Part shown: piece by piece, positions 1-64,000 of the stretch
How the letters are laid out: each line of letters opens with the position of its first letter
Position numbering within the stretch: position 1 is the stretch's first letter
IMG/VR virus record: IMGVR_UViG_3300007735_000798
Coordinates: 1 to 64,000 of that record
DNA: 64,000 bases
Source of the DNA: a virus
Direction: 5' to 3' (one strand)
Made by a program: the position numbers and the translations under genes
The notes under the pieces: model-generated
The model's input: the letters and a program-made list of their open reading frames with translations, nothing else
Told to the model about the DNA's origin: nothing
Databases searched by the model: none

Positions 1-162
1 GGCTTTTTCTTTTGTTGCTGTTCCTTTTGGGTTTTTACTTGAACCACTCTTTTTTTCGCTTGGTTTTGCTGGAGTTTGTGCAGAAGATTTTCTACCTGGC
101 CTTTTAGCGGCATCAGATAAATATTCTACCAAACAATTTTGTAAAAAATCAAAGGTATTCAT
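1..162 (-). CDS. Partial basic protein, runs off left edge
   Basis: The first 54 codons of a gene read leftward off the window, from the ATG at 160-162. After a short hydrophobic start (MNTFDFLQNCLVEYL) the visible part becomes rich in Lys, Ser, Ala and Pro, like a flexible basic linker. It starts 3 bases after the stop of the next gene upstream, so it belongs to the same transcription unit as the genes at 166-1312. Nothing visible identifies a function. Given its neighbours it is probably a virion or head-assembly protein, which is inference. Confidence 0.6.
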   Translation of the reverse strand, partial: MNTFDFLQNCLVEYLSDAAKRPGRKSSAQTPAKPSEKKSGSSKNPKGTATKEKA

Positions 163-165
163 TAA

Positions 166-555
166 TTATTGAAGAAATTTAATTTTATAAGCAGCTTTAT
201 CAATAGCCCCAATTAATTCATCAATAATATTTTGCAATTCGGTTTCTTCTGCTGGTGCAAAAGAATATCTTGCATTAATTACATATTGATGAAGTTTAAG
301 AACAAACTCAAGTTCGTCACTTGGGGTTGTCACTGATTGCGAAGGAAAATCAAGAATTACTTGATGGCGACCTTGGTAGGCCTCAGTTAATGTATCGGAA
401 AATCCAATAATACTTTCATATAAATCTCCTAAAGCCTCATGTTTAGAAAAACTACGGGTTCTAAAATGCAAGTAATGCAAAGATGTAGCTGCATTTAAAA
501 GTGTTGCGATATATGTTCCTGCGCTTGCAGCATCTGCTTTAATTTCTGTTTTCAT
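166..555 (-). CDS. Small helical protein, Dps/ferritin-like (DUF5856-like)
   Basis: A 129-residue protein. I chose the internal ATG (MKTEIKADAASAG) because the longer reading overlaps the upstream gene by nearly 70 bases, whereas this start leaves one base after its stop. The pattern of helices with 'LHYLHFRTRSFSKHEALGDL' resembles the small phage family DUF5856, which is distantly similar to Dps/ferritin four-helix proteins; I recognise this by pattern only. It lies between two presumed head-region proteins. No metal ligands can be assigned with confidence. The role in the virion or infected cell is unknown. Confidence 0.5.
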   Translation of the reverse strand: MKTEIKADAASAGTYIATLLNAATSLHYLHFRTRSFSKHEALGDLYESIIGFSDTLTEAYQGRHQVILDFPSQSVTTPSDELEFVLKLHQYVINARYSFAPAEETELQNIIDELIGAIDKAAYKIKFLQ

Positions 556-556
556 A

Positions 557-1312
557 TTATGATAAAGGGTTAGTTGAATTTTCTTCGGAATCTGTTTCTT
601 CTGTTTCCATTTCTGTCTCTTCATCGGTTTCTTGTGCGTACATCACATAATTACTAATAGTCATCATATAATCTTCGGCAAGAGCGATTTGCTGTTGTAA
701 AAATGGTTCTGATAAATTTTCTTTTACTTTTGGGTCGTTTGCATTATCAAGGATTTCTTTGGCATGATCGGCAATTACAGCAATCGAGCCTAAAGCCATT
801 TCTATAAATTCATTTTTATATTCCATCAAATCTTCTTCTTCAGAAGCTTTAATTTTATATTCATCTTTGATAGTTTGTGGAAGAGCTTTTACAAATTCCA
901 TTCCTTTACTTTTTACTTTACGAACAAGGCGGCGTTTAAAATCTTCATAATTTTTGCCTTTACTACGGCCAAAACTATTAACAGCATCTTTTACGTCAGC
1001 TGGGGTAACAATAGGAAAACTTCTTTCTTGCGGATAAAGAAAATCACTATCTTTTAAATCACCTCGTTTTTGACCACTATATGTTTTTTGAGCGGCCTCC
1101 ACACATTCTGGGCATTCTAAATTAAATAAAACTTCATTTTCACCTTCACCGAATGAAGCGAAGGCGCTTGCTTTTGCTTTTTTCCACTGTGAATAACAAA
1201 CTGCTACACGTTGTTTAGTGTCTTTAAAATCTTTATTCATTGTTTCATTTCCAGCGCAACGGGAAATAAAATCACCTTGTTTTTCGTTCTTTTTAGGATT
1301 TGGCAAAGGCAT
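557..1312 (-). CDS. Phage head-assembly-associated protein with DUF6582-like segment
   Basis: A 251-residue protein. The N-terminus (MPLPNPKKNEKQGDFISRC followed by a KQRVAVCYSQW motif) is a segment commonly seen at the start of phage capsid-maturation or minor head proteins. Residues about 65-155 contain a CPEC pair and a 'YPQERSFPIVTPADVKDAV' stretch resembling the DUF6582 domain found in phage head proteins. The C-terminal third is an acidic helical region ending in a Glu/Asp/Thr-rich tail. It is followed at once by two small genes on the same strand. It may be a scaffold, protease-linked or minor capsid protein; the exact role cannot be told from the sequence. Confidence 0.5.
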   Translation of the reverse strand: MPLPNPKKNEKQGDFISRCAGNETMNKDFKDTKQRVAVCYSQWKKAKASAFASFGEGENEVLFNLECPECVEAAQKTYSGQKRGDLKDSDFLYPQERSFPIVTPADVKDAVNSFGRSKGKNYEDFKRRLVRKVKSKGMEFVKALPQTIKDEYKIKASEEEDLMEYKNEFIEMALGSIAVIADHAKEILDNANDPKVKENLSEPFLQQQIALAEDYMMTISNYVMYAQETDEETEMETEETDSEENSTNPLS

Positions 1313-1344
1313 AATATATAGTTTACACCTAGAAATTTGATAAT

Positions 1345-3879
1345 TTACTTCAAATCTCTCATATTTTTATATATTTTACAGTCTTGTCTTTTAATATTAT
1401 CTGCAAAAATAGCATCTGTTCCTTTTAAACGACCACGGATAATTACAATATCACCTTCTTCTGGAAAATTTCCACTATTATCATTTTTACATTCTTCAAA
1501 TAGGCCAAAACGGCCATCAAAAAGAAGGGCGGAAACTTTTCCAGTGTCATCTGCAACTGTTGCCTTAAAAAATTTATTACCATTTCTAGATTTAGATTGG
1601 CGAGTTGGTTCGATAATTTCACCAATTAAAAGAACTCTATCATCTTCTTCTTTTGTTTCAAAAGCGTCTTTAATTGTTATAAAATTATGATTACCCTGTT
1701 TAAAGATAGTTGTTAAGTTTTGACTATAACTAAATCCTAAACAATTTTTCTCATAAAAATAATTAGTAAGTGCTTCATTACGACTATTCAGCTCATAAAT
1801 TTGTTTATAAGGCGCGTATTTCTTTTTAAATGTCTCAAATCTTGATTCTTTAATTTGCTTTTTGTCTACCAACAATTTAATAATACTAAGAATATTCTTT
1901 TCTTCTCCTTCGTCATGCAAAGTTTTAACTAAACGTTTTTCTTTGTCAGTAAGAATGTTAAATGCCTGAGCTTGTAAAACCAAATGTGGACGAGAAGACC
2001 CAAGATCATCTAAAGCTCCAGCTTGAATAAGCGATGAAAGCACGCCGATATTCAAACCTGCCTGTTTAGCCGCAAGAAAACAATCTATCTTATTATCATA
2101 CTCTCCACGAAACTTAATTAATTTTTCAATAGAATTATCTGAAATACCCTTAATTGCACTTAATCCATATCTAATATTATTCCCCTCGACAGTAAATCCT
2201 ACATCTGATTTCAATAAATGTGGTGGAAGTAATTTTATGTTAAAATATGGCAACTCTCTTTGCATCTGCCTAATTTCGTCCATTGGGTCTGGAAGTTTTT
2301 GAATTGCATTAAGACATGCCGTAAAAAATTGAAGTGGGTATTTATATTTAAGATAAACTGTTAATGCCCCAAGATAAGCTACACAATATGAGTGCGATTT
2401 ATTAAAAGAATAGTCCGCAGAGTCTAACATAACTTTCCAAATTGCTTCTGCAACTTGTTCTCCAAACTTGTTTTTTTCACAAATTTCAAATACCTTATCT
2501 TTCCATTTTGGCATTTCATCGCGTTTCTTTTTACCAATAATACGGCGAATATATTCAGATTCATCTGGAGTAAAACCAACCGTAACAAGAGCTTGAATTA
2601 ATTGTTCTTGATAAAGTGGAAGGTTACGTGTTTCTGCAAATACTGGCGCAAGTTTTTCATGCGGAGCTTCTCCACTAAAATTGATGTAGTCTTTTTCATA
2701 CGCCAAAGCTCCAGGTCGTGCAATAGCATTTACGTCACTCAAATGCGCAATGTTGGCTGGTCGAATATTTTTACAAACACGATAAGCACAATCGGCACTA
2801 ATTTGATAAAGACCATATGGAAGTAAATCATCACGTTGAAGATGTTGGTAAACTTCTTCATTATCATCAAGATTAATATCCTCAAATTTTTCTGGAATTA
2901 ACTCAAATACATTTTTAATAATTTCATTACTAATAAGACCAAGAAGATCAAGTTTAATTCCAAACTTTGCCGCAGTATTCATTTCATATGAAATTGCAAG
3001 TTCACCTTCTTTATTAATCTCGACAGGAACAAATTTATCGAGTGGATAATAGGAAATGAAATAGCCACTAGCATGAGTCGATTTGCCACGAATCAGTCCA
3101 CGCAATTTTAATGCAATTTTATATGTTTCTGGATAACGATCCGCCCAATCACGAAATTTTTCACTATTCTTGTATGAATCTTCGATATCTTCAACAACCC
3201 CGAAATGTTTACCAATTGTATCCGCAAGATTGCTTGCGTCTTCCTCGCTAGCTTCATTAATAATTTTATAAACATCTTTTACAAGAATTTTACCAGAAAA
3301 AGTTGATACCGAAGAAATTTTGCAAACCTTATTTGGATAGCATTTCTTAAGCCATTCAATAATTTGGTCACGAACTCCGCCAAGATTAATATCAACGTCT
3401 GGAGCAAGATCACCTTGAATATAAGTAATACCATCGATAACCTCTTTCTTCGCACGGGTTTTAGAAATAAACCGAGTAAAGAAAAGATTTTTATCAATTG
3501 GGTCTACCCCAGTAACTCCAATCAAGTAGAAAATTAAACTACCAGCAGCCGAACCGCGACCCCAATCAATAAAAGCTCCAAGTTGACGAGCTTTGTTAAT
3601 TACTCTCCATACAAGAAGATAATAATCAATAAAACCAAGATCTTTTACAATTTCAAATTCTTCTTTAATTCTATTAAGATATATGGGTTTTTTCTTTTCT
3701 GAAATTTTATCACGATGTTTTCTCCATCCATCATTTACAAGTTGTTGCAAAAATTGTTCGTTTGTTTCGGCTTTCTCAGCAAGTAAGCCTTTTTCTTCTT
3801 TTGTAAAAGAGATATTTGGCAACCGCACAAGGTTGACATTTTTCATTTCAATATTTTTAAACTGTTCTAAAAATTTCAT
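1345..3879 (-). CDS. dnaE: DNA polymerase III alpha, polymerase half (DnaE-type)
   Basis: An 844-residue C-family replicative polymerase subunit lacking its own PHP domain. The catalytic aspartates are present: D161 and D163 in 'APDVDINLGG' and D311 in 'KLDLLGL', matching the PDxDxD and DFLGL motifs of bacterial DnaE. A 'GRGSAAGS' loop precedes them. Finger-domain and HhH-like segments follow (residues about 400-640), and a C-terminal OB fold starts near 755 with 'RVLLIGEIIEPTRQ'. The missing N-terminal PHP half is encoded at 4498-5250, with a proofreading exonuclease gene in between. The ATG overlaps the end of the exonuclease gene by 4 bases, so the three are probably translated together. 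It should be the phage replicative polymerase. Confidence 0.93.
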   Translation of the reverse strand: MKFLEQFKNIEMKNVNLVRLPNISFTKEEKGLLAEKAETNEQFLQQLVNDGWRKHRDKISEKKKPIYLNRIKEEFEIVKDLGFIDYYLLVWRVINKARQLGAFIDWGRGSAAGSLIFYLIGVTGVDPIDKNLFFTRFISKTRAKKEVIDGITYIQGDLAPDVDINLGGVRDQIIEWLKKCYPNKVCKISSVSTFSGKILVKDVYKIINEASEEDASNLADTIGKHFGVVEDIEDSYKNSEKFRDWADRYPETYKIALKLRGLIRGKSTHASGYFISYYPLDKFVPVEINKEGELAISYEMNTAAKFGIKLDLLGLISNEIIKNVFELIPEKFEDINLDDNEEVYQHLQRDDLLPYGLYQISADCAYRVCKNIRPANIAHLSDVNAIARPGALAYEKDYINFSGEAPHEKLAPVFAETRNLPLYQEQLIQALVTVGFTPDESEYIRRIIGKKKRDEMPKWKDKVFEICEKNKFGEQVAEAIWKVMLDSADYSFNKSHSYCVAYLGALTVYLKYKYPLQFFTACLNAIQKLPDPMDEIRQMQRELPYFNIKLLPPHLLKSDVGFTVEGNNIRYGLSAIKGISDNSIEKLIKFRGEYDNKIDCFLAAKQAGLNIGVLSSLIQAGALDDLGSSRPHLVLQAQAFNILTDKEKRLVKTLHDEGEEKNILSIIKLLVDKKQIKESRFETFKKKYAPYKQIYELNSRNEALTNYFYEKNCLGFSYSQNLTTIFKQGNHNFITIKDAFETKEEDDRVLLIGEIIEPTRQSKSRNGNKFFKATVADDTGKVSALLFDGRFGLFEECKNDNSGNFPEEGDIVIIRGRLKGTDAIFADNIKRQDCKIYKNMRDLK

Positions 3880-4508
3880 ATCTCAATAGTCAAAATTTGC
3901 TTTTTAAAAATCTCAAGGCATTTTTCATTATCATATACTGCATCGTGCGCTTTTAAATCATTATATTCAATATCATAAAGGCCGCAAAGATGCTTAACTG
4001 AAGTCTTAACGCCTTTTTTAACATAATGATACATTTGATATTGCCATGCAGTTCTATTTTCTGGAACTGTTTTCAATCCCATGTATATTCCTTTTTGAAT
4101 ACATTGTATATCTAAAACACGATTAAGATAAGAAAAATCAGATTGTAGCCCCAAAATTCTTCTCAAGGTATTAATGACATAAACATCATAACCAAAAAGG
4201 TTTGCGCCAACAATAAGATATTCTGGATTATATAAATAACTTTCAAAAAGTTCTAATACTTCTTTTGGATCTTTTGCATTTTCTTTCCAAACATTATAAT
4301 CAAAACGGGTAATTCGTGCGGCATCAGCAGATACATTTAAATCTTTCCAATAAAGCATATGATCTTCATTTTTAACAATTTTATGATCTTCATATACTAG
4401 CCATGAAAGTTGAAATGGTCTAGCCAATGCCAAAGCAAGACTTTCTGTTTCTGTATCAAAAACAATATATTTTTGTTTTTTATTAAAACGTAAAAGATTA
4501 CTTTGCAT
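3876..4508 (-). CDS. DEDDh 3'-5' proofreading exonuclease
   Basis: A 210-residue exonuclease of the DnaQ/PolC type. The metal-binding residues are D18 and E20 in 'FDTETESL', D108 in 'NLFGYDVYVINTL', and H188 with D193 in 'HDAVYDNEKC', which is the DEDDh set. I used the ATG at 4508 rather than 4547 because it cuts the overlap with the upstream gene to 11 bases and leaves the core domain intact. It sits exactly between the two halves of the polymerase III alpha chain and overlaps both, so it very likely supplies proofreading to that polymerase. It could also act as a general 3'-5' exonuclease. Confidence 0.88.
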   Translation of the reverse strand: MQSNLLRFNKKQKYIVFDTETESLALALARPFQLSWLVYEDHKIVKNEDHMLYWKDLNVSADAARITRFDYNVWKENAKDPKEVLELFESYLYNPEYLIVGANLFGYDVYVINTLRRILGLQSDFSYLNRVLDIQCIQKGIYMGLKTVPENRTAWQYQMYHYVKKGVKTSVKHLCGLYDIEYNDLKAHDAVYDNEKCLEIFKKQILTIEI

Positions 4509-5250
4509 TTTCTTGCCATGCCTCCATACAAAATTCTTGACTACCAAAATGTCTTAATTCTGGCTTTTGAAAAGTCGTTCTATTAAGAATACAACGATAA
4601 GTCATATATGCTTTAAAATCTTTACGTTCACGATAATAAATTGTTTTAGATGAAATAATTTCATGATCTTTAATTGTTTCTTGTATATGATTATTTAACA
4701 AGTCATCAAATGGTAAACCATTATTTTCTATAAAATAAGTTGGTTCAGTAAAATCTAATTCTGGAACGCATTGACGACCATATAAAAGATTATAATAAAC
4801 ATATGAATCATAAAATGGAATAACTAATGAAAGATTTTTACTCCAATACTCTTTAATAGTTTTAAAGTCTAATCTTGGACGACCTTCATAAATACCATCT
4901 GTTGAAGATATATTATGCAATTTAATCAAATCATTAAAAGAATTTTTTGTGGCGAAAATAATGAATTTACTTTCTGTAATTTCCGATTCTTTTGTCTTAT
5001 TTGTAATATCTTGGCAAATGTTTAATCTATAACCAAATCTCAAATTTAGATTGGCTTTCTTTGCGTTTTCGTATGCTTCAACTAACCCAGTAAGAGTATT
5101 GTCAACAATAAAGACATCTTGTAAACTATAATCTTTAGAAATATCAAAAATAGAATCTGGATGATTTTCTTCTCTAGAATCTTTTTCTGTATATGGGTCT
5201 AGAGTAAGAACTGAGGTCAAAGAGTAATTCGATCTAAAAATTGGTAACAT
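4498..5250 (-). CDS. Polymerase III alpha PHP half, catalytic motif lost
   Basis: A 250-residue protein corresponding to the N-terminal PHP region of DnaE. The start, 'MLPIFRSNYSL', aligns with the bacterial motif in which two histidines (HxH) precede S-x-Y-S-L; here those positions are I4 and R6, so the metal-binding HxH is absent. Later segments such as 'FATKNSFNDLIKLHNIS' and the end 'LRHFGSQEFCMEAW' match the order of the PHP domain up to its join with the polymerase domain. It is the first gene of the polymerase set and overlaps the exonuclease gene by 11 bases. It is probably a structural partner of the polymerase half, with no PHP nuclease or phosphatase activity. Confidence 0.75.
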   Translation of the reverse strand: MLPIFRSNYSLTSVLTLDPYTEKDSREENHPDSIFDISKDYSLQDVFIVDNTLTGLVEAYENAKKANLNLRFGYRLNICQDITNKTKESEITESKFIIFATKNSFNDLIKLHNISSTDGIYEGRPRLDFKTIKEYWSKNLSLVIPFYDSYVYYNLLYGRQCVPELDFTEPTYFIENNGLPFDDLLNNHIQETIKDHEIISSKTIYYRERKDFKAYMTYRCILNRTTFQKPELRHFGSQEFCMEAWQENAK

Positions 5251-5275
5251 TTCTTAAAGAATATCAAAAATTTCT

Positions 5276-6265
5276 TTAAAAGTCAAAATCTTTATTTGAT
5301 TCTTTCCAAGCTGGACAACCTTCATATTTTCTTATTTCAATTCGGTAACCTGATTTTAAATCTTTTTCTTTAAAATCTTCATTTGCAAAAATTGATTTAA
5401 TAATTTTACCATCTTTATCTATAAGAACTTTATAATCAATAGCATTTAAATATGGGCAACGCCAACCAGATTTTGTCTGACACATCCATTTTTTACTAAA
5501 TTCATGTGCGGCAAAATTAGAATGAGCTTTTTTTTCATCAAAATTTTGTAAATAACCATTAATATATTCCAAATAATGTTCAAAACCACGAAGTTCTTCT
5601 TCACTAAAATGTGGGCATTCTCTTTCTGGATCATCTGGATATCTCAAAAATAAAAATTTAACTAAAACATCTTTTTGTTTTTGATATTTTTTACGAACAG
5701 CTAATGAATACATCATTCCTTGAAGATTACTTTCAAGCTCATCCCCTTTAAAAGCTTTTTTACTTGATTTAAAATCACGAATAATCATTTGTTTTTTATC
5801 TTTAAAAATACGATCAACAAAACCACCTATTCTATATTTAGGGGATTCGTTTGTGATATCAAATTCCCATTCTGATCCAATAACTTTATATTCTCCAATA
5901 AAATCAAATTTTAATCCGACTAAAATCATCTCATCTATACATTTAAGATTGGTGATTTCTTGACCACTTTTTTTAAGAGGTTGAACCATTTCGTCTAAAT
6001 CCAATCCTTCGCGTTTGGCTGCCTTTATAATTAATTTAAAAATTGCGGGGTATTTGAGACATGTTTTACTTTTTACAATTTTTTTAACGTAATGCTCATG
6101 TCTAGGATTGGCTAATACCTCAAAGATTAAATGGGCAATTGAACCACGCATGGCTCCAGAATTATTTTTTTGTGGTAATTTAAGATTATAATTACAATAA
6201 TACATCCACGAACATGATTGTAATGTCTTAATTCTACTAGCCGAAAGTTTAATTAAATCGCTCAT
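5276..6265 (-). CDS. PD-(D/E)XK exonuclease, Cas4/RecB family
   Basis: A 329-residue nuclease of the RecB/Cas4 class. Visible motifs in order are H45 in 'GSIAHLIFE', D151 in 'GGFVDRIF', D164 and K166 in 'IRDFKSSKK', and a Q-x3-Y motif (Q182, Y186). Cysteines at the N-terminus (C18, C24) and near the C-terminus ('WMCQ', 'WRCPYL') could bind an iron-sulphur cluster as in Cas4 and AddB, but the spacing is not proof. It stands between the polymerase and HNH genes in the replication block. It probably resects DNA ends for RecA-dependent recombination or packaging. Confidence 0.85.
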   Translation of the reverse strand: MSDLIKLSASRIKTLQSCSWMYYCNYNLKLPQKNNSGAMRGSIAHLIFEVLANPRHEHYVKKIVKSKTCLKYPAIFKLIIKAAKREGLDLDEMVQPLKKSGQEITNLKCIDEMILVGLKFDFIGEYKVIGSEWEFDITNESPKYRIGGFVDRIFKDKKQMIIRDFKSSKKAFKGDELESNLQGMMYSLAVRKKYQKQKDVLVKFLFLRYPDDPERECPHFSEEELRGFEHYLEYINGYLQNFDEKKAHSNFAAHEFSKKWMCQTKSGWRCPYLNAIDYKVLIDKDGKIIKSIFANEDFKEKDLKSGYRIEIRKYEGCPAWKESNKDFDF

Positions 6266-6268
6266 AAT

Positions 6269-6859
6269 TTATTTATATTTCCTACCATATTTAAAACCTT
6301 TTGGTAATTTTTTAGGTTTTTCAACAAAAAAACTTTTTTTTAACTTATCTGAATATATCCATACTCTTTTTTTTCTTTTTATTTTTCCAGATTTTACTTT
6401 GTCCCAATAATCATTTGCAATTGTTTTTAAGTGACCATTTTCTGCATTTATTTTACCCTGTGCTTTACCACCAAGAATACATATTTTACTTCTAAGTTTG
6501 GGATCAAAAAAAGCATTTGTTTGCAATTCTTTGCATCTTTTCGCAGACATTTTTCCAAAAAGTGTACGTTGTTCCTTTGTTAAAGCTTTTGATATTCTTT
6601 GTATATGTCCAGATTCTGCATTTTTTTTACCAGCAATTTTACCCCCTAAAGTAGATAAAGCCTGTGGCCCCCTAGGGTCTTTAGACAAAAGATAATAAGC
6701 GCATAAATCTTGTTGTTTACCATATTTTTTATATAAATCTAGATGCGCTTTAGCATGTTGCTTTGGCGTTAATTCTATAATATTATCTGGAGTATCTTTT
6801 CCACCCATATGTTTAGGAATTATATGATGTCTATGTACAAATTTTTTTAGTTTCCGCAT
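6269..6859 (-). CDS. Free-standing HNH endonuclease
   Basis: A 196-residue protein starting with a typical HNH nuclease core: 'VHRHHIIPKHMGG', then 'NIIELTPKQHAKAHL', which supplies the two histidine clusters and the central Asn. The rest is basic and holds two copies of a short segment of the form G-G-K-x2-G-K-x-N-A-E-(S/N)-G-H, near residues 72 and 130, likely DNA-binding repeats. It sits between the RecB-type nuclease and the dCMP deaminase with 3- and 9-base gaps. No intron is seen. It is best read as a homing-type mobile gene. Confidence 0.88.
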   Translation of the reverse strand: MRKLKKFVHRHHIIPKHMGGKDTPDNIIELTPKQHAKAHLDLYKKYGKQQDLCAYYLLSKDPRGPQALSTLGGKIAGKKNAESGHIQRISKALTKEQRTLFGKMSAKRCKELQTNAFFDPKLRSKICILGGKAQGKINAENGHLKTIANDYWDKVKSGKIKRKKRVWIYSDKLKKSFFVEKPKKLPKGFKYGRKYK

Positions 6860-6868
6860 GAATGATAC

Positions 6869-7273
6869 TTACACTTGAAATATAGAAATATCACATTGAT
6901 TTAAAAATTTAATACCAGAATCATCTCTATATATATATTTATAATAAACAGTTTTAATACCAGATCCATGTATGGCTTTTGCACAGGAAATACATGGGGC
7001 ATGAGTTATAAACATAATAGAATTTTCGCCAGATTCTGTGCTTTTAGCTAATTTAAAAATGCAATTCATTTCAGCATGTGTTACTTCTGGTTTCGTATTA
7101 TTGTGCTCATCCTCACATGTATTATCCCATCCTTCTGGAGTTCCATTATAACCAATAGAAATAATCCTATTATTCTTTACTACGACCGCTCCAACCTGAA
7201 GTCGTTTAGCGCTTGAAAGTTTCGCAAAACGTTCGGCTACATCCATATAAGCTTGTATCCATTTATTTTTCAT
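6869..7273 (-). CDS. dCMP deaminase
   Basis: A 134-residue zinc-dependent cytidine/deoxycytidylate deaminase. The zinc ligands and catalytic glutamate are visible: H66-A-E68 in 'VTHAEMN' and C94-x2-C97 in 'HAPCISCAKAI'. The N-terminus ('AERFAKLSSAKRLQVGAVVV') is that of the dCMP/ComEB deaminase family. It converts dCMP to dUMP, the precursor for thymidylate. The partner thymidylate synthase is not in this window. It lies 1 base from the primase gene and forms one unit with primase, helicase and dNMP kinase. Confidence 0.9.
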   Translation of the reverse strand: MKNKWIQAYMDVAERFAKLSSAKRLQVGAVVVKNNRIISIGYNGTPEGWDNTCEDEHNNTKPEVTHAEMNCIFKLAKSTESGENSIMFITHAPCISCAKAIHGSGIKTVYYKYIYRDDSGIKFLNQCDISIFQV

Positions 7274-7274
7274 A

Positions 7275-8168
7275 TTATAATTGGTTATACCATTCTTTAT
7301 TTTCTTTTACCGTTTGATCACCAAAATCATTTTTAAATGGATGATAAATATAAATTTGGGCGGGGTCAAAAAACTCTACAAGTGTTGAGCGTATTTTTGT
7401 AGCTGCTTTTTGCCCCGCCTTGTTTTCATCATTGTTGGTAGCAACGATGATTTGATCGGGATCAAGGCGAATTATCGCTTTTAACAGGCCTCCACCAGCC
7501 TCAGTCCCGAAAGTAATCCCCGTATTTTTGATTCCGCTTTCCCAAAGAGAAAGCATATCACCAATACTTTCAACAAGTATTAACTGTTTTTTTTCTTTAA
7601 TAAATTGATGAGTAAATATAAATGGATATGCCCACTCATTTTTACGTCCAATATGTTTCCATTTAATTTTAGATTTTCCAGTAACATCACGACCAGAAAA
7701 TCCTTGAATTTTTTTTCGTGCATCAAAAATTGGAAACACATATCTTTGATACATTTTACCAGTTGTACATAATCCACCACCAAAAACTTTTAAAGTTTCA
7801 TCGCTAACGCCACGACCATTCCAATAAGAATAATCTTGTTTTAAATCAACAAGATCATTATTTGAATAATATTTAGATGTTTTATTAAAAGGATCTTCAA
7901 CGTCATTATTAAATCCTGTATAATATTTGGCTTTATCTTCTAAAATTTGCTCTACTTGTTTTATATCTTTAAGATTAAGAGTCATCTTTAGAAACTCCCC
8001 CAAAGAAAATACATTACCAGTAACAAAATCTTTTACAATATTATTTTGCAAATAAATTGCTACCGATCCGCTATCGTTGCCACCACGATAGCGAGCACAA
8101 CAAGTAAGATAAGTTCCATAATTTCTAGGATTACAACCAGCATCCTTTAAAAGTTCTAAAAGTCTCAT
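7275..8168 (-). CDS. DnaG-type DNA primase (TOPRIM)
   Basis: A 297-residue primase. The N-terminal 60 residues look like a reduced zinc-ribbon domain ('YLTCCARYRGG' then 'SVAIYLQNN'). The middle contains 'YVFPIFDARKKIQGFSGRDV', typical of the DnaG RNA polymerase core. The TOPRIM motifs are the glutamate in 'ILVESIGDMLSLW' and the acidic 'VATNNDENKAGQKAA'. At under 300 residues it is much shorter than bacterial DnaG and lacks a C-terminal helicase-binding domain. Its ATG overlaps the helicase stop by 4 bases, consistent with a primase-helicase pair. Confidence 0.87.
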   Translation of the reverse strand: MRLLELLKDAGCNPRNYGTYLTCCARYRGGNDSGSVAIYLQNNIVKDFVTGNVFSLGEFLKMTLNLKDIKQVEQILEDKAKYYTGFNNDVEDPFNKTSKYYSNNDLVDLKQDYSYWNGRGVSDETLKVFGGGLCTTGKMYQRYVFPIFDARKKIQGFSGRDVTGKSKIKWKHIGRKNEWAYPFIFTHQFIKEKKQLILVESIGDMLSLWESGIKNTGITFGTEAGGGLLKAIIRLDPDQIIVATNNDENKAGQKAATKIRSTLVEFFDPAQIYIYHPFKNDFGDQTVKENKEWYNQL

Positions 8169-9637
8169 ATAATTTCTTCTCGATCTTCATTATTTTCACG
8201 ATCAAAAATATTAACATTAATACCATTTTGATTGTTGACGATGTCTTGAAGAGTACCTTTTTCTTCGACATGAAAATTTTCAACATTAAATGAAATAAAA
8301 TTCTTACGATATTGAGCGCGACCATTTTCAATAACACGAACAAGATCATTATGACCATGAGCATGTTGGCCTTGATAACGAGATGCAAGTTCAATCATTT
8401 TATGAGTACCAAATTGTGCGCCATCTTCTGCTTGTTCTTCTAAAGTCTTACGTCTAAAAATTCCAACATAAGCAGCAAACCATTGAAGACGATCTGACTG
8501 TGCAATTGCGCTTGAATCATCAGCACCATTTTCAGCACTACGATTTAACTGGCAAGCTGTAAGAATTGGAATATTCAAACGAACAGAAAGTTCTTTAAGC
8601 CTATCTACTTTATCACCAATGAGTTGATATTCCTGCTTTCCCTTTTCCATTTCTCCAGTAAGTTTAATATAATCATAAACGACAATTGCTGGATTGCCAC
8701 GACCAACTTGACCAAGATACCAACGTTGAATAATTGATTCAATTTCAGACACTGGTTTTCCAGAAACTTGTAAGTGTTTAACCTTACCTTGGGCTTTAGA
8801 AAGTTCAGATTTTTTACTATTCCATTTAGCCAATAGTTCCTTATTATTTTTAAAATTACCAGTTTCAAGCCACCACATCGGAATACCAGTAATACTACTA
8901 GCAATACGAAAACGAATTACATTTGTTTGCATTTCTGTATCAAGAATAAGAGCTTGAAGGTTTGGATTAATAAGAGTTGCTTTAGAACAAATATCGCTCA
9001 AAATTGTTGATTTACCATGTTTTGGACGACTAACCCATGCGTAAAGTTCTCCAGGTCTCAATCCACCATACATTTTATTAAATACTTTATATGGGGTTAA
9101 ATATCCAGTTTCTGTAATTGGATTATTAGCGCGCTCTTCAACCATTTGCTCAATATCATTAAAAAGATCTTCTGGATTAGATTCCAAATCATAAGCAGTA
9201 ATCTTATCATTATACATTTTATCGGCCAGTGTAATAATTTCATCTGCTGATTTGTCTCCAGAGTTTGACATTGAATCTGCAATTAATGATGCAGTTTCGG
9301 CAATCTCACGACGAATAGTTATTGTTTTTAAATTTTTACAAGCATCGATTAAAGACTTTTGACTAATTTTAAGAAATGCTAAACTTTCGATATAATCAAA
9401 AACATTAAAATCTTGTTTAAAATTAATTCCAAGATTTTTAATTTTCTCACCAATAATTACTGGATCAAGTGGTTGGCTTTTCATTATTTGACCCTTGACC
9501 ACACTAAAAATTGTTTTATGACCATTCGAAAAGTCATTCTCATTAATAAAATGAGACACCTCAAAAAATACCTGTGGATATTTTAAAAAACCAGCCAATA
9601 CATGTTTTTCGATTTGAACGCTACGAATTGAAGACAT
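8165..9637 (-). CDS. dnaB: DnaB-type replicative helicase
   Basis: A 490-residue hexameric helicase of the DnaB family. The N-terminal domain ('EKHVLAGFLKYPQVF') is followed by a RecA-like ATPase core. Walker A is 'SRPKHGKST' at residues 203-211, after the usual 'GGLRPGELYAW'. Further conserved elements are 'LILDTEMQ' and 'PILTACQLNR', the latter containing the sensor/H4 region. Length matches the family. It unwinds the fork for the phage polymerase. It lies between dNMP kinase (1-base gap) and primase (4-base overlap). It has no visible promoter of its own; the likely one is at 10242-10270. Confidence 0.93.
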   Translation of the reverse strand: MSSIRSVQIEKHVLAGFLKYPQVFFEVSHFINENDFSNGHKTIFSVVKGQIMKSQPLDPVIIGEKIKNLGINFKQDFNVFDYIESLAFLKISQKSLIDACKNLKTITIRREIAETASLIADSMSNSGDKSADEIITLADKMYNDKITAYDLESNPEDLFNDIEQMVEERANNPITETGYLTPYKVFNKMYGGLRPGELYAWVSRPKHGKSTILSDICSKATLINPNLQALILDTEMQTNVIRFRIASSITGIPMWWLETGNFKNNKELLAKWNSKKSELSKAQGKVKHLQVSGKPVSEIESIIQRWYLGQVGRGNPAIVVYDYIKLTGEMEKGKQEYQLIGDKVDRLKELSVRLNIPILTACQLNRSAENGADDSSAIAQSDRLQWFAAYVGIFRRKTLEEQAEDGAQFGTHKMIELASRYQGQHAHGHNDLVRVIENGRAQYRKNFISFNVENFHVEEKGTLQDIVNNQNGINVNIFDRENNEDREEII

Positions 9638-9638
9638 A

Positions 9639-10235
9639 TTAAATTTTTTCTTTAATTACTGCGTTAAAAGCTTGTTGTGCAAATTCTTTCATATTTTCTT
9701 GTTTATTATCATCAATAAAAGTAGGCCAAACTATTTTATAATCGGCACTATTTTGAATAATCGAGTCATTAATTGATTCGTCCATATTTGCGGGTGGTAC
9801 TATTTCACCATTAATTGCAATCCTTTGCAAGTGAATAAGTACATTATTTGGTTTTGATTTTAACCAAACAACTTCATCTTCTTTATATTGAAGATAACGA
9901 ATATCTGGAACTATACACACATCTGGTTTAAGATCTTCAACTCTTTTATCAAGCAGGTTTGTCCAATATTTTCCTTCTGTTTGCTGTCGTTTAACTTTGC
10001 CATACCAAACTAAAAATTCACGAAAAATAGCTTTTTCTTCATTTTTATCTGTAAAAACATTTAGTCCAAGATATTGCTGAATAAAATCTTTACAATCTTC
10101 TTTTAAAGGCTGTGCCAAAGAAGTTTTATAAATTGTTTTAGTTTTATATGATTGAATTAAACTTTCAATTTCTAATGCCAAACTATCTTTTCCAGATCTT
10201 GCTACTCCAGCTATACCAATATACAATACGCTCAT
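9639..10235 (-). CDS. Deoxynucleoside monophosphate kinase
   Basis: A 198-residue P-loop kinase similar to T4 gene 1 dNMP kinase. Walker A spans residues 10-17 ('GVARSGKD'), and 'IVPDIRYLQYKEDE' matches the family's second acidic motif. It phosphorylates dNMPs from host or phage DNA breakdown to feed replication. It is the first gene of the primase/helicase/kinase group. A sigma-70-like promoter (TTGAAT, 17 bases, TATCAT) ends 6 bases before its ATG, implying a leaderless transcript. Confidence 0.85.
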   Translation of the reverse strand: MSVLYIGIAGVARSGKDSLALEIESLIQSYKTKTIYKTSLAQPLKEDCKDFIQQYLGLNVFTDKNEEKAIFREFLVWYGKVKRQQTEGKYWTNLLDKRVEDLKPDVCIVPDIRYLQYKEDEVVWLKSKPNNVLIHLQRIAINGEIVPPANMDESINDSIIQNSADYKIVWPTFIDDNKQENMKEFAQQAFNAVIKEKI

Positions 10236-10241
10236 ACTTAT

Positions 10242-10270
10242 ATGATATAAAAAGTTGTTTTGATATTCAA
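10242..10270 (-). promoter_or_regulatory. Sigma-70-like promoter, leaderless type, for dNMP kinase operon
   Basis: Reading leftward: -35 TTGAAT (10265-10270), a 17-base spacer, -10 TATCAT (10242-10247), then 6 bases to the ATG at 10235. Transcription starting about 7 bases after the -10 box would begin at or next to the start codon. It occupies most of the 36-base gap before the gene at 10272. Confidence 0.55.
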
Positions 10271-10271
10271 G

Positions 10272-10685
10272 CTAAATTTCTATATCAAATTTTTCTTTTA
10301 TCCATTCGGGACTTAATAAATGAATTTCATTTTCAAAAATTTCAATAACACGAAATCCATTCATTTCAAGCCAACTATATTTTTGTAAATCACGTTTAAC
10401 GCTATTTTTAAATCCAGTTTTTGTTCTATGAAAATGTTTTACAAATTTATCATGTTGTAATCCATGCGTTTCAACTGCAATTTTTTTGGTAAAATTAATA
10501 AAATCACATTTCATTCTTGTTCCAAAAACTGGAAATTCTTCAACTACTACATGTGTTTTCCAATAATTTTCAAAAAATTTTTTGACATTAAATTGTACTT
10601 TACTTTTACATGGATTATTCCATTTCGCAAGATATTTGTTAATATTTTTATTAACATCTTTACCAAAAATATTTTTAAATTTCAT
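10272..10685 (-). CDS. Small Vsr/DUF559-like endonuclease
   Basis: A 137-residue basic protein resembling the Vsr/DUF559 branch of PD-(D/E)XK nucleases. The core is 'TRMKCDFINFTKKIAVETHG' followed by 'QHDKF', in which D and the E-x-H-G step match the family's D...E-x-(D/N)-G-x-x-H pattern, and then 'RDLQKYSWLEMNGFRVIEI', the family's usual C-terminal strand and helix. It stands alone between the kinase promoter and the sugar island. It might nick recombination intermediates or act on host DNA; that is inference. Confidence 0.7.
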   Translation of the reverse strand: MKFKNIFGKDVNKNINKYLAKWNNPCKSKVQFNVKKFFENYWKTHVVVEEFPVFGTRMKCDFINFTKKIAVETHGLQHDKFVKHFHRTKTGFKNSVKRDLQKYSWLEMNGFRVIEIFENEIHLLSPEWIKEKFDIEI

Positions 10686-10689
10686 TTAT

Positions 10690-11481
10690 TTATAAATTAC
10701 TTAATTTTTTCCAATCTATAAATGGAGATAAAAATGGGTACACAACATGACAACTTAAGGATTTAATTGGAGTCCAATACTCTGTATTATATTTTTGTTT
10801 TAAAATTCCACATAGTGAAGCATCAGAGTATCCCATCTTCCAATAAGACTCATAATCTCTATTAAATATTGTTACTGGCATAATGCTTGACCCTAATACA
10901 TTAGGAACCGATCTCCAATGGCAATAATTACTTAACCTAATTTTAGAAGTTAAATCTTTATACATTCCAAGATTTGTTCCCCATTCATCTATTGTAGAAT
11001 TTTCATCTATAAAATAATATTTATCTCCGTAGTCGCAAGGGCATACCCAAAAATTATCTGTCTTTAAAAAATTATTAATATAGTCTAAAACAATTTCTGA
11101 CCAATATGGGGTATGAAGATAGTCGTCATCTAATAAATAAATTAATTCATTGTCTGACAATTTATCTTCATTTATGATTCTAGTACCAGCAGCAATTCCA
11201 CGACTCCAGTTTTCATCTTCAGAAGTTTTCCCAAGCCATTTTTCTCTTGTAGTATCTATAAATTTTACTTTAAATGGGTATATATTTTCATACTTTTTAA
11301 TAAAAAAAGTGTCATAATCTTCTTCTTTTTCAAAAATTACTGTTAAATTACATAAATTAAAATTTGTAGTTTTTAATAAATTAACAAAAGTTTTTTCATA
11401 ATCAAACCATTCTGGCCGCAATGGGTTAATTTTATTTTTACTATAATGTCTATTATAAATATTAATTTTTTGATAAGTCAT
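10690..11481 (-). CDS. GT-A glycosyltransferase-like protein
   Basis: A 263-residue protein with the look of a family 2-type transferase. The metal-binding acidic motif is 'LIYLLDDDYLHTPYW', preceded by a nucleotide-binding-like N-terminal half. It is the last gene (3' end) of the long leftward sugar island. The acceptor and sugar donor cannot be read from the sequence. It is separated by 3 bases from the next transferase-like gene. Confidence 0.65.
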   Translation of the reverse strand: MTYQKINIYNRHYSKNKINPLRPEWFDYEKTFVNLLKTTNFNLCNLTVIFEKEEDYDTFFIKKYENIYPFKVKFIDTTREKWLGKTSEDENWSRGIAAGTRIINEDKLSDNELIYLLDDDYLHTPYWSEIVLDYINNFLKTDNFWVCPCDYGDKYYFIDENSTIDEWGTNLGMYKDLTSKIRLSNYCHWRSVPNVLGSSIMPVTIFNRDYESYWKMGYSDASLCGILKQKYNTEYWTPIKSLSCHVVYPFLSPFIDWKKLSNL

Positions 11482-11484
11482 AAA

Positions 11485-12300
11485 TTATTTTTTCCAAGTG
11501 TTAATTGCGCTAAAATAATGAAATCCAAAACTAGTCTTGTTATTATAGTCTATTTCGTCTAATGGATCAATACTAAATTTAGATGCTTCTTCTATTGTTG
11601 GTATATTTTCTTTAAAATAATTAGCTATAACAGAAAAAAATAAATCTTCTTGTGGCTTTTTATCATTGTCTGCAAATTTTTCTCTAAAAATAAAATTACT
11701 AAAATTTTCTGAAGCCCATTTGCAAAAAGATGCTTTTCTGTAACTAAATCCGCCATTTCCAATCCTAACTGGACTTAAAAATTGTTTCCAAGTATTCTCA
11801 TGATAAATTTCCATTGCTGGCATATGTAACCAAGGAGATCCAACATAAATAAAATTATTATTTAATAAATATTCTTCGTAACCATTTTTCATTAACATCG
11901 CATCGGGTTGTAAAGTAATTGTATGTTCTATTTCCTTGGGAAGGTTAAAATAAACATTATTAATATAATAATTTGAATATTCTTCTAGAGAATTTAATTG
12001 TTCAATTTTATTTATTTTTATATTATATTTTTCTATTAACTCTAAATTATCATTAAGAAAACTTTTTGTATTATAAACAAAAGCATAAATTGGATATGAG
12101 TATTCAGAAAAAGTATAAAAAGAATGAAAACAAGCATAATCTTCTAATTTATTGATTTCACGATTACGCCCATCTACAAAAATTCCAGCAAATAAATTGC
12201 TACTATTTTTAGGTTTTGATTTTAAAGAAAGTATATCATTACATACATACTTAATAAAATTTTGATCTACATTTGTTCTATTTTTGTATAAAAGTTCCAT
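11485..12300 (-). CDS. DUF5672-family putative glycosyltransferase
   Basis: A 271-residue protein. The central block 'TITLQPDAMLMKNGYEEYL', then 'FIYVGSPWLHM', then 'VRIGNGGFSYRKASF' is the hallmark of the DUF5672 family, found in glycan clusters and thought to be glycosyltransferases. The ending 'SFGFHYFSAI' also fits. Its start overlaps the upstream PLP dehydratase gene by 23 bases, indicating translational coupling. The sugar specificity is unknown. Confidence 0.75.
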   Translation of the reverse strand: MELLYKNRTNVDQNFIKYVCNDILSLKSKPKNSSNLFAGIFVDGRNREINKLEDYACFHSFYTFSEYSYPIYAFVYNTKSFLNDNLELIEKYNIKINKIEQLNSLEEYSNYYINNVYFNLPKEIEHTITLQPDAMLMKNGYEEYLLNNNFIYVGSPWLHMPAMEIYHENTWKQFLSPVRIGNGGFSYRKASFCKWASENFSNFIFREKFADNDKKPQEDLFFSVIANYFKENIPTIEEASKFSIDPLDEIDYNNKTSFGFHYFSAINTWKK

Positions 12301-13459
12301 TAAATTTTTTCAATATTTTTATAGTGGAAAATTTCAATGATGGAAATATGCCTACATAAAAACCATTTTTATGTAAAAATTCACTATTTTTGAATTCTTT
12401 ATAATCTCCGTATTTTTTATAACATGTTTGTCTTAATAAATTTCCAGAAATAATTGGTCGCGTTTCAATTCCAATTTTTTGACAAAAAGAAAATATTTTA
12501 TTAATAAATTTTATATTTTTTGAAAGTATTGGAAAACAGAATGGAACAGCAGTTCTTTCTGCAAAATTTTTAGGTAAAATTAAATTATCTTTTCCAATTA
12601 GTTCAATAATTTTATTAGAAATTTCATGTCTTTTATTTATATAGCCATTTACTCTATTAAAATCTAATAGACCAATAAATGCATGGATATCAGTATTTCT
12701 AAAATTATTTCCAACTATATTAAAATCAAATAATTGATTTACATCTGAATTTTTATATGATTTAATATCAATTCCATACATTGATAGACTTCTTGTCATG
12801 CCATGATTTCTGGCCATTAAAAAGTAATTATATTCAGCTTCGGAATTAGTAAATACAAATCCGCCTTCAACACTTTGAAGCTGATGTCCAAAATATGTGC
12901 TAGTTGTACTAGTAAAGTAAGAAGAAATATTTTTTCCATTATATAATCCTAATGTATTTTCACAGTTATCTAGTAAAATACGAACATTATATTTTTGTTC
13001 AAGATATTGAAGTTTTTTAATATCTGGAACTTGGCCAATTAATGATACACATAAAATAGCAGCAACTTTTTTATGATTTTTTTCTAAATATTTTTCTGTT
13101 AAAGAAAGGTCTAAACAAAAATCATCTAGAGAGATATCAATAAATCTAGGAATAAACCCTTCTCTTAAAAATGGAGAGATAGACGTTGTCCAAGTTGTTG
13201 ATGGAAAAATTATTTCTTTTTTCTTTGAATTTTTAAGATTATCTTTTAAATACATCGCCATTAATGTATTAGCTACAGATCCATTTGCTACAAATACAGC
13301 ATATTTAGAACCTACAAATTTTGCAAATTTTTGTTCAAATTTTTTAACATATTTGCCTTGCGTCCAAAAATTTCTAATATCTAAAAAAAACAAACAAATT
13401 TTTAGTCTATCCCATAAAGTAAAACTAGAATTATTAAGGGGCCAAATAAATTTATTCAT
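12278..13459 (-). CDS. ColD-like PLP sugar 3-dehydratase (catalytic His)
   Basis: A 393-residue DegT/DnrJ/EryC1/StrS-fold enzyme. In aminotransferases of this fold a lysine binds PLP six residues before the E-G-G motif. Here that place is H192 ('YFGHQLQSVEGG'), as in ColD, the GDP-4-keto-6-deoxymannose 3-dehydratase, and in E1 dehydratases. Other ColD-like stretches are 'GKYVKKFEQKFAKFVGSKYA', 'LLDNCENTLG', 'GIETRPIISGNLLRQ' and 'FLHKNGFYVG'. The predicted reaction removes the 3-hydroxyl of a 4-keto-6-deoxysugar using glutamate for PMP regeneration. A Gmd that could make the substrate is encoded at 22599-23651. It overlaps the neighbouring transferase genes on both sides. Confidence 0.82.
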   Translation of the reverse strand: MNKFIWPLNNSSFTLWDRLKICLFFLDIRNFWTQGKYVKKFEQKFAKFVGSKYAVFVANGSVANTLMAMYLKDNLKNSKKKEIIFPSTTWTTSISPFLREGFIPRFIDISLDDFCLDLSLTEKYLEKNHKKVAAILCVSLIGQVPDIKKLQYLEQKYNVRILLDNCENTLGLYNGKNISSYFTSTTSTYFGHQLQSVEGGFVFTNSEAEYNYFLMARNHGMTRSLSMYGIDIKSYKNSDVNQLFDFNIVGNNFRNTDIHAFIGLLDFNRVNGYINKRHEISNKIIELIGKDNLILPKNFAERTAVPFCFPILSKNIKFINKIFSFCQKIGIETRPIISGNLLRQTCYKKYGDYKEFKNSEFLHKNGFYVGIFPSLKFSTIKILKKFNGTFIQK

Positions 13460-14201
13460 GATAAATTGTAGGTAATTGTTGATTGTTTTTCAAATAAAAG
13501 TCTAGATTAAATTCTAATTTATTACTAATATAATTCCATTTATAACCACAATCACCAAAATGTTTCATTTGATACTCATATTTATTTTTACCATTTGAAT
13601 GTAGCCATGTCATATGTTTAATATGAGCAACTTCTTTTGGAATTTCTAAATTTTGTAAATTTTTATAGTTATAAAGTTTATTGTCTATAGATTTATAACA
13701 AATATCATTGTCCCAATAGAAAGAATCAATATTTAAAATATCTGATTGTGTTCTGAAGATTCTTGGAGGACAAAATCCATCAATCCATTGGCTTCCATCA
13801 AAAATATAATTTTTAAAATTAATACTATACCAATAGTTATTCGGATTTTTATTTATATAATTAATAATATTATTAATGTCCGATACTGTATATAACTCAT
13901 CTCCATCGACAATCCAAATAATGTCAGAATTTTGATTCTTTAAATATTCTAGACAAAAATTTCTTGCTTCTGATTCTTTTACAAATTTTGGCTCTTTAAA
14001 TAAAATATCAATATCTTTATCTTCTAATATTTTTGTTGTATTATCCTGATAAAAACTAATAGATTGGTACTCAGTAAATGGAACTGAAACTGCCGCAATA
14101 TTAGATATAATATTTTTTTGTTTAGATTCAATAAATGAATCTAAGCTTTTTGCAACAAAAGTTTCGCAATTATATGCACAATATATAATACCAATTTTCA
14201 T
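13452..14201 (-). CDS. GT-A glycosyltransferase
   Basis: A 249-residue transferase-like protein beginning 'MKIGIIYCAYNCETFVAKSL', a typical family 2 start, with the acidic motif 'DIIWIVDGDELYTV' near residue 105. The later 'HIKHMTWLHSNGKNKYEY' is seen in related proteins of uncharacterised glycan clusters. It overlaps the upstream gene by 4 bases and the dehydratase by 8. It is cytoplasmic with no membrane segment. Donor and acceptor are unknown. Confidence 0.75.
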   Translation of the reverse strand: MKIGIIYCAYNCETFVAKSLDSFIESKQKNIISNIAAVSVPFTEYQSISFYQDNTTKILEDKDIDILFKEPKFVKESEARNFCLEYLKNQNSDIIWIVDGDELYTVSDINNIINYINKNPNNYWYSINFKNYIFDGSQWIDGFCPPRIFRTQSDILNIDSFYWDNDICYKSIDNKLYNYKNLQNLEIPKEVAHIKHMTWLHSNGKNKYEYQMKHFGDCGYKWNYISNKLEFNLDFYLKNNQQLPTIYHE

Positions 14202-15130
14202 GTTTCTATTTGATTAAATTTAATATTATATTGTAATATTGTTCCAAGGTAATTATTTGGAAATCCAGTTCCACCACTTAAATAGTCTTTAAATGAAAAC
14301 TTATATCTTTTAGGAACAATATCTGTTATTAAATCTTGGCCTAAAACTTCTATTTGAAATAATTCACTTAATCTAAATTCTAGTTCTACCATTTCTATAA
14401 AATAATCATCTGGAATGATTTCTTTATTTTTTATTTTTGTCATATAATCTATCATTCCATCTAAATTAGAAATATCAATATTAAGATGTTCAATGCAATA
14501 TATTTGAAATTTTTTTCTTAAATTTTCATGGTGATTAACCACTTCTTGTCCATATTTTCCATATACTAATTGGGTATCATTACCAAGAAAATAACATAAA
14601 TAATATTTTGAACCATTTATTGACCCATAATATTTTGGAGTTTCTTTGCGACGATTAATTATATATTTATCTTTATCTGGTAATGTTATTATTTTCCCAT
14701 TTATATTTGTTAACCCCCAATGAACGGCTCCATAAAATTCCATATATGGATTATATTTAAAAATATAAGGCCTTTGATCCCAATAAAGAGCACCAATTTG
14801 GTTTTCTTCAAAAGATTGAAGCATGTGCGGTAATTGTTCTACGAATAGGTCCGTCATAGATTCTGGAGAGTCTAAATAAACGCAATATTGTCCATTTTTA
14901 ATTCCACCGTAAAAAAGTAAATGATTCATTAAGAATGCATGATTTGTTGTCCATTCTTGCGTTAAAATTTTTCCATTCCCTTTATTTTTTTCAAGTAGTT
15001 CTATTGTACCATCATTGGATGGTAAATTAACTAAAGCAATCACTCCATCAAAAGTTGGATAAATATTTTTTAACATGAAAGAAATATGCTCTTTTCTTTC
15101 TTGTGTCATTGTTAATAAGAGCGGTTTCAT
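14198..15130 (-). CDS. Glycosyltransferase-like protein with C-terminal module
   Basis: A 310-residue protein in two parts. Residues 1-185 look like a family 2-type transferase ('MKPLLLTMTQERKEHISFML', 'NLPSNDGTIELL', 'YCVYLDSPESM'; the usual DxD is replaced by D-S-P-E). Residues about 189-310 form a second module clearly related to the stand-alone 141-residue protein at 18259-18684, sharing G-Q-x-V-x-(N/D)-H-H-E, 'NKEIIP' and an (R/K)-(W/F)-S-F-K-(N/D)-Y-L core. It is coupled by 4-base overlaps on both sides. The module's function is unknown. Confidence 0.65.
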   Translation of the reverse strand: MKPLLLTMTQERKEHISFMLKNIYPTFDGVIALVNLPSNDGTIELLEKNKGNGKILTQEWTTNHAFLMNHLLFYGGIKNGQYCVYLDSPESMTDLFVEQLPHMLQSFEENQIGALYWDQRPYIFKYNPYMEFYGAVHWGLTNINGKIITLPDKDKYIINRRKETPKYYGSINGSKYYLCYFLGNDTQLVYGKYGQEVVNHHENLRKKFQIYCIEHLNIDISNLDGMIDYMTKIKNKEIIPDDYFIEMVELEFRLSELFQIEVLGQDLITDIVPKRYKFSFKDYLSGGTGFPNNYLGTILQYNIKFNQIET

Positions 15131-16002
15131 TTCTTATATTCATTATATAAATTAATAATATTTTTAGCAATTGTTTCTTTATTCATTATTTCTTTATATT
15201 TTTTACCATATTCTAAACTTATATTTTGATAATATAAATAATTTTTATTTATTTCTATCATTTTCTGAATAAAAGACTCTGGATTGGGTTGGCAAATAAA
15301 TTCTTTCGGGCAAAATTCTATTGCAGTTGGATTATCATCACATGTAATTGGGATACACCCCGCAATCATTGCTTCAATCATCGGAAGTCCTAATCCTTCA
15401 AATTTTGATGGAAATAATAAAAATTTTGAAGAATTATAAAGAATATTTAATTGCTCATCTGGAATAATCCCTATATATTTTCCAAAATTTGGATTTTCAG
15501 ATCCACAAATGATTAAATTTTCAATGAATTCGGGATAATGTATAAAAGTGTCTCTAATTAAAGAAAATCTTTTTCTTGCATCATTTGCTCTTCCAACATA
15601 TAAAAATGGAATTGTTTTTTTTATTTCTTCATTATAAAATATATCTTTGACTGGATTATAAATAATATGCGCTTTTAAATTTATACTATCTAAAATTTGT
15701 TCTTGAACTGTTTGTGATATACAAGTTATTAAATCAGCTTGTTTTAATTGATTTTCTACTTTATTTAAATCATAAGATGGATTACCAATTTGTAAATCTA
15801 AAACATTCAATATAATAAAAGGTTTTTTTTCTTGCTCATTTGCGTATGCCAGAATATCATCATACATATCATTATTAGAGTATATGATATCAGGATTTTC
15901 ATTAACTATTTCATAACCGATAGATCGTAAACCATTATCAATACGAGATATTTGATCTAAAGTATTATTTCTCCAGCCAAAAGTTTTAACTTTAAGGCTC
16001 AT
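15127..16002 (-). CDS. GT4-type (GT-B) glycosyltransferase
   Basis: A 291-residue GT-B enzyme. The C-terminal donor domain is well preserved: 'FLYVGRANDARKRFSLI', then 'LLFPSKFEGLGLPMIEAMIAG', which contains the E-x7-E motif of family 4 transferases, and 'CDDNPTAIEFC'. The N-terminal acceptor domain is short. It starts 11 bases after the methyltransferase gene's stop. It probably adds a sugar to a growing glycan from a nucleotide-sugar donor. Confidence 0.85.
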   Translation of the reverse strand: MSLKVKTFGWRNNTLDQISRIDNGLRSIGYEIVNENPDIIYSNNDMYDDILAYANEQEKKPFIILNVLDLQIGNPSYDLNKVENQLKQADLITCISQTVQEQILDSINLKAHIIYNPVKDIFYNEEIKKTIPFLYVGRANDARKRFSLIRDTFIHYPEFIENLIICGSENPNFGKYIGIIPDEQLNILYNSSKFLLFPSKFEGLGLPMIEAMIAGCIPITCDDNPTAIEFCPKEFICQPNPESFIQKMIEINKNYLYYQNISLEYGKKYKEIMNKETIAKNIINLYNEYKK

Positions 16003-16013
16003 TTATATTTAAA

Positions 16014-16613
16014 TTATGTAAAAATTACCCAACTTGCATTTCGTTGTGAAATTTCTTTTATATTATTTTTAATAGCAAATTCTTCTAAAGCTTTTTGCAC
16101 GCCTTCTCCATATATATCATGGCCTGCAAACATTCCATTAGATTTTATTTTTGGATACCATGCATTTAAATCTTTTGATACTGATTCATAAGAATGTCCA
16201 GCATCAATAAAAATAAAATTACAAGATTTATCTTTAAAATATTTAGGAGCTTCCCAAGAATATTCTCTGATTGGTTTTATAATATTGCCACCTGGAGCAT
16301 ATTTAATATTATTTTGAAATTGCCAATATAAAGCATCTTGTCCACATCTATTCATATAATCTATAACTTTTTCTCCCCAAGGCATGTTATTATTTTGATT
16401 ATATTCATCGTCTTTTGTTAATTCCCAAACGTCCACACAATTAAATTGAAGTTTTTTATTAGATTTATATATTTCTTCAGCCATAAAACATGCGGATTTT
16501 CCTAAAAAAGAACCAATTTCTACAAGTATATCTCCATCTTTAGATTTATTAATTGCTTCTAAATAAATATCTGCAAAATCAAACCATCCACATATATGTT
16601 CATAGTATCTCAT
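16014..16613 (-). CDS. Class I SAM-dependent methyltransferase
   Basis: A 199-residue methyltransferase of the Methyltransf_24/TylF-like type. Motif I is 'DILVEIGSFLGKSACFMA'. The acidic residue after strand 2 lies in 'FNCVDVWEL'. 'CNFIFIDAGHSYESVSKDL' is the characteristic D-x-G-H-x-Y motif, and 'KSNGMFAGHDI' follows. It probably methylates a sugar in the island's product. A near-consensus promoter (TTGACA, 17 bases, TATTAT) inside the 3' end of the upstream gene ends 10 bases before the ATG. Confidence 0.82.
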   Translation of the reverse strand: MRYYEHICGWFDFADIYLEAINKSKDGDILVEIGSFLGKSACFMAEEIYKSNKKLQFNCVDVWELTKDDEYNQNNNMPWGEKVIDYMNRCGQDALYWQFQNNIKYAPGGNIIKPIREYSWEAPKYFKDKSCNFIFIDAGHSYESVSKDLNAWYPKIKSNGMFAGHDIYGEGVQKALEEFAIKNNIKEISQRNASWVIFT

Positions 16614-16614
16614 A

Positions 16615-17439
16615 TTATTTATGATAATATAACAATTTATTTAAATTGTCAAATATTAAATCATTATTTATATTTTCTGCATGTTCCGCCTCTAAATATA
16701 TGGCATTTTTATTTAATGGTTCATATACTTTTGGTGTTAATAAATTATCATAATGATAACCATATAAACCTAAAACTGGATGCTGATATGCGCTAGCTAC
16801 CCAAGACATTCCACCATCTAAACAAATTAATAATTGCGTAGAAAGCATTATTTTTACTGATTCGAAATAAGATAAACCATTAATTTTTTCACATCCTTTA
16901 ATTATTTTTTCTGAATCTGCGCCTAATTGAATAACTTTAATATTTTTGGTATTTAAAAAATTTACAATTTCTTCCCATTTTTGATATGAAATATTTTTCT
17001 TAGTCCACGCTGTATATGGAGCTATAGAAATATAATTTTTATATTGTTCATGTAAATCAAAATATTTATTTAATATGCAGTTTAAATTCTCAGGCGGTAC
17101 AAGACCATTCATTAAACATGCTGCTTCTGTTTGGTGATTTACTAAATTATACCAACAATGATCATTAGGATGCTTTGGCATAGGATCTAAAATTAGATTA
17201 TAATTATTTGATCTTAAAAAATTTATATCATTTTGATTTGGCCAATTATCATATTGATCCCATATATGAACATCATCTATATATGGATGATATTTAAAAA
17301 GATCTACCATATCTTGGTATTGTTTATTTATTCCTAAAGTAAAATGACTTTGGGGAAATCTTTCTTTAATAGCTTTTGCAACTACCGTTCCAATAATAAG
17401 ATCTCCTCTTTGTCCTTGATTTGTTCCAATAATTTTCAT
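16615..17439 (-). CDS. GT9 (heptosyltransferase-like) glycosyltransferase
   Basis: A 274-residue GT-B protein of family 9. The N-terminal 'GTNQGQRGDLIIGTVVAKAI' has the family's G-D-x-(I/L) donor-side loop, and the C-terminal half holds 'YISIAPYTAWTKKNIS', 'KVIQLGADSE' and 'LICLDGGMSWVASAYQHPVLGLYG'. The D-G-G-x-x-x-x-A-S pattern replaces the usual D-T-G-x-x-H. It is shorter than heptosyltransferases (about 350). It overlaps its upstream gene by 4 bases, and the promoter of the methyltransferase lies over its 3' end. Confidence 0.8.
   Translation of the reverse strand: MKIIGTNQGQRGDLIIGTVVAKAIKERFPQSHFTLGINKQYQDMVDLFKYHPYIDDVHIWDQYDNWPNQNDINFLRSNNYNLILDPMPKHPNDHCWYNLVNHQTEAACLMNGLVPPENLNCILNKYFDLHEQYKNYISIAPYTAWTKKNISYQKWEEIVNFLNTKNIKVIQLGADSEKIIKGCEKINGLSYFESVKIMLSTQLLICLDGGMSWVASAYQHPVLGLYGYHYDNLLTPKVYEPLNKNAIYLEAEHAENINNDLIFDNLNKLLYYHK
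16624..16652 (-). promoter_or_regulatory. Sigma-70-like promoter for methyltransferase gene
   Basis: Leftward: -35 TTGACA (16647-16652), 17-base spacer, -10 TATTAT (16624-16629), then 10 bases to the ATG at 16613. The predicted leader is only about 3 bases. The promoter lies inside the last codons of the GT9 gene. Confidence 0.6.
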
Positions 17440-18242
17440 TCAATATGTAAAATTTTAATATCTTTATTAATATAAATTTTATTATATCCTAAATTATTTA
17501 ATTCTTCACAAATAACATATGTATCACAATCAAATCTATTATATCGTTTATTAATATAATCAAATCTAACTCCTTTTACAAACGGTTCTGCATTATATAC
17601 ACAAAATGAATTATATGTAGAATAAAATGGAATATTTTGCTGTTCTTTTTCAAAATAATTTAAATATTCATCTCCAGATATTGGCTCAATTAAATGTTCT
17701 GGTTTTATTCGTGTTGCCCAACCGTCTCTACATCCATGCAGCCAACCATCAAAAGGTTTCGAATAAAGATTTTCTAACCATCTATGACAATTAAAATTAT
17801 AATTTTTTAAACTTTCATAATTACATCTTAAACTTATTCCAGAATAAACATCAAACTGAGAATCTATTAGATTTACAACTTGTTCTGGAATATAAAAAAT
17901 ATCTGATTCTATCCAAATGATTTTATCATAAATAGATAAATCTTTAACTTGATCTAATACTTGATTTCTATATAAAGATAATAATTTTACTCTATTTTCT
18001 TCAGCTACTGATCCATATTTGGGAGTATTTAAATCTGTAGTTAAAACAAAATTATTGTTAAATAATTTATTATAATTAAAATTTTTTAAAATTAATTTTG
18101 AATTATCTTTTGAATCATTTTCTAAAATTGAGATATCAAATGTATCTCCAGGTCTTAAAGAAATAATTTTTTCTATTTGTGAAAAATAATTTTCTAAAAA
18201 TATTTCACTATCTCTGATTATTGAACAAATTAATATATTCAT
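17436..18242 (-). CDS. CAP59/GT69-like glycosyltransferase
   Basis: A 268-residue protein resembling the cryptococcal mannosyltransferase (CAP59, GT69) family. It shows 'DISILENDSKDNSKLIL', 'LLSLYRNQVLDQV', and 'IIWIESDIFYIPEQVVNL', in which E-S-D takes the place of the acidic metal site, followed by a conserved 'GCRDGWATR' stretch. It may transfer mannose or a related sugar. It has an ATGA-type overlap with the GT9 gene and a 16-base gap upstream. Confidence 0.7.
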   Translation of the reverse strand: MNILICSIIRDSEIFLENYFSQIEKIISLRPGDTFDISILENDSKDNSKLILKNFNYNKLFNNNFVLTTDLNTPKYGSVAEENRVKLLSLYRNQVLDQVKDLSIYDKIIWIESDIFYIPEQVVNLIDSQFDVYSGISLRCNYESLKNYNFNCHRWLENLYSKPFDGWLHGCRDGWATRIKPEHLIEPISGDEYLNYFEKEQQNIPFYSTYNSFCVYNAEPFVKGVRFDYINKRYNRFDCDTYVICEELNNLGYNKIYINKDIKILHIE

Positions 18243-18258
18243 ATATTAAAAATGAATT

Positions 18259-18684
18259 TTACTTTCCATACCATTCTAAATATTTAATATAAGTACCTTT
18301 ATACTCTTTATTCATAAGACCATCATTAAATTTTAAATAATTTTTAAAACTCCAACGAAATCTTTTTTCATTAATATCTTCTTGATTAAGTTTTAATATC
18401 TCACTTTGAAAAAGTTCTGATAATATAAATTCTGTCTCTGTAATATCTATAAATGCAGACTCTGGAATAATTTCTTTATTATAGATTTTTCCATAAAAAT
18501 TAATCAAACTATTAATATCATAATTAATACCAAGTTTTAAATTACAATATAGACGAAAACGTTGGCGTATAGATTCATGATGATCTATAACATTTTGCCC
18601 AAAATTACCATAAATATATACAGATATATTACTTTGTTCTGGAACAAACCATTGTTCTGCTAATTCTTTTGATGTTAAATTCAT
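18259..18684 (-). CDS. Stand-alone copy of a glycosyltransferase C-terminal module
   Basis: A 141-residue protein. From residue 23 on it aligns with residues about 189-310 of the protein at 14198-15130: both have a Y-G-x-(F/Y)-G-Q start, an H-H-E step, 'NKEIIP', 'ELFQ' and an R/K-W/F-S-F-K motif near the end. The first 20 residues differ. It overlaps the upstream transferase by 4 bases. No catalytic motif is visible. It could be an accessory or substrate-binding module, or the remnant of a second two-part enzyme. Confidence 0.6.
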   Translation of the reverse strand: MNLTSKELAEQWFVPEQSNISVYIYGNFGQNVIDHHESIRQRFRLYCNLKLGINYDINSLINFYGKIYNKEIIPESAFIDITETEFILSELFQSEILKLNQEDINEKRFRWSFKNYLKFNDGLMNKEYKGTYIKYLEWYGK

Positions 18685-19358
18685 ATTTTAAGTTCTGTTT
18701 CAATTTTATAATCTGGAATTTTAATAATTTTATGTTGTAATTCTTGAAAAAGTTTTACTCGATAGTCATTATTATGTCCAGCTGCTTGAATAACAAAATC
18801 TCCAAATTGGAAATTAAAATCTGGAAACCATGCGTGATAATAACTATTAAAATATCTTGTAGAAACAATTTTAAAATGTTTCATAACATCTGGATTATGT
18901 AATTCGTCAATTACTGCTTGTTGTTCACACCAAGGATGATGATATAAACTAATATTTTTATTGATTTTTTCGAGAAAATTTAAACTCCAATCACTACATT
19001 TAACTAGCCAAGAATCTGTATTTACTTCTATTTTTTCATGACTACTATTCGCAAGAATCATATCATAATTATTATCAATAATATTTTCTAAACGAATTGT
19101 GTGATTCATAATCATGCAATCGGTTCCAAGAAACCAAAGCCAATCATAACCACCCTTTTTGATGAAATCAATAAACATTGGAACTCTTTCCCAATTAACT
19201 TTTCGACTAAAATCAAAATCATTATCTTTATAAGCAAAATCGTACCCATGAGTATTACAATACTCAATTTTTGATGGCATTGTTAATTCGGCAACATCTT
19301 TATATGATTTAGTACCATGTAACATTTCATCATGGTAAGTAAAAACTAAAAATTTCAT
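18681..19358 (-). CDS. GMA12/MNN10-like (GT34) glycosyltransferase
   Basis: A 225-residue protein resembling the GT34 galactosyl/mannosyltransferase family. It has 'IEYCNTHGYDFAYKD', 'VNWERVPMFIDFI', then 'YDWLWFLGTDCMIMNH', where W-L-W-F-L-G-T-D-C replaces the family's W-(I/L)-W-W-L-D-x-D, and 'YHHPWCEQQAVIDEL' with the late acceptor-site pattern. The first Asp of the DxD is missing, so metal use may differ. It is separated by 3 bases from the methyltransferase gene. Confidence 0.7.
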   Translation of the reverse strand: MKFLVFTYHDEMLHGTKSYKDVAELTMPSKIEYCNTHGYDFAYKDNDFDFSRKVNWERVPMFIDFIKKGGYDWLWFLGTDCMIMNHTIRLENIIDNNYDMILANSSHEKIEVNTDSWLVKCSDWSLNFLEKINKNISLYHHPWCEQQAVIDELHNPDVMKHFKIVSTRYFNSYYHAWFPDFNFQFGDFVIQAAGHNNDYRVKLFQELQHKIIKIPDYKIETELKI

Positions 19359-19361
19359 ATT

Positions 19362-20024
19362 TTATAAATTAATAGCAATTAAAGGCTCGATATTTCTAAA
19401 TTTTGGTTCTTCTTTATAAAACATCATTTGACTATGATTCCAATCTTTATTTTTTAAAGTAAAAACATTTTGAATAAAATTTTTATTATGAATTCTATAG
19501 TCAACAATTTCAAATGCCATTTGTTTTAGAAAAACAGCAAAATTTTCTACTGGATAAAGAAATCCAGGATATAATGTATTATGTGTAATATTTTGATGGG
19601 GTACGCTTAAGTATAATAAACCATCTAATTTAAGAATTTTTTTAATTTCTATCATGCAATTATATGGATTTGGCAAATGTTCGAAAGTTTCAAACGAAAA
19701 AGCATAATCTAATTGACCATAATTTACTAAAAATTGATCAGCAAATGGTAAATTTAAATCTGTAACAAAATATTTACAATGTTGATTTGCAATATTTTCT
19801 ATATAAGCTCCATCAAATCCATAAAATGTATTATTTTTATCTTTTGGAAGTCTTTGAAAAATTGGTGCATATCCACATCCAAAATCACCAATAGACGAAT
19901 TTGAAATTTCATTTAATTTTAAATCTTCTACTAAAAAATTAAATCTTTCAGAATGAGATTTTTCATAATTATCCATTGATTGTCCAACATCTTCATTATA
20001 AAATTGTGCTACTGAATTGTTCAT
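19362..20024 (-). CDS. SAM-dependent methyltransferase (Methyltransf_11/12 type)
   Basis: A 220-residue class I methyltransferase. Motif I is 'SSIGDFGCGYAPIFQRL', the next acidic residue is in 'FYGFDGAYI', and 'LDYAFSFETFEHLPNP' with 'LKLDGLLYLSVP' are the standard downstream motifs. It probably acts on a sugar or lipid-linked glycan given its neighbours. A 16-base gap separates it from the upstream GT9-like gene. A TACAAT hexamer lies 5 bases before the ATG, but no good -35 is visible. Confidence 0.8.
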   Translation of the reverse strand: MNNSVAQFYNEDVGQSMDNYEKSHSERFNFLVEDLKLNEISNSSIGDFGCGYAPIFQRLPKDKNNTFYGFDGAYIENIANQHCKYFVTDLNLPFADQFLVNYGQLDYAFSFETFEHLPNPYNCMIEIKKILKLDGLLYLSVPHQNITHNTLYPGFLYPVENFAVFLKQMAFEIVDYRIHNKNFIQNVFTLKNKDWNHSQMMFYKEEPKFRNIEPLIAINL

Positions 20025-20040
20025 AAAATATTGTATGTAT

Positions 20041-20952
20041 TTAGTATTTAAAATAAAATAAATTTTCCCAATTTGTTTGATTTTGTTGTATTAAATTTAA
20101 AATAATTTTACTATCTATCATTTTAGTTTGCGGCGTATTTATATTAGCATAGACAAGTTGAGAAATACTATTAATATCAGTAGTAATTGGAATACAATCA
20201 TTATAATCTTCTTTCCATCTTACCATCCATGGAATTTTATTAAATTGTGGATCTAAAATAAGTCTGGGGATTCCAAGTTGATAAGCAATATGACTTGGGC
20301 CGTTACATGTAAAAATACCATAACAACTTTTTCTTAACCATTTTAACGAATCAATAAAAGATGGATTTTTATCTATAAAAACATTAGATGGATAATCAAT
20401 ATTAAAATTACCTAAATTATCTATTTTTTTATCCCATTTTTCTATCATTGGAAAATAAATAGTATAAGATGGTAAAAATTCTGCCAATCTTAAAAGTAAG
20501 AGTGGTATATTATTATAAACATATCCTTCGGTACTGCTACATAATCCACAGTATATAATATTTTCTTTTTGCTCTATATAATTTGTATAAACCCTTGTTT
20601 GCTTAATAATGGATGGTTCTAGTCCATATTTTTTATAATTTAATCCAAGGGGATTTCTGAATAATAAATCAGGAACATTATATGTAATATCACTACTACT
20701 ATATTTTGCTTTTATTTCTTCTTGAAAATTTATATTATTAAGAATAGCATTCTCATGACTATATTTTTCTTCAATTTGTATTAATTGAAATTTATCACCA
20801 AAAATAAAATTTAAAGGTTCAAATACTTCATTTCTAGTTGAAATTAAATTAATATGATCGATATGTCTCTCTTTAAGAAAATAAGAAATTTGTAATGATA
20901 AAATACAATCTCCTAAACCATGCCCACCAATATTAATTAATTTATTATCCAT
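20041..20952 (-). CDS. GT9-like glycosyltransferase
   Basis: A 303-residue GT-B-type protein. The start 'LINIGGHGLGDCILSLQISYFL' carries the family 9 glycine loop with G-D, and the C-terminal 'CYGIFTCNGPSHIAYQLGIPRLIL' is the donor-binding G-P-S-H motif. The middle is diverged. It starts one base inside the recA stop codon, so it is probably translated as part of the recA unit, which links the sugar island to the replication genes. Confidence 0.7.
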   Translation of the reverse strand: MDNKLINIGGHGLGDCILSLQISYFLKERHIDHINLISTRNEVFEPLNFIFGDKFQLIQIEEKYSHENAILNNINFQEEIKAKYSSSDITYNVPDLLFRNPLGLNYKKYGLEPSIIKQTRVYTNYIEQKENIIYCGLCSSTEGYVYNNIPLLLLRLAEFLPSYTIYFPMIEKWDKKIDNLGNFNIDYPSNVFIDKNPSFIDSLKWLRKSCYGIFTCNGPSHIAYQLGIPRLILDPQFNKIPWMVRWKEDYNDCIPITTDINSISQLVYANINTPQTKMIDSKIILNLIQQNQTNWENLFYFKY

Positions 20953-22046
20953 TATTTAGATAATATACTTTTAAATTTATTAAAAAGATATATACAAATT
21001 TTATTATTTTCTTCCAAAAATGTTCTAAGCTGATCCATTCCTTGAATTTTTTCTGGCATATTTTGATCGGTATCTTCTTTAATATCTTTAATTAATCCTT
21101 GATCAAAATTAATCCATGCGCCACTTTTTTTAGCAAATCCCCATTGAATTAACATATCTGCAATTTCATATTCCATCCAAACGCTTTTTCCATCGCTTCG
21201 CCCATGACGAATTGGATAAGTAACTTCAACTCCGTCTTTTTCATTTGTAGTTTTACGAAGAAGAATTTTAGACCAATGACCAATAATTTTATCACCTTCT
21301 AAAATTTGATCTGACTTATATCTTGGTTGAAATTCAAAAATCCAATCTGCATAATGTTGTAAAGCATTTCCACCAGAACTATTTGTAAGTTTTGGGTCAC
21401 TTTTTGCATATGGATTAATTTGAACATTTGAACGAACTTGTGAAATAAGCCCGCAAATATGGCCAAATGTAGAAAGAGGAAGCATAATTCTACGAAGAAA
21501 ATTTGAAGTAAGAACTGCGCCAGCAGCCACTTTAGCACTATCCTCAAATCCTTTACTCAAATCATTTTTAGAAATGAGAGCATCCATACTATCAATTAGA
21601 AAATAATAACGAGTATTTTCTGGATTATTCTTAATAAGCTCTAAAATTAATGTTGCCACATTTTCATATATATTAGAACGAAGAACAAAACATGTACCAT
21701 TATCCCATTTTTGGGGATCATCTACAAAATTAACTCCAGATATTTTTTTAACATTAGAATTAAGACGACCCTCTGCTTTAACTAAAAAGCCCTTCGAGTT
21801 TGGGACTGTTTTTAAAAAATTGTTCATGATAAGCAATGCAGAACTTGTTTTTCCGCCACCACTTACTCCAGTAAAACGAACAATCGCTGGAACTTCCAGT
21901 GCACCACCAAGTTCTGAATCTAAAAGAAGAGATCCAGTAGATACTTGGAAAACCTGTTCATCTTCAAAATTATAATGTGAATCTTTATTATCTTTTAAAT
22001 GAGAAGATAATATGTTTTTACCTGTTAGAGTGTTTTCTTTTGCCAT
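20952..22046 (-). CDS. recA: RecA-family recombinase
   Basis: A 364-residue strand-exchange ATPase. Walker A is 'GVSGGGKTS' at residues 60-68. 'RYYFLIDSMDAL' is Walker B, and 'HICGLISQVRSNV' with 'NSSGGNALQHYADWIFEF' form the L1/L2 DNA-binding region. The N-terminal polymerisation helix is reduced, as in phage UvsX-like proteins. It should drive recombination and recombination-dependent replication with the SSB candidate and the RecB-type nuclease. The start overlaps the upstream small gene by 22 bases. Confidence 0.88.
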   Translation of the reverse strand: MAKENTLTGKNILSSHLKDNKDSHYNFEDEQVFQVSTGSLLLDSELGGALEVPAIVRFTGVSGGGKTSSALLIMNNFLKTVPNSKGFLVKAEGRLNSNVKKISGVNFVDDPQKWDNGTCFVLRSNIYENVATLILELIKNNPENTRYYFLIDSMDALISKNDLSKGFEDSAKVAAGAVLTSNFLRRIMLPLSTFGHICGLISQVRSNVQINPYAKSDPKLTNSSGGNALQHYADWIFEFQPRYKSDQILEGDKIIGHWSKILLRKTTNEKDGVEVTYPIRHGRSDGKSVWMEYEIADMLIQWGFAKKSGAWINFDQGLIKDIKEDTDQNMPEKIQGMDQLRTFLEENNKICIYLFNKFKSILSK

Positions 22047-22387
22047 AGATTTAAAAATTCTCTTAAGTTAAGAGCTTTATCTAAATCATATGATTTTTTG
22101 GATTTAAAAGCAATATTATTATTTTCTATATTAAATTTTTTTGTTTCTGGTAGTTCTAATTTAAATTTTTTATATTCTTGATTTAATAACTTTCTACCAT
22201 CATCTGATAATAACCAACATAAGCTATTTAATTTAAAATTTAAATTTAAACTATTCCAAAAATTTTCATTTGGAAAAATTTTAAATAAAAGATTAGCCAT
22301 TTTCATTTCTTTTGGCCAAATTATATTTACGTTTTCTTTTAAAAAACGTTTAATAAATTCTTTTTTATTTATGTTGATATTCTTCAC
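22025..22387 (-). CDS. Small protein of unknown function upstream of recA
   Basis: The open frame reaches an ATG at 22465, but that start would overlap the upstream Cys-rich gene by about 100 bases. A GTG at 22387 gives 120 residues and a 23-base overlap, so I prefer it with low certainty. The protein is Lys/Asn/Leu-rich and probably helical, with 'NIIWPKEMKMANLLFKIFP' and 'NSLCWLLSDDGRKLL' as the most structured parts. Its end overlaps recA by 22 bases, suggesting coupling. I do not recognise a family; a recombination or loading accessory is possible but unproven. Confidence 0.5.
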   Translation of the reverse strand: MKNININKKEFIKRFLKENVNIIWPKEMKMANLLFKIFPNENFWNSLNLNFKLNSLCWLLSDDGRKLLNQEYKKFKLELPETKKFNIENNNIAFKSKKSYDLDKALNLREFLNLWQKKTL

Positions 22388-22568
22388 AGAGTGAGCAGAT
22401 GTCTTCTGTAACTTTAAAGATTTGTCTTTTTTCACACCAGTATCCTTTAATTGTATAGTCTCCACCTTGACATGAGCATCTTTTTACTACTTCTTCTCTT
22501 TCATTTTCTGAACGAAATTTACATGTATGAAAATTTATAGAATTATTATCTAATTTTTCTATTGACAT
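22365..22568 (-). CDS. Small cysteine-rich (zinc-ribbon-like) protein
   Basis: A 67-residue protein with seven cysteines placed as C16, C31-x-C33, a C in 'GYWCEKRQ', and C-x2-C in 'ICSLCEEY', preceded by H15. This suggests one zinc site or a small iron-sulphur site. It is first in the recA unit. A near-consensus promoter (TTGACA, 16, TAATAT) ends 6 bases before its ATG and contains a perfect palindrome, so this unit may be repressor-controlled. Function unknown; a regulator is possible. Confidence 0.6.
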   Translation of the reverse strand: MSIEKLDNNSINFHTCKFRSENEREEVVKRCSCQGGDYTIKGYWCEKRQIFKVTEDICSLCEEYQHK

Positions 22569-22574
22569 ATTTAT

Positions 22575-22602
22575 ATATTACATTCTTTTATAAGAATGTC
22601 AA
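22575..22602 (-). promoter_or_regulatory. Promoter of the recA unit with internal palindrome
   Basis: Leftward: -35 TTGACA (22597-22602), 16-base spacer, -10 TAATAT (22575-22580), 6 bases to the ATG at 22568. The -35 box overlaps the stop codon of the Gmd gene. The spacer is filled by the 18-base palindrome at 22581-22598. The transcript should be leaderless or nearly so. Confidence 0.62.
22581..22598. promoter_or_regulatory. Perfect palindrome between -35 and -10 (candidate operator)
   Basis: CATTCTT-TTAT-AAGAATG: two 7-base arms around a 4-base centre, with no mismatch. It lies exactly between the promoter boxes of the recA unit, the classic place for a dimeric repressor site. As a hairpin it would be too weak, and too badly placed for leftward transcription, to be the unit's terminator. 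Whether a phage or host protein binds it is unknown. Confidence 0.5.
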
Positions 22603-23651
22603 TTATTTTTTAAATCATTTTCAACCATTAACTTAATTAAATCTTCAAATTTAATTTCTGGAATCCAATTTAATTCTTTTCTAGCTTTTTCAGAATTACC
22701 TAATAATAAATCTACTTCAGCTGGTCTATAAAATTTTGAATTTATTTTTACTAATACTTGTTTATCATAATAAACTGAATTTGCTGTTTTTTTTAAATAA
22801 AATTTTTCTTCGGATTCTGTCCCATGCCATTCTCCTAAAATATTAACTATTTTAAAAGATTTCTCGATAAATTCTTTTACGGTATGAGTTTCTCCAGAAG
22901 ATAAAATATATTCTTTTGGTTCGTCTTGATTTAACATTATCCAGATACCACGTACGAAATCTTTTGCATGACTCCAATCTCTTTTTGCATCAATATTTCC
23001 TAACTCAAGAGGTTCAAAATTTTCATTTTTATCTAGAGCTTTTTTAATTCTTGCTATATTTTTAGTAATTTTTCTTGTAACAAACTCTTCTCCACGACGT
23101 TCGCTTTCATGATTATATAAAAGACCTTGAATAGCATAAAGATTGTAACTTTCTCTATATACTTTTACAATATGTCTGGCGGCTGCTTTTGCCGCGCCAT
23201 ATGGACTTCTAGGTTTTAAAGGATGTTTTTCGTCTTGGGGACTGTAATCTACATTTCCTAATTCTTCAGATGATCCAGCATTATAAAAACGACAATTTGG
23301 GGCATGTTTTCTAATCGCTTCTAAACAACGTATAACTCCAACAGCATCTATATCAAATGTTTGTTCGGGAATTTGCCAAGAAGATCCAACAAAACTTTGT
23401 GCCGCTAAATTAATAAAGTAATCAGGGATTGTCTCTCTAATAATATTATCAATAGATTGAGAATCTGTCAAATCACCCGTAATTAATTTAAATCTAGGAT
23501 TATTTAATAAATGTTCAATATTTTTATAATTTTTTGTAGATGTTCGTCTAACCATACCAATAATTTCATGATCGGTATTCTCTAAAAGAAACTCCGCCAT
23601 ATAACTGCCATCTTGACCAGTTACGCCAGTAATAATTACTTTTTTACGCAT
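22599..23651 (-). CDS. gmd: GDP-mannose 4,6-dehydratase
   Basis: A 350-residue short-chain dehydrogenase of the Gmd family. I used the ATG at 23651 ('MRKKVIITGVTGQDGSYMA'), which puts the NADP-binding G-x-x-G-x-x-G at the start; the longer frame adds only a Met-rich stretch. 'NLAAQSFVGSSW', 'GSSEELG', the catalytic Y-x3-K in 'SPYGAAKAAARHIV', and 'GNIDAKRDWSHAKDFV' are Gmd signatures. It makes GDP-4-keto-6-deoxymannose, the substrate of the ColD-like enzyme at 12278-13459. Start overlaps the upstream gene by 8 bases. Confidence 0.92.
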   Translation of the reverse strand: MRKKVIITGVTGQDGSYMAEFLLENTDHEIIGMVRRTSTKNYKNIEHLLNNPRFKLITGDLTDSQSIDNIIRETIPDYFINLAAQSFVGSSWQIPEQTFDIDAVGVIRCLEAIRKHAPNCRFYNAGSSEELGNVDYSPQDEKHPLKPRSPYGAAKAAARHIVKVYRESYNLYAIQGLLYNHESERRGEEFVTRKITKNIARIKKALDKNENFEPLELGNIDAKRDWSHAKDFVRGIWIMLNQDEPKEYILSSGETHTVKEFIEKSFKIVNILGEWHGTESEEKFYLKKTANSVYYDKQVLVKINSKFYRPAEVDLLLGNSEKARKELNWIPEIKFEDLIKLMVENDLKNN

Positions 23652-24072
23652 ATTCATTATCATCATTTTCATCGTTAGGATCAAAATTTTTTTGATTTTT
23701 TATAGTTTGTAAAAAAAACTTTTCTATTTTTTCTAAAATATTATTATATTTTTCTTGATAAATTTCCGTGCTTTCTGTAATTTCATCGTCATTTTGAAGT
23801 GCAGAATAAAATACATTTTTAGGAGAGTTTAAAATATCATTAATCATTTTTAAATCGGATTTGGCTATATTATTATGGGCAAATTTTTTCCAAGTTTTGA
23901 TGAATTCTTTTTGAACATAGTTTTTATTAAAATCATTTTCTTCATTTACTGAATTGGCAATTTGATTAAAACAAAAAAATAACATTGACCATTGTAAATT
24001 TGCCATAAATTTTTGTTCCAATGTTTGATCCATTGAATCACGTAATTCTCTATGAATATCTTTATCTTTCAT
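23644..24072 (-). CDS. Unknown acidic helical protein
   Basis: A 142-residue protein with a hydrophobic helix near residues 25-40 ('NLQWSMLFFCFNQIANSV') and a highly acidic Asp/Asn-rich tail. It lies between the epimerase/reductase gene (11-base overlap) and gmd (8-base overlap), so it is surely translated within this sugar-nucleotide unit. I do not recognise a family. It may be a regulator or chaperone of the neighbouring enzymes, but nothing in the sequence shows this. Confidence 0.55.
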   Translation of the reverse strand: MKDKDIHRELRDSMDQTLEQKFMANLQWSMLFFCFNQIANSVNEENDFNKNYVQKEFIKTWKKFAHNNIAKSDLKMINDILNSPKNVFYSALQNDDEITESTEIYQEKYNNILEKIEKFFLQTIKNQKNFDPNDENDDNEYA

Positions 24073-24922
24073 TTTTATATAATTGTATAGCTTTTTCTAT
24101 ACTATCTTTTACATTTGGTAGGTCTAGACCTAAATTTTCAATTTTAGACGTATCTAAAATACAATTACTTCTTTTAACTTTAAAATTTGCATTCTCAATG
24201 CTAATAAATTTCCAATTTGGATTTTCCAAACCATTTTCTTTTAAAATTTCTGTTACTGTTCGAGCGTCAATACTGCCTTTATTTGTAACATTATAAATTC
24301 CTAAAGGCCTATTTTTTTCGATAAATTTATAAATAAATTCTACAAGATCATCTACATTAGTAACAGAATTTTGTTGGCTAATTAAATTATTATAATTTAA
24401 AAGTTTCCAAAGATAATTTTTAGGTTCAGGAATTCCATTAAAAGGAATACGAATTCTAAAGATATATCTTTCTAAATGTTCGCTTAATTTTTCAAAAGCA
24501 TCTTTTGTTTTAGAGTAAAATGAACTAAATTCGCTATCACTCCCAAAATTTGGGAGATCATCTTCTGTATATGGATGAGAATAGCCATCATAAATACAAC
24601 CAGAACCAATATGGATAATTGGAATTCTAAAACGATTTGCAACTTTTGTTATATATAAAGGAACGGTTACGTTATAGTGATAACAATTTTCTTTATCAAT
24701 TTCACAACTTTCAACATTTGGTTTACCTGTATAACCAGAACAATTTATAATCCAATCAAAATAAGCTTTAGGGTATTCAGATTCTTTAGTAATAAAATTT
24801 ATTAATTCATTTGGATTTTCATAATTTATATCAGATTTACTAATATGAATAATATTATGTTTTTTATTATTTTTTGTTAAATAGTTTCCAATATATCCTT
24901 TTCCAATTACTAAAATTTTCAT
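24062..24922 (-). CDS. Nucleotide-sugar epimerase/reductase (rhamnose-synthase type SDR)
   Basis: A 286-residue NAD(P)-dependent SDR. The N-terminal 'MKILVIGKGYIGNYL' is the cofactor loop, 'IIHIGSGCIYDG' and 'PYTEDDLPNF' are characteristic of the 3,5-epimerase/4-reductase branch that includes plant and viral UDP-rhamnose enzymes and RmlD-like reductases, and 'FYSKTKDAFEKL' holds the catalytic Y-x3-K. 'GIYNVTNKGSID' also fits. It could reduce the 4-keto intermediate made by Gmd or by Gmd plus the ColD-like dehydratase. Which product is formed is not determinable. Confidence 0.78.
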   Translation of the reverse strand: MKILVIGKGYIGNYLTKNNKKHNIIHISKSDINYENPNELINFITKESEYPKAYFDWIINCSGYTGKPNVESCEIDKENCYHYNVTVPLYITKVANRFRIPIIHIGSGCIYDGYSHPYTEDDLPNFGSDSEFSSFYSKTKDAFEKLSEHLERYIFRIRIPFNGIPEPKNYLWKLLNYNNLISQQNSVTNVDDLVEFIYKFIEKNRPLGIYNVTNKGSIDARTVTEILKENGLENPNWKFISIENANFKVKRSNCILDTSKIENLGLDLPNVKDSIEKAIQLYKNER

Positions 24923-24924
24923 AT

Positions 24925-26904
24925 TTATTTAATTGGGCATGCACCGCCTTCACACTCAATTCCCTCCAAAGCATCACTTCCAATATTCTGATTTATATTC
25001 ATAATTGGTTTTACTTTCGATTTTTTGTTTTCATATTGTTCTTTTGTGATTTCTTCATATGGAGCTTGTTTAAATCCATGTTTCTGTCTCAAAAGAAAAC
25101 TTACAGATTTAATTCCAGTTTCATAATTTTCAGAGAGCCATTTTTTAAGATCTGGTAATTCTTGTTCACTATAATAAGCTGTTACACTAACGGCATTATC
25201 CGACCAAACTTCTTGAAGTTTTTTAACCATTTCAAGTTGTTTAATAACACCCATATCATCAGCAAATAATGCTCCATCTGGTGTTTCACATGGGAATTCA
25301 ACAACAACAGTATCATGATTTTCAGATCCATCAAAATTAACTACATATTCTACATGATAACCCAAATCTCTACAATAAGTAACAAGTTGGTCATTACTTG
25401 CCATACGAACTCTTCTAGTATAATATTTTGAATAAGCAGGATGAACTCCTGGAGTTGAACCACCAAGAAGACTTAATGTTCCGCTGGGTTTAATTGTAGT
25501 TAATTTAATACTACGATTCCATCCACGCTCTTTACTCCATTCTTTATCAAATTTACGAAGTTCTTTATAACAAATATCAAGCCATTCAATTTTATCAAGA
25601 GATTGGCAAATACCAGTTACTCCAAGTCCGAGACGCATATTTTTATGTACAATTTTATTTGTCTCTTCATGAATGAATGGAAGAGCGGCAATAGCTTTTT
25701 GCGTCTTATAAAGAAGTTTGGCGCAAAGAATAAGCTCTTCTTTTGAAGTTATATTATTAAGATATAATTCAGAAAGATTACAACATTCATAAGAAGCTAG
25801 ACTAATTTCGCCACAAGGATTTGTACCAACGACATTATCTTCATCTGTAGGATAGAGATTACTATCTTTCATTGGGCCATCTTTTAAACGGCCATATTTT
25901 TGAGATAATGGAAGATTAAAAAATCCATATGGTTCTCCTTTTGCAAAACCCGTTTCACTATCCAATACATAACCATTACTCCATATCTCATTTGAAATAT
26001 GAGAAAAGTCATCTGCATAAATTGTATTATTGGACATGGCGCGCCAATTTGGAATATTCCCAAGTGACCAGTTTTTTGCACGAAGGAAAAGATAATCATC
26101 TGGATCACCGATAGCAATTTGCGCGCTACGACGAACATTGCCAGAAACCACAATTCCACCAATAATGTTACAAATATCAAGTACATCAATAGACCGAAGT
26201 TTTTTACCTTCTCTGGATTGAAAAATCTTATTAATTTTATCCATTCCATCAATCATAATTTGTGGTCCGCTTGCAACACCACCAAATCCACCAATTCGCT
26301 CGCCAGCTCCACGAATAAGAATTGTAGAATAATTAAATGACTTGCCTTTAATAAAAAAAGCTTCAAGAACTTTTTCTAAAAGACGGATCCAGCCTTCTCG
26401 ACTGTCGGGAACAATAAAATCTGCATCTTTTGTATTTTTATGGGTTATATTAACATCTTTTTTAATTCTTGGAAGCTCGTGAATATCTTCACGACGAATA
26501 GAAAAACCAACTCCACCACCGAGCATTAAATTTTCAAAAAGAAAAAGAAATGAGCGAATACTATTCATTGAAACGTTCCAACAATTAAGAAGAGAATTCG
26601 CTCCAAAACGATCTACTGTTGGAGTACCAAGTTGCCAAAGCATACGTCCAGCATAATTACATTTCAAATTAAAAATAAGATCAAAAAGTTGCTCAGCTTC
26701 TTCTTGAGTATAATTTGCGCCAATTTTTTGAGCGCCATTAATACAACGACGAATCGTCTCATGCCATTCTTCTGTTTTACCATCATCTTTTAATCTGGCG
26801 TATGTTCTTTTGTAAACAATATATCCAAGACCATTAAATCCCCAGTTGGGTTGTTTATCTTTATATTTATTGGCAAACTTCTCTGAAATAATTTCTGTAC
26901 TCAT
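24925..26904 (-). CDS. nrdJ: Class II (B12-dependent) ribonucleotide reductase
   Basis: A 659-residue reductase of the RtpR-like monomeric class II type. The catalytic cysteine is C364 in 'TNPCGEISL', with the redox pair C108 ('LNCWN') and C375 ('ECCNLSEL') at the spacing known for RtpR. The C-terminal shuttle cysteines are C651 and C656 ('CEGGACPIK'), also at RtpR spacing. It is about 80 residues shorter than Lactobacillus RtpR. It reduces ribonucleotides with adenosylcobalamin and works without oxygen-dependent partners. The host must supply or import B12. A strong promoter sits directly upstream. Confidence 0.92.
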   Translation of the reverse strand: MSTEIISEKFANKYKDKQPNWGFNGLGYIVYKRTYARLKDDGKTEEWHETIRRCINGAQKIGANYTQEEAEQLFDLIFNLKCNYAGRMLWQLGTPTVDRFGANSLLNCWNVSMNSIRSFLFLFENLMLGGGVGFSIRREDIHELPRIKKDVNITHKNTKDADFIVPDSREGWIRLLEKVLEAFFIKGKSFNYSTILIRGAGERIGGFGGVASGPQIMIDGMDKINKIFQSREGKKLRSIDVLDICNIIGGIVVSGNVRRSAQIAIGDPDDYLFLRAKNWSLGNIPNWRAMSNNTIYADDFSHISNEIWSNGYVLDSETGFAKGEPYGFFNLPLSQKYGRLKDGPMKDSNLYPTDEDNVVGTNPCGEISLASYECCNLSELYLNNITSKEELILCAKLLYKTQKAIAALPFIHEETNKIVHKNMRLGLGVTGICQSLDKIEWLDICYKELRKFDKEWSKERGWNRSIKLTTIKPSGTLSLLGGSTPGVHPAYSKYYTRRVRMASNDQLVTYCRDLGYHVEYVVNFDGSENHDTVVVEFPCETPDGALFADDMGVIKQLEMVKKLQEVWSDNAVSVTAYYSEQELPDLKKWLSENYETGIKSVSFLLRQKHGFKQAPYEEITKEQYENKKSKVKPIMNINQNIGSDALEGIECEGGACPIK

Positions 26905-26915
26905 TGTAATTATAA

Positions 26916-26944
26916 ATTATACATCAATATGATTAACATGGCAA
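26916..26944 (-). promoter_or_regulatory. Sigma-70-like promoter for the reductase gene
   Basis: Leftward: -35 TTGCCA (26939-26944), 17-base spacer, -10 TATAAT (26916-26921), 11 bases to the ATG at 26904. A second TATAAT overlaps at 26909-26914. The predicted leader is about 4 bases. It is in the 71-base gap between the reductase and the gene at 26976, which is otherwise A+T-rich with no terminator-like hairpin. I see no riboswitch-sized leader, so no cobalamin riboswitch. Confidence 0.62.
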
Positions 26945-26975
26945 AAAAATAAAAATTATCAAAAATAAAAATATT

Positions 26976-27314
26976 TTATTGAAGCTCTTTTGGTGTATGT
27001 TTCAGATTTCTTTTTTGCTTCCACTGTTTTGTGTAATTTTTTTTAATTGGATCATTTTTAGCTCCTCCACGTTTTTCACTAAGTTCTTTTGATAAATCGA
27101 ACATTTCACCAAAAGTTCCTGCTTTATTTGTTTTATCCATAAATGCGCGCTGTGAATACGGATCTATATTTGCATCAATACTTGCTTGTGGAACAACAAA
27201 TTCTCTATTCCATTTAAGACCATCTTCGTCAATATATATCTTTTCATCATTCATGTGAAAAAATATTTCACGAATTTCTTCTGTTTCTGGGTGACTAAAT
27301 AAATAGTAAGGCAT
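26976..27314 (-). CDS. Small FmdB-like phage protein without zinc cysteines
   Basis: A 112-residue protein from the ATG at 27314 ('MPYYLFSHPETEEI'); an upstream TTG would add six residues. The N-terminus is like the FmdB/zinc-ribbon family start (MPxYxF), but the cysteines are missing, as in several small phage proteins. The C-terminal half is basic ('NYTKQWKQKRNLKHTPK'). The gene follows a transferase gene by 2 bases. Function unknown. Confidence 0.55.
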   Translation of the reverse strand: MPYYLFSHPETEEIREIFFHMNDEKIYIDEDGLKWNREFVVPQASIDANIDPYSQRAFMDKTNKAGTFGEMFDLSKELSEKRGGAKNDPIKKNYTKQWKQKRNLKHTPKELQ

Positions 27315-27316
27315 AA

Positions 27317-28429
27317 TTAAATTGGTATCCAAGGTTGCTGTTTCATTCTTATATGGTTTTTAAATTCACCTTCTGTTTCATGATATCCTCTATAATGAAC
27401 AAATTTATTTTTATCATTGCCTTCTAATTTTTCATATTTATTTTCATACTTAACATGATCACAAACTACATGTGTAACACATGCAATTTTTACTCCTGCT
27501 GGATACCATTTATTCCAACATACAAATAAATCTTGAGTACCTTTTCCCTCATAACCATCGAAGTCTGCAAGTAAAAGAGCTTTTTCTGACATTAATGTGC
27601 ATCCAAATCCACACCAATCACTCGGGACGATAGACCCTTTACCAATTCCTGGATAAGCAAAATCAAGCCATCCTCTTCTTCTCCAACCATTTTTTGCAAT
27701 AATTTCCCATATATTTCCATTAGGTGGATATTTTTTAATCTTATTCCTCAATCTAATAAATCTTTTATGTTCTTTTTCCAATGAAGAATTAATTTTTTTA
27801 AAATCTTCGTCTTTTTCAAGATTTTCATTATTTTTATTAACAATTTTTTCTTTTAATTTTGATTCTAAATCTTTAATATTTTTTTCGCATTTTTTATATA
27901 AATTTTTAAATCTTTCTGGTAGTAATCTTTCTTCTGGTAAAAAATCTTCATTAATTTGAGTATTAGGGGTTCCAAATCCACCTAAAAATAATCCATTAAA
28001 ATAAGTGCATGCCGCTACATCATAATAGGGATCACCATTTGCTTGTGGCATATTTAATACCCACTCACTTATTTTTAAAGCATCTGGTGGTACTAATGTA
28101 TCAGCTTCTACGCTCCATAGCATTTTTGCTTTAATTTTTTTTGCATAATTAAAAGCTGCGGCTTGCAATGATGCGATAAGAAATTGGGATTCTTCTTTAT
28201 ATTTTTCTTTTGATTTATCATTAACATCCAAATTTATAGAAATGACTTTCCACTCTTCTGGCAATAAAATTTTTGCAAGCTCATAAGCTTCTTTAGCTTC
28301 TTTACTAGTATCTGTAGCAAAAACAAAATGAACATCTTTTTTATACGATGCTGCTGCATTTATTCTTGTTAAGAATTGTCTCCATGCAAATAAGTATGAT
28401 TTTGTTGCAAATGTTGCAATTACTAACAT
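27317..28429 (-). CDS. GT-A glycosyltransferase-like protein with coiled-coil insert
   Basis: A 370-residue protein. The N-terminal half resembles a family 2-type fold with the acidic motif 'LWSVEADTLVPPDAL'. Residues about 175-235 form a Lys/Glu-rich coiled-coil insertion. The C-terminal part has 'GIGKGSIVPSDWCGFGCTLMS' and 'GTQDLFVCWNKWYPAG', acceptor-side patterns of this type. A small gene (28434-28574) ends 4 bases upstream. Sugar and acceptor unknown. Confidence 0.65.
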   Translation of the reverse strand: MLVIATFATKSYLFAWRQFLTRINAAASYKKDVHFVFATDTSKEAKEAYELAKILLPEEWKVISINLDVNDKSKEKYKEESQFLIASLQAAAFNYAKKIKAKMLWSVEADTLVPPDALKISEWVLNMPQANGDPYYDVAACTYFNGLFLGGFGTPNTQINEDFLPEERLLPERFKNLYKKCEKNIKDLESKLKEKIVNKNNENLEKDEDFKKINSSLEKEHKRFIRLRNKIKKYPPNGNIWEIIAKNGWRRRGWLDFAYPGIGKGSIVPSDWCGFGCTLMSEKALLLADFDGYEGKGTQDLFVCWNKWYPAGVKIACVTHVVCDHVKYENKYEKLEGNDKNKFVHYRGYHETEGEFKNHIRMKQQPWIPI

Positions 28430-28433
28430 TTTA

Positions 28434-28574
28434 TTATTTTTTCTTTAAATTTTTTCTAATTTGACTGGCTTTCGGAGACATTCTACGTAGTTCTCCATTT
28501 GGCATCATCATATATTTAGTACCATCTTTTAACTCAATTGTTTCGCCTAAATTTGGTTTTGGAGTAATAATCAT
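28434..28574 (-). CDS. Small 46-residue protein
   Basis: A short open frame filling the gap between two transferase genes, from the ATG at 28572-28574 to a double stop. The protein starts 'MIITPKPNLGETIELKDG' and ends in a Lys-rich tail. It is 1 base downstream of the gene at 28576-29664 and 4 bases upstream of the next. The exact fit between neighbours supports a real gene. The 'TIELKDGTKY' strand pair looks like a small beta structure. Function unknown. Confidence 0.55.
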   Translation of the reverse strand: MIITPKPNLGETIELKDGTKYMMMPNGELRRMSPKASQIRKNLKKK

Positions 28575-28575
28575 A

Positions 28576-29664
28576 TTATACAGATTCCATAATTTTTAAT
28601 ATTTCATCGACCATTTTTGTATATGTAAATGTTTCTTGTAATTTTAATCCAGCCGTATTAATAGGATTTTGTTTATATCTAGATTCAACTTTATCTAAAC
28701 CATCAAGGAAATCTTGATCATTCCAATCAAAAATATTACCTTGATTAAAAGCATCTCCTTGTTTGAAAAAGATATTATCATAACAAGGAATTTTACCATT
28801 CGGATTTACGAGAACAGAATTATCGTCATTCATCCAGTCTTTATATGCGTGAGCATTAAGACCAATACAATGCTTACCAAGAGCTACAGACTGGAATTCT
28901 GGAAGTCCCCATCCTTCTCCACCACTCATTGCTAATACAATATCTATATTATTTAATAAATCATTATACATCTCATTAGATGGTAAATAATTTAAGAAAT
29001 TAATATTAAAATATCTTTGACCATTTAATGCTTGATTAATAATTTGAGATTGAACATTCGGATCTATAAAATGATTAAAAATGGCGCAATTTAAAAAATA
29101 GCCTTCTTTATTTCCATATTTTTTAATCCAATTTTGTAAAACTTTAATATGTCTTTTTCTTTGTGGCTCTAATTTGCCAAAAAGACCAAATTGAATTCCG
29201 TTTTTATTTTTAGGTGATACTTGTTTAAAATGAATATTGTCAAAACCTAGTGGAAGATATTGAATATTTTCTATTCCATAATTTTGGAAAACAGATACAG
29301 AATAATTATTTGAAAATAAAACTTTTGTATTATTTTTAATAATATTGATTTCAATATTTGTTGGGGAATCTACTTCATAAAAAGATAATAATACTTGTTT
29401 ATCAGAAAAAGACTCTAAACTTCCATTTAAATGCCATAATTTAAAAACTGGATTTTTTCTAGAGTGCTCAGATGGAGCACGAATAATTGACTGTTGAATC
29501 CAATTAAAAAATTCTTTATCCTGTACTTGTGTAGAAATATCTACATTTCCTATCGTAAATAATAGGACATCTACTTTTCTATTATAAAGTTCTCTTAGAA
29601 TCGAGAGAGAAACTTGACCAAGAGAAGTTGAATTTAAAGGTAAATGACAAGTAATTTTATTCAC
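28576..29664 (-). CDS. GT4-type (GT-B) glycosyltransferase
   Basis: A 362-residue GT-B enzyme. The N-terminal domain contains 'LPLNSTSLGQVSLSIL'. The C-terminal donor domain has 'IQFGLFGKLEPQRKRHIKVL' and 'VLAMSGGEGWGLPEFQSVALG', the E-x7-E type motif of family 4. It is separated by 2 bases from the SSB-like gene, so it is transcribed from the promoter at 29976-30004. Donor and acceptor are unknown. Confidence 0.83.
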   Translation of the reverse strand: MNKITCHLPLNSTSLGQVSLSILRELYNRKVDVLLFTIGNVDISTQVQDKEFFNWIQQSIIRAPSEHSRKNPVFKLWHLNGSLESFSDKQVLLSFYEVDSPTNIEINIIKNNTKVLFSNNYSVSVFQNYGIENIQYLPLGFDNIHFKQVSPKNKNGIQFGLFGKLEPQRKRHIKVLQNWIKKYGNKEGYFLNCAIFNHFIDPNVQSQIINQALNGQRYFNINFLNYLPSNEMYNDLLNNIDIVLAMSGGEGWGLPEFQSVALGKHCIGLNAHAYKDWMNDDNSVLVNPNGKIPCYDNIFFKQGDAFNQGNIFDWNDQDFLDGLDKVESRYKQNPINTAGLKLQETFTYTKMVDEILKIMESV

Positions 29665-29666
29665 AA

Positions 29667-29966
29667 TTAAAAAGGAATTTCTTCTGATTGTGGCAATTCT
29701 TCGCTATTTTTTGGGGTAACTGGTTTAGATTTATCAACTTTTTCAGATGATTTACTTGAAGATTGAGGTAAAGAATTATCAAAATAAACGCGATAATCTG
29801 GCTGATTAGATCCTTCAGTTTTATATTTATTTTTAAATACGATTACTTTAATTTCTTCTCCTGATTTTGTTTTAACAGAGCCTGTTAAGAAATTATTTCC
29901 AGTTTTTGATTTTTTAACCCAAAAAGCTCCAGCTTCTTGTAATTTAGTTTTTTCATTTGTATCCAT
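29667..29966 (-). CDS. Candidate single-stranded DNA-binding protein with SSB-type tail
   Basis: A 99-residue protein: a small beta-rich N-terminal domain (residues 10-65, 'AGAFWVKKSKTGNNFLTGSV' onward, somewhat like the DUF736 fold), a Ser/Lys/Pro linker, and the ending 'LPQSEEIPF'. That acidic tip closing in I-P-F is the hallmark of bacterial SSB C-termini, which dock repair and replication proteins. The N-domain is shorter than a normal OB-fold SSB. No other SSB is seen in the window, so this is a good candidate for that role. It has its own promoter, 9 bases away. Confidence 0.55.
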   Translation of the reverse strand: MDTNEKTKLQEAGAFWVKKSKTGNNFLTGSVKTKSGEEIKVIVFKNKYKTEGSNQPDYRVYFDNSLPQSSSKSSEKVDKSKPVTPKNSEELPQSEEIPF

Positions 29967-29975
29967 AATTTTTAT

Positions 29976-30004
29976 ATATTAATTAATATTTATTTGTTTG
30001 TCAA
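29976..30004 (-). promoter_or_regulatory. Near-consensus promoter for the SSB-like gene
   Basis: Leftward: -35 TTGACA (29999-30004), 17-base spacer, -10 TAATAT (29976-29981), 9 bases to the ATG at 29966. The -35 lies in the last codons of the sigma factor gene. The predicted leader is 2-3 bases. Confidence 0.65.
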
Positions 30005-30556
30005 TTTTTTTTTAGCAAATTCTATAAATTTATTATGCCAATTTAAAACAGTTTGGGGAGTTACATCTAAAATTTGACCAATTTCTGAATAATTTAAAAT
30101 ACGTTCTTTATTATAAAAATATCTATAGTATATAGCTTTTTTTGTATTAGGGTCAGTTATTTCATTAAATAAATCAATAATTGTATCTACTGCTTCTTTT
30201 TTATTTATCTCACTATCTTTTTTAACAGAATTTATAAAAAATTCTAAATGTTTATCTTCTATAGGTACTAATTTTGAATTTTTATTTTTATGGTTCAAAC
30301 AAAAAAATCTAACTTGATTTCCTAACCAAGTAGAAAATTTACTACCTTTTTCTATATTAAAAGACATTGCAGCATTAAACACTATCCAATATCTATTATC
30401 ATGTAATTCATTTAAATCAATATTACAGGATACGCAATATTTTTTACCAATATTAAAAATTAGACCACTATGTTTTTCAGTTAATTGTTTTAAACTTTCA
30501 TTACATTGACTACAAATTATTTTACTGATTAATTTTTCATCAGAAATATTTTTCAT
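29990..30556 (-). CDS. Phage sigma-70-like factor
   Basis: A 188-residue protein with two sigma regions. Residues about 60-95 ('YWIVFNAAMSFNIEKGSKFSTWLGNQV') match region 2, which binds core polymerase and the -10 element. Residues about 150-185 ('LNYSEIGQILDVTPQTVLNW') form a region 4-type helix-turn-helix. C-x2-C pairs at 'ICSQC' and 'YCVSC' near the N-terminus may form a small zinc site, unusual for sigma factors. It heads the leftward unit and is divergent from the plus-strand block. It may direct transcription of the tail genes, whose promoters do not look like sigma-70 sites. Confidence 0.7.
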   Translation of the reverse strand: MKNISDEKLISKIICSQCNESLKQLTEKHSGLIFNIGKKYCVSCNIDLNELHDNRYWIVFNAAMSFNIEKGSKFSTWLGNQVRFFCLNHKNKNSKLVPIEDKHLEFFINSVKKDSEINKKEAVDTIIDLFNEITDPNTKKAIYYRYFYNKERILNYSEIGQILDVTPQTVLNWHNKFIEFAKKKLTNK

Positions 30557-30563
30557 TAAAATG

Positions 30564-30592
30564 AAATTATCATATATTTAATACTATGTCAA
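30564..30592 (-). promoter_or_regulatory. Promoter for the sigma factor gene
   Basis: Leftward: -35 TTGACA (30587-30592). With a 17-base spacer the -10 is TAATTT (30564-30569), leaving 7 bases to the ATG at 30556. An alternative -10, GATAAT (30566-30571), has a 15-base spacer. It lies in the divergent gap between the leftward and rightward blocks. Confidence 0.5.
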
Positions 30593-30631
30593 TATTTTTT
30601 TTTGATTTTTTAAAAAAGAAGAATATAATTT

Positions 30632-31114
30632 GTGAGCAAAGCGAGCAAATTGAAACCGAACAACGTGAGGTTTCGAAAAGAGAAATGTTCCTTTATTTTA
30701 ACTTTTTTGATACTTATGTCAAGCTTATATTTAATTTTACTCTGTTGTTGTGGGGCATTAATTATACATTTATGGTTTTATTCTGATTTTTTTGCTTATT
30801 ATTTAAAATCATGTAAAATTTTTATACCTAAAAAAATCTATAACTGGTTATTAATTGAAGAGTATATTAACAATAAAGACCCGCAATTATTTTTTGATAG
30901 TTATATTGAATATTTTTTTGTAAAAAAGAGTTTTATAAAGTCATTTAATGTTAAATTTTTTCTTAAACTTTTTTCATGTATAACATGCTTTACTGTATGG
31001 GTATCTCTAATATTATCTTTAATATACGGTAATATATTATATATTGGCTTAATATTTGTTATTCTTCGAATACTTGATTTTATTCTTAGATATGTATTAA
31101 AAAAAACAATATAA
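30632..31114 (+). CDS. Membrane protein, possible frameshifted start
   Basis: A 160-residue protein with two hydrophobic regions: residues about 20-50 and 105-155, the second likely forming two membrane segments. From the GTG the first codons are G/C-rich in third positions, unlike the rest of the genome. An overlapping frame begins with an ATG at 30586 and reads 'MSIFFFDFLKKKNIICEQ', with more natural codon use, before stopping at 30786. The true protein may start at 30586 and enter this frame near the T run at 30703-30708. First gene of the plus-strand block. Function unknown; a holin or inner-membrane factor is possible. Confidence 0.5.
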   Translation: MSKASKLKPNNVRFRKEKCSFILTFLILMSSLYLILLCCCGALIIHLWFYSDFFAYYLKSCKIFIPKKIYNWLLIEEYINNKDPQLFFDSYIEYFFVKKSFIKSFNVKFFLKLFSCITCFTVWVSLILSLIYGNILYIGLIFVILRILDFILRYVLKKTI

Positions 31115-31120
31115 TCTCTT

Positions 31121-31555
31121 ATGAAAAAATTAGATTTTTGCAAACCTACAAAATCAATTACTGGATCTTGGATTACTTTTGGATTAACACAGGATCAGGA
31201 AGATCAAAAGAAAAATGGGTTTTATGTAAATATTATTAAGCAAGCTGGATGGAACGATCAAACAAAAAATGGGACATTTAAAGAAAATGTAAATAATCCA
31301 GAAAAACATAAAAGGATTAAACTAAGTGAAAATGATATCGCTGAAACTCTTTTAGTTTTACAATCTAACGGCTCTAGAAAATGGTCTACAGTTCATGCTG
31401 GTAAAACCCCTATTTTTATAGAACCTTTTATCAAAGAAGAAAATCATATAGGCTATTTAATTAAATTAGGCGGTATTGGTATTGCTTTAAATTTTGCAGA
31501 AACCCTTCGTCTTCAAGAGTATTTAAAATTGACTTTACAACAAATGTATTTATAA
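31121..31555 (+). CDS. Small beta-rich protein, possible ssDNA-binding (whirly/PC4-like)
   Basis: A 144-residue protein with a pattern of two beta-sheet halves and a C-terminal helix: 'GFYVNIIKQAGWNDQTKNGTF', 'GSRKWSTVHAGKTPIFIEPF', then 'IGYLIKLGGIGIALNFAETL' and an amphipathic helix. This layout resembles the PC4/whirly-like ssDNA-binding proteins of several phages; I recognise the pattern only. A TATAAT hexamer lies 5 bases before the ATG, without a clear -35. It sits between the membrane protein and a glycosyltransferase gene. Confidence 0.45.
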   Translation: MKKLDFCKPTKSITGSWITFGLTQDQEDQKKNGFYVNIIKQAGWNDQTKNGTFKENVNNPEKHKRIKLSENDIAETLLVLQSNGSRKWSTVHAGKTPIFIEPFIKEENHIGYLIKLGGIGIALNFAETLRLQEYLKLTLQQMYL

Positions 31556-31556
31556 T
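31529..31556 (+). promoter_or_regulatory. Near-consensus promoter for the large glycosyltransferase
   Basis: -35 TTGACT (31529-31534), 16-base spacer, -10 TATAAT (31551-31556), 8 bases to the ATG at 31565. It overlaps the 3' end of the upstream gene. The predicted leader is 1-2 bases. Confidence 0.6.
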
Positions 31557-31564
31557 ACATTAAT

Positions 31565-33493
31565 ATGCGTAAAAAAAGAGTTTTATTTTTAACTGATTAC
31601 GCTGGGGCTTTTACAGGGTTTGGTAAACAATGTAAATTATTGCTATCTTATCTTTATAAAACTGGTAAATATGAAATATTGAATGCCGCACAAGGAATTC
31701 ATAAAGATGGGCCGCATACAAAAAAATATCCTTGGAAAACAATTGGAGTTTTACCCGTAGACCCGCAAAAGATACAACAAATAAATCAAGATCAAAATTT
31801 AGCACGAATGGCGGCTTATGGAAGTTTAGAAATTACGTCTATTGTAAAAGAATTTAAACCAGATGTAGTTTTTTCTATTAATGATACTTGGGGGTCGCAA
31901 TTTGTAATAAATGAACCATTTTTTAATACTATTCCTACTGTGTGTTGGAATACTTTTGATTCTTTACCATTATTGCCAGATACAATAGAAAATAGTAAAA
32001 AATTAACACACTATTGGACATGGAGTGATTTTGCAAGAAAAGAACTACATAAATTAGGATTTAATCATGTAAAAAATCAATACCCCTTAGTTAATACAAA
32101 AAATTTCTATAAATTACCAGAGCATGAAATTGCTGAAATTAAAAATAGATTTAATATTCCACAAAATTCATTTATTATTGGTTTTGTATTTAGGAATCAA
32201 TTAAGAAAATTAATTAATACTCAAATTGAGGCCTACTCATTATTTAAAAAGCATAATCCTGAAATAAAAAATACATTTTTATATACTCATACTCATTATG
32301 GTGAAGGATGGGATATTCATAGATTGTGCCAACAATATGGAGTAGATCCAAGGGAAGTTCTTTGTACTTATATTTGCAAAGAAACCCGTCAATATTTTAT
32401 CGCACCTTTTCATGGTCAAGATATTGAAAATCCAATTACAAAACGCAAAACTCTTGTAACAGTTAATGTTGGATTGGGTGTTACGGATAAACAACTAAAT
32501 GAAATATATAATATATTTTCTTTATATTCCCATCCAGCTACTTCTGGAGCCTGCGAATTACCATGTGTTGAAGCCGCTCTTACTGAAAAAATAATTACTA
32601 CATGCGCCTATTCTTTTGGAGAAGATATTATTGAAAATAATAAAGGTAGCATTCCAATAAAATTTACTTTTTATACCGAACACGGAACACAATTTTTAAA
32701 ATCTCAACCATCTCCATACGAATTGTCAAAAATTTTTAAAAAAGTATATGAGATGAATCCCCAAACTAGAATAAAAATGGAAAAAGATTCTAGAACGTGG
32801 GCTTTAGAAAATTATTCTATAGATATAAATGGTAAAAAAATTGAAGAATTTATAGATAGTAATCCAATATTAGAAAATGAATCTTTTAATTTTGAGCATA
32901 AGTCAGAAAAAAATCCAAATCCATCTGCTATAGTTAATCATAATGAAGATAGTAGAGTTTGGATTAAATCTCTATATAAATTAATTTTAGATATGGATGT
33001 ATCTGATCAGGATGAGGGGTTAACACATTGGTTGCAAAAATTAGAACAAAAAGTTCCAAAAGAACAAATTGAAAATTATTTTAGACAAGTAGCTCAACAA
33101 GAATTATCAAAAAATAATAATAAAAATATTGAATTAAAAGATTTATTTAACGAATCTCCAGAACTTAAAAAAGTATTAATTGTACAACCAGAAAGTATTG
33201 GAGATATATTTATGTTAACTTCTATATTTGAATCTATCAGAAATAGATATCCTAAAAATCAATATAAAATATATGTAGCAACAAAACCAGAATATATAGA
33301 TTTAATTGATGGAAATCCTTTTATTGATAAATGGATACCATATCATCAAGCCATGGATAATATTATTTTGATGGAAGGTGGAATGGGCCAAAAAGGAATT
33401 TGTGATATAGTTTATTATCCTTATTTTGGCACTCAACGTCTTTTAAGTTATATGCATAATGGAGAAGATAAAATAGATTTGGAGTTAAAATAA
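31565..33493 (+). CDS. GT4 transferase fused to DUF4214-like and GT9 N-terminal lobes
   Basis: A 642-residue multi-part protein. Residues 1 to about 430 form a GT-B transferase: 'RVLFLTDYAGAFTGFGKQC', 'IIGFVFRNQLRKLINTQ', and 'LYSHPATSGACELPCVEAAL' as the donor motif. Residues about 470-515 ('DSRVWIKSLYKLILDMDV') look like a DUF4214 repeat. From about 540, 'KVLIVQPESIGDIFMLTSIF' is the start of a GT9 enzyme, but only its N-terminal lobe is present. The C-terminal lobe is encoded by the next gene, beginning one base after this stop. The two chains may form one split enzyme. Confidence 0.78.
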   Translation: MRKKRVLFLTDYAGAFTGFGKQCKLLLSYLYKTGKYEILNAAQGIHKDGPHTKKYPWKTIGVLPVDPQKIQQINQDQNLARMAAYGSLEITSIVKEFKPDVVFSINDTWGSQFVINEPFFNTIPTVCWNTFDSLPLLPDTIENSKKLTHYWTWSDFARKELHKLGFNHVKNQYPLVNTKNFYKLPEHEIAEIKNRFNIPQNSFIIGFVFRNQLRKLINTQIEAYSLFKKHNPEIKNTFLYTHTHYGEGWDIHRLCQQYGVDPREVLCTYICKETRQYFIAPFHGQDIENPITKRKTLVTVNVGLGVTDKQLNEIYNIFSLYSHPATSGACELPCVEAALTEKIITTCAYSFGEDIIENNKGSIPIKFTFYTEHGTQFLKSQPSPYELSKIFKKVYEMNPQTRIKMEKDSRTWALENYSIDINGKKIEEFIDSNPILENESFNFEHKSEKNPNPSAIVNHNEDSRVWIKSLYKLILDMDVSDQDEGLTHWLQKLEQKVPKEQIENYFRQVAQQELSKNNNKNIELKDLFNESPELKKVLIVQPESIGDIFMLTSIFESIRNRYPKNQYKIYVATKPEYIDLIDGNPFIDKWIPYHQAMDNIILMEGGMGQKGICDIVYYPYFGTQRLLSYMHNGEDKIDLELK

Positions 33494-33494
33494 T

Positions 33495-34688
33495 ATGCAT
33501 TTATTAGAAACATACGCATTATCTACAGGTAGTAAAATTAAAAAACCATTTATTATTAAAAAATTTTTCCCAATTCCTTTTGAAAAATATATTACTATTC
33601 AAAATAGTAGTGGGATGTCTGGAAAATGTTATGATTATTTTCAAGAAGTTATTGATTTTATCTATAAAGATTTAGATAAACTTGGATATAAAATAGTGCA
33701 AATTGGGTCAAAAGATGATAAACCATTAAATAACGTTTTTCATTTACAAGGCCAAACAACTATAAATCAAACAGCTTTTATTCTGGAAAATTCTAAATTA
33801 CATGTTGGAAATGATAGTTTTGCTATTCACATGTGTAGTGCTTTTGATGTTCCATTAGTTGGATTATATAGTGTTTCCTCTCCAGAGATTGCAGGTCCAT
33901 TTTGGAAAAATGGTAAACAAATCTGCCTTACTCCTAAAAATTGGAAACCCAGTTTTAATCCGAATGAAAATCCAAAAAGAATTAATGAAATTCAAATTGA
34001 AAAAATTATAGAATCTATTAATAATTTATTAGAATGTAATTTTGAAAATAAAATTAAAACATTGTATATTGGTCAAAAATATCATAATCCAATATTAGAG
34101 ATTTTACCAGATCAGTCTCTACATCAAAATTCTTTTCCAAATCAAGCATTAAATATAAGACTTGATTTTCTTGATCGTGAAATTGAGCATAAAGATTATC
34201 AAGGAATATTTAATAATTTAAATATAAGACAATGTTGTATTGTTACCAATAAGCCGTTCGCAATAGAAAATTTTATACAACTAAAAAATAATTTGGCAAT
34301 CGTAATTTATGATGTAACGAAAGAAATCGATATTAATTTTATAGAAAAATTGACGTTTTATGGAATTAATAATAATTGTATTTTTAAAATAGATGAATCT
34401 TCACCAGAAGAACTAGATAAAAGAAAAGAACAACTTATTGATTTTCCACAATATATAGAAGAAATTAAATATCCGAATCTTACTATAGATTTAACAGATA
34501 ATTTATTTTACAAAACAAATAAAATTTTAATTGCAAATAATAAAGCTTATTATGGAAAATATGGTTATTTAAATAATATACCGATTGAAGATAATACGGA
34601 AAAATATCAACAAATTTTTAATAATGAACATATTAATGAATATATTAAAAATGATTTAGAGTATTCTTTTATCTTTAAAAAAGATTGA
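33495..34688 (+). CDS. GT9 C-terminal lobe plus unknown C-terminal domain
   Basis: A 397-residue protein. Residues about 30-185 carry the GT9 donor lobe ('KYITIQNSSGMSGKCYDYF', 'KIVQIGSKDDKPL', 'LHVGNDSFAIHMCSAFDVPLV', 'VGLYSVSSPEIAGPFW'), continuing the N-terminal lobe that ends the preceding gene. Residues 200-397 form a separate unidentified domain. The start codon is one base after the preceding stop, so translation is likely coupled. It may be a natural gene fission or a stop codon within a once-single enzyme. Confidence 0.72.
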   Translation: MHLLETYALSTGSKIKKPFIIKKFFPIPFEKYITIQNSSGMSGKCYDYFQEVIDFIYKDLDKLGYKIVQIGSKDDKPLNNVFHLQGQTTINQTAFILENSKLHVGNDSFAIHMCSAFDVPLVGLYSVSSPEIAGPFWKNGKQICLTPKNWKPSFNPNENPKRINEIQIEKIIESINNLLECNFENKIKTLYIGQKYHNPILEILPDQSLHQNSFPNQALNIRLDFLDREIEHKDYQGIFNNLNIRQCCIVTNKPFAIENFIQLKNNLAIVIYDVTKEIDINFIEKLTFYGINNNCIFKIDESSPEELDKRKEQLIDFPQYIEEIKYPNLTIDLTDNLFYKTNKILIANNKAYYGKYGYLNNIPIEDNTEKYQQIFNNEHINEYIKNDLEYSFIFKKD

Positions 34689-34713
34689 CAAAAAATAAAA
34701 ATTATAAGATAAT
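34685..34713 (+). promoter_or_regulatory. Near-consensus promoter, leaderless type
   Basis: -35 TTGACA (34685-34690), 17-base spacer, -10 GATAAT (34708-34713), 6 bases to the ATG at 34720. Initiation about 7 bases after the -10 would place the first base of the RNA at the A of the start codon. Confidence 0.68.
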
Positions 34714-34719
34714 ACCTTC

Positions 34720-35472
34720 ATGTCAGAAAAAACAGTTTATCGTTATAAAGATCAAGTAAATAAATTTAAAAGAGATCCTAATGGTCTTTTAGAATGTATT
34801 GATTATACATTTAATCAAGATAATACTATTAATTGGAGAGCAATGATTAGTAAAGAATATCTTGTTCCAAATCGAGATTCTTTTAAAAATCAAAAAGATA
34901 TTAATTTAAAAGAGCTAGATATTACGATACTAGCAGATAATCAACTATTAATTCTCCTAGCTGGTTTAAAAGAACTTGCTCAAATTCGTGGATATAAAAA
35001 TGTATCATATGATGTAATTCAATCTCAACCAGACTATGTATCTGTAAAATGCACAATTGATTGGATCCCTAATTATGAAACTAGTATGGAGCCAGTATCT
35101 TTTTCTGCACTTGCTGATGCACATCTTGATAATACAAAAGATTTTGCAAAAAACTTTTTAATGGCAATCGCTGAAAATCGCGCCTTTGTGCGTGCTGTAA
35201 GAAGTTTTCTTAAAATTAATATCGTTGGTAATGATGAAATGGGTAAAACAACTCACATTGATACAGAAGTAGAGCCAAATACTAATATAACACAACCCAT
35301 AGCTCTTTTACAAAAAACTATGGAAGAGTATAGTATTACTTTTGAACAAATTAAAGCCAGAGCTATACAAAAGAAAATGGAAAATGCAGAAAACTGGATA
35401 AATATAAATGATATTTCTCCACTTTCTATGTTTACTATTATAAGTGGAATTAAAGCTAATAAAAATAAATAA
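34720..35472 (+). CDS. Putative recombination/ssDNA-annealing-type phage protein
   Basis: A 250-residue protein. The stretch 'FLMAIAENRAFVRAVRSFLKINIVG' (residues about 145-170) is like the A-E-(T/N)-R-A-x-x-R-A-(I/V)-R pattern of Rad52-type annealing and related phage recombination proteins. An alternation of strands before it ('DYVSVKCTIDWIPNYETS') also fits. I cannot confirm the family. It is the last gene of the plus-strand block, has its own strong promoter, and ends 2 bases from the convergent tail block. With RecA and the RecB-type nuclease nearby, a recombination role is sensible. Confidence 0.45.
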   Translation: MSEKTVYRYKDQVNKFKRDPNGLLECIDYTFNQDNTINWRAMISKEYLVPNRDSFKNQKDINLKELDITILADNQLLILLAGLKELAQIRGYKNVSYDVIQSQPDYVSVKCTIDWIPNYETSMEPVSFSALADAHLDNTKDFAKNFLMAIAENRAFVRAVRSFLKINIVGNDEMGKTTHIDTEVEPNTNITQPIALLQKTMEEYSITFEQIKARAIQKKMENAENWININDISPLSMFTIISGIKANKNK

Positions 35473-35474
35473 AT

Positions 35475-38063
35475 TTAAACTCTTCGATATTCTGATCTAT
35501 CAGATAATGGTATAAGACCAAATACTCGAGTTGTTTCAGATTCTTGATTTTCACTATAGTAAGTTAAATTTTGTTTATCTAAAAATATATTATAATTGCC
35601 AAGACAATTAATAAAATTTGCAAAACTGATATTATTTTTAATTATAATATAATCATAATGAGTTGTATATGTTCTATCTAGAATAGTTTGAAGTTTTGTA
35701 TTTTCAGCGGAAGGTAAATAAATATATCTTTCTTCATCCTTTGAAACCGAAAAGGATGCGGCCTCCGTTAATTCAAAAGTTGATATATCTGTACCAATTT
35801 TAATATAAGAACCTGGAGTACAAAATATTGTTATATTGTCACTATCTTTTGTTTTGCTATCATTTCTATATTTAGCTATATTTTTATTAACAGGAAATAC
35901 CGAAGAATTAATTTGATAAGTCTCACAAAAAGGCAATTCAATATTTTGATTAATATTTTGTATAGTAAAAAAAGAATCTGTATTTTGATTTGGTGGTGGA
36001 ACAATTGGTGTTATATATTGATGATAAAAATCATTTAAATCAAAAATATAATTTACTTCATAACCGCCAATTTGAAAATAAGTTCCATTATTATAAGCTT
36101 TACCTTGATAAGCTGGATACCTCACTATATTAGTTATAAAAGTTGTAGTTGTAGAACTTGATATTTTTTTTGTTGTTGATATTTGATAAATAATATTTTC
36201 ACTTAATCTTGTAAAATTATGAATTGAAAAATATGACGAATAAAATGAACTTTTAAATAATACATTCGATAAATTTCCACCAAACGTATTCGATAAATTT
36301 GGAACACATATGGGCATATTTGGATAAATAAATATTGCTTGTGAATACCAATGATATCCACCAATATAATTTCTAGCGCCAATGATAACTTGTCTGGATG
36401 CGTCATTATAAAAATTTATAGTTCTAGAGGCTTTGAAAGTACTTTCTCCAAGTAAAGAACTATTATTTTCATTTAATGAAACTTCTTTCGCAAAAGAAGT
36501 CAAATTATCTGGACTAACCATTCCATCTACGAATCCAACATTTATAGAGAAAGTAGTTGCATAATCATTATTTCCAGGAGATAAATAAAAATTTTTAATA
36601 TATTTATATTCAATATAATCTTCATAAGTTGTTTTATAAGTATAGATACTATTATTTTCTACTGTTTTTATTGTTTTTACACAATATTTACAAGTACTAT
36701 ATTTATAATCGTATGGACTAGAAGAACCTTGAATTATTTCAGTTGATTCTTGGAAATTATGCCACATGAAATTATCTACTATAATATTATATTTAATTGT
36801 TTTTGTAATTGTTTGCTTAAATTCTATTGGAAACCCAGAATAATCGGTATAACTAAATAATGTATATATTGCTGATTTTGTTTTTGGAACAAAAATTGTA
36901 CTTTTTGTAGTAGATAATGGCATGAGAAGTCCAGGATAAATATTCTCACTCTTATTTGTAGTAGTCGGCTGCGCATAAAAAGATGTTTTATTAATAATAA
37001 ATTCTTCTGAATATAAAGATGTATATTTTGATATTGTAGATGATACTGTAGATTTAGTTTTACTCAATGGATATTTTGTATCACTTTTATCAGCATCGTA
37101 TTCACCAATTGTTGCTGAATAAAAAGATGGTTGTATAAAAGAAATAGTAACCGCACTATTTTTTTCTTTTTGTCCTTGATATTTTGTATACGAATATACA
37201 TCTATTTTAAAAATTGGTTTATCAATATCCGTTTTTTCAAATATGCATTTAGTTCTATACCAAAGTGCAATATTTTCTTTTGGTTTGTCAGCAAAATAAA
37301 CTACAGTATTTACATAATTATAATCCTTAGCAATTTCATTAAAATATTCAGGCGCCCAAAAAGGATCATCGCTATTAGTAATTCTTGAATATTTAGTAGT
37401 TATTTTTTTTTCATCATATGTTTTTTTTGTTAATTGGGTTGTTTCTTTTATTCCTTCTGTAGTTGTATCGTAAGTAAAATATTCACTATAATAATAACTT
37501 GATACAAAATTAGAATTTTTTGTATCATATGTTATAATAGAATGATGTTTTCGTATAAATGTATTTATTGTTTGAGTTGTTTCTATGTTTGTTAATGTTG
37601 TTGTAAATTCTGTTGAAAAATCGCCAAAAATAGGTTGATCATATATAAAAGTATTAAAATAATTTTTGCATTGACCATTACCCTGCTTATCGATTCTGTT
37701 GTCAATTATAGTAGCTTTACCATCTGAACTATATTCTGTTTTGAATGTTGAAAATTTAAGAGGACATCTAAAGCCCCCTCCAATTGTAAATGTATTTGTA
37801 TCTTGACCACATGTTAATATAGGCGTCCTAGTTACACCATCATCACTATAAATTATTAAACTTTCGCTTGTATAATTTCCATTAGTAAATTGATAAAAAG
37901 TCGAATAAGTATAATAACTAGCTTTAATAGTAGTGTAAAGATCATCCCCTTCACAAGCAGTTTGATATACTTCAGCATTTTTAGTGGTGGAATAAGTTGA
38001 TCCTAATAATAAAATTTCATCTGTAATATAGGAAGCCCCTTCTGTAATAGTATATGTAAACAT
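35475..38063 (-). CDS. Large Ser/Thr/Tyr-rich virion protein
   Basis: An 862-residue protein with an unusually high share of Ser, Thr, Tyr, Asn and Lys and few helices; almost all predicted structure is beta. It begins 'MFTYTITEGASYITDEIL' and has scattered cysteines, including C-x2-C ('STCKYCVKT'). It is the last gene of the leftward tail block, directly after a small linker-bearing protein, where phages often put receptor-binding or tail-tip proteins. No known domain is recognised. It ends 2 bases from the convergent plus-strand gene, with no hairpin terminator between them. Confidence 0.55.
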   Translation of the reverse strand: MFTYTITEGASYITDEILLLGSTYSTTKNAEVYQTACEGDDLYTTIKASYYTYSTFYQFTNGNYTSESLIIYSDDGVTRTPILTCGQDTNTFTIGGGFRCPLKFSTFKTEYSSDGKATIIDNRIDKQGNGQCKNYFNTFIYDQPIFGDFSTEFTTTLTNIETTQTINTFIRKHHSIITYDTKNSNFVSSYYYSEYFTYDTTTEGIKETTQLTKKTYDEKKITTKYSRITNSDDPFWAPEYFNEIAKDYNYVNTVVYFADKPKENIALWYRTKCIFEKTDIDKPIFKIDVYSYTKYQGQKEKNSAVTISFIQPSFYSATIGEYDADKSDTKYPLSKTKSTVSSTISKYTSLYSEEFIINKTSFYAQPTTTNKSENIYPGLLMPLSTTKSTIFVPKTKSAIYTLFSYTDYSGFPIEFKQTITKTIKYNIIVDNFMWHNFQESTEIIQGSSSPYDYKYSTCKYCVKTIKTVENNSIYTYKTTYEDYIEYKYIKNFYLSPGNNDYATTFSINVGFVDGMVSPDNLTSFAKEVSLNENNSSLLGESTFKASRTINFYNDASRQVIIGARNYIGGYHWYSQAIFIYPNMPICVPNLSNTFGGNLSNVLFKSSFYSSYFSIHNFTRLSENIIYQISTTKKISSSTTTTFITNIVRYPAYQGKAYNNGTYFQIGGYEVNYIFDLNDFYHQYITPIVPPPNQNTDSFFTIQNINQNIELPFCETYQINSSVFPVNKNIAKYRNDSKTKDSDNITIFCTPGSYIKIGTDISTFELTEAASFSVSKDEERYIYLPSAENTKLQTILDRTYTTHYDYIIIKNNISFANFINCLGNYNIFLDKQNLTYYSENQESETTRVFGLIPLSDRSEYRRV

Positions 38064-38065
38064 AA

Positions 38066-38617
38066 CTAAACAGTACGAGTTTCACCCCATACTAAAAATA
38101 CATTATATGGAAAAATAGCGTCTGCGTCTTCATTTACTTGAATAGAACTAACATATGCCCCTAAACAAATATTAGATGTTACACATTGATAAATTTGATT
38201 ATTAAAAACTACACCCAAAAGAACATCTACAGAACTTGGTAATCCAAAAAGTACTGGAGTTTGTAATTCTGGAGTCTTTTCACTTACGATAATTTCAGCG
38301 TTATTAATATATTCTCCATTTGATCTACATCTTAATACAACATAATTTACAACATCTTTTTTTATTGTAAATTCTGTAAGTCCAGGCTTTTGAACTGTGG
38401 CGGTAGAACTACTGGCGGCACTACTGGCGGGACTACTGGTGGGACTACTGGTGGCAGAACTAGTAGCATTAACTGTAATCATATTAGAAGGCATAATACT
38501 ATTAACACTTCCAGGAGTTACAGTAATTGAAAAAACATTCTCTTTTGGATTTAAAACATTTTTAATTTTAAAACCATGAGGAGACGATTTAACTGTTCCA
38601 AATATTTTTTTTGGCAT
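38066..38617 (-). CDS. Virion-associated protein with Ser/Ala/Pro/Thr repeat linker
   Basis: A 183-residue protein: a beta-rich N-terminal region, a low-complexity linker of S-S-x-x units (residues about 50-72) encoded by a 12-base tandem repeat, then a beta-rich C-terminal domain ('FTIKKDVVNYVVLRCRSNG' onward). The repeat is G+C-rich in a very A+T-rich genome. A clear AGAAGGAT ribosome-binding site lies 6 bases before the ATG. Its place between a fibre-like protein and the large Ser/Thr/Tyr-rich protein suggests a fibre connector or head/tail decoration. Function unknown. Confidence 0.6.
   Translation of the reverse strand: MPKKIFGTVKSSPHGFKIKNVLNPKENVFSITVTPGSVNSIMPSNMITVNATSSATSSPTSSPASSAASSSTATVQKPGLTEFTIKKDVVNYVVLRCRSNGEYINNAEIIVSEKTPELQTPVLFGLPSSVDVLLGVVFNNQIYQCVTSNICLGAYVSSIQVNEDADAIFPYNVFLVWGETRTV
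38408..38455. repeat. 12-base tandem repeat, four copies, G+C-rich
   Basis: Four consecutive copies of ACTACTGG(C/T)GG(C/G), differing only in the C/T and the last base. In frame (minus strand) each unit codes for a four-residue S-S-x-x type block in the linker of the protein at 38066-38617. Copy number is likely variable between relatives. Confidence 0.85.
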
Positions 38618-38621
38618 AAAT

Positions 38622-41600
38622 TTATCCTTCTAATATTCCTGTATATAAAAATTGTTTTCCACTAATCATATATTTTGCAAAATTACCAGTATTCTGTAAC
38701 GAATTAAAACTACGTTTATTCATAAAAATATTTAATCCCGAATATCCTAAATATCCAAGACCACTTTTTATATTAAAAGATCCAGAAAATCCAGAAAAAT
38801 TAATATTTGAATAGTAAGGTAATGTAATAGTTAATTCAGGATTTAAAACTTTTCCTTCTGAAAATGGTGTTATATTTGTGACCCAATTTCCAGTAAAATT
38901 ATTTTCAAAAATTACACCTATAATTGTATTATTAAAATAGTATTCAATATTTATAGTATAAAATCCAGTATTTTCATAAGATAAAGTATTAAAATTTTCT
39001 GAAAAAACTCCAGTCCATATATCTGGTGAATATCTTAAATCTTGTCCGCTTCTAAAATATCTATGAGGAATATTAATTGCAGATAAATTATTAGCATATC
39101 TAGTTAATTTTGTAGTATTTCCATCTTCTCCACTCTTATAATAAGAAAATAAAGTAATACCAGAGTTATCGGTATGCACGTATCCAGTTACACCAACAAC
39201 AAATTGTAAATTATTATCTACTAACCCGCCAGTAGCTCCAGAATTAAGAATATTAATTAATCCACTTAAATTATTAAATTCATAATTTGAACTTGGAGCT
39301 CCAGTAACATATGTAAATTCAAAATTATTTATTCTTAATAAATCTTCATTATAAAGTAATCCAGTATTAAAATACACTAAACCAGTTGCATTAATTTGAC
39401 CAGTTATATAATCATCAAATACTTTATTTGGTAATCCAGTACCACTTATAGTTGTAAAATACCAAGTATAAGAACTATAATTAGAATCTATTAACCCAGT
39501 AAGTAAACCAGTCTGATAAAATATTGCTGTTTGATATACTTTTCCAGTTGGATTTGTTAAAAATCCAGTTCCTGACCCATTAATAGAAACATTAACATTT
39601 CCATATCCAGTAATTGTTGTGGAATTTAAATCAAAAAAATTATTATTTCTTATTGTATATAGATTTGCTTTTTGTATTCTAATACTTGGCACGGGAGTTA
39701 GACCTGCACCAGTAAAATTAAATCTAAAATATTGATAACCAGTCACTCCGCTAATTCTAATTCCACTTATAAATCCACTTTCGATTGTATTGATAGTGCC
39801 AGTTTTTCTATAAAATTCCGTATAATTAATTCCACCAGTAGAAGCATCAATAATTAATTGATCTGGAAGATACCCATTTTCAAAACTTACATAAAAACCA
39901 GTAATTATATTGCCAGTATATGGATATGCAGTTTTATATCCTAAAACTCCCCCAGTTATTTCAACATATGGATATGCCTGTTTATCTAATTTTGATACTG
40001 AATATAACTCAATACCGTAATCATTGCTAAATAAATAATCAAATTCGCTACCAGTATTTAAGGATGAATAAAAATAATCACCAGTTATATCATTATCAAT
40101 AAAATTTTTATACAAACCACTAATAGGATTTGAAATACTTTTTTCATAAAAATAAATTTTATTTATTGATAAACCTAAATTAGCATTATTTAAATCACTT
40201 TGATTAATATGCGATAATAATTGACCAGATGTTATTAAAAATCTAATATAATTATATAATCCAGTTCCAGTAATTTGAAAAATATTCGTCGGAGAATTAT
40301 AGAAATTAATTCCAGATCTTGTGTCCATTTCATTCCAATTCAAATTATCATTAGATCCTTGTACTTTAAATATAAATGGAAAAAATTTATAATTTGAAAA
40401 ATTTTTATCTAAATTTAATTCATAATGACTAATAATTCCAGAATCTTGTGCACTAAAATTTTTAAATTCAAATCCAAGATAACCAGTAGAAGTATTTGTA
40501 TTTGTACCCCATTGTGAAAGAGATCCTTCTCCAAAAACATAAATAAGATTATTGGTATTTTCTGATCCAAAAACATCTCCAGAAATATTATTAGCAATAT
40601 CAATAGAATTAAGTTTAAATATATAATTTATCAATTCGCCAGTTCTTTGTTGAGTTGTAACCCCACTAATTTCTAATATTCCACTATCACTAGAAGTAAA
40701 AGTATAGTTACCAGAACCTGTTATTCCATATATTTTATAATTATAATTACTATTATAATTATCAATATCAAAACTAATATAAGGTATTGTATTCCAATTA
40801 AAATTTATATAATTAATATCGCTATTTCCAGTAAAATATATAGTAGAACTTTCAGTTACGAATATTAATCCACTACCAGTTTGTTGAAATTCATACCAAA
40901 AACCCGTTAATAATCCACTTTTTGCGCCAGTAATATCTCTTGATTTATATATAAAAATGTCTTCATTAAAATTATCTATATATCCAGTAGCAAAAACAGT
41001 TGTATTCGGACGCGCTGGCGATAAACCACTACCCCCATGAATTGGAATATTATAATAATAATTAACATTTCCAGTTGGATATTGTAATTGTTTTTCAGTA
41101 GAAATAAATCCAGTAGATAAATTATTTCCATAATAATCTGTAAATAAACTAACTGAAAAACCAGAAGATATTCCTGTAATATAATCATCTCCATGAATAA
41201 AACCAGAAATTACTCCATAACTTAAACCAGTACTTAAAAATCCAGTATAATATAAATCACCAGTATGCCCAAGATGATTTACTAATGAAATAAATACATC
41301 TTGATTTTCAGGAGATTTTGTTTGTAAATTATAATTATAGTTATAATTATAGGTAATATCATCTACAATTCCTGTAAAAATTGTAACGAAATCTAAATAA
41401 TAAAATGGTAATTTTTCGACGGGAATATTAAAATCATAAGAAATATTTCCAAAATTTGTATTAAACAAAAAATAACCATCTATAAAATTTAATTGAAAAA
41501 CTCCTGTACTAAAAATATTTGGATCTTGATTTAAAACATAATCTAAAATTAATTTTCCAGATTGTGCCCCAGAAATAAAATCATTATATGTATTATTTAA

Positions 41601-42116
41601 TCTATAATAATCATTATTAACAAAAGATTGTCCAGAAAAAAATTGAAAAGACGAATTATTATTAAATGATATATTTTTAATATATCCAGTAATTTGTTCA
41701 CCAATTAAATTTTTAAAAGGAAATTCTATAGAATAATTTGGGCCAATATTTCCATATATATAAGAATTTAAATTTGTGGAACAATTTTCGGAAGATGCAT
41801 AAAAATATTTATAATAATTATTATTTTTAGGAGAAGAAAGACAAACTATATTATTATTTATAAAATAATTTAAATCACCACTATTTATATTGCCAGATAT
41901 ATTTATATTTTCAGATGGATTATAAGACCATACATGTCTATTATTTATATCATAAATTTTGCCTGTTTTAAAAGTAAATAAATTTAAATTACCATTATCC
42001 CCAGAAAAACCAAAAGATGAAATACCACTTGTATTATCAATATTTATATTTATTAAATATGATAATATATTTTGTGAAGCGATACTTCGATATTTAGTTC
42101 CAGAAACAATATTCAT
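38622..42116 (-). CDS. Tail fibre-like protein with discoidin-type domain and TG repeats
   Basis: A 1,164-residue protein rich in Gly, Asn, Ser and Tyr with very frequent T-G-(Y/F/L/I) steps, which are typical of repetitive beta-structured fibre proteins. Residues about 515-660 look like an F5/8 type C (discoidin) carbohydrate-binding domain: 'STGYLGFEFKNFSAQDSG', 'FKVQGSNDNLNWNEMDTRSG' and 'GLYNYIRFLITSG'. A second similar region near 740-830 ('PDQLIIDASTGGINYTEFY', 'GYQYFRFNFTGAG') may be another copy. It probably binds host surface glycans. It follows the hub-like gene by 3 bases. Confidence 0.7.
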   Translation of the reverse strand: MNIVSGTKYRSIASQNILSYLININIDNTSGISSFGFSGDNGNLNLFTFKTGKIYDINNRHVWSYNPSENINISGNINSGDLNYFINNNIVCLSSPKNNNYYKYFYASSENCSTNLNSYIYGNIGPNYSIEFPFKNLIGEQITGYIKNISFNNNSSFQFFSGQSFVNNDYYRLNNTYNDFISGAQSGKLILDYVLNQDPNIFSTGVFQLNFIDGYFLFNTNFGNISYDFNIPVEKLPFYYLDFVTIFTGIVDDITYNYNYNYNLQTKSPENQDVFISLVNHLGHTGDLYYTGFLSTGLSYGVISGFIHGDDYITGISSGFSVSLFTDYYGNNLSTGFISTEKQLQYPTGNVNYYYNIPIHGGSGLSPARPNTTVFATGYIDNFNEDIFIYKSRDITGAKSGLLTGFWYEFQQTGSGLIFVTESSTIYFTGNSDINYINFNWNTIPYISFDIDNYNSNYNYKIYGITGSGNYTFTSSDSGILEISGVTTQQRTGELINYIFKLNSIDIANNISGDVFGSENTNNLIYVFGEGSLSQWGTNTNTSTGYLGFEFKNFSAQDSGIISHYELNLDKNFSNYKFFPFIFKVQGSNDNLNWNEMDTRSGINFYNSPTNIFQITGTGLYNYIRFLITSGQLLSHINQSDLNNANLGLSINKIYFYEKSISNPISGLYKNFIDNDITGDYFYSSLNTGSEFDYLFSNDYGIELYSVSKLDKQAYPYVEITGGVLGYKTAYPYTGNIITGFYVSFENGYLPDQLIIDASTGGINYTEFYRKTGTINTIESGFISGIRISGVTGYQYFRFNFTGAGLTPVPSIRIQKANLYTIRNNNFFDLNSTTITGYGNVNVSINGSGTGFLTNPTGKVYQTAIFYQTGLLTGLIDSNYSSYTWYFTTISGTGLPNKVFDDYITGQINATGLVYFNTGLLYNEDLLRINNFEFTYVTGAPSSNYEFNNLSGLINILNSGATGGLVDNNLQFVVGVTGYVHTDNSGITLFSYYKSGEDGNTTKLTRYANNLSAINIPHRYFRSGQDLRYSPDIWTGVFSENFNTLSYENTGFYTINIEYYFNNTIIGVIFENNFTGNWVTNITPFSEGKVLNPELTITLPYYSNINFSGFSGSFNIKSGLGYLGYSGLNIFMNKRSFNSLQNTGNFAKYMISGKQFLYTGILEG
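38624..38631 (-). promoter_or_regulatory. Strong Shine-Dalgarno site before 38617
   Basis: AGAAGGAT reading leftward, 6 bases before the ATG. It shows that this tail-block gene uses ordinary ribosome binding, unlike the leaderless-type early genes. Confidence 0.6.
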
Positions 42117-42119
42117 AGT

Positions 42120-44756
42120 TTATAACGCATTTAATGAAGCACGATTAACTCTTGATTCAATCATTCTTAAAATATTATCTGACTCTGTTGGCTGTGGAAG
42201 TGGCGGCCTTGAAGAAAAAACTACTTTTGTTTCAAACCCCTGATCTGAATAAGTAATATCTAATGAACTTAACCCCTCGGAAACAGATAAATTTAAATTA
42301 TCTGCTGGATTTCCCGCAAAAGTATATTCTATTTTTTTTGTTGGTTCTTTATTAACAATAGATTTTGCTAATTGTAATGGAACCTCTCTTGGCCTTGACC
42401 AAAAATCATCGGTTTCTGTAACATTATCATCAAATATATTTACAGTCGCTACGTTTTTATAATCCTTTAAAAATTTTTCATCGTCTAAATTATAATATAT
42501 TTTTTGATTATAATCTATCGGAGGTATAAATGTAATTTGGCGACGAGTAGTTGTAAAAGTTCGTATAGAACCAAAAGAAGGTGCACATAAAGTTACTGGT
42601 GGTTTTCCAAAAAAATTCATTTTTATAGCTTTAGATAAAGTACTATTTAAGCCAGTTCTATCATCTGCGCTTGAACTTTGAAGTGGTTCATTTTCACCAA
42701 GTTCTCTATAAGCAGCTGATGTTGCTTTTTTTCGAGCCTCATCCTCAAAATTTAAACATTTACCTTTATCTATTTGATCATCTAATAAATTACATTTTGG
42801 AAAACCATTTCCACCACCACCTTCAGCATCAGACCATTTTTTTTCTAAAGGATTTAGGCTCGTAGTTATTGTCCAATCAAAAGATTTATATTTCTTCCTA
42901 ATATAACTATACTTAGGAACTATAAATATCTGTGTTCCTGTTTTTATATTAGGAAACATTTGATTTAAGTTATTTTCTGCAATGTCAAGTTTTCTTACTA
43001 CAATATTATCTAATATTTCAGCTTTATCATCTTCATTTAAACCTATTAAGCCAAGAACTTGATTTGGATCATGGCTAAAATTTCCACCACGTTCGTACCA
43101 TTTTTTACCTTTGAATTCGCTACTTGGAGTTTCTATTCTTGTTGCTTCTGGGCTAGCGCTAGTACTTACTGTCATAAAAAATTTCGGAGTACAGATATAT
43201 GATGTAAAAGGTTGAGTACCTTGATAATAATAATATTTTCCATACAAATTTAAAATTTTTTGTTCAAGATCAAACCATGTTTTAGCCAAACCCTCAATTT
43301 CTACTCCAACCCAAAACCAAAATGCTTCTCCTGCAAATTTTTTTGGTTCACCAGCGTTATTTTTACCTACAAATTCTATTTCTAATTCTTTAATACGCTG
43401 TAATTCTGCATTATCTACTAAAAGATCATATATGTTATTTATTTCTTCTTGTTTTAAACGATATAAATAATTTTCTCCACGTTCAGATAGAGCGGCCCCA
43501 TAACTTAATTCTGGTTGTGGAGATCTTAATGTTACCCCCACATTTTTAAATACTTTATAACCAACTTTTTCCTTTAAAGATTCATTTCCCAATACTTCCC
43601 ATATTAAATTATATAAATATATTTCTCTTATTTCTGGACTAAAATATCCTAAAAACGCAGCACTTAAAAACTGATGTTCTTCTCTCCCGCCCCAAAGAGC
43701 AAGTTCTGCTGCTAAAGGATCATCAAAACCTTCTTGAACTTCTACAACCTCACCATTAGTGTTTTCATATAAAGAAACATTTTTATATTCATTTATTTTA
43801 TCTAAAGTTCCATCGTTTCTTAAAAAACGACTAATAGGGACCGCATGCATAAAATCATACGCAGATTCTTCAAACTCTCCAGTTTGTGTTCCCATAGGTT
43901 CTTTTGGTTTTTTTGTATAAGCCATTGCATAATTTATAAAAGTATTATCTAAAGAGCTACTTGCTGTTTTTGCAATCAATCTTGTACTTGTAATATCTGG
44001 TAATTGAAGTTTAATCCCCTCATTTAATACATAAGTCTTAATTTTATTATTTGTAAAGTCCCAATAAAATCCAATACCACAGGCTTCAGCCCAAGATTTT
44101 AAAACAGTTCTTAAAGACCCTTCTGTATTTTTCTTTAATTCTGGTGGGGCTGTAAAATCAACACCCTCTACAATATTATAGTTTTTTAGTATATTTTTTA
44201 AATTTTCTAATGTATAGTATGTTTCTGGAATATCGCATTCTGTTTTTGGAAAAGATTCTTTTCCAAGATAAATAATATTATTTTTTACACCGTAGGCTTC
44301 ATAAACTTTTTTTTGGACTTCTTGATTTTTTAATTTTACTAAAGTAAATGTTCCTATTTTTCGTGAATAAATAGGAACTACATCTTCGTTGTCAAACTCG
44401 ACAATTTTTTTTCTTAAAACTAAATTTCCATCAATTCCAAATTTACCACGCTCCCATTTTTTAACATAATATCTATCTAAAATAACACTATGGTCTTTAA
44501 TTTGTACTTCTAATATTTTATCTTGAAGAGTTTCTTTAATATCATAAGACCATATTATACCATTGAATGTAAAAGAACCAAAAGAAATTTTTATAGGTTC
44601 ATTTAATATCGGTAATGGATTATAATCACCATCTTTACTAATAATATTTAAGGTTAGAACGGATGGCTCCTCAGAATAACCAATTTCTAAATTTAATCCA
44701 TAAATTACCCCGCCAAAATTTGGGCCTTCTATTATTGGTACTTTTGAAATTTCCAT
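42120..44756 (-). CDS. Tail hub / tail-tip protein (hub-like N-terminus)
   Basis: An 878-residue protein. The N-terminal 110 residues ('NFGGVIYGLNLEIGYSEEPS', 'ISFGSFTFNGIIWSYDI', 'LEVQIKDHSVILDRYYV') resemble the beta-barrel of gp27/gpD-type tail hub proteins, and 'GSLRTVLKSWAEACGIGFYWDF' is also seen in hub second domains. The rest is mixed and unidentified. It lies between two fibre-like proteins downstream of the tape measure gene, where hub proteins are normally found. No peptidase or lysozyme motif is recognised. Confidence 0.6.
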   Translation of the reverse strand: MEISKVPIIEGPNFGGVIYGLNLEIGYSEEPSVLTLNIISKDGDYNPLPILNEPIKISFGSFTFNGIIWSYDIKETLQDKILEVQIKDHSVILDRYYVKKWERGKFGIDGNLVLRKKIVEFDNEDVVPIYSRKIGTFTLVKLKNQEVQKKVYEAYGVKNNIIYLGKESFPKTECDIPETYYTLENLKNILKNYNIVEGVDFTAPPELKKNTEGSLRTVLKSWAEACGIGFYWDFTNNKIKTYVLNEGIKLQLPDITSTRLIAKTASSSLDNTFINYAMAYTKKPKEPMGTQTGEFEESAYDFMHAVPISRFLRNDGTLDKINEYKNVSLYENTNGEVVEVQEGFDDPLAAELALWGGREEHQFLSAAFLGYFSPEIREIYLYNLIWEVLGNESLKEKVGYKVFKNVGVTLRSPQPELSYGAALSERGENYLYRLKQEEINNIYDLLVDNAELQRIKELEIEFVGKNNAGEPKKFAGEAFWFWVGVEIEGLAKTWFDLEQKILNLYGKYYYYQGTQPFTSYICTPKFFMTVSTSASPEATRIETPSSEFKGKKWYERGGNFSHDPNQVLGLIGLNEDDKAEILDNIVVRKLDIAENNLNQMFPNIKTGTQIFIVPKYSYIRKKYKSFDWTITTSLNPLEKKWSDAEGGGGNGFPKCNLLDDQIDKGKCLNFEDEARKKATSAAYRELGENEPLQSSSADDRTGLNSTLSKAIKMNFFGKPPVTLCAPSFGSIRTFTTTRRQITFIPPIDYNQKIYYNLDDEKFLKDYKNVATVNIFDDNVTETDDFWSRPREVPLQLAKSIVNKEPTKKIEYTFAGNPADNLNLSVSEGLSSLDITYSDQGFETKVVFSSRPPLPQPTESDNILRMIESRVNRASLNAL

Positions 44757-44795
44757 AACCTTTTACCTTTTATATTATATCCTTTACTGTATAAT

Positions 44796-46700
44796 TTACA
44801 CAAAAAAATCTTCAGTATTATTATAAATTATATAATTATTTTTATTTTCATAAAAATCTCCAGAAAATAAATCAAAGTTACTATTTTCTACATAATTATT
44901 ATTTAATTTTTGTTTAATGCCATTCAAATAAACCTGTGAAGAAGTTTTATTTAAATTTTTTGTTTGTATTTTTAATGTTGATTCATTTCCCGTAATATTG
45001 TTTAAAGTTGGAATTGATTTAATATATACATAATTATTTCCAGAAGGTATATTTAAATTAAAAGTATTATTTCCAGTATAAGTTATTCCAGATATTAATT
45101 TTTGCCCATTAACAAATACAAATTTATTATTAAAATTTTTTCCAGCCAATTGCATTCCAGAATGAATTCCAGTAATAGATAAAAATTCAAAATCACCAGT
45201 AAATCCATCATAAAAAAGATCATCATTTCCATTTATAAGATTATTAACGTAAATTTCATTGCCAGTAATAAAATAGTCATTATTAGTTCTAATAAAAGTA
45301 TCATAACCAATTGTTTCTAAATAATATCCAGAATCTATAATAAGTTGACCATTACAAAATACTAATGTTCCAGAAGTTAAATTATTTTCAGTGGTAAAAT
45401 TATTTTTAATAAAATTAAAATTTAAATTTTTATTATAATTTAAATTTTTATCCTGATAAGATTCATAATATACTTCAACAATATCATTCTGTTTATTTAT
45501 TTCTGATAATAAAGAAATTTCGGAAAAAGATAATGATTCTAAATAATCTGTATCTTTAAAAAAGATACTCGCGCCAGTTTCTAAAAAAACTCCAGTACAA
45601 ATTTCTCCAGTAATATAAACTTGTTTTGATCCAGTAATTTGACCAGTTAAAGGTATTTGGTTATAACCAGTAAAAGAAATTATTCCAGTTTGTGGAAAAT
45701 TATATGAATAATTTATTGTAATTAATCCAGATAATGGTGTTTGACCATAAATTGCAGATGTGATATTACAGTTATTACTATAATATCCTAATAAAATATT
45801 ATTATACCCAGTAACGCCACTATATGAATAGCCAGTTACACCAGTTATATATCCAGTAATTCCAGTAATATTTAAATTAGAACTGTTTGTTAAAAATCCT
45901 GTTATTCCACTTGTTGAAAATCCAGATTCTATAAAATAACCAGTAGTATAACATGTATTTTGTATATATCCAAGTTTACCACTATAAATATGTAATATAC
46001 CGCTTACAATATATTGATTATAAAAAAATGGAATATTTTTAAATATAAAAAATTTATCTACATATCCACTAAAATTAGAACTATTATTAGCCCAATTTAT
46101 ATTTGGATATATCCCACCAAGAAATAATTGGTCAGATTGTTTAAATACATTATTTTTTATATAAAATGTTTCTGTTTCAAATGATAATGTATTATTATTT
46201 AAATTACCCATCGTTAATACATTATTATTGCGATTTATTATTATTAAATTTTTATTCGCTAAAATATTTGAAGCAGTAAAACTAAATACTCCTTCTACAT
46301 TATTCCAATATTTAAAATATAATTTATTAGCATTATTAACTCCAAGACAAAACCCAGAATATGTAGAAAAAGAATTTCCAGTAGCGGAAGAAAGTAAAAT
46401 TTCATCTCCAGTTCTTAATTTTTCATAAGAAAGTAATATCGTATCATTATCAAAAGTATAAGGAGCATTTAATTTCATTATTGTTGAACCATTAAAATAT
46501 CCAGTTCCACTATATTGAAAAAATGTACCAGTAGATCCAGTATTTAAAATACCAGAAAATGAATTTATAGCCCAATTATCTGGAGGTACAGTCTGATTAT
46601 TAATTAGTGATTTATTATAAAAACTAAAAGCAGCTGTAGCACTAGAAATTGGAACCCCAATCTGGTCTAAAAAATACGGCATTCCAGTAAAAAATATCAT
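44796..46700 (-). CDS. Tail fibre-like protein with LamG/concanavalin-type domain
   Basis: A 634-residue protein. Residues about 65-215 have the pattern of a LamG/Laminin_G_3 sugar-binding domain ('GYFNGSTIMKLNAPYTFDND', 'GFCLGVNNANKLYFKYWN', 'FSGYVDKFFIFK'). Residues about 225-370 form a run of (I/V)-T-G-(Y/F) repeats, and the C-terminal part contains several small beta modules. It has a strong AAGGAG ribosome-binding site 10 bases before the ATG, inside the end of the upstream gene. Probably a fibre or tail-tip adhesin. Confidence 0.65.
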   Translation of the reverse strand: MIFFTGMPYFLDQIGVPISSATAAFSFYNKSLINNQTVPPDNWAINSFSGILNTGSTGTFFQYSGTGYFNGSTIMKLNAPYTFDNDTILLSYEKLRTGDEILLSSATGNSFSTYSGFCLGVNNANKLYFKYWNNVEGVFSFTASNILANKNLIIINRNNNVLTMGNLNNNTLSFETETFYIKNNVFKQSDQLFLGGIYPNINWANNSSNFSGYVDKFFIFKNIPFFYNQYIVSGILHIYSGKLGYIQNTCYTTGYFIESGFSTSGITGFLTNSSNLNITGITGYITGVTGYSYSGVTGYNNILLGYYSNNCNITSAIYGQTPLSGLITINYSYNFPQTGIISFTGYNQIPLTGQITGSKQVYITGEICTGVFLETGASIFFKDTDYLESLSFSEISLLSEINKQNDIVEVYYESYQDKNLNYNKNLNFNFIKNNFTTENNLTSGTLVFCNGQLIIDSGYYLETIGYDTFIRTNNDYFITGNEIYVNNLINGNDDLFYDGFTGDFEFLSITGIHSGMQLAGKNFNNKFVFVNGQKLISGITYTGNNTFNLNIPSGNNYVYIKSIPTLNNITGNESTLKIQTKNLNKTSSQVYLNGIKQKLNNNYVENSNFDLFSGDFYENKNNYIIYNNTEDFFV

Positions 46701-48310
46701 ATTAAAATATCTCCTTGATAACTATAATTTTCTGTTATTTCATATATTTTTGAGAAAGCATCTTTTTTAATAGTTCTTTTTTCTAACAAGTAATTTTTAT
46801 TTAATATATTATATACAGTTTTAATTCTTTGTAATTCTGAATTAACTTCGCTAATTGCGTAATCAATATTTTTATCTGGTTTCGCAACAGCAGATATATT
46901 TAACTCTAGTTGCGCGAGATTTGCACAATTTATATCTTGAATATTATGCTCTCTTTTTTGGGTAATAGATGATTTTGGTACATAAATAGATATTGATGGA
47001 TTATATTTTAAACTAGACTTCATTGTAATTACATTATCTGAAAAAGGTTTTCTTTTATCAGACCAAGAAGCTGTATATTTAATTTCGGCACCATATTCAT
47101 TAAAAGTAATTGATTCCGTCAGTGGCTGTGAATAAAGACTACGACCAGTAATTTCTTTTTTATATTCAGTATTAGCCAAATTAAAAGCATTAAAATTACC
47201 ACTATAATAATCTTTTACTAATCCCCATCTCGTATTAACGTCTCCATATTTTCCAAAAATTGTGGCATCTAATTTTACAGTAGTAATATTTTTTATAGGA
47301 TCGGTAGTTAAATCAACATTATAATTATTTGTAATATTAGATAATAAGTCGCTATTATAAGTTAAATTAAAATTTAATTTTTGATTATTGAATTCTTCTT
47401 GTACTGATTGGGTAATAGGATTTGAATTTAATGTTGTACCAAACGTTTTTAATGAAGCCTCGTTTGCTATATTATAAAAATTATAGTCAAAAAATCCTGA
47501 TCTTAAATTATTAGAAGTTGTCCCAGTCACAATATTATTACTTAAAGACCCATCAATTTTAACAGTAATAAGCCCATCTTCAATTCCAGAAGAAATATCT
47601 AAATTATAATCAAGAACTGCATTCGCAGGTGACTCCAAAAAATTTGATTTAACATAAGACCCCTCCCAAGAATATGTACCATCAAATCTGTTTACTGTTT
47701 CCTTAATTGATTGTAATAAAAAATTAGAACCATTACCCGTTTGAGCAAATATTGGCGTAATTTTATTATAATTTCCAGTTCTAGTTTTTACCCAATTTTT
47801 AGCACTTTCAATTGCATTTAAATTTCCAGTTTTTAATCCTTTTGCGGATATACTATGTGTTAAATTAACAATAAACCCATTCTCTTCTGAAAAATCAATA
47901 TTCTCTTCTGGGTCCGTTACTCCATAATATTCGGTAAAAAGACCACTTTCATATATTTCAAAATCAATTGTAAAAGGTAAGATTCCATAAAATAATCCTT
48001 CATCCGTTTTAATTGAATCAATAATCACGTTATTGCCAGAAAATAAATTTTCAGAATTTTCATTAATAACTAAAGTACCATAATTATTACTTAATCTATT
48101 AACAAGTAAATTCAAACCACTATTTAATTCATAAAAAGACAATTGTCCTAAATTTTTTCCAGTAATTTGACCATTTAAAGTCATTTTAGTGACTTGATTC
48201 CATTTAGTATTAAAATTAATAAAATCTTGATTTATAGAAATAAAAGGGGTCGGTGATATACCATCAAATAAATCAGTATCATTATATAATATTTTGATAT
48301 TATTATTCAT
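46697..48310 (-). CDS. Repetitive tail/baseplate protein, paralogue of the next gene upstream
   Basis: A 537-residue, mostly beta protein built of repeated segments. Each repeat has a core like E-(T/S)-V-x3-F-D-G-x-(Y/I)-x-(W/Y), for example 'ETVNRFDGTYSWEGSYV', and further diverged copies at 'TQSVQEEFNNQKLNFNLTY' and 'TESITFNEYGAEIKYTASW'. The same module occurs in the 656-residue protein encoded just upstream. The two genes share one base (stop/start) and are probably co-assembled. The role is inferred from position to be baseplate or distal tail. Confidence 0.6.
   Translation of the reverse strand: MNNNIKILYNDTDLFDGISPTPFISINQDFINFNTKWNQVTKMTLNGQITGKNLGQLSFYELNSGLNLLVNRLSNNYGTLVINENSENLFSGNNVIIDSIKTDEGLFYGILPFTIDFEIYESGLFTEYYGVTDPEENIDFSEENGFIVNLTHSISAKGLKTGNLNAIESAKNWVKTRTGNYNKITPIFAQTGNGSNFLLQSIKETVNRFDGTYSWEGSYVKSNFLESPANAVLDYNLDISSGIEDGLITVKIDGSLSNNIVTGTTSNNLRSGFFDYNFYNIANEASLKTFGTTLNSNPITQSVQEEFNNQKLNFNLTYNSDLLSNITNNYNVDLTTDPIKNITTVKLDATIFGKYGDVNTRWGLVKDYYSGNFNAFNLANTEYKKEITGRSLYSQPLTESITFNEYGAEIKYTASWSDKRKPFSDNVITMKSSLKYNPSISIYVPKSSITQKREHNIQDINCANLAQLELNISAVAKPDKNIDYAISEVNSELQRIKTVYNILNKNYLLEKRTIKKDAFSKIYEITENYSYQGDILI
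46711..46716 (-). promoter_or_regulatory. Shine-Dalgarno site AAGGAG before 46700
   Basis: Exact AAGGAG reading leftward, 10 bases before the ATG of the LamG-domain fibre gene and inside the last codons of the preceding gene. It supports the ATG at 46700 as the start. Confidence 0.65.
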
Positions 48311-50280
48311 TATGAATATTTATAAACCTCCTCATAACCTATTATTTGCTCAATTTCATCAGAAGTAAAATTACAAGATTCTAAATATTTACCAGAATTT
48401 CCACCAAAATAATAATTTCTTAGTTGTGTTTTTAAAGTATCAAAATATAATAAACCATTAAAAATTCCCGTTTGACTTGTTAATCCGATATCTGCTTTAC
48501 CTTCTATGGTAAAAGTACCCTGTTGTTTCAAATCTCTATTATGCACTAATTCATATTTATTATTTGGAATTATATATTTTTTAAAATAAGGTGTTAATTG
48601 CGTACCAGAACTTCCATCATCAGAATAAGTAATATCTAATTTTTTGATATCTCCTAAATCTGTTCTAATAGTTGGATCATCAGTATAAGTATAATTATAA
48701 GTAATTTTCCCATCAAATGGCGTTCTTGTTATTTGCTTATCAATTAAATTTATACCACTAGAAGCTTTTTCCAAAGCCTGTCCAGACCAAAAAGATTTTA
48801 ATCTTGACTCTATTCCTGTTTTTACTACTGCCCAGCCAGTTTCTGCACTTAAATATTTTGCAGAATTAATAATAGAATTTTTTTCTCCAACACCAATTAT
48901 TGAACCTTGTTCATTAACACTCCATATGAATTGCTCATTACGATTTAATGTAGAAGTATAATCAAAAATATAATTTTTAGAAAACTTTTTATCATTATTA
49001 AATGACACATCATATTCAATATTTCCATCAAATTTATTTATACGAACTGTTTTTTCAGCCAAAACAGTATTTAAAGCATCAATTATATTAAATTTATTTT
49101 TATAGGCTTGGAAAAAATTATTACAACGTAAATAGGCCCCAGTAATTTCTTTATTTAAACCAATTACGGCATTTTCATATAAACTTGGAATATTATTTTC
49201 AGCTTTAATTGAACAATTTTCACCTACATTAGCTATACCATTATTATCTAATGAAATATTTAAATTTCTATTTATAGAATAAGGTTCTAAATTATTGTTA
49301 GTAGAATAAGAAAAAGTTTTAGTAAATCCACATTTTCCGTTAATAATATCATAAGATTCATTTCTTAATACTTTATAAGTTCCTTCTTGTCTAGTCGAAT
49401 AATTGTATTCTGATAAATTTATTGGAATAGACTTATTTAATAATTCTACGGCTAAACTTTGAGCCAATGTTATTACATTAATATCTTTATTATCAGCATT
49501 ATATTCAATATCTATAGAATGTGTTCCACCTAATATTTTTGTATTATTATCAAAATCAAAAGTAAAATTTTCACTAAAACTTTTTATAAGATCAAATCTT
49601 TTATTTGATAAATTTAAAATATAATCATTATCAATAGCTAAAGTTGTATTACCCGCAAAACCTAAAAATCCAAGAAAAGTTATTCCAGTTGGTGGGGTCA
49701 TTTCACTACTAGACCTTTGAAATCTTGGCGTATTAGAGGATCCAACCCCTGTAACAGGCGATATTCTCCATTGCGTACTAGACGCATTCCACAAAGCATA
49801 TATATTTGTAGTATCATAATAAATTGGTCTAGAATTCAAAATTTGATTTGTTTTATAAAATTTATATCCCGAAAGATTTGGAGATGCACCAGAGGTATTA
49901 CTAACTATATAATTTGAAGAAATGAATTCTTTTGATACTAAACTTTGTAAATTTGCTGTTGTATAAATTTCAATATCTGCATTATATTTTGTAGAACGTA
50001 CCCAATTCCCTTCGTCAAAAGATAATGATGTAATTTTTCCGATACCAAAGTTTTGACCTTTTATTATTATATTATAAAAATTTTGGGCAATATTTTTAAT
50101 TCTATTTACATCTGTAAAAATATCTTTAACTCCGACCGTGTTAGTTAAATCTAAAACATAACCACGAATAGAAAGTGTTTTTGTCGTTGAGTATTGAAAT
50201 GATTTTTCACCCAAAAAATTATTTTGGTGGTTATATCCAAGCACCTCAATGTTATCTAAAATTAATGTTTCAAAAGACAT
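48310..50280 (-). CDS. Repetitive tail/baseplate protein
   Basis: A 656-residue protein directly after the tape measure gene. The N-terminal part ('LDNIEVLGYNHQNNFLGEKS', 'TKTLSIRGYVLDLTN') looks like a distal tail or baseplate wedge domain. The C-terminal two thirds contain at least three copies of the module shared with the protein at 46697-48310 ('EKTVRINKFDGNIEYDVSF', 'DKQITRTPFDGKITYNYTY', 'NGKCGFTKTFSYS'). It is likely part of the structure joining the tail tube to the fibres. Family not recognised. Confidence 0.6.
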   Translation of the reverse strand: MSFETLILDNIEVLGYNHQNNFLGEKSFQYSTTKTLSIRGYVLDLTNTVGVKDIFTDVNRIKNIAQNFYNIIIKGQNFGIGKITSLSFDEGNWVRSTKYNADIEIYTTANLQSLVSKEFISSNYIVSNTSGASPNLSGYKFYKTNQILNSRPIYYDTTNIYALWNASSTQWRISPVTGVGSSNTPRFQRSSSEMTPPTGITFLGFLGFAGNTTLAIDNDYILNLSNKRFDLIKSFSENFTFDFDNNTKILGGTHSIDIEYNADNKDINVITLAQSLAVELLNKSIPINLSEYNYSTRQEGTYKVLRNESYDIINGKCGFTKTFSYSTNNNLEPYSINRNLNISLDNNGIANVGENCSIKAENNIPSLYENAVIGLNKEITGAYLRCNNFFQAYKNKFNIIDALNTVLAEKTVRINKFDGNIEYDVSFNNDKKFSKNYIFDYTSTLNRNEQFIWSVNEQGSIIGVGEKNSIINSAKYLSAETGWAVVKTGIESRLKSFWSGQALEKASSGINLIDKQITRTPFDGKITYNYTYTDDPTIRTDLGDIKKLDITYSDDGSSGTQLTPYFKKYIIPNNKYELVHNRDLKQQGTFTIEGKADIGLTSQTGIFNGLLYFDTLKTQLRNYYFGGNSGKYLESCNFTSDEIEQIIGYEEVYKYS

Positions 50281-50286
50281 ATCTTA

Positions 50287-53200
50287 TTACGGTTTCGAAG
50301 GCGGAACTTTTATTCCCATTGCACTTTGTATTTCTCTAGTAATTCTTGGAATTTGTTTTTGAATTTCAGCCGCGACAGCTGAAGCTACATCTCCACCACT
50401 TTCGGCATTTACGACAAGATTAATTGGAGCATTTGTTGTATTTGCTATTGATGGTGAATTTATACCTTGATTATTTTGCATATTAGAAGCGTCTGTAGTA
50501 TTTTGTAAACTAGATAAGGAAGTATTAAGATTTTGAATTGCGCTTAGTAATGAAGTCAATGCGCTTGTATTTGTATCTAAACTTGATTCTATTTGCGTAA
50601 AAGACTGTTCTGAGACAGCAAAATTCGGAATATAACCACGACTCATTAATCCCGCAGATTTTTGTCCTATCATTGAGTCATTCAATGCTTTATCTAATCC
50701 GCCATGATCAGCTATTGCAGATGCAAATGTAGGTTGACTACTATTTCTAATATGTGGAAAAGGTTTAGTGCCATAAATAGCTTTATTACCACTAAGGCGT
50801 TCTTCAAGATCCATTACTGAATTTTTGTATGCAAAATTTGGAATAAAGCCACCAGCCAAATTATCAGGTGTGGTCCCAGGTGGTAGTTTACCACTTTTTA
50901 AAAGTTTCTCTTTTAATTTTAGAGTTTGTGCTTCTGCAAATACAGTTCCATTCGTTGAAGATATGAGATCTGGTATCATAGCACCAGTAGTTAGTAGATC
51001 TTTTCCAGCCCCAATACCTAGACTAGTAATCGCCCCATAAACAGCCGCTAATGGATTTTTTCCGATAGCTAGACCACTAGCGGCCCCACCAACAGCAGTT
51101 GAGAATATTTTTTCGAGTTGATCAATATAGGGGTTTTCCGATTTTTTTCCACCATGAAATAAATTATCTAATGCATATTGAGTACTAGCTTCCGCACCAA
51201 TACCAATGGCTCCAGATTTAAATATATTTTTAGCGCTATTCGCTACCGAAGCAAGTTTTGTTGTACTATTAACTTGGAATCTATTCCAAATATCTTCAAA
51301 AAATGGAATAAGGCTATCGAGAGTATCTTCTAATCCAATAGTTCTACCAAATTTCGCATTTTTATTTTCTTCTGCGAAATTTGGAATAAAGCCTTTTGCC
51401 ATACCTATGGCTTTTTGCATATTTCTTGTCAATACGGCTGTTTGACCACTTCCCCCAAAATTATCAACAAGTTTTTCTCCACTATTAATAAAAGCAGGAG
51501 ATCCATTTAAATTTGGAATAAATTGTGGTCGATCTCCAGGTTTTGCCCCTCCAACTCCACGACCGATATCTCGAGATTCTTTATTGTATCCAGGTAAAAA
51601 TCCTTTTGCATTTGATGTCGACTCTACAGATTTATATTTTGCTATTGGTATATAAGGAGTTGGATTTCCAGGCTCCCCTGTTCGTTCTAAAATTTGTTTT
51701 AATATATTGTTTGTAATATTAATTGCTTGTACCGTAGGATCGCTTGAAAGTATTATATCATCTTTATAACTTGTCAGCATCTTTTCTAATGCTTGTTTTT
51801 CTTTGGTGTCGCTTGTAGTTTTTATTTTATCACGAATTTCTTGTAACAGACTTTCATTTGTTACACCAAGCGCTTGCGCTACTTGGATTTTTGCAATGAG
51901 TTCTTCTCCACCCAGCGCTTGTGTTTGTTTTAATGCGGTTAGAAGCTCTGTTTTAAATTGATCAGGTAAATTTTGATTGCCTTGAACCTGTTTTGTCAAT
52001 AATTGTATTTTATTAGTAAGATTTTGAGATAAACCAGCTACAATTTCTTTATAAATTTGACTGTTGGCATCTGGTGTATATCCAGTAAGTTCTTGTAAAG
52101 ATTGAACATATTGTAAAGCATTACGTCCATATTTTGGTAATAATTCTTTTCTAGCTCTTTCTGCTTCTGATCCTTGATATCTATATTCACCAAATTGATT
52201 AGTTCTAAATACCCCTTTAGTATTTAATGCAGCAACTGTATTAGCTGACTTCGCAACTTTATCAAAAGCACTTTCTCCATATTTGGGTGGATTTATAAAT
52301 TCTTCAATGCCACCGCCAAAATTTTGAGCTTGTTTAATTGCATCCACAAGTCTTTTTTGAGTAGTTTCTTGTGCAAGTTTAACTTGTTTTTCTTGTAGCA
52401 ATTTGGCGGCTTCTTCCGCTTTATCATTTCCCTTAGATGTTATACCAATTAGCTCACTTAATTTGTCTTCAAGTGGTTTTCCAAAAAAACCAAGATTATT
52501 CAATAATGGAGTAAATATTTCCGATAAATATTCAGGCTGTAAATTTTTCTTATCTATAATTTCAGAGTTGATTTTTTCTATAAATGCGTCTATAACTGGA
52601 GATTTACCATTTTCTGAAATGTTAAGTCTAGTTCTTAAGTTTTTATCACTGTCTAATTGTTCTTTTGTCGGTAGGACAGCATCATTTATGGCTGTCGCCA
52701 TCTCAACCATTATATCATCAACTGATTGTTCAAAATCAATATTTAATTTTGCAAACTCAGATTTTAGTTCAAAATCTTTTGTCATGCGAGATTCCTGCCC
52801 AGTAAGTTGTGATATAAGTTGTGCTGGATTTGTAAATTGTTCAGTGTACGAAAATTCTCGAGCAAAACTTCTCTTTTTTTGTTCTATAACTATTGATTTT
52901 TTTGCCAAATCAATATTTTTTTGCAATGATTTAATCATTGCTTCATTAGCTTTAGCAGCACTTAATTGTGCATTCTCTGTATCTCTTAAGGCTTGTGCAT
53001 ATTGATTAGAAGATGTTACATTTTGTCTAGTAGCATAATTAGCATCACTAGCAGCCCTCTGAAGAACTATGAGTGTATCGAGATAATCCTGATTAGTTCG
53101 TTTTGCAGCATTTATGGTACTTTCTATAAATTCCGCGCTTCCTACTACACCTCCCAATGAGTCTTCTAATATTGTTTGTAAATCTTTAACTTTTTCTTCT

Positions 53201-56200
53201 AATGGGCGGGCATCTTTTTTATATTCTCCAGTGTCAGGATTTACGCCAGTTAATAACCCTAATTTTTTACCCGTTTCTTCGTCTAATTTTTTTAAAATAG
53301 GCAATGCCTCTTCTCCCTTTTTACCCTGTAAAGCCATTCCAATGAATGTATCTCCAAGAAGTTTTATATTTTTTTCAACATCAGCGGTATCTGTTCCCCT
53401 AAATAAATAGTTATCTCGTCTACTAGCTAATTCACTAACCTTCTCGACATTAGCTCTATTTTCCTCTGCGCGTTGTTTTTCTCCTCTTATTTTTGCCATT
53501 TCTGCTTGTTGCGCAGTTTTTCCTTGTTTGCTTACAATTCTTGCCTGATCTTCTGGTGAAAAATCTGCAAGAGCAGCGGCATATTCATCTTGGGCCTGTT
53601 TTACTTTTTGTGGATTTGGAACGGCTTCACTTAAAGCATTTTTTAAATTTTCGCTAGCAGTTGTTAATCTAGCTGAAGCATCATTAAATTTTGTTAATTC
53701 TTGACTAGCTTTTTCATGTGCGGCAATCGCTTCTGGTAATGTATTATTAAGCTCACTAAAATAATCATTCGCAGCCATAACTCCTCCAGCTATAAGCCCA
53801 ATCGCGCCACCCGCAGCAGCCCCATAAGGACCAAAAGCCAGTCCTAATTGAGCACCAGTAGCTCCTAAACTTAGTGCTTGTCCCGCACCAGTAACAGCTG
53901 CCGCCGTTGCTCGTCCTTGCGGACTTGTCTGTGAAATAGTATTTTTAATAGTGGCCGCAAGAATTGGAGCACCAATTGCTATTGCACTTCCATATGCATC
54001 CGCAGCAGCACCAAATTTTTTTACACCTTTGGCTGAATCACCCAATGCTTGAAGATTTTGTCTATATTGATTTGTTGTTCCACTTAATACATAACTAAGT
54101 CCAACTAATTGAATACTTAACGCACCAAGTGCTGAACTAGTACTTGTAGGCTCTTCTGCATAATTTGGTACAAAACCGCGAGAATACATTCCAATACCTT
54201 TTCGCTCGCGCCCAATAGCATCTTTTAATCCATTTGGTTCATCGCGTGTATTTGTCACAGCAATTGGGTTTCCATTTTTATCAAAATGTGCACGAATTTG
54301 AGAAACTGGAACGCCACGATTAGTAGAAGCAAAATTTGGAATAAAACCTTTCGCCATTCCTCTACTTAAAAATGCTGGAATATCTTTTTCAAAAATTCTA
54401 CCAGGACCATTAGCTTGTTTAATTGGCCAAACAATTTGATCTTTACTTAAAGGTAGTCCATAAACAGAGGCACCACCAGTCTCCATATCTGGAAGTAGTT
54501 CTGAACTTTTTAGTTTATCCCTATTATATCTTACTAACCAAGAACTTTGTTTTCTAGCTGAAGCCCAATTTTTTGCACGACCAATATTTTGTTTATAAGC
54601 TTGCCTATCGCTCATTTTTTCCCCTGGTCGGGAAAGAGCATCCCACATGTAAGTTCCAGAGCCACCAAAATATTCCATAGCAGATTGGTCAGAAGATCTA
54701 TTTCGGAAGGCCCATCCTTTACCGAATTTAGATAACATCATTTTTAATTCTTTGTCATCTACGGCTCTTACGAGTGGTGCTGCAAAATTTGGAATAAAAC
54801 CGCGCGCATAAATTGGAAAATCTTCTTCTCTTTTTAGTTGGCCTTTATTTTCTACATATTTTCTAACCATTTGACTATCAAAAGCGATACCCTTGCCACC
54901 ATGAGTTCTAGATAATCTAAATAAAACTCTTTGAATATCAAATTCTTTTCCTGGAAATTTTTTTAATAATAATTGGTAGACTTTATCATCTACAATTCTT
55001 TTTTTAGGGAAGGTAATTTGTCCATAAGCTCCTTTATAACCTTCTTGTTCTTCATCTGGAGAGGCAAATGCTTGGGCAACTTTTTTATTTTTAGAAGTGC
55101 TCATCATTCGCCAATTAACATCAGTCTCAAAATCTTGAGAAACTTGATCAAAAATAGCATCTTTAATCCCAGTAGGTTCAAAATCATCACCAGGAGTACC
55201 TAACATAGTAAAATCTTTATGTCTATAATCGTCTTTTCTACCAGCTCTTAGATTAAAAATACTTTGTTTATTTAATTTTTTAAAATCTTTTCCAGGAACT
55301 GAAACGCCACGATATAATTTTTCTGTTTGTTCTGATCTGCCTAATTTTTTAATTATAGATAAATATTCTCTTAAAATTTGAGCATCAATTGCTTGGGATT
55401 TAAAATTAGGATTAGTATTAATATCTTTACGTCTTAGTGCTAAATCTTTACCAGTAGCTCTTGGTAAATCTTTAAAGTCAATACCACCCAAAAATTTTGG
55501 TGATGCAAAATTTGGAATAAAACCAAAAGCAGCTCCAGGCCTACGAAGAAACTCCATTTCTTTCATTTTTGTGGCTTGAGATTTAAAACCCATTTTTAAC
55601 GCACGTTCTCCACGAGAACTTCTAGCAAATTGAGTAACTTGATCAAAATCGTTTTTTGTCAAACCATTTTCTTCAAATTGTTTTTGAACATATTTCCAAT
55701 CTCCGATTTTTAATGCATCGACATTAAAAGATCTCCCAAGCCAACCTTCACCCAACGCTCTAGATAAAGCTTCAATTTTAGCACGACCCTTTAGTGGGAA
55801 TCCAGGTTGTTTTAGAAAAGCGTCTAAACCAGAAGTATTAACGCCCAATTTTGTTGCGGCTTTTATATAAGCATTATTCGATAAACCACTACCCTCCGAT
55901 AACTTAGTAGATATATTAGGATTAGTTATTCTACTATTTATAATTTCTATTAATTTTGAATTTGCAAAATTTGGAACAAAACCAGCAGCCATACCTTTTG
56001 ATCTACTAATTCTTGCCATTTCTTCTTTAATTGCTTTTTCTAGTTGTGGTCCTCTTCTTAGATTTTGTCCTTGAAGATTTTTTAAAGCTTCTGTTCTTAA
56101 TGCTTGTGATTGCTTATAACCAGCACCACTTTTTACTTGCTTTACTTCTCCAACTTTAGCTTCTTGTAGTAACTTGCTCATTACATCATTAACTAATTCT

Positions 56201-59181
56201 GGAGAATATTTAGCATCATACATTCCAGGAGCACCATGAAATAGATTTCTTAGTTTAGGGGTTATTCTATTTTGACGAAAATCAATTCCTGCATTTTGAG
56301 AAGTTTTTTGTAAATTTTGTTGAAGTAAAGTAAGTAAACCACCTTCAAAAGCAACGCCAACAGCCCCTTTTGCCGCACCAAAATTTGGAAGGTCTTGTGC
56401 TGATTTTAAGAAATTACCCCCGCCAATTGCTTGACCAAATTGATTTGCCTCACGAACTAATAGGTCACCTAAATTTTTATCTAAATCTGGAAGTTCGCCC
56501 TTAAGAACTTGCTTATTAATTCCAGCTACGGGAATTAAACCTTTATATTGTTGTCCTAAATAACTTGCTGTTGCTGGGGTCATCGAATATCCTTCAGAAA
56601 CCCCTGGATGAATTAGAGAAACAACTTTGCCTTTTAATGCTGGAGAAGTTGTTGTATCTCCAAGATCAATCAAATTTTTTCCTTGCGCAAAATTTGGAAT
56701 AAAACCAGAAGCACGATTTTTAAATTTTGATGCAATTATATTTGCAGCAGAAGCTCGCACTTTAGGATCGTTAAAATTTTTACCTTTTCCAGCAACATTT
56801 CCAAAAAGAGTTTTTCTATCAATATTTCTAACAGAATCAATTAGAATGTTTGATAAAAATAAAGAATCTCCTTTTTCGAGACCAGAATTTTTAAAAACTG
56901 AAGAATTAGCAACGCTAGGATTTTTCTTTAAAATTGCCCCAACACCAGCACGTAAATTTACTATTTTATCACGATTACCATCTCCTGGAACTAAAATTGA
57001 TCCACCACTTCCAGGTGGAATTACTTGATTTCCAAGAATTTGTGACCCCGAAAGTCTTAATATTTTAGATATATAACTAGCTTTATTACCTTCAGATTCG
57101 CTTAATTTTGCATCTCCATATAATGTTCTTCTATTAATACCAAGAAGATTTTTAACTTCTGGATTTACTCTTGCGCTAGATAATACGTTTGGTGCAAAAT
57201 CTATAATATCAGAATCTTCTAAATAAGCTTTTTTAAGACCTAATGATAAAGCAATAGCATTGTCAAAAACTTTACCAGCAGCAAAACTTTTTTGATATTG
57301 AGATATATTTTTTTCATTTGCAAAATTTGGAATATATCCTTTCGCCGCCATTTGTACACCATTTCCATACATTGGAATAACCATTGAATCACCATTACTA
57401 CCAACTCCAGGATATTCAATTTCTTGGTTATTCATTACAAATTTTTTACCACCGATTGTACCTTGCGACATGTGTGGCCGAACAGAAGGAGTTGCACCTA
57501 AAGCAATTGCCTGTGCTTTTTCAATTTGCTTATCCGAAGCAAAATTTGGAATATAACCAGCGGCTTTACCAGTTTTTTTCGTTGGCGCTATTGGTACTCC
57601 GCCAGTAACACGAACTCCAGCACCATAAAACGCTTTAGAAATTTGCGCTGCCACCGCAGCTTGTTTTTGTAATTCAACAGTTTGTTTTTGTAAATTTGCT
57701 AACAAACTATTAGCGGCAGCATTCAAACCCTGCTCACCTTTTAAAGCAAGTTCAAGAAGCTGTGGATTTTTAGATAAAATTTGATTGATACTTTGTTGTA
57801 AACTTTGTTGTTGTACTGCGGCCTGATTTAAACCAAGAAGTTGTTGGACACTTCCAGTTGCAAATTTCCCTAAATCACGAAAAAGTTTAAGTAATACTCC
57901 CCCAATAATTGCTAAACCAGGACCCGCAATAAATTGAGCCAAACCATCTATAATACCTTTACCAAGTGCAGATCCAACTCCAGTTCCTTCAGATTCGTTT
58001 ACCCCACCCAATATTTTATTAGCTCCACCGACAACACGTTCGAATGCTGGACCGAGTAAACGGTTTCCAGCCGTTGCCGCTAATTGTGTGGCATTTTGTT
58101 TTAATGTATTAATTTGTGCGGCATAAGTTTTATTTAGCGCGTCATTTCTTTTAACGGCTTCGTCTGTAGAACTAGCTGCAACATTTAAAGCGCTATTATA
58201 AATAGAATATTCTTTACCTAAATCAGCAAGAGCGGCTTTTAAAATGTTAATTTGAAAAACACCACCAACCTGTTCGGCTACATAAGCTTGTTGTTGCGCT
58301 CCAAGAGTATCATAAACCTTACCTAAATCTTGCAATAATTGAATTGTAGATTTTAATTGTCCAGAACTATCAGTAGTACTTATTCCTAAACTTCCTAAAA
58401 GATCTTGAACCTTACCACGTTCTAAACGTGTAAAAATTGTTTTAAATGAGTTACCAATTACAGCGCCACCGCGTGCAGTAGTTTGCTGTGCTGATGTGAC
58501 AATAGCAATAAGTTCATTAAGTGAAACCCCAGATTGTGCAGCACTACTACCAACACGACTAATAGCTTCTGCAAGATCCGCCGAACTAACTGCGAAAGCA
58601 GCATCAACATTAGCAAATTTATTTACAACTTCACTAGCGGTTACAGCTTGACTCGCAAAAGAATTGACTGCGGCAGTAAGGGCTTCAACACTTTTTGCCG
58701 CATCAAGACCACTTAAACGTGAAAGAATAAGAGCTTCATTAGTACGTTTTAATGTTTCTGCGACACCCAAACCTTGACGAGAAAATTCTGTAGCTGCTTT
58801 GGCTACTTCTTGAAACCCCTGTCCAGTATTTTTAGCAATATTAAACAATTCACCACCAAATTTTTGTAATTGTGAGGCTGAAACATTTAATATAACATTA
58901 ATATCTTGTAAAGATTTTTGTACTTCAATAGTAGATGAAACTAATGCGCTGAAAGCTTTTTCTAAACCATATATAATTCCAGCACTTGCTCCGAATGCGA
59001 TAACACGGGCATTAGATGCATCTAATGATTTTGTAAATTCATTAACTTGCCCAGTAATACGCCCCAAAGGCTGATCGCCTTTAGTTTTTAAGTTAATAGA
59101 ATAAACTTTATTGACAGTTCTTTGAATATCTCTGTCTAATTGCCTAGTATTTCCACCAATATCTAATGTAATAGCAGCCAT
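50287..59181 (-). CDS. Giant tape measure protein with motif-delimited inserted domains
   Basis: A 2,964-residue tail tape measure protein. Residues 1-400 are a TP901/PhageMin_Tail-type core ('IEVQKSLQDINVILNVSASQ', 'GGAVIGNSFKTIFTRL'). Between residues 542 and 1675 eight copies of G-(F/Y)-(I/V)-P-N-(F/Y)-A separate seven segments, one resembling an ADP-ribosyltransferase and one a PD-(D/E)XK nuclease. Residues 1676-2552 hold the helical and hydrophobic tape part ('GPYGAAAGGAIGLIAGGVM', coiled coils). Four more motif copies follow. The end is a small Asn/Ser-rich region. It sets tail length and probably enters the cell on DNA ejection. An AAGGAT site lies 5 bases before the ATG. Confidence 0.93.
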   Translation of the reverse strand: MAAITLDIGGNTRQLDRDIQRTVNKVYSINLKTKGDQPLGRITGQVNEFTKSLDASNARVIAFGASAGIIYGLEKAFSALVSSTIEVQKSLQDINVILNVSASQLQKFGGELFNIAKNTGQGFQEVAKAATEFSRQGLGVAETLKRTNEALILSRLSGLDAAKSVEALTAAVNSFASQAVTASEVVNKFANVDAAFAVSSADLAEAISRVGSSAAQSGVSLNELIAIVTSAQQTTARGGAVIGNSFKTIFTRLERGKVQDLLGSLGISTTDSSGQLKSTIQLLQDLGKVYDTLGAQQQAYVAEQVGGVFQINILKAALADLGKEYSIYNSALNVAASSTDEAVKRNDALNKTYAAQINTLKQNATQLAATAGNRLLGPAFERVVGGANKILGGVNESEGTGVGSALGKGIIDGLAQFIAGPGLAIIGGVLLKLFRDLGKFATGSVQQLLGLNQAAVQQQSLQQSINQILSKNPQLLELALKGEQGLNAAANSLLANLQKQTVELQKQAAVAAQISKAFYGAGVRVTGGVPIAPTKKTGKAAGYIPNFASDKQIEKAQAIALGATPSVRPHMSQGTIGGKKFVMNNQEIEYPGVGSNGDSMVIPMYGNGVQMAAKGYIPNFANEKNISQYQKSFAAGKVFDNAIALSLGLKKAYLEDSDIIDFAPNVLSSARVNPEVKNLLGINRRTLYGDAKLSESEGNKASYISKILRLSGSQILGNQVIPPGSGGSILVPGDGNRDKIVNLRAGVGAILKKNPSVANSSVFKNSGLEKGDSLFLSNILIDSVRNIDRKTLFGNVAGKGKNFNDPKVRASAANIIASKFKNRASGFIPNFAQGKNLIDLGDTTTSPALKGKVVSLIHPGVSEGYSMTPATASYLGQQYKGLIPVAGINKQVLKGELPDLDKNLGDLLVREANQFGQAIGGGNFLKSAQDLPNFGAAKGAVGVAFEGGLLTLLQQNLQKTSQNAGIDFRQNRITPKLRNLFHGAPGMYDAKYSPELVNDVMSKLLQEAKVGEVKQVKSGAGYKQSQALRTEALKNLQGQNLRRGPQLEKAIKEEMARISRSKGMAAGFVPNFANSKLIEIINSRITNPNISTKLSEGSGLSNNAYIKAATKLGVNTSGLDAFLKQPGFPLKGRAKIEALSRALGEGWLGRSFNVDALKIGDWKYVQKQFEENGLTKNDFDQVTQFARSSRGERALKMGFKSQATKMKEMEFLRRPGAAFGFIPNFASPKFLGGIDFKDLPRATGKDLALRRKDINTNPNFKSQAIDAQILREYLSIIKKLGRSEQTEKLYRGVSVPGKDFKKLNKQSIFNLRAGRKDDYRHKDFTMLGTPGDDFEPTGIKDAIFDQVSQDFETDVNWRMMSTSKNKKVAQAFASPDEEQEGYKGAYGQITFPKKRIVDDKVYQLLLKKFPGKEFDIQRVLFRLSRTHGGKGIAFDSQMVRKYVENKGQLKREEDFPIYARGFIPNFAAPLVRAVDDKELKMMLSKFGKGWAFRNRSSDQSAMEYFGGSGTYMWDALSRPGEKMSDRQAYKQNIGRAKNWASARKQSSWLVRYNRDKLKSSELLPDMETGGASVYGLPLSKDQIVWPIKQANGPGRIFEKDIPAFLSRGMAKGFIPNFASTNRGVPVSQIRAHFDKNGNPIAVTNTRDEPNGLKDAIGRERKGIGMYSRGFVPNYAEEPTSTSSALGALSIQLVGLSYVLSGTTNQYRQNLQALGDSAKGVKKFGAAADAYGSAIAIGAPILAATIKNTISQTSPQGRATAAAVTGAGQALSLGATGAQLGLAFGPYGAAAGGAIGLIAGGVMAANDYFSELNNTLPEAIAAHEKASQELTKFNDASARLTTASENLKNALSEAVPNPQKVKQAQDEYAAALADFSPEDQARIVSKQGKTAQQAEMAKIRGEKQRAEENRANVEKVSELASRRDNYLFRGTDTADVEKNIKLLGDTFIGMALQGKKGEEALPILKKLDEETGKKLGLLTGVNPDTGEYKKDARPLEEKVKDLQTILEDSLGGVVGSAEFIESTINAAKRTNQDYLDTLIVLQRAASDANYATRQNVTSSNQYAQALRDTENAQLSAAKANEAMIKSLQKNIDLAKKSIVIEQKKRSFAREFSYTEQFTNPAQLISQLTGQESRMTKDFELKSEFAKLNIDFEQSVDDIMVEMATAINDAVLPTKEQLDSDKNLRTRLNISENGKSPVIDAFIEKINSEIIDKKNLQPEYLSEIFTPLLNNLGFFGKPLEDKLSELIGITSKGNDKAEEAAKLLQEKQVKLAQETTQKRLVDAIKQAQNFGGGIEEFINPPKYGESAFDKVAKSANTVAALNTKGVFRTNQFGEYRYQGSEAERARKELLPKYGRNALQYVQSLQELTGYTPDANSQIYKEIVAGLSQNLTNKIQLLTKQVQGNQNLPDQFKTELLTALKQTQALGGEELIAKIQVAQALGVTNESLLQEIRDKIKTTSDTKEKQALEKMLTSYKDDIILSSDPTVQAINITNNILKQILERTGEPGNPTPYIPIAKYKSVESTSNAKGFLPGYNKESRDIGRGVGGAKPGDRPQFIPNLNGSPAFINSGEKLVDNFGGSGQTAVLTRNMQKAIGMAKGFIPNFAEENKNAKFGRTIGLEDTLDSLIPFFEDIWNRFQVNSTTKLASVANSAKNIFKSGAIGIGAEASTQYALDNLFHGGKKSENPYIDQLEKIFSTAVGGAASGLAIGKNPLAAVYGAITSLGIGAGKDLLTTGAMIPDLISSTNGTVFAEAQTLKLKEKLLKSGKLPPGTTPDNLAGGFIPNFAYKNSVMDLEERLSGNKAIYGTKPFPHIRNSSQPTFASAIADHGGLDKALNDSMIGQKSAGLMSRGYIPNFAVSEQSFTQIESSLDTNTSALTSLLSAIQNLNTSLSSLQNTTDASNMQNNQGINSPSIANTTNAPINLVVNAESGGDVASAVAAEIQKQIPRITREIQSAMGIKVPPSKP
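54349..54780 (-). other. Inserted segment VI of the tape measure protein, possibly ART-like
   Basis: Residues 1468-1611. 'GWAFRNRSS', 'AMEYFGGSGTYMW', 'SSWLVRYNRDKL' and 'RIFEKDIPAF' loosely recall ADP-ribosyltransferase-like folds, but the STS element is absent. It lies between two boundary motifs immediately after the candidate ADP-ribosyltransferase. Confidence 0.25.
54802..55503 (-). other. Candidate ADP-ribosyltransferase domain inside the tape measure protein
   Basis: Residues 1227-1460. The three conserved elements of R-S-E type mono-ADP-ribosyltransferases occur in order: R1291 in 'EKLYRGVSVPG', S1361-T-S1363 in 'WRMMSTSKNKKVAQAFAS', and E1452-E1453 in 'KREEDFPIYAR', next to the following motif. 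'VLFRLSRTHGGKGIAFDS' lies between the last two. It would be the part of the virion able to modify a host target after ejection. No experiment is available; the match is by pattern. Confidence 0.6.
55984..56685 (-). other. Candidate PD-(D/E)XK nuclease-like segment in the tape measure protein
   Basis: Residues 833-1066. E946 ('VAFEGGLLTL'), D967 ('NAGIDFRQN') and D989-A-K991 ('GMYDAKYSPEL') give the E...D...D-x-K order of restriction-type nucleases at reasonable spacing. The first 100 residues of the segment ('SLIHPGVSEGYSMTPATAS') are unassigned. The call rests on four residues and is uncertain. Confidence 0.35.
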
Positions 59182-59219
59182 TGTGTATCCTTAATCCTTT
59201 GTATAATTAATTACACATT

Positions 59220-60239
59220 TTAATTATTTTCGCGCGCTTTAAAATAATCAGATTTTTCAAGTGTTCCACCCTGTTCTGCGGCTAATTCTAATAAACTTTT
59301 ACCCTTTAATTTTTCTATTTTTACACCTAATTGATTTAAATCTTCTTTTGTAGCCCCCACAAAACTATGAACAGAATTATCTCCATTTCCAGATTTTCTA
59401 TTTTTAGATTTTATACCAGGTATATTTGATTGATTATCAACCCATTGAACAAATTTATCTGGATCATTTACTATTTCATCTAAAATTGGTTTACCATTTT
59501 CTGCATGATTTTTTATTATATTTCTATACATTTTACCATACAAAATAAGATCAATTTGATATTTTGTACAATTAACCGTTGATTTTCCCCAAAAACTGTA
59601 AGCATCTTCGCTTAAATATACAAGATTTTGAAAGAAACCACTTGCAGCAATTCTTTTAATATTATCAGTATTAAATATATTTGAATATGTTTCAAAAGCA
59701 TTTTTAATTTTATCTAGATCCTCTTCTTTTAAATCATAATATTCTTCCCTATTATTGAATAGTTTTTCTGAAAATTCTATATTTTTATAACTAAAAAAAA
59801 ATAATAAATCTTCCGTTAATTTACTATTTGCGTAATCTTCCAAAGTATAACCAACAATTTCTCTACGTTCTTTTGTATAAGTAATTAAAATAGCTTGATT
59901 TTGTTTTATTTGTTTATCAATTTGCTCTTTCTGGGATGATAAAAATAATTTATCTCTAGTTTTATATAAATTTTGTATAGTTTTTTTTAAAAGAGAAATT
60001 GTAGATTCTTTTTCTGATGCCCACCAGCCACCTTTAATAGCAATCTCTATTTTTTCTTTTTCTGATTGGAGGCCCTTTTTTTGTCCATCACTAATAAAAA
60101 TATCATAATTAGTATATACTGAAAAATGTTCAGCGATACTTGGATGTTTAAAATAAATATATGATTTATTTATTTTTTCTTCAGAAAAGCCTCTGCATAT
60201 TTGGCTGTAAATTCTACCATATTCTGCATTTTTATCCAC
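59220..60239 (-). CDS. Protein upstream of the tape measure gene, possible tail chaperone
   Basis: A 339-residue, mostly helical protein with a Lys/Gln/Glu-rich coiled coil near residues 75-125 ('SLLKKTIQNLYKTRDKLF'). The C-terminal quarter has 'KGKSLLELAAEQGGTLEKS'. It lies directly before the tape measure gene and directly after the gene at 60241 (1-base gap). Tailed phages encode tail assembly chaperones in just this place, often through a frameshift between two overlapping genes. Here there are two separate non-overlapping genes, so a frameshift product is not evident. The assignment is by position only. Confidence 0.5.
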   Translation of the reverse strand: MDKNAEYGRIYSQICRGFSEEKINKSYIYFKHPSIAEHFSVYTNYDIFISDGQKKGLQSEKEKIEIAIKGGWWASEKESTISLLKKTIQNLYKTRDKLFLSSQKEQIDKQIKQNQAILITYTKERREIVGYTLEDYANSKLTEDLLFFFSYKNIEFSEKLFNNREEYYDLKEEDLDKIKNAFETYSNIFNTDNIKRIAASGFFQNLVYLSEDAYSFWGKSTVNCTKYQIDLILYGKMYRNIIKNHAENGKPILDEIVNDPDKFVQWVDNQSNIPGIKSKNRKSGNGDNSVHSFVGATKEDLNQLGVKIEKLKGKSLLELAAEQGGTLEKSDYFKARENN

Positions 60240-60240
60240 A

Positions 60241-61041
60241 TTAACTTGGTTTTATTTCTTCTACGAGAACACTATTTTCTTTAACATTTTCTTCAATTTT
60301 ATTTTCGATGGGATTTTCTTCAATATTGCTTACAGTATTCTCTTTCAAGAAGTTTTTATCAAAAGCTGCAAAATCTTCATTTGTATCTACACGACCTAGA
60401 AACCAAAGCGTGACTAAATAAGTTATTCTACGAATAACACCTAATAAAAATTCATACTTATTTTCTTCTTCTTCTTCAAAACTATCATATTGCAAAAGTT
60501 TTTCTTCAAATGTATCACCTTTAAAAATAGATTTATAATTATCTCCATCTTTTTCGTATGAAAGATTCATGACCCACCAAAGAATTGCACGATTACGAGC
60601 TTTTGCTTCCGCAGTATTTTCAAAAATACTTATTTGAGAAGCTTCAAAATTTTGAATAGCTTTACGAATATCATCAAGATTATTAATTAATTCATCAGAA
60701 CGAATTTTTTCTGCATCCGTCCTTTCAGACTCTCCTTTGATTAGAATTGATTGTAATTCAAAAGAAAGATCACGAAATTTTAAAAGAAGATTTCCATATT
60801 CTTCGCGTTCTTGATCACTAATACTACCGCCCCCATTGGAAAGAATAGTACCCCAAGCAGCTTTTGGTAACACCCCTGCCTTTGCAAAACGCGATGTTTC
60901 GGTGGCATAAAAAAGTTCTCCATCTTCACGTAAACGACGATTTGGTTTGAGTAACCCAAATTTTTTAACGATAGTTTCTTGACTACCATCTTCTTTTTTT
61001 ACAACATTGTTTGCCTCAAATTCGTATAGCCATTTATTCAT
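60241..61041 (-). CDS. Possible tail assembly chaperone
   Basis: A 266-residue protein. The start 'MNKWLYEFEANNVVKKEDGS' and 'KKFGLLKPNRRLREDGELFY' give a small beta domain, followed by helices and a very acidic, repetitive tail (N-I-E-E-N and similar units). 'RNRAILWWVMNLSYEKDGD' is the most conserved-looking helix. Position, between tube protein and tape measure gene, points to tail assembly. An AAAGGA-type ribosome site lies upstream. No family certainty. Confidence 0.5.
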   Translation of the reverse strand: MNKWLYEFEANNVVKKEDGSQETIVKKFGLLKPNRRLREDGELFYATETSRFAKAGVLPKAAWGTILSNGGGSISDQEREEYGNLLLKFRDLSFELQSILIKGESERTDAEKIRSDELINNLDDIRKAIQNFEASQISIFENTAEAKARNRAILWWVMNLSYEKDGDNYKSIFKGDTFEEKLLQYDSFEEEEENKYEFLLGVIRRITYLVTLWFLGRVDTNEDFAAFDKNFLKENTVSNIEENPIENKIEENVKENSVLVEEIKPS

Positions 61042-61050
61042 ATATTTATA

Positions 61051-61275
61051 TTATTTTCCTTTTAAAGTAAAATCAAAATTATTTAATTGTTCTTCTATAT
61101 TTCTATGACAATTATTACCATGATCAAGAACACGTTTTCTTAATCGCTGAAATTCTTCTTCATTAATTTTATTATCACTTTTTAAATCTTCTATACAATA
61201 TAAAAAACTTAAATATAACTTTTTAATTTCTTTATAAATAAGACTTTTAACAAAATTATCAATATTGATATCCAT
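61051..61275 (-). CDS. Small helical protein, unknown
   Basis: A 74-residue protein of two or three helices ('MDINIDNFVKSLIYKEIKKL', 'NEEEFQRLRKRVLDHGNN'). It is the first gene after the strong terminator that ends the tube protein transcript, and it precedes the two chaperone-like genes. The 45 bases between terminator and ATG contain an inverted repeat of AACCTT/AAGGTT around 61290-61312, which might affect initiation. Function unknown. Confidence 0.55.
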   Translation of the reverse strand: MDINIDNFVKSLIYKEIKKLYLSFLYCIEDLKSDNKINEEEFQRLRKRVLDHGNNCHRNIEEQLNNFDFTLKGK

Positions 61276-61320
61276 ATATAGAACCTTGAGTAACCTTTTA
61301 CCTAATAAGGTTTACACCAA

Positions 61321-61352
61321 ATAAAAAAAATGGGCACCAAAAGGTGCCCATT
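61321..61352 (-). terminator. Rho-independent terminator after the tail tube gene
   Basis: A perfect 10-base stem AATGGGCACC / GGTGCCCATT with a 4-base loop (61329-61352), followed on the minus strand by a T run from 61328 down to 61323. It stands 18 bases after the stop codon of the tail tube gene, and is the only strong hairpin terminator I see in the window. Confidence 0.92.
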
Positions 61353-61370
61353 AATTTTAATATAATTATA

Positions 61371-62507
61371 TTATACTCCTTGCGGTGTTGGAGGAGGATT
61401 ATAACTGCCAGATAAAAAGATACCTCTATCTGTTTGTTGAGCACTACCAACCTGTACTTCAAATGTCGCACTCATTGTAGCCCCATCACCGATAGCAGAA
61501 CTAAAGTTTTGGCTTGTTAATTTAGCGCCTCTAAATTCATATGTAAGGGCATTGGCTCCAGTTCCGCCACAAGCAGGTTTTTTCATTGTAATTACGAAAT
61601 TATTTAAATTTGTATCACAAAGTAATGACGATAGATCTCCAGTGCCGTTTGATAAGTCGCCAACTTGAGCATTCATAGTTAATGTAGCTGTAAGTGGGAA
61701 ATCAATTTCACGAGAGAATGCGTAGCGACTACCTAATTTTTGAAGTGGTGTACGCCCAATATCAACTGCTAATGAAAAGTCTTGAACTTTTAAATCAACA
61801 GGGTCAAAACCTAATAAACCAGTTGGTGTAAACGTAATATCACCAGGAAGCAATGCATTTGGAATTGAAGATCCAGTCATGGAAGTAGCTGCTGGAAGTT
61901 TAAATTTAACTCCTGTTAATAGTTGACCATCAGCGGCATTAACACCTGGAGCAACTGCCCCACTCCCACCTGGACTTGCGGCATTAAGATCTCCATAAAT
62001 ACGAACATTCAATCCTTCAATTTCAACGTCAGCACTTGGAATATCACCAACAGCAGCATTAACTGTATATGAAGTTAAGAAGCCATTTCCAATACCAATT
62101 ACGCCAGTTCTTGCGCTAGTATAGCCAGCAGCATCATTACCTTCGTCAGCAATCATTAAATAATAATTTTTTTGATCAGTTGCTCTTGTCAAAAGTCCAG
62201 AAATAATAGAAGCATTACCAGCCGAACCAGTCGTCGCACTAGTTAAACCCAAAAGTCTTTCATTAAGACCGTCAGTCAAATAGTATGAAAAACTTGCTGT
62301 TACAGTTGGAGCTTCTACCTCTAAACGATCAATAGCGGCTAAATTTCCAAATTGATTGACATCTTGGAAAGTGCGTGTAAAATCTTCATCGAAACTTTGA
62401 ACACGACCTAATTGTTGAACGGCTCCAAGACCAGTTTGTTGTCCAGTTGGAGAGACTTGACTCGCATAAAGAGCCAATACATTGTAAATTGTTCTATTTC
62501 TTGCCAT
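61371..62507 (-). CDS. Tail tube (major tail) protein
   Basis: A 378-residue protein of the phage tail-tube type. The start 'MARNRTIYNVLALYASQVSP' and 'LGRVQSFDEDFTRTFQDVNQFG' match long-tail tube proteins in which 'RVQS' and an N-terminal beta sheet precede 'VEAPTVTASFSYYLTDG'. The composition (Gly, Ala, Thr, few Lys) differs from the surrounding proteins, as expected for a highly expressed structural protein. A strong terminator directly follows, which would let this gene be made in excess over the downstream tail genes. Confidence 0.75.
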   Translation of the reverse strand: MARNRTIYNVLALYASQVSPTGQQTGLGAVQQLGRVQSFDEDFTRTFQDVNQFGNLAAIDRLEVEAPTVTASFSYYLTDGLNERLLGLTSATTGSAGNASIISGLLTRATDQKNYYLMIADEGNDAAGYTSARTGVIGIGNGFLTSYTVNAAVGDIPSADVEIEGLNVRIYGDLNAASPGGSGAVAPGVNAADGQLLTGVKFKLPAATSMTGSSIPNALLPGDITFTPTGLLGFDPVDLKVQDFSLAVDIGRTPLQKLGSRYAFSREIDFPLTATLTMNAQVGDLSNGTGDLSSLLCDTNLNNFVITMKKPACGGTGANALTYEFRGAKLTSQNFSSAIGDGATMSATFEVQVGSAQQTDRGIFLSGSYNPPPTPQGV

Positions 62508-62550
62508 AATTATAATTACATCTTATTTTTTTGTTAGACACTCGATATTT

Positions 62551-63411
62551 TTAATATACTCTTGGTTGTCTAATACTTTTTAGTTCAAAATCTGCTATTG
62601 CAGCTATTGTTTTTTTATTTATATATAAATTTTCTGATTCGTCAAATTTTGTAATATCAACTTTATGAATATAAACTAATTGATTTTGATTTTGCATTTT
62701 ACACATATTTATATAATTATAATTATTTCCATCTTTAAAATCTCCAAAATAGTTAAAAGGTAAATCTTCTGGATTAAATACAGGAAATACTTTTCTGGCA
62801 GAATCAGCAAGAATTGATGTTAAACTATCTAAAGAAAAACTATCTTTTGCTAAAATTATACATCTTATCCAATAATTTGATTCATCTAATCCGCCAAAAG
62901 CAAAAGGTTCATTTTCATTTGTTTTTAATTTTATGAATACGCATGGATATGGTAATTCTAAATAACCAAGAGCGCCAGTAACTCTTGATGTTTGCGGAGT
63001 TAATGAATAAGATTTTTCAAACATCAAACGGTCTTCACGTTCATCTGTATAATATAAATTAAATTCTTTAAAACTATATTGCGTAGTAAAATTTTGATTT
63101 GTTGGAATTTGATTTCCAGAAAAAATAATTCTTCCATGATTATAATCAATCGCTAATCCATTCTGACCACGAGAAATAAACTGCGAACCAGAAACTATTC
63201 CACTTGGGATATAAGCATTTGGAATACTAGAATCATAAATCCATTGTTTAAATGGAGATCCATAAACAGATGATGTCAATTGAAAATTAGGATCTTCTGT
63301 TTCATATAGTTTGCCACTATAAGTAATAAAAGCCTCTCCACGACTTAAAATTTCATGATCTAACCACAAATAAAAACTTGATGTAAGATTATTAATATAA
63401 GAAGCTTTCAT
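62551..63411 (-). CDS. Neck/tail-completion-like protein
   Basis: A 286-residue beta-rich protein ('NNLTSSFYLWLDHEILSRG', 'GLAIDYNHGRIIFSG', 'FNLYYTDEREDRLMFEKSY'). It lies between a neck-like gene and the tail tube gene, the usual place of tail terminator or completion proteins. The start overlaps the upstream stop by 4 bases. Family not recognised; the role rests on position. Confidence 0.55.
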   Translation of the reverse strand: MKASYINNLTSSFYLWLDHEILSRGEAFITYSGKLYETEDPNFQLTSSVYGSPFKQWIYDSSIPNAYIPSGIVSGSQFISRGQNGLAIDYNHGRIIFSGNQIPTNQNFTTQYSFKEFNLYYTDEREDRLMFEKSYSLTPQTSRVTGALGYLELPYPCVFIKLKTNENEPFAFGGLDESNYWIRCIILAKDSFSLDSLTSILADSARKVFPVFNPEDLPFNYFGDFKDGNNYNYINMCKMQNQNQLVYIHKVDITKFDESENLYINKKTIAAIADFELKSIRQPRVY

Positions 63412-63989
63412 TTAATTTTTCCTCCTAATTTTTTTATGAAATTATTATATAATGGAGTAAAATATGATATTCTAGTAAATACTTTTCCACGAAAATTTTT
63501 TCTTGACTGAATTGCTTTTCCAGAACGCGAATTTTCAAATTTACCATATAGATAAGCACCTAATCCAGATATTGATTTTTCTACTCCCCATAGCCAACTT
63601 CTATTTTCCCATGGCATTTTACTTGCATTACCGAAATCTTCTTTTGAAGGAACATAAATATTTACTACAAAATTATTTTTATTAAATAATATTTTTTTAT
63701 TAATCTTTATATTATTCAATAATGACAATATTGGAGCAATTGGGTTCGAACTATTAGAAAAACCAATGAATGAAAATAAATTTCCATAACCACCTAAAGT
63801 TCCAGATAAATTACTAGCATTTTCTCCACCCTCAATTTCTTGAGTAACAGGATGTTCTTTAAATTTTGTAATTAGAATATTTTTTTCAGCTTCTACCGAA
63901 GCATTGGCAATTTGTAAAACTTTTTTTTGAACATTTGAATTTTCAAAAATTATTTTTTTTAAAGCTTGTTTATCTATTTTTCCAGCCAT
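63408..63989 (-). CDS. Neck or tail-joining protein (HK97 gp10-like position)
   Basis: A 193-residue basic protein starting 'MAGKIDKQALKKIIFENSNV'. The segment 'WENRSWLWGVEKSISGLGAYL' and 'SRSGKAIQSRKNFRGKVF' looks like a conserved phage connector element of unknown structure. It is the first tail-block gene inside the window, and its upstream neighbours (probably head genes) lie beyond the right edge. Function by position only. Confidence 0.55.
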   Translation of the reverse strand: MAGKIDKQALKKIIFENSNVQKKVLQIANASVEAEKNILITKFKEHPVTQEIEGGENASNLSGTLGGYGNLFSFIGFSNSSNPIAPILSLLNNIKINKKILFNKNNFVVNIYVPSKEDFGNASKMPWENRSWLWGVEKSISGLGAYLYGKFENSRSGKAIQSRKNFRGKVFTRISYFTPLYNNFIKKLGGKIK

Positions 63990-64000
63990 ATTAATTACTT

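Follow-up and report, generated by a model that had tools for sequence, protein, structure and literature searches.

The PolC polymerase of Bacillota brings a PHP domain, a DEDDh exonuclease and the polymerase together in one chain, with an N-terminal OB fold and the exonuclease lying inside the PHP domain. This insertion, mentioned in an earlier note on the present DNA, is seen in the PolC rows, where the exonuclease falls at PHP profile position ~79, and in the PolC structures 9qpc and 9qrn, where it occupies residues ~418–602 within a PHP domain of residues 340–785. In the DnaE1 of Bacteroidetes, the exonuclease is fused N-terminal of the PHP domain via a linker of ~60 residues (PMC3919608). 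Whether the PHP domain of family-C polymerases serves as proofreader, as scaffold or as an anchor for the exonuclease is difficult to test, since it belongs to the same chain.

The window analysed here, a stretch of 64,000 nucleotides belonging to a 104.7-kb IMG/VR virus record, contains the same three parts as PolC, but as separate genes. The minus strand encodes, in this order, a PHP subunit of 250 aa (4498..5250), a DEDDh 3'-5' exonuclease of 210 aa (3876..4508) and a polymerase subunit of 844 aa devoid of a PHP domain (1345..3879). An 11-base overlap joins the PHP stop region to the exonuclease start (4498..4508) and a 4-base ATGA overlap joins the exonuclease stop to the polymerase start (3876..3879), both on the minus strand; the ORF coordinates agree with the earlier note in position, order and overlap. 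The exonuclease most likely starts at ATG 4508, since the exonucleases of relatives begin at the same place, rather than at TTG 4547 further upstream, which would give a protein of 223 aa. The trio most likely represents the replicative polymerase core of an uncultured tailed-phage lineage, in which a DnaE underwent a single fission at the PHP/palm linker, a DEDDh gene lies between the halves and the split proteins would dock on each other.

The PHP protein (P0003) matches Pfam PF02811 with 28.7 bits (cut-off 26.4) and, in a phmmer comparison, Taq DnaE 49–254 (E 9e-4). In its AlphaFold (AF2) model (pLDDT 92.7), residues 1–250 align with DnaE PHP domains at Z 23.1–23.3, with 15–20% identity to the solved ones, and correspond to Taq DnaE 7–259. 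On this model, the protein is one complete PHP domain; the absence of any relation to PHP, which the earlier note had named as the outcome that would count against its proposal, was not what the comparison gave. Against the reference active-site signature HHDHEH[C/H]DH, with nine metal-ligand positions, eight are substituted and the first falls in an alignment gap. The earlier note had proposed the replacement of the HxH motif by I4 and R6: R6 is confirmed, while I4 lies in the gap and fits by context only. When the ligand positions were scored in 92 rows, K or R was found at H2 in 88, at D3 in 80 and at E5 in 91, with K at H6 in 91. Judged by its substituted metal-ligand positions, the PHP half is catalytically dead, in keeping with the earlier description of it as inactive.

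The exonuclease matches phrog_192 (E 5e-11), annotated as ‘DNA polymerase exonuclease subunit’, and reaches 20.6 bits against PF00929, under the cut-off of 24. The full DEDDh set (D18, E20, D108, H188 and D193) is invariant in 81 relatives, so that the DEDDh exonuclease proposed between the halves is borne out and the protein is apparently active as a proofreader. Its AF2 model (pLDDT 94.0) aligns with E. coli epsilon 2gui over 168 residues (Z 19.2, 2.1 Å); Cas-linked DnaQ and ExoI reach the same Z as epsilon, and 200 aa with ~18% identity are too little to tell epsilon apart from other DEDDh groups. E. coli epsilon binds the PHP domain of alpha through its C-terminal tail. The viral chain stops four residues past the position equal to epsilon 180 and has no such tail, so another contact with the PHP protein would be needed.

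The polymerase half (P0001) comprises palm, thumb, fingers, HhH and OB domains, matching PF07733 (E 1e-48), PF17657 (E 1e-24) and HHH_6 (E 4e-18), as well as Taq DnaE 381–951 (E 5e-67). All three catalytic aspartates that had been predicted are confirmed: D161 and D163 lie in a PDVD motif aligned with the DnaE PDFD/PDID motif (codons within 3391..3399, minus strand), D311 lies in KLDLLGL, aligned with DnaE KFDFLGL (2947..2949, minus strand), and the three are invariant in an alignment of 15 polymerase relatives. The OB fold (residues 759–821; 1417..1605, minus strand) matches PF01336 with 25.7 bits and E 1.1e-5, slightly under the Pfam cut-off of 27. It follows HHH_6 (547–632), as in the DnaE domain order, and is not N-terminal of the PHP as in PolC.

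By profile, phylogeny and the C-terminal position of the OB fold, the polymerase half is DnaE-type and not PolC. No PolC-family profile matched it at E 0.1, and the profile of the clade scores ~460–770 bits on full-length DnaE versus 122–176 on PolC. The phylogeny of the polymerase half that the earlier note had suggested was carried out: in two trees, the trio polymerases form one clade (100/100) within the DnaE side, and PolC is a separate 100/100 group across the branch from this clade and DnaE. The support for a single clade points to an old, selected architecture, not a recent break. The PHP domain is in the same chain as the polymerase in a DnaE protein; since it is a separate gene here and in 137/137 loci, the trio polymerase is DnaE-derived and split, not a DnaE protein.

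These 137 non-redundant viral loci hold all three genes, always in the order PHP, exonuclease, polymerase, which exceeds what chance would give, and a search among them for the fused forms asked about previously found none. The PHP and exonuclease genes overlap by 1–26 bases in 111 of the 137, and the exonuclease and polymerase genes by 1 or 4 bases in 102. Part of the relatives have cargo genes at one of the joints, so strict coupling would not be essential. Eight polymerase loci of the clade without a partner gene start close upstream of the genes that they hold. The recurrence of the same three ORFs across these loci, from many metagenomes, rules out both an assembly error and a single gene disrupted by a frameshift.

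The trio is carried by many uncultured bacterial viruses, most of them aquatic, which together form a large group. Neither the trio PHP protein nor its exonuclease was found in cultured phages of the collection searched, the few matches being a contig of bacterial origin and a single distant exonuclease. Three apparent close phage relatives were rejected: Pseudomonas phage Y1 (bacterial DNA, flanked by lpxA/lpxB/rnhB-like ORFs), MT838320 (a frameshift interrupts a DnaE of bacterial origin) and Staphylococcus phage SA 1306 Kay (taken to be S. aureus chromosome). Such bacterial-DNA matches either served solely as bacterial DnaE rows or were excluded.

Gene fission, one of the two origins offered by the earlier note, explains the trio best, since a single chain carries both PHP and polymerase in PolC, in the intact bacterial DnaE rows and in almost all of the annotated phage DnaE that were examined. 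The part of the proposal that does not stand is the PolC-like parent, the fission being one of DnaE. The two halves are complementary on a single profile, phrog_405, with the PHP protein covering 61–285 and the polymerase half 316–1090 (E 7e-152), and the stretch equal to ~Taq DnaE 260–300 is absent from both. A phage DnaE gene would have broken once at the PHP/palm linker, a dedicated DEDDh gene would have come to lie between the halves and the PHP active site would have been lost.

The other origin offered, independent assembly, would have a stand-alone PHP protein, along with an exonuclease, recruited beside a polymerase from which the PHP had been lost. The PHP half is very divergent, and at its level of identity to solved DnaE domains the sequence poorly excludes a separate recruitment. 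However, its Z of ~23 to DnaE PHP domains contrasts with 12 or less for free PHP proteins, and it ends in the DnaE-type EFY/EFC motif found at the PHP–palm linker. Among the three proteins, pairwise distances are correlated (r = 0.84–0.90, with 0/300 permutations as high), those of the PHP protein tracking those of the polymerase at r 0.90. Separate recruitment is therefore unlikely.

It is more improbable still that the trio is an accessory polymerase, for instance for repair or translesion synthesis, rather than the phage replicase. Accessory polymerases of the DnaE2 type with inactive PHP domains do exist (PMC12926913). Nevertheless, the trio includes a conserved, apparently active DEDDh proofreader, PF07733 is matched only once in the record, and the three genes stand in an operon-like run with a PD-(D/E)XK nuclease, a deaminase, a primase and a DnaB helicase. 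The PD-(D/E)XK nuclease gene (5276..6265, minus strand; PF12705 E 8e-19) lies directly upstream of the PHP gene and adjoins it in 102 of the 130 non-redundant loci with enough sequence; it is a conserved neighbour outside the replicase core. The record, which is incomplete, yielded no beta clamp.

Fission of a PolC, in which a single chain with the exonuclease already in its PHP domain became three genes, has very little probability. PolC contains all three parts, and the exonuclease weakly matches PolC exonuclease regions (E 1e-5; NF001688, E 2e-4), so that this gene may itself derive from PolC. However, a broken PolC would leave a PHP fragment on either side of the exonuclease, whereas here the exonuclease gene comes after a complete, uninterrupted PHP domain (1–250); together with the DnaE-type polymerase, whose OB fold and place in the trees are given above, this defeats the PolC-like layout that had been put forward. 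Least probable of all is the joining of the halves into one chain by protein trans-splicing or frameshifting: a split intein within the polymerase gene of three relatives (L093, L148 and L217) indicates that trans-splicing exists in the lineage, but profile searches detect no intein signature in P0001 or P0003, domain sequence runs up to the end of one half and from the start of the other, and the exonuclease gene always between them bars a simple frameshift fusion.

Under DnaE fission, the three proteins are predicted to reassemble, probably non-covalently, into a replicase core. Coupled translation of one mRNA would yield three chains, and the PHP protein would dock non-covalently on the polymerase at the site of the fused PHP domain, acting as a structural or exonuclease-binding subunit, while the DEDDh protein would proofread instead of the dead PHP site. 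The PHP ligand motifs are largely intact in the fused phage DnaE compared (e.g. Moorella phage MTATph1), which suggests that the loss of the PHP site accompanies the gain of the exonuclease. This agrees with the single proofreader described per DnaE1-only system (PMC12926913). It is also conceivable, although doubtful, that the PHP pseudoenzyme is a dedicated bridge whose former metal pocket, now with a lining of conserved Lys/Arg, binds either DNA or the tail-less exonuclease and keeps the latter beside the polymerase; proofreading would then depend on a protein that elsewhere is only a domain.

In the trio, the PHP is separated and its active site removed, yet it is kept in every checkable member, so that a role as scaffold can be tested directly, with a single protein added or omitted. 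The arrangement also shows PHP inactivation going hand in hand with an exonuclease outside PolC, and a replicase unlike the textbook layouts in a widespread phage lineage that has no cultured representative in the searched collection. A literature search of partial coverage found no earlier description of the three-gene arrangement.

The nearest annotated relatives of the trio polymerase are fused phage DnaE (~26–34% identity), among which the nearest sister group of the clade has weak support. Those of MTATph1, Streptomyces phage Bartholomune and Brevibacillus phage Sundance are likewise DnaE-type, with PHP, palm, thumb and fingers, but in one chain and without an exonuclease gene between PHP and polymerase. 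The DnaE of Rhodococcus phage Trina (SEA_TRINA_101 and 102) is also divided into two genes, one for the PHP (303 aa) and one for the polymerase (956 aa), with a 4-base overlap; however, no exonuclease lies between them and the PHP ligands are intact. The Trina polymerase groups with the fused one of Bartholomune (100/99), which argues that its split is independent of that of the trio. Bacteroidetes DnaE1 shares a DnaE-type polymerase with a dedicated DEDDh proofreader in one unit, fused in that case (PMC3919608), and Pbunavirus shares a phage-encoded DnaE adjoined by a separate epsilon-type exonuclease gene, although there this gene is upstream of an unsplit alpha. In cyanobacteria, DnaE is also encoded by two genes, but the break lies within the polymerase region and a split intein joins the two products, whereas the PHP/polymerase joint of the trio has no intein. 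In almost every other known relative, PHP, proofreader and polymerase are one or two proteins, as opposed to three here.

The polymerase half (P0001, 844 aa; 1345-3879), the exonuclease (P0002, 210 aa; 3876-4508) and the PHP protein (P0003, 250 aa; 4498-5250) are encoded on the minus strand. They belong to an operon-like run in which they come, on the same strand, after a DnaB helicase (8165-9637), a Toprim primase (7275-8168), a dCMP deaminase (6869-7273), an HNH ORF (6269-6859) and, directly upstream of the PHP gene, a PD-(D/E)XK nuclease (5276-6265). P0001 contains PF07733, PF17657, HHH_6 and a C-terminal OB domain, and PF07733 is matched only once across the whole parent IMG/VR virus record (104,736 bp; G+C 28%), whose first 64 kb form the window. 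P0003 scores above the Pfam PHP cut-off and matches residues 49-254 of Taq DnaE, while the match of P0001 begins at residue 381; on the phage polymerase profile phrog_405, the two proteins cover adjacent, non-overlapping stretches (61-285 and 316-1090). Over its whole length, the structural model of P0003 superposes on DnaE PHP domains (Z 23 to Taq 7-259, over 230 residues at 2.5 Å). A segment equivalent to about Taq 260-300 appears to be missing from both halves, so that the break would fall in the PHP–palm linker. P0002 is a DEDDh exonuclease with weak sequence matches but a clear fold (Z 19.2 to epsilon in structure comparison) and five residues invariant across 81 relatives.

The replication genes are bordered by HNH and homing-endonuclease ORFs on either side (6269-6859 and 10272-10685), and by eye a run of glycosyltransferase- and aminotransferase-like ORFs (12278-20024) separates these from RecA-like genes. 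Outside the window, G+C climbs from ~0.27 to 0.47 at about 89,000-92,000 of the record (G000:C1; positions 5000-8000 of locus L276) and remains high over the rest of the sequence read, a shift that may mean that the assembly of this record is chimeric.

Querying viral_contigs with P0003, with P0001 and with exonuclease and polymerase alignments recovered relatives whose polymerase identity goes as low as about 38-44%. Further relatives came from scanning genome contigs; their MAGs carry labels such as Flavobacteriaceae, Halobacteriovorax and Verrucomicrobiales, and these disagreeing labels probably reflect the binning of viral contigs. Profiles built from these relatives identified 186 loci with all three genes (137 non-redundant), and the order PHP–exonuclease–polymerase, as three genes, is found in 137/137. 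In eight loci with a clade polymerase a partner gene is missing, and each of these loci begins close upstream of the genes present. The PHP and exonuclease genes overlap by 1-26 bases in 111/137 loci, and the exonuclease and polymerase genes by 1 or 4 bases in 102/137. Distances among the three proteins are correlated (r = 0.84-0.90; ≤0.07 in 300 permutations). The three-gene arrangement is real, old and conserved. The PD-(D/E)XK nuclease gene is a conserved companion of the replicase genes: of 130 non-redundant loci, 102 have it immediately upstream of PHP, at a median distance of 31 bases.

Loci without overlap at a joint mostly carry inserted ORFs, including LAGLIDADG homing endonucleases (L006, L022) and a ClpP-like protease (L149). 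Unrelated cargo was seen at either joint in L006, L022, L149, L155, L194, L201, L216, L137 and others; it includes ORFs resembling, by eye, SET domains, an FkbM-like methyltransferase and GMP reductase, and in about 25 loci a 66-96-aa ORF with no assigned function.

The earlier note had considered fission of a PolC-like layout, which the evidence contradicts. In exonuclease-bearing PolC proteins the PHP profile match is broken at about position 79 and the OB match is N-terminal; in solved PolC, PHP aligns over residues 340-785, which enclose the exonuclease (about 418-602). With the clade profile, PolC proteins score 122-176 bits, versus about 460-770 for full-length DnaE. Two maximum-likelihood trees both set PolC apart as a 100/100 group and place the trio, itself a 100/100 clade, with phage DnaE proteins on the DnaE side, the exact sister of the trio being weakly supported. 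The trio is DnaE-derived, not PolC-derived. Since PolC, the intact bacterial DnaE sequences and nearly all the phage DnaE sequences examined have PHP and polymerase in one chain, the split is derived. The two-gene split of Rhodococcus phage Trina is independent of it, as Trina groups with the fused Bartholomune (100/99).

The clade PHP was compared with active bacterial PHP at its nine metal-ligand positions. In the clade, the first falls in an alignment gap, the next five are mainly K/R (88/92), K/R (80/92), D/N, R/K (91/92) and K (91/92), and the last three are mostly F, S/T and Y/L/F. Judged by these residues, the clade PHP is a predicted pseudoenzyme. Ligand motifs are retained in the fused phage DnaE proteins used for comparison. 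Site loss by itself is not unusual, because it has been reported for DnaE2, most DnaE3 and part of DnaE1 and PolC (PMC12926913), and a Pseudomonas DnaE likewise has Arg at three ligand positions.

The gene layout, predicted folds, active-site states and co-inheritance of the trio are observed features of this replicase. As for its working, the three genes would most likely be translated in a coupled fashion, the PHP protein would reassemble non-covalently with the polymerase half, and the exonuclease would proofread in trans. In E. coli, the epsilon binding site sits in the PHP domain of alpha (PMC3919608). As the tail of epsilon is absent from the phage exonuclease, its contact must differ from that of alpha–epsilon, with the conserved basic residues in the former metal pocket of PHP being one candidate site.

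Phage DnaE has been fragmented repeatedly. In Bacillus phage KLEB27-3 (L278 2909-7279) and Rossellomorea phage phiT1 (L280 3176-6458) it is broken inside the polymerase region, an HNH gene filling the gap in KLEB27-3. In three relatives of the trio, L093 (6630-10508), L148 (6618-10514) and L217 (5971-8955), a split intein breaks the polymerase gene itself at YSFNK|SHS; in cyanobacterial DnaE the split-intein site lies about four residues further upstream. TIGR01445 is matched on the N-parts of L093 and L148, and TIGR01443 on the C-parts of L148 and L217; an endonuclease-like ORF occupies the gap in L093 (a NUMOD3 motif and a weak REase match) and L148.

No account of a three-gene PHP/exonuclease/polymerase replicase was found in the searchable literature, a partial library, nor was the trio found in any cultured phage of the collection searched. 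PolC carries the exonuclease inside PHP, Bacteroidetes DnaE1 carries it N-terminally and cyanobacterial DnaE is split by an intein (PMC3919608); the three-gene layout is unlike all of these.

Follow-up and report, generated by a model that had tools for sequence, protein, structure and literature searches.

The gene at positions 50287..59181 of the window, by which we mean the whole analyzed stretch of 64,000 nucleotides, raises the question why a single long phage protein carries the same short peptide again and again, and what lies between the copies. The gene (P0001) is on the minus strand, as are all of its parts described below, and encodes 2964 amino acids. The list of open reading frames and the Pfam and PHROG profiles identified the product as a tape measure protein (TMP). 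PhageMin_Tail matched residues 116-307 with an E-value of 1.9e-27 (score 96.9, cut-off 33.2 bits), and 13 PHROG tape measure families were matched, the best with an E-value of 5.5e-54. Judged by its family, the protein is thus predicted to be the ruler of tail length. The N-terminal part, residues 1-541 (57559..59181), is a conserved core that was found in 12 relatives with identities of 47-85%. A search for close relatives with the whole TMP remained empty because the query peptides fell within variable parts of the protein, whereas alignment of the core succeeded. The nearest annotated relative of the core is the TMP of SPbeta (26-27% identity); phages in GenBank yielded distant core matches only, and the motif was absent from them. 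Related cores were also found on six metagenome-assembled contigs of GTDB, assigned to Flavobacteriales, Neomarinimicrobiota, Halobacteriovorax and Proteobacteria, an assignment to be read with the unreliable binning of phage contigs in mind.

The original prediction had described eleven clear copies and one degenerate copy of the motif G[FY][IV]PN[FY]A, eight of them between residues 542 and 1675. The motif count confirmed both statements, and all eight copies in that region are strict. GYIPNFA occurs as copies 1, 2 and 11 at residues 542 (57538..57558), 615 (57319..57339) and 2849 (50617..50637). GFIPNFA is found at residues 826 (56686..56706), 1220 (55504..55524), 1461 (54781..54801), 1612 (54328..54348), 2597 (51373..51393) and 2778 (50830..50850), representing copies 3, 5, 6, 7, 9 and 10. 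Copy 4 is GFVPNFA at residue 1067 (55963..55983) and copy 8 is GFVPNYA at residue 1669 (54157..54177). The degenerate copy, GFLPGYN, is located at residue 2527 (51583..51603), and a weaker resemblance, FIPNLN, near residue 2554. The composition of the protein leads to an expectation of 3e-5 copies, compared with the 11 observed, and no copy was found in other reading frames, either in the window or in the remaining part of the record, which has 104,736 bases in total. The intervals had been given as 37 to 877 residues; measured from start to start, the 12 copies are spaced by 57-858 residues.

The motif is widespread in related proteins. Scanning viral contigs for DNA encoding GFIPNFA retrieved at least 120 stretches and led, among the matches listed, to 111 long motif-bearing reading frames, most of which contained several copies. 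Among the matches listed, nearly all of these frames with a covered 5'-part encoded the TMP core, the first motif copy typically lay near residue 540-560 or 630, and the motif was almost restricted to TMP frames. The alignment of the core retrieved at least 586 confirmed relatives, and all 80 that were kept carried the motif, with 1 to 10 copies each. After removal of near-duplicates, the matches listed from the motif scan and the core search formed a set of 152 TMPs with 599 copies under a relaxed pattern, and frequencies in this set are not population estimates. The loci are metagenomic, and some are fragments. Across the set, the conserved unit comprised ten residues, [AK][AS]xG[FY][IV]PN[FY]A, and ended sharply at either side. 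The codon variety within the motif was compared with that in the rest of the same genes, and the values were closely similar for glycine (0.37 versus 0.34), proline (0.48 versus 0.43), asparagine (0.72 versus 0.73) and alanine (0.38 versus 0.36). The substitutions, F/Y and I/V, are conservative at the protein level. Because the motif codons are as varied as codons elsewhere in these genes, conservation acts on the protein and not on the DNA.

Segments were delimited by cutting at the motif, so that the number of motif-flanked domains is partly circular and carries little weight, and segment families were compared by hmmsearch profiles. A common order emerged: the core is followed by a small b module (about 55-100 amino acids), one to six cassettes, a small e module (about 50-77 amino acids) and the tape, with a motif at each transition. 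A single cassette was present in 67 of 103 TMPs. In the window, five cassettes (S2-S6) lie between the first b module and the e module. The b/B module S1 (66 amino acids, 57340..57537) belongs to a cluster of 20 members (C05) that mostly occupy the first position. It is followed by the nuclease-like cassettes S2, of type N3 (204 amino acids, 56707..57318), and S3, of type N1 (234 amino acids, 55984..56685). S4 is a helical cassette of cluster C08 (146 amino acids, 55525..55962) that is 56% identical to its counterpart in L141, S5 is an ART-like cassette recognized by eye from the pattern LYRG ... STS ... EED (234 amino acids, 54802..55503), and S6 belongs to cluster C21 (144 amino acids, 54349..54780). 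The array ends with the e module S7 (50 amino acids, 54178..54327) from a cluster of 84 members (C00). The longest segment, S8 (851 amino acids, residues 1676-2526, 51604..54156), was rejected as a cassette; its profile matched the tape that forms the C-terminal part of relatives, with 73 matches and a best value of 8e-103. Beyond it, the window TMP contains a C-terminal second set of small modules and a hydrophobic segment. This set consists of a second B module of cluster C05 (S9, 63 amino acids, 51394..51582), the hydrophobic segment S10 (174 amino acids, 50851..51372), which lacks relatives in the set, and the E module S11 (64 amino acids, 50638..50829). The E modules form a cluster of 34 members (C03) that occur at positions 1-11 and elsewhere usually represent the last module ahead of the tape. 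In L193 (9986-13021), the TMP frame ends 31 residues past the e module, giving 1012 amino acids; the tape measure is split here, or the sequence contains an error.

The motif had been proposed to mark the boundaries of cargo. This was borne out insofar as the motif copies mark the joints between exchangeable segments; however, the longest interval turned out to be the tape, and three short kinds of segment are recurrent modules. The view that the segments are unrelated does not hold for all of them: S2 (residues 622-825) scored 8.7e-8 against the profile of the S3 family, and S1 and S9 are members of the same family of small modules.

Next, we compared the arrays of related TMPs. The test that had been suggested, whether segments are shuffled, gained and lost, had a positive outcome: segments were gained, lost and swapped among related TMPs, and conservation of the same segments in the same order was not found. 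At core identities of 74-85% to the window, the arrays were B-N1-e (L125, L128 and L131), b-N3-N1-C21 (L129), B-N4-N1-e (L130) and B-C09-N1-e (L134). The comparison with L129 resolved a clean insertion or deletion of two cassettes, S4 and S5, exactly at the motif. L129 has one motif after N1, at residue 1120, which is the counterpart of the copy at 1067 in the window, and the segment directly behind it corresponds to S6, which follows the copy at 1461, and is 89% identical to it from the first residue on. A tree of 108 cores, of which 103 had a complete cassette region, was generated with FastTree without careful search. On this tree, the number of cassettes must have changed at least 27 times among the 103 TMPs, and their content at least 50 times. 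Two clusters changed at nearly every occurrence, C06 with five changes per six occurrences and C09 with five per five. Cassettes can also be more similar than the cores that carry them. L011 and L032 share a cassette with 95% identity at a core identity of 66%, S7 is 90% identical to the e module of L180 at a core identity of 55%, and S3 is 68% identical to its counterpart in L024, compared with 35% for the core, of which only a part is available in L024. In 18 of 435 pairs, the cassette identity exceeded the core identity by at least 15 points. Together, these results demonstrate that cassettes are transferred between lineages and that the motif is the joint.

The most common cassette is N1 with 77 members, followed by N2 with 33 and N3/N4 with seven. 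They have the signature G..F(E/D), D, (D/E)xK and K in common, which S3 contains as G..FE-D-(D/E)xK-K and S2 as G..F(D/E)-D-DAK-K. In the N1 family, the glycine, the glutamate, the acidic residue two positions ahead of the lysine and that lysine itself were retained in 77 of 77 members, the middle aspartate in 76 (the remaining one has a glutamate), and the last lysine in 71, while the mean column identity of the alignment was 16%. The same residues are retained in N2 and N3/N4, with E or D as the first acid in N3/N4. The order and kind of these residues, E/D ... D ... (D/E)xK and K, are those of the catalytic residues of PD-(D/E)xK nucleases, and this arrangement is present in N1-N4.

Structure prediction had been suggested for each segment. 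The model of S3, which included the motif on either side of it, was confident (pLDDT 87.5) and was the only reliable one for a cassette; a 1149-amino-acid model of the whole cassette array, based on 11 alignment rows, reached a pLDDT of 43 and was discarded. In the S3 model, the motifs and their surroundings had pLDDT values of about 40-70 and appeared disordered. Where they were modelled, the joints are thus predicted to be disordered linkers that bear the ten-residue motif. Foldseek retrieved no match to the S3 model at E<=0.001 in PDB or BFVD. Therefore, N1 is called only nuclease-like, on the basis of its residues, with the fold unconfirmed, and it was not placed in the PD-(D/E)xK superfamily. 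Matches of N1 to primases of Klebsiella phages (E 0.2) as well as to lectins and hydrogenases (E 0.07-0.5) were dismissed as chance hits.

Several further segments look like host-directed enzymes, and for most of them the enzyme identity was derived from residue patterns. Matches above the Pfam cut-offs were obtained for GNAT in cassettes of L141 and L049 and for a cytidylyltransferase-related region in L051. A 799-amino-acid cassette of L027 (4352-6748) matched HATPase, the histidine-kinase/HSP90-type ATPase, just below the cut-off, and P-loop and ParB-like matches in cassettes of relatives were weak. By eye, HAD-like cassettes were recognized from the residue pattern DWDGT, TxRP and DD, and kinase-like cassettes from GxG, K, HGxN and DPG; profiles of both kinds had no match among PDB sequences. 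ART-like patterns were seen by eye in S5, L041 and L089, and the resulting alignment of three rows was too poor for use; no relatives of S5 were found in the collections searched. HExxH metallopeptidase-like cassettes, again recognized from the residue pattern only, are rare and occur in L150 and L158. In L158 (14081-15043), a HELFH segment is followed by a HAD-like segment, and the two are joined by a degenerate motif, RFLPNFA, while in L150 a full motif divides the HExxH and HAD-like segments into two cassettes. In the window TMP itself, no GNAT, ART-, kinase- or HExxH-type domain was confirmed by profile.

From the pattern of exchange and the residues of the cassettes, we consider it rather probable that these TMPs are both the tail ruler and a modular carrier of host-directed enzymes. 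The cassette array between the core (residues 1-541) and the tape (from residue 1676) would ride in the tail and be brought into the cell together with the TMP, before the phage DNA. The cassettes would then act early in infection, in DNA cleavage, protein modification or counter-defence. It counts against the carrier model that a folded domain of 25 kDa may not fit into the tail tube beside the tape, which would force the cassettes to travel unfolded. The motif-flanked, hydrophobic, tape-like segments near the C-terminus also count against it, as they are not obvious cargo. With regard to the motif, our first choice, held tentatively at somewhat less than an even chance, is a docking or threading handle, i.e., a short peptide, one per joint, that would be bound by a tail-assembly chaperone or by the tube. 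Any domain between two copies would thereby stay in the array and pass through the tail. We prefer the handle because the motif is strict and hydrophobic, occurs once per joint, surrounds both small modules and is present in single-cassette TMPs, and because it also surrounds the C-terminal hydrophobic segments, where release of cargo would serve no evident purpose.

The main rival, which we regard as rather unlikely and place behind the docking handle, is that the motif is the recognition site of a protease. The TMP would then be a true polyprotein, from which the cassettes are cut free once the tail is assembled or when they enter the cell. Nearly all cassettes have a motif copy at either end, situated in predicted disordered linkers, which is what release requires. 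Metallopeptidase-like cassettes do occur in L150 and L158, and autoprocessing has been proposed for polyvalent proteins (PMC5512222). However, cutting at every copy would split the core from the tape and could thus occur only after assembly, and the motif is found next to the small modules and the hydrophobic tape segments as well. Furthermore, no protease was recognized among the scanned genes of the window and the record, many of which have no assignment, and the HExxH cassette is rare.

It is unlikely, and more so than a protease site, that the cassettes are structural. They would then fold at the tail end or around the tip and aid adsorption or assembly, and the enzyme-like residues would be relics. 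Exchangeable domains are indeed frequent in tail proteins, and Foldseek found no neighbor of the N1 model. However, relics would not keep catalytic-type residues invariant at a mean column identity of about 16%, and the scores for GNAT and the cytidylyltransferase-related region are above curated cut-offs. Lastly, the motif could be a recombination site at the level of DNA, by which cassettes spread, and its peptide would be functionless. This would fit the coincidence of module boundaries with the motif and the frequent exchange, but it was rejected as highly improbable on account of the codon diversity at the motif and the substitutions that are conservative in the protein. A shared joint sequence may aid exchange as a side effect.

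In the most far-reaching reading, the tape measure would be a plug-in cartridge: a dedicated peptide of ten residues at every joint, acting as a docking, unfolding or cleavage signal, would allow any enzyme domain to be loaded, threaded through the tail and freed in the host. We see this as possible, though short of an even chance. The same tentative degree of belief applies to what this reading would add, namely a large family of tailed phages, a mode of delivery unlike described systems, and a fast turnover of cargo in an arms race.

TMPs with embedded lytic transglycosylases or peptidases are known, and YomI of SPbeta is annotated as both. The TMPs described here resemble them in having an enzyme domain within the tape measure. 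They differ in that the YomI-type domains degrade the wall, whereas most cassettes here are nuclease-like or of putative protein-modifying type, and are arrayed, exchanged and bounded by the motif. Phages and conjugative elements also encode polyvalent proteins, which are very long, combine numerous enzyme domains related to conflict in different ways, among them ART, GNAT, kinase, metallopeptidase and ParB-like domains, and are thought to enter the cell with the DNA (Iyer et al. 2017, PMC5512222). The TMPs here share with them the combination of several unrelated, exchangeable domains in one long protein. In contrast to polyvalent proteins, the carrier is a TMP, which PMC5512222 does not mention, and each joint has one strict motif. 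A survey of domain mosaicism in phages flagged TMPs as mosaic by sequence and confirmed no genuine recent case (PMC10684548); here, insertions, losses and transfers were resolved to the residue. In a study of the SNIPE defence, the TMP of lambda, gpH, was located at the inner membrane while the genome was being injected (PMC13190303). A TMP that reaches the inner membrane makes TMP-borne delivery feasible, but gpH was not described there with effector cassettes, and the nuclease in that study is the host's. The string GFIPNFA was not found in the literature searched, which leaves out most subscription papers. Within the same scope, the titles and abstracts listed contained no description of arrays of effectors, toxins or enzymes in TMPs, or of their shuffling or processing. 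This silence is weak evidence of novelty. Overall, we see a substantial chance that the TMPs represent a distinct delivery system.

If the carrier model is true, many environmental phages would have a tail ruler that is an effector-delivery protein, which would help to explain the large size and variability of such TMPs. It would also raise the question how folded domains pass across the tail tube. At the joints, module exchange in TMPs is resolved to single residues, whereas the survey devoted to such exchange (PMC10684548) was unable to confirm it in TMPs, and the motif can serve as a sequence tag for the bulk discovery of candidate injected phage enzymes.

The remainder of the record contains further genes of interest. 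Downstream of the TMP gene, at 35475-50280, is a run of genes for large proteins of 537-1164 amino acids. Among the proteins of this run that were scanned, none matched a Pfam or PHROG profile meaningfully, and the proteins presumably form the tail tip or baseplate. A replication set (1345-3879, 5276-6265, 7275-8168, 8165-9637, 20952-22046 and 24925-26904) includes a PolIII alpha-like polymerase, a PD-(D/E)xK (PDDEXK_1) nuclease, a Toprim primase, a DnaB helicase, a RecA-like protein and a class II ribonucleotide reductase. In the rest of the record, the gene for the large terminase subunit adjoins one for an ERCC4-type nuclease (L002, 16921-19742), and genes for tRNA-Trp and tRNA-Lys are present (L003, 18014-18161). 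A cluster of sugar genes at 11485-18242 of the window encodes a DegT/DnrJ/EryC1 aminotransferase (12278-13459), glycosyltransferases of families 1, 2 and 9, a CAP59-type mannosyltransferase and a DUF5672 protein, and a further glycosyltransferase is encoded at 31565-33493. A possible function of these sugar genes is glycosylation of the virion or the DNA.
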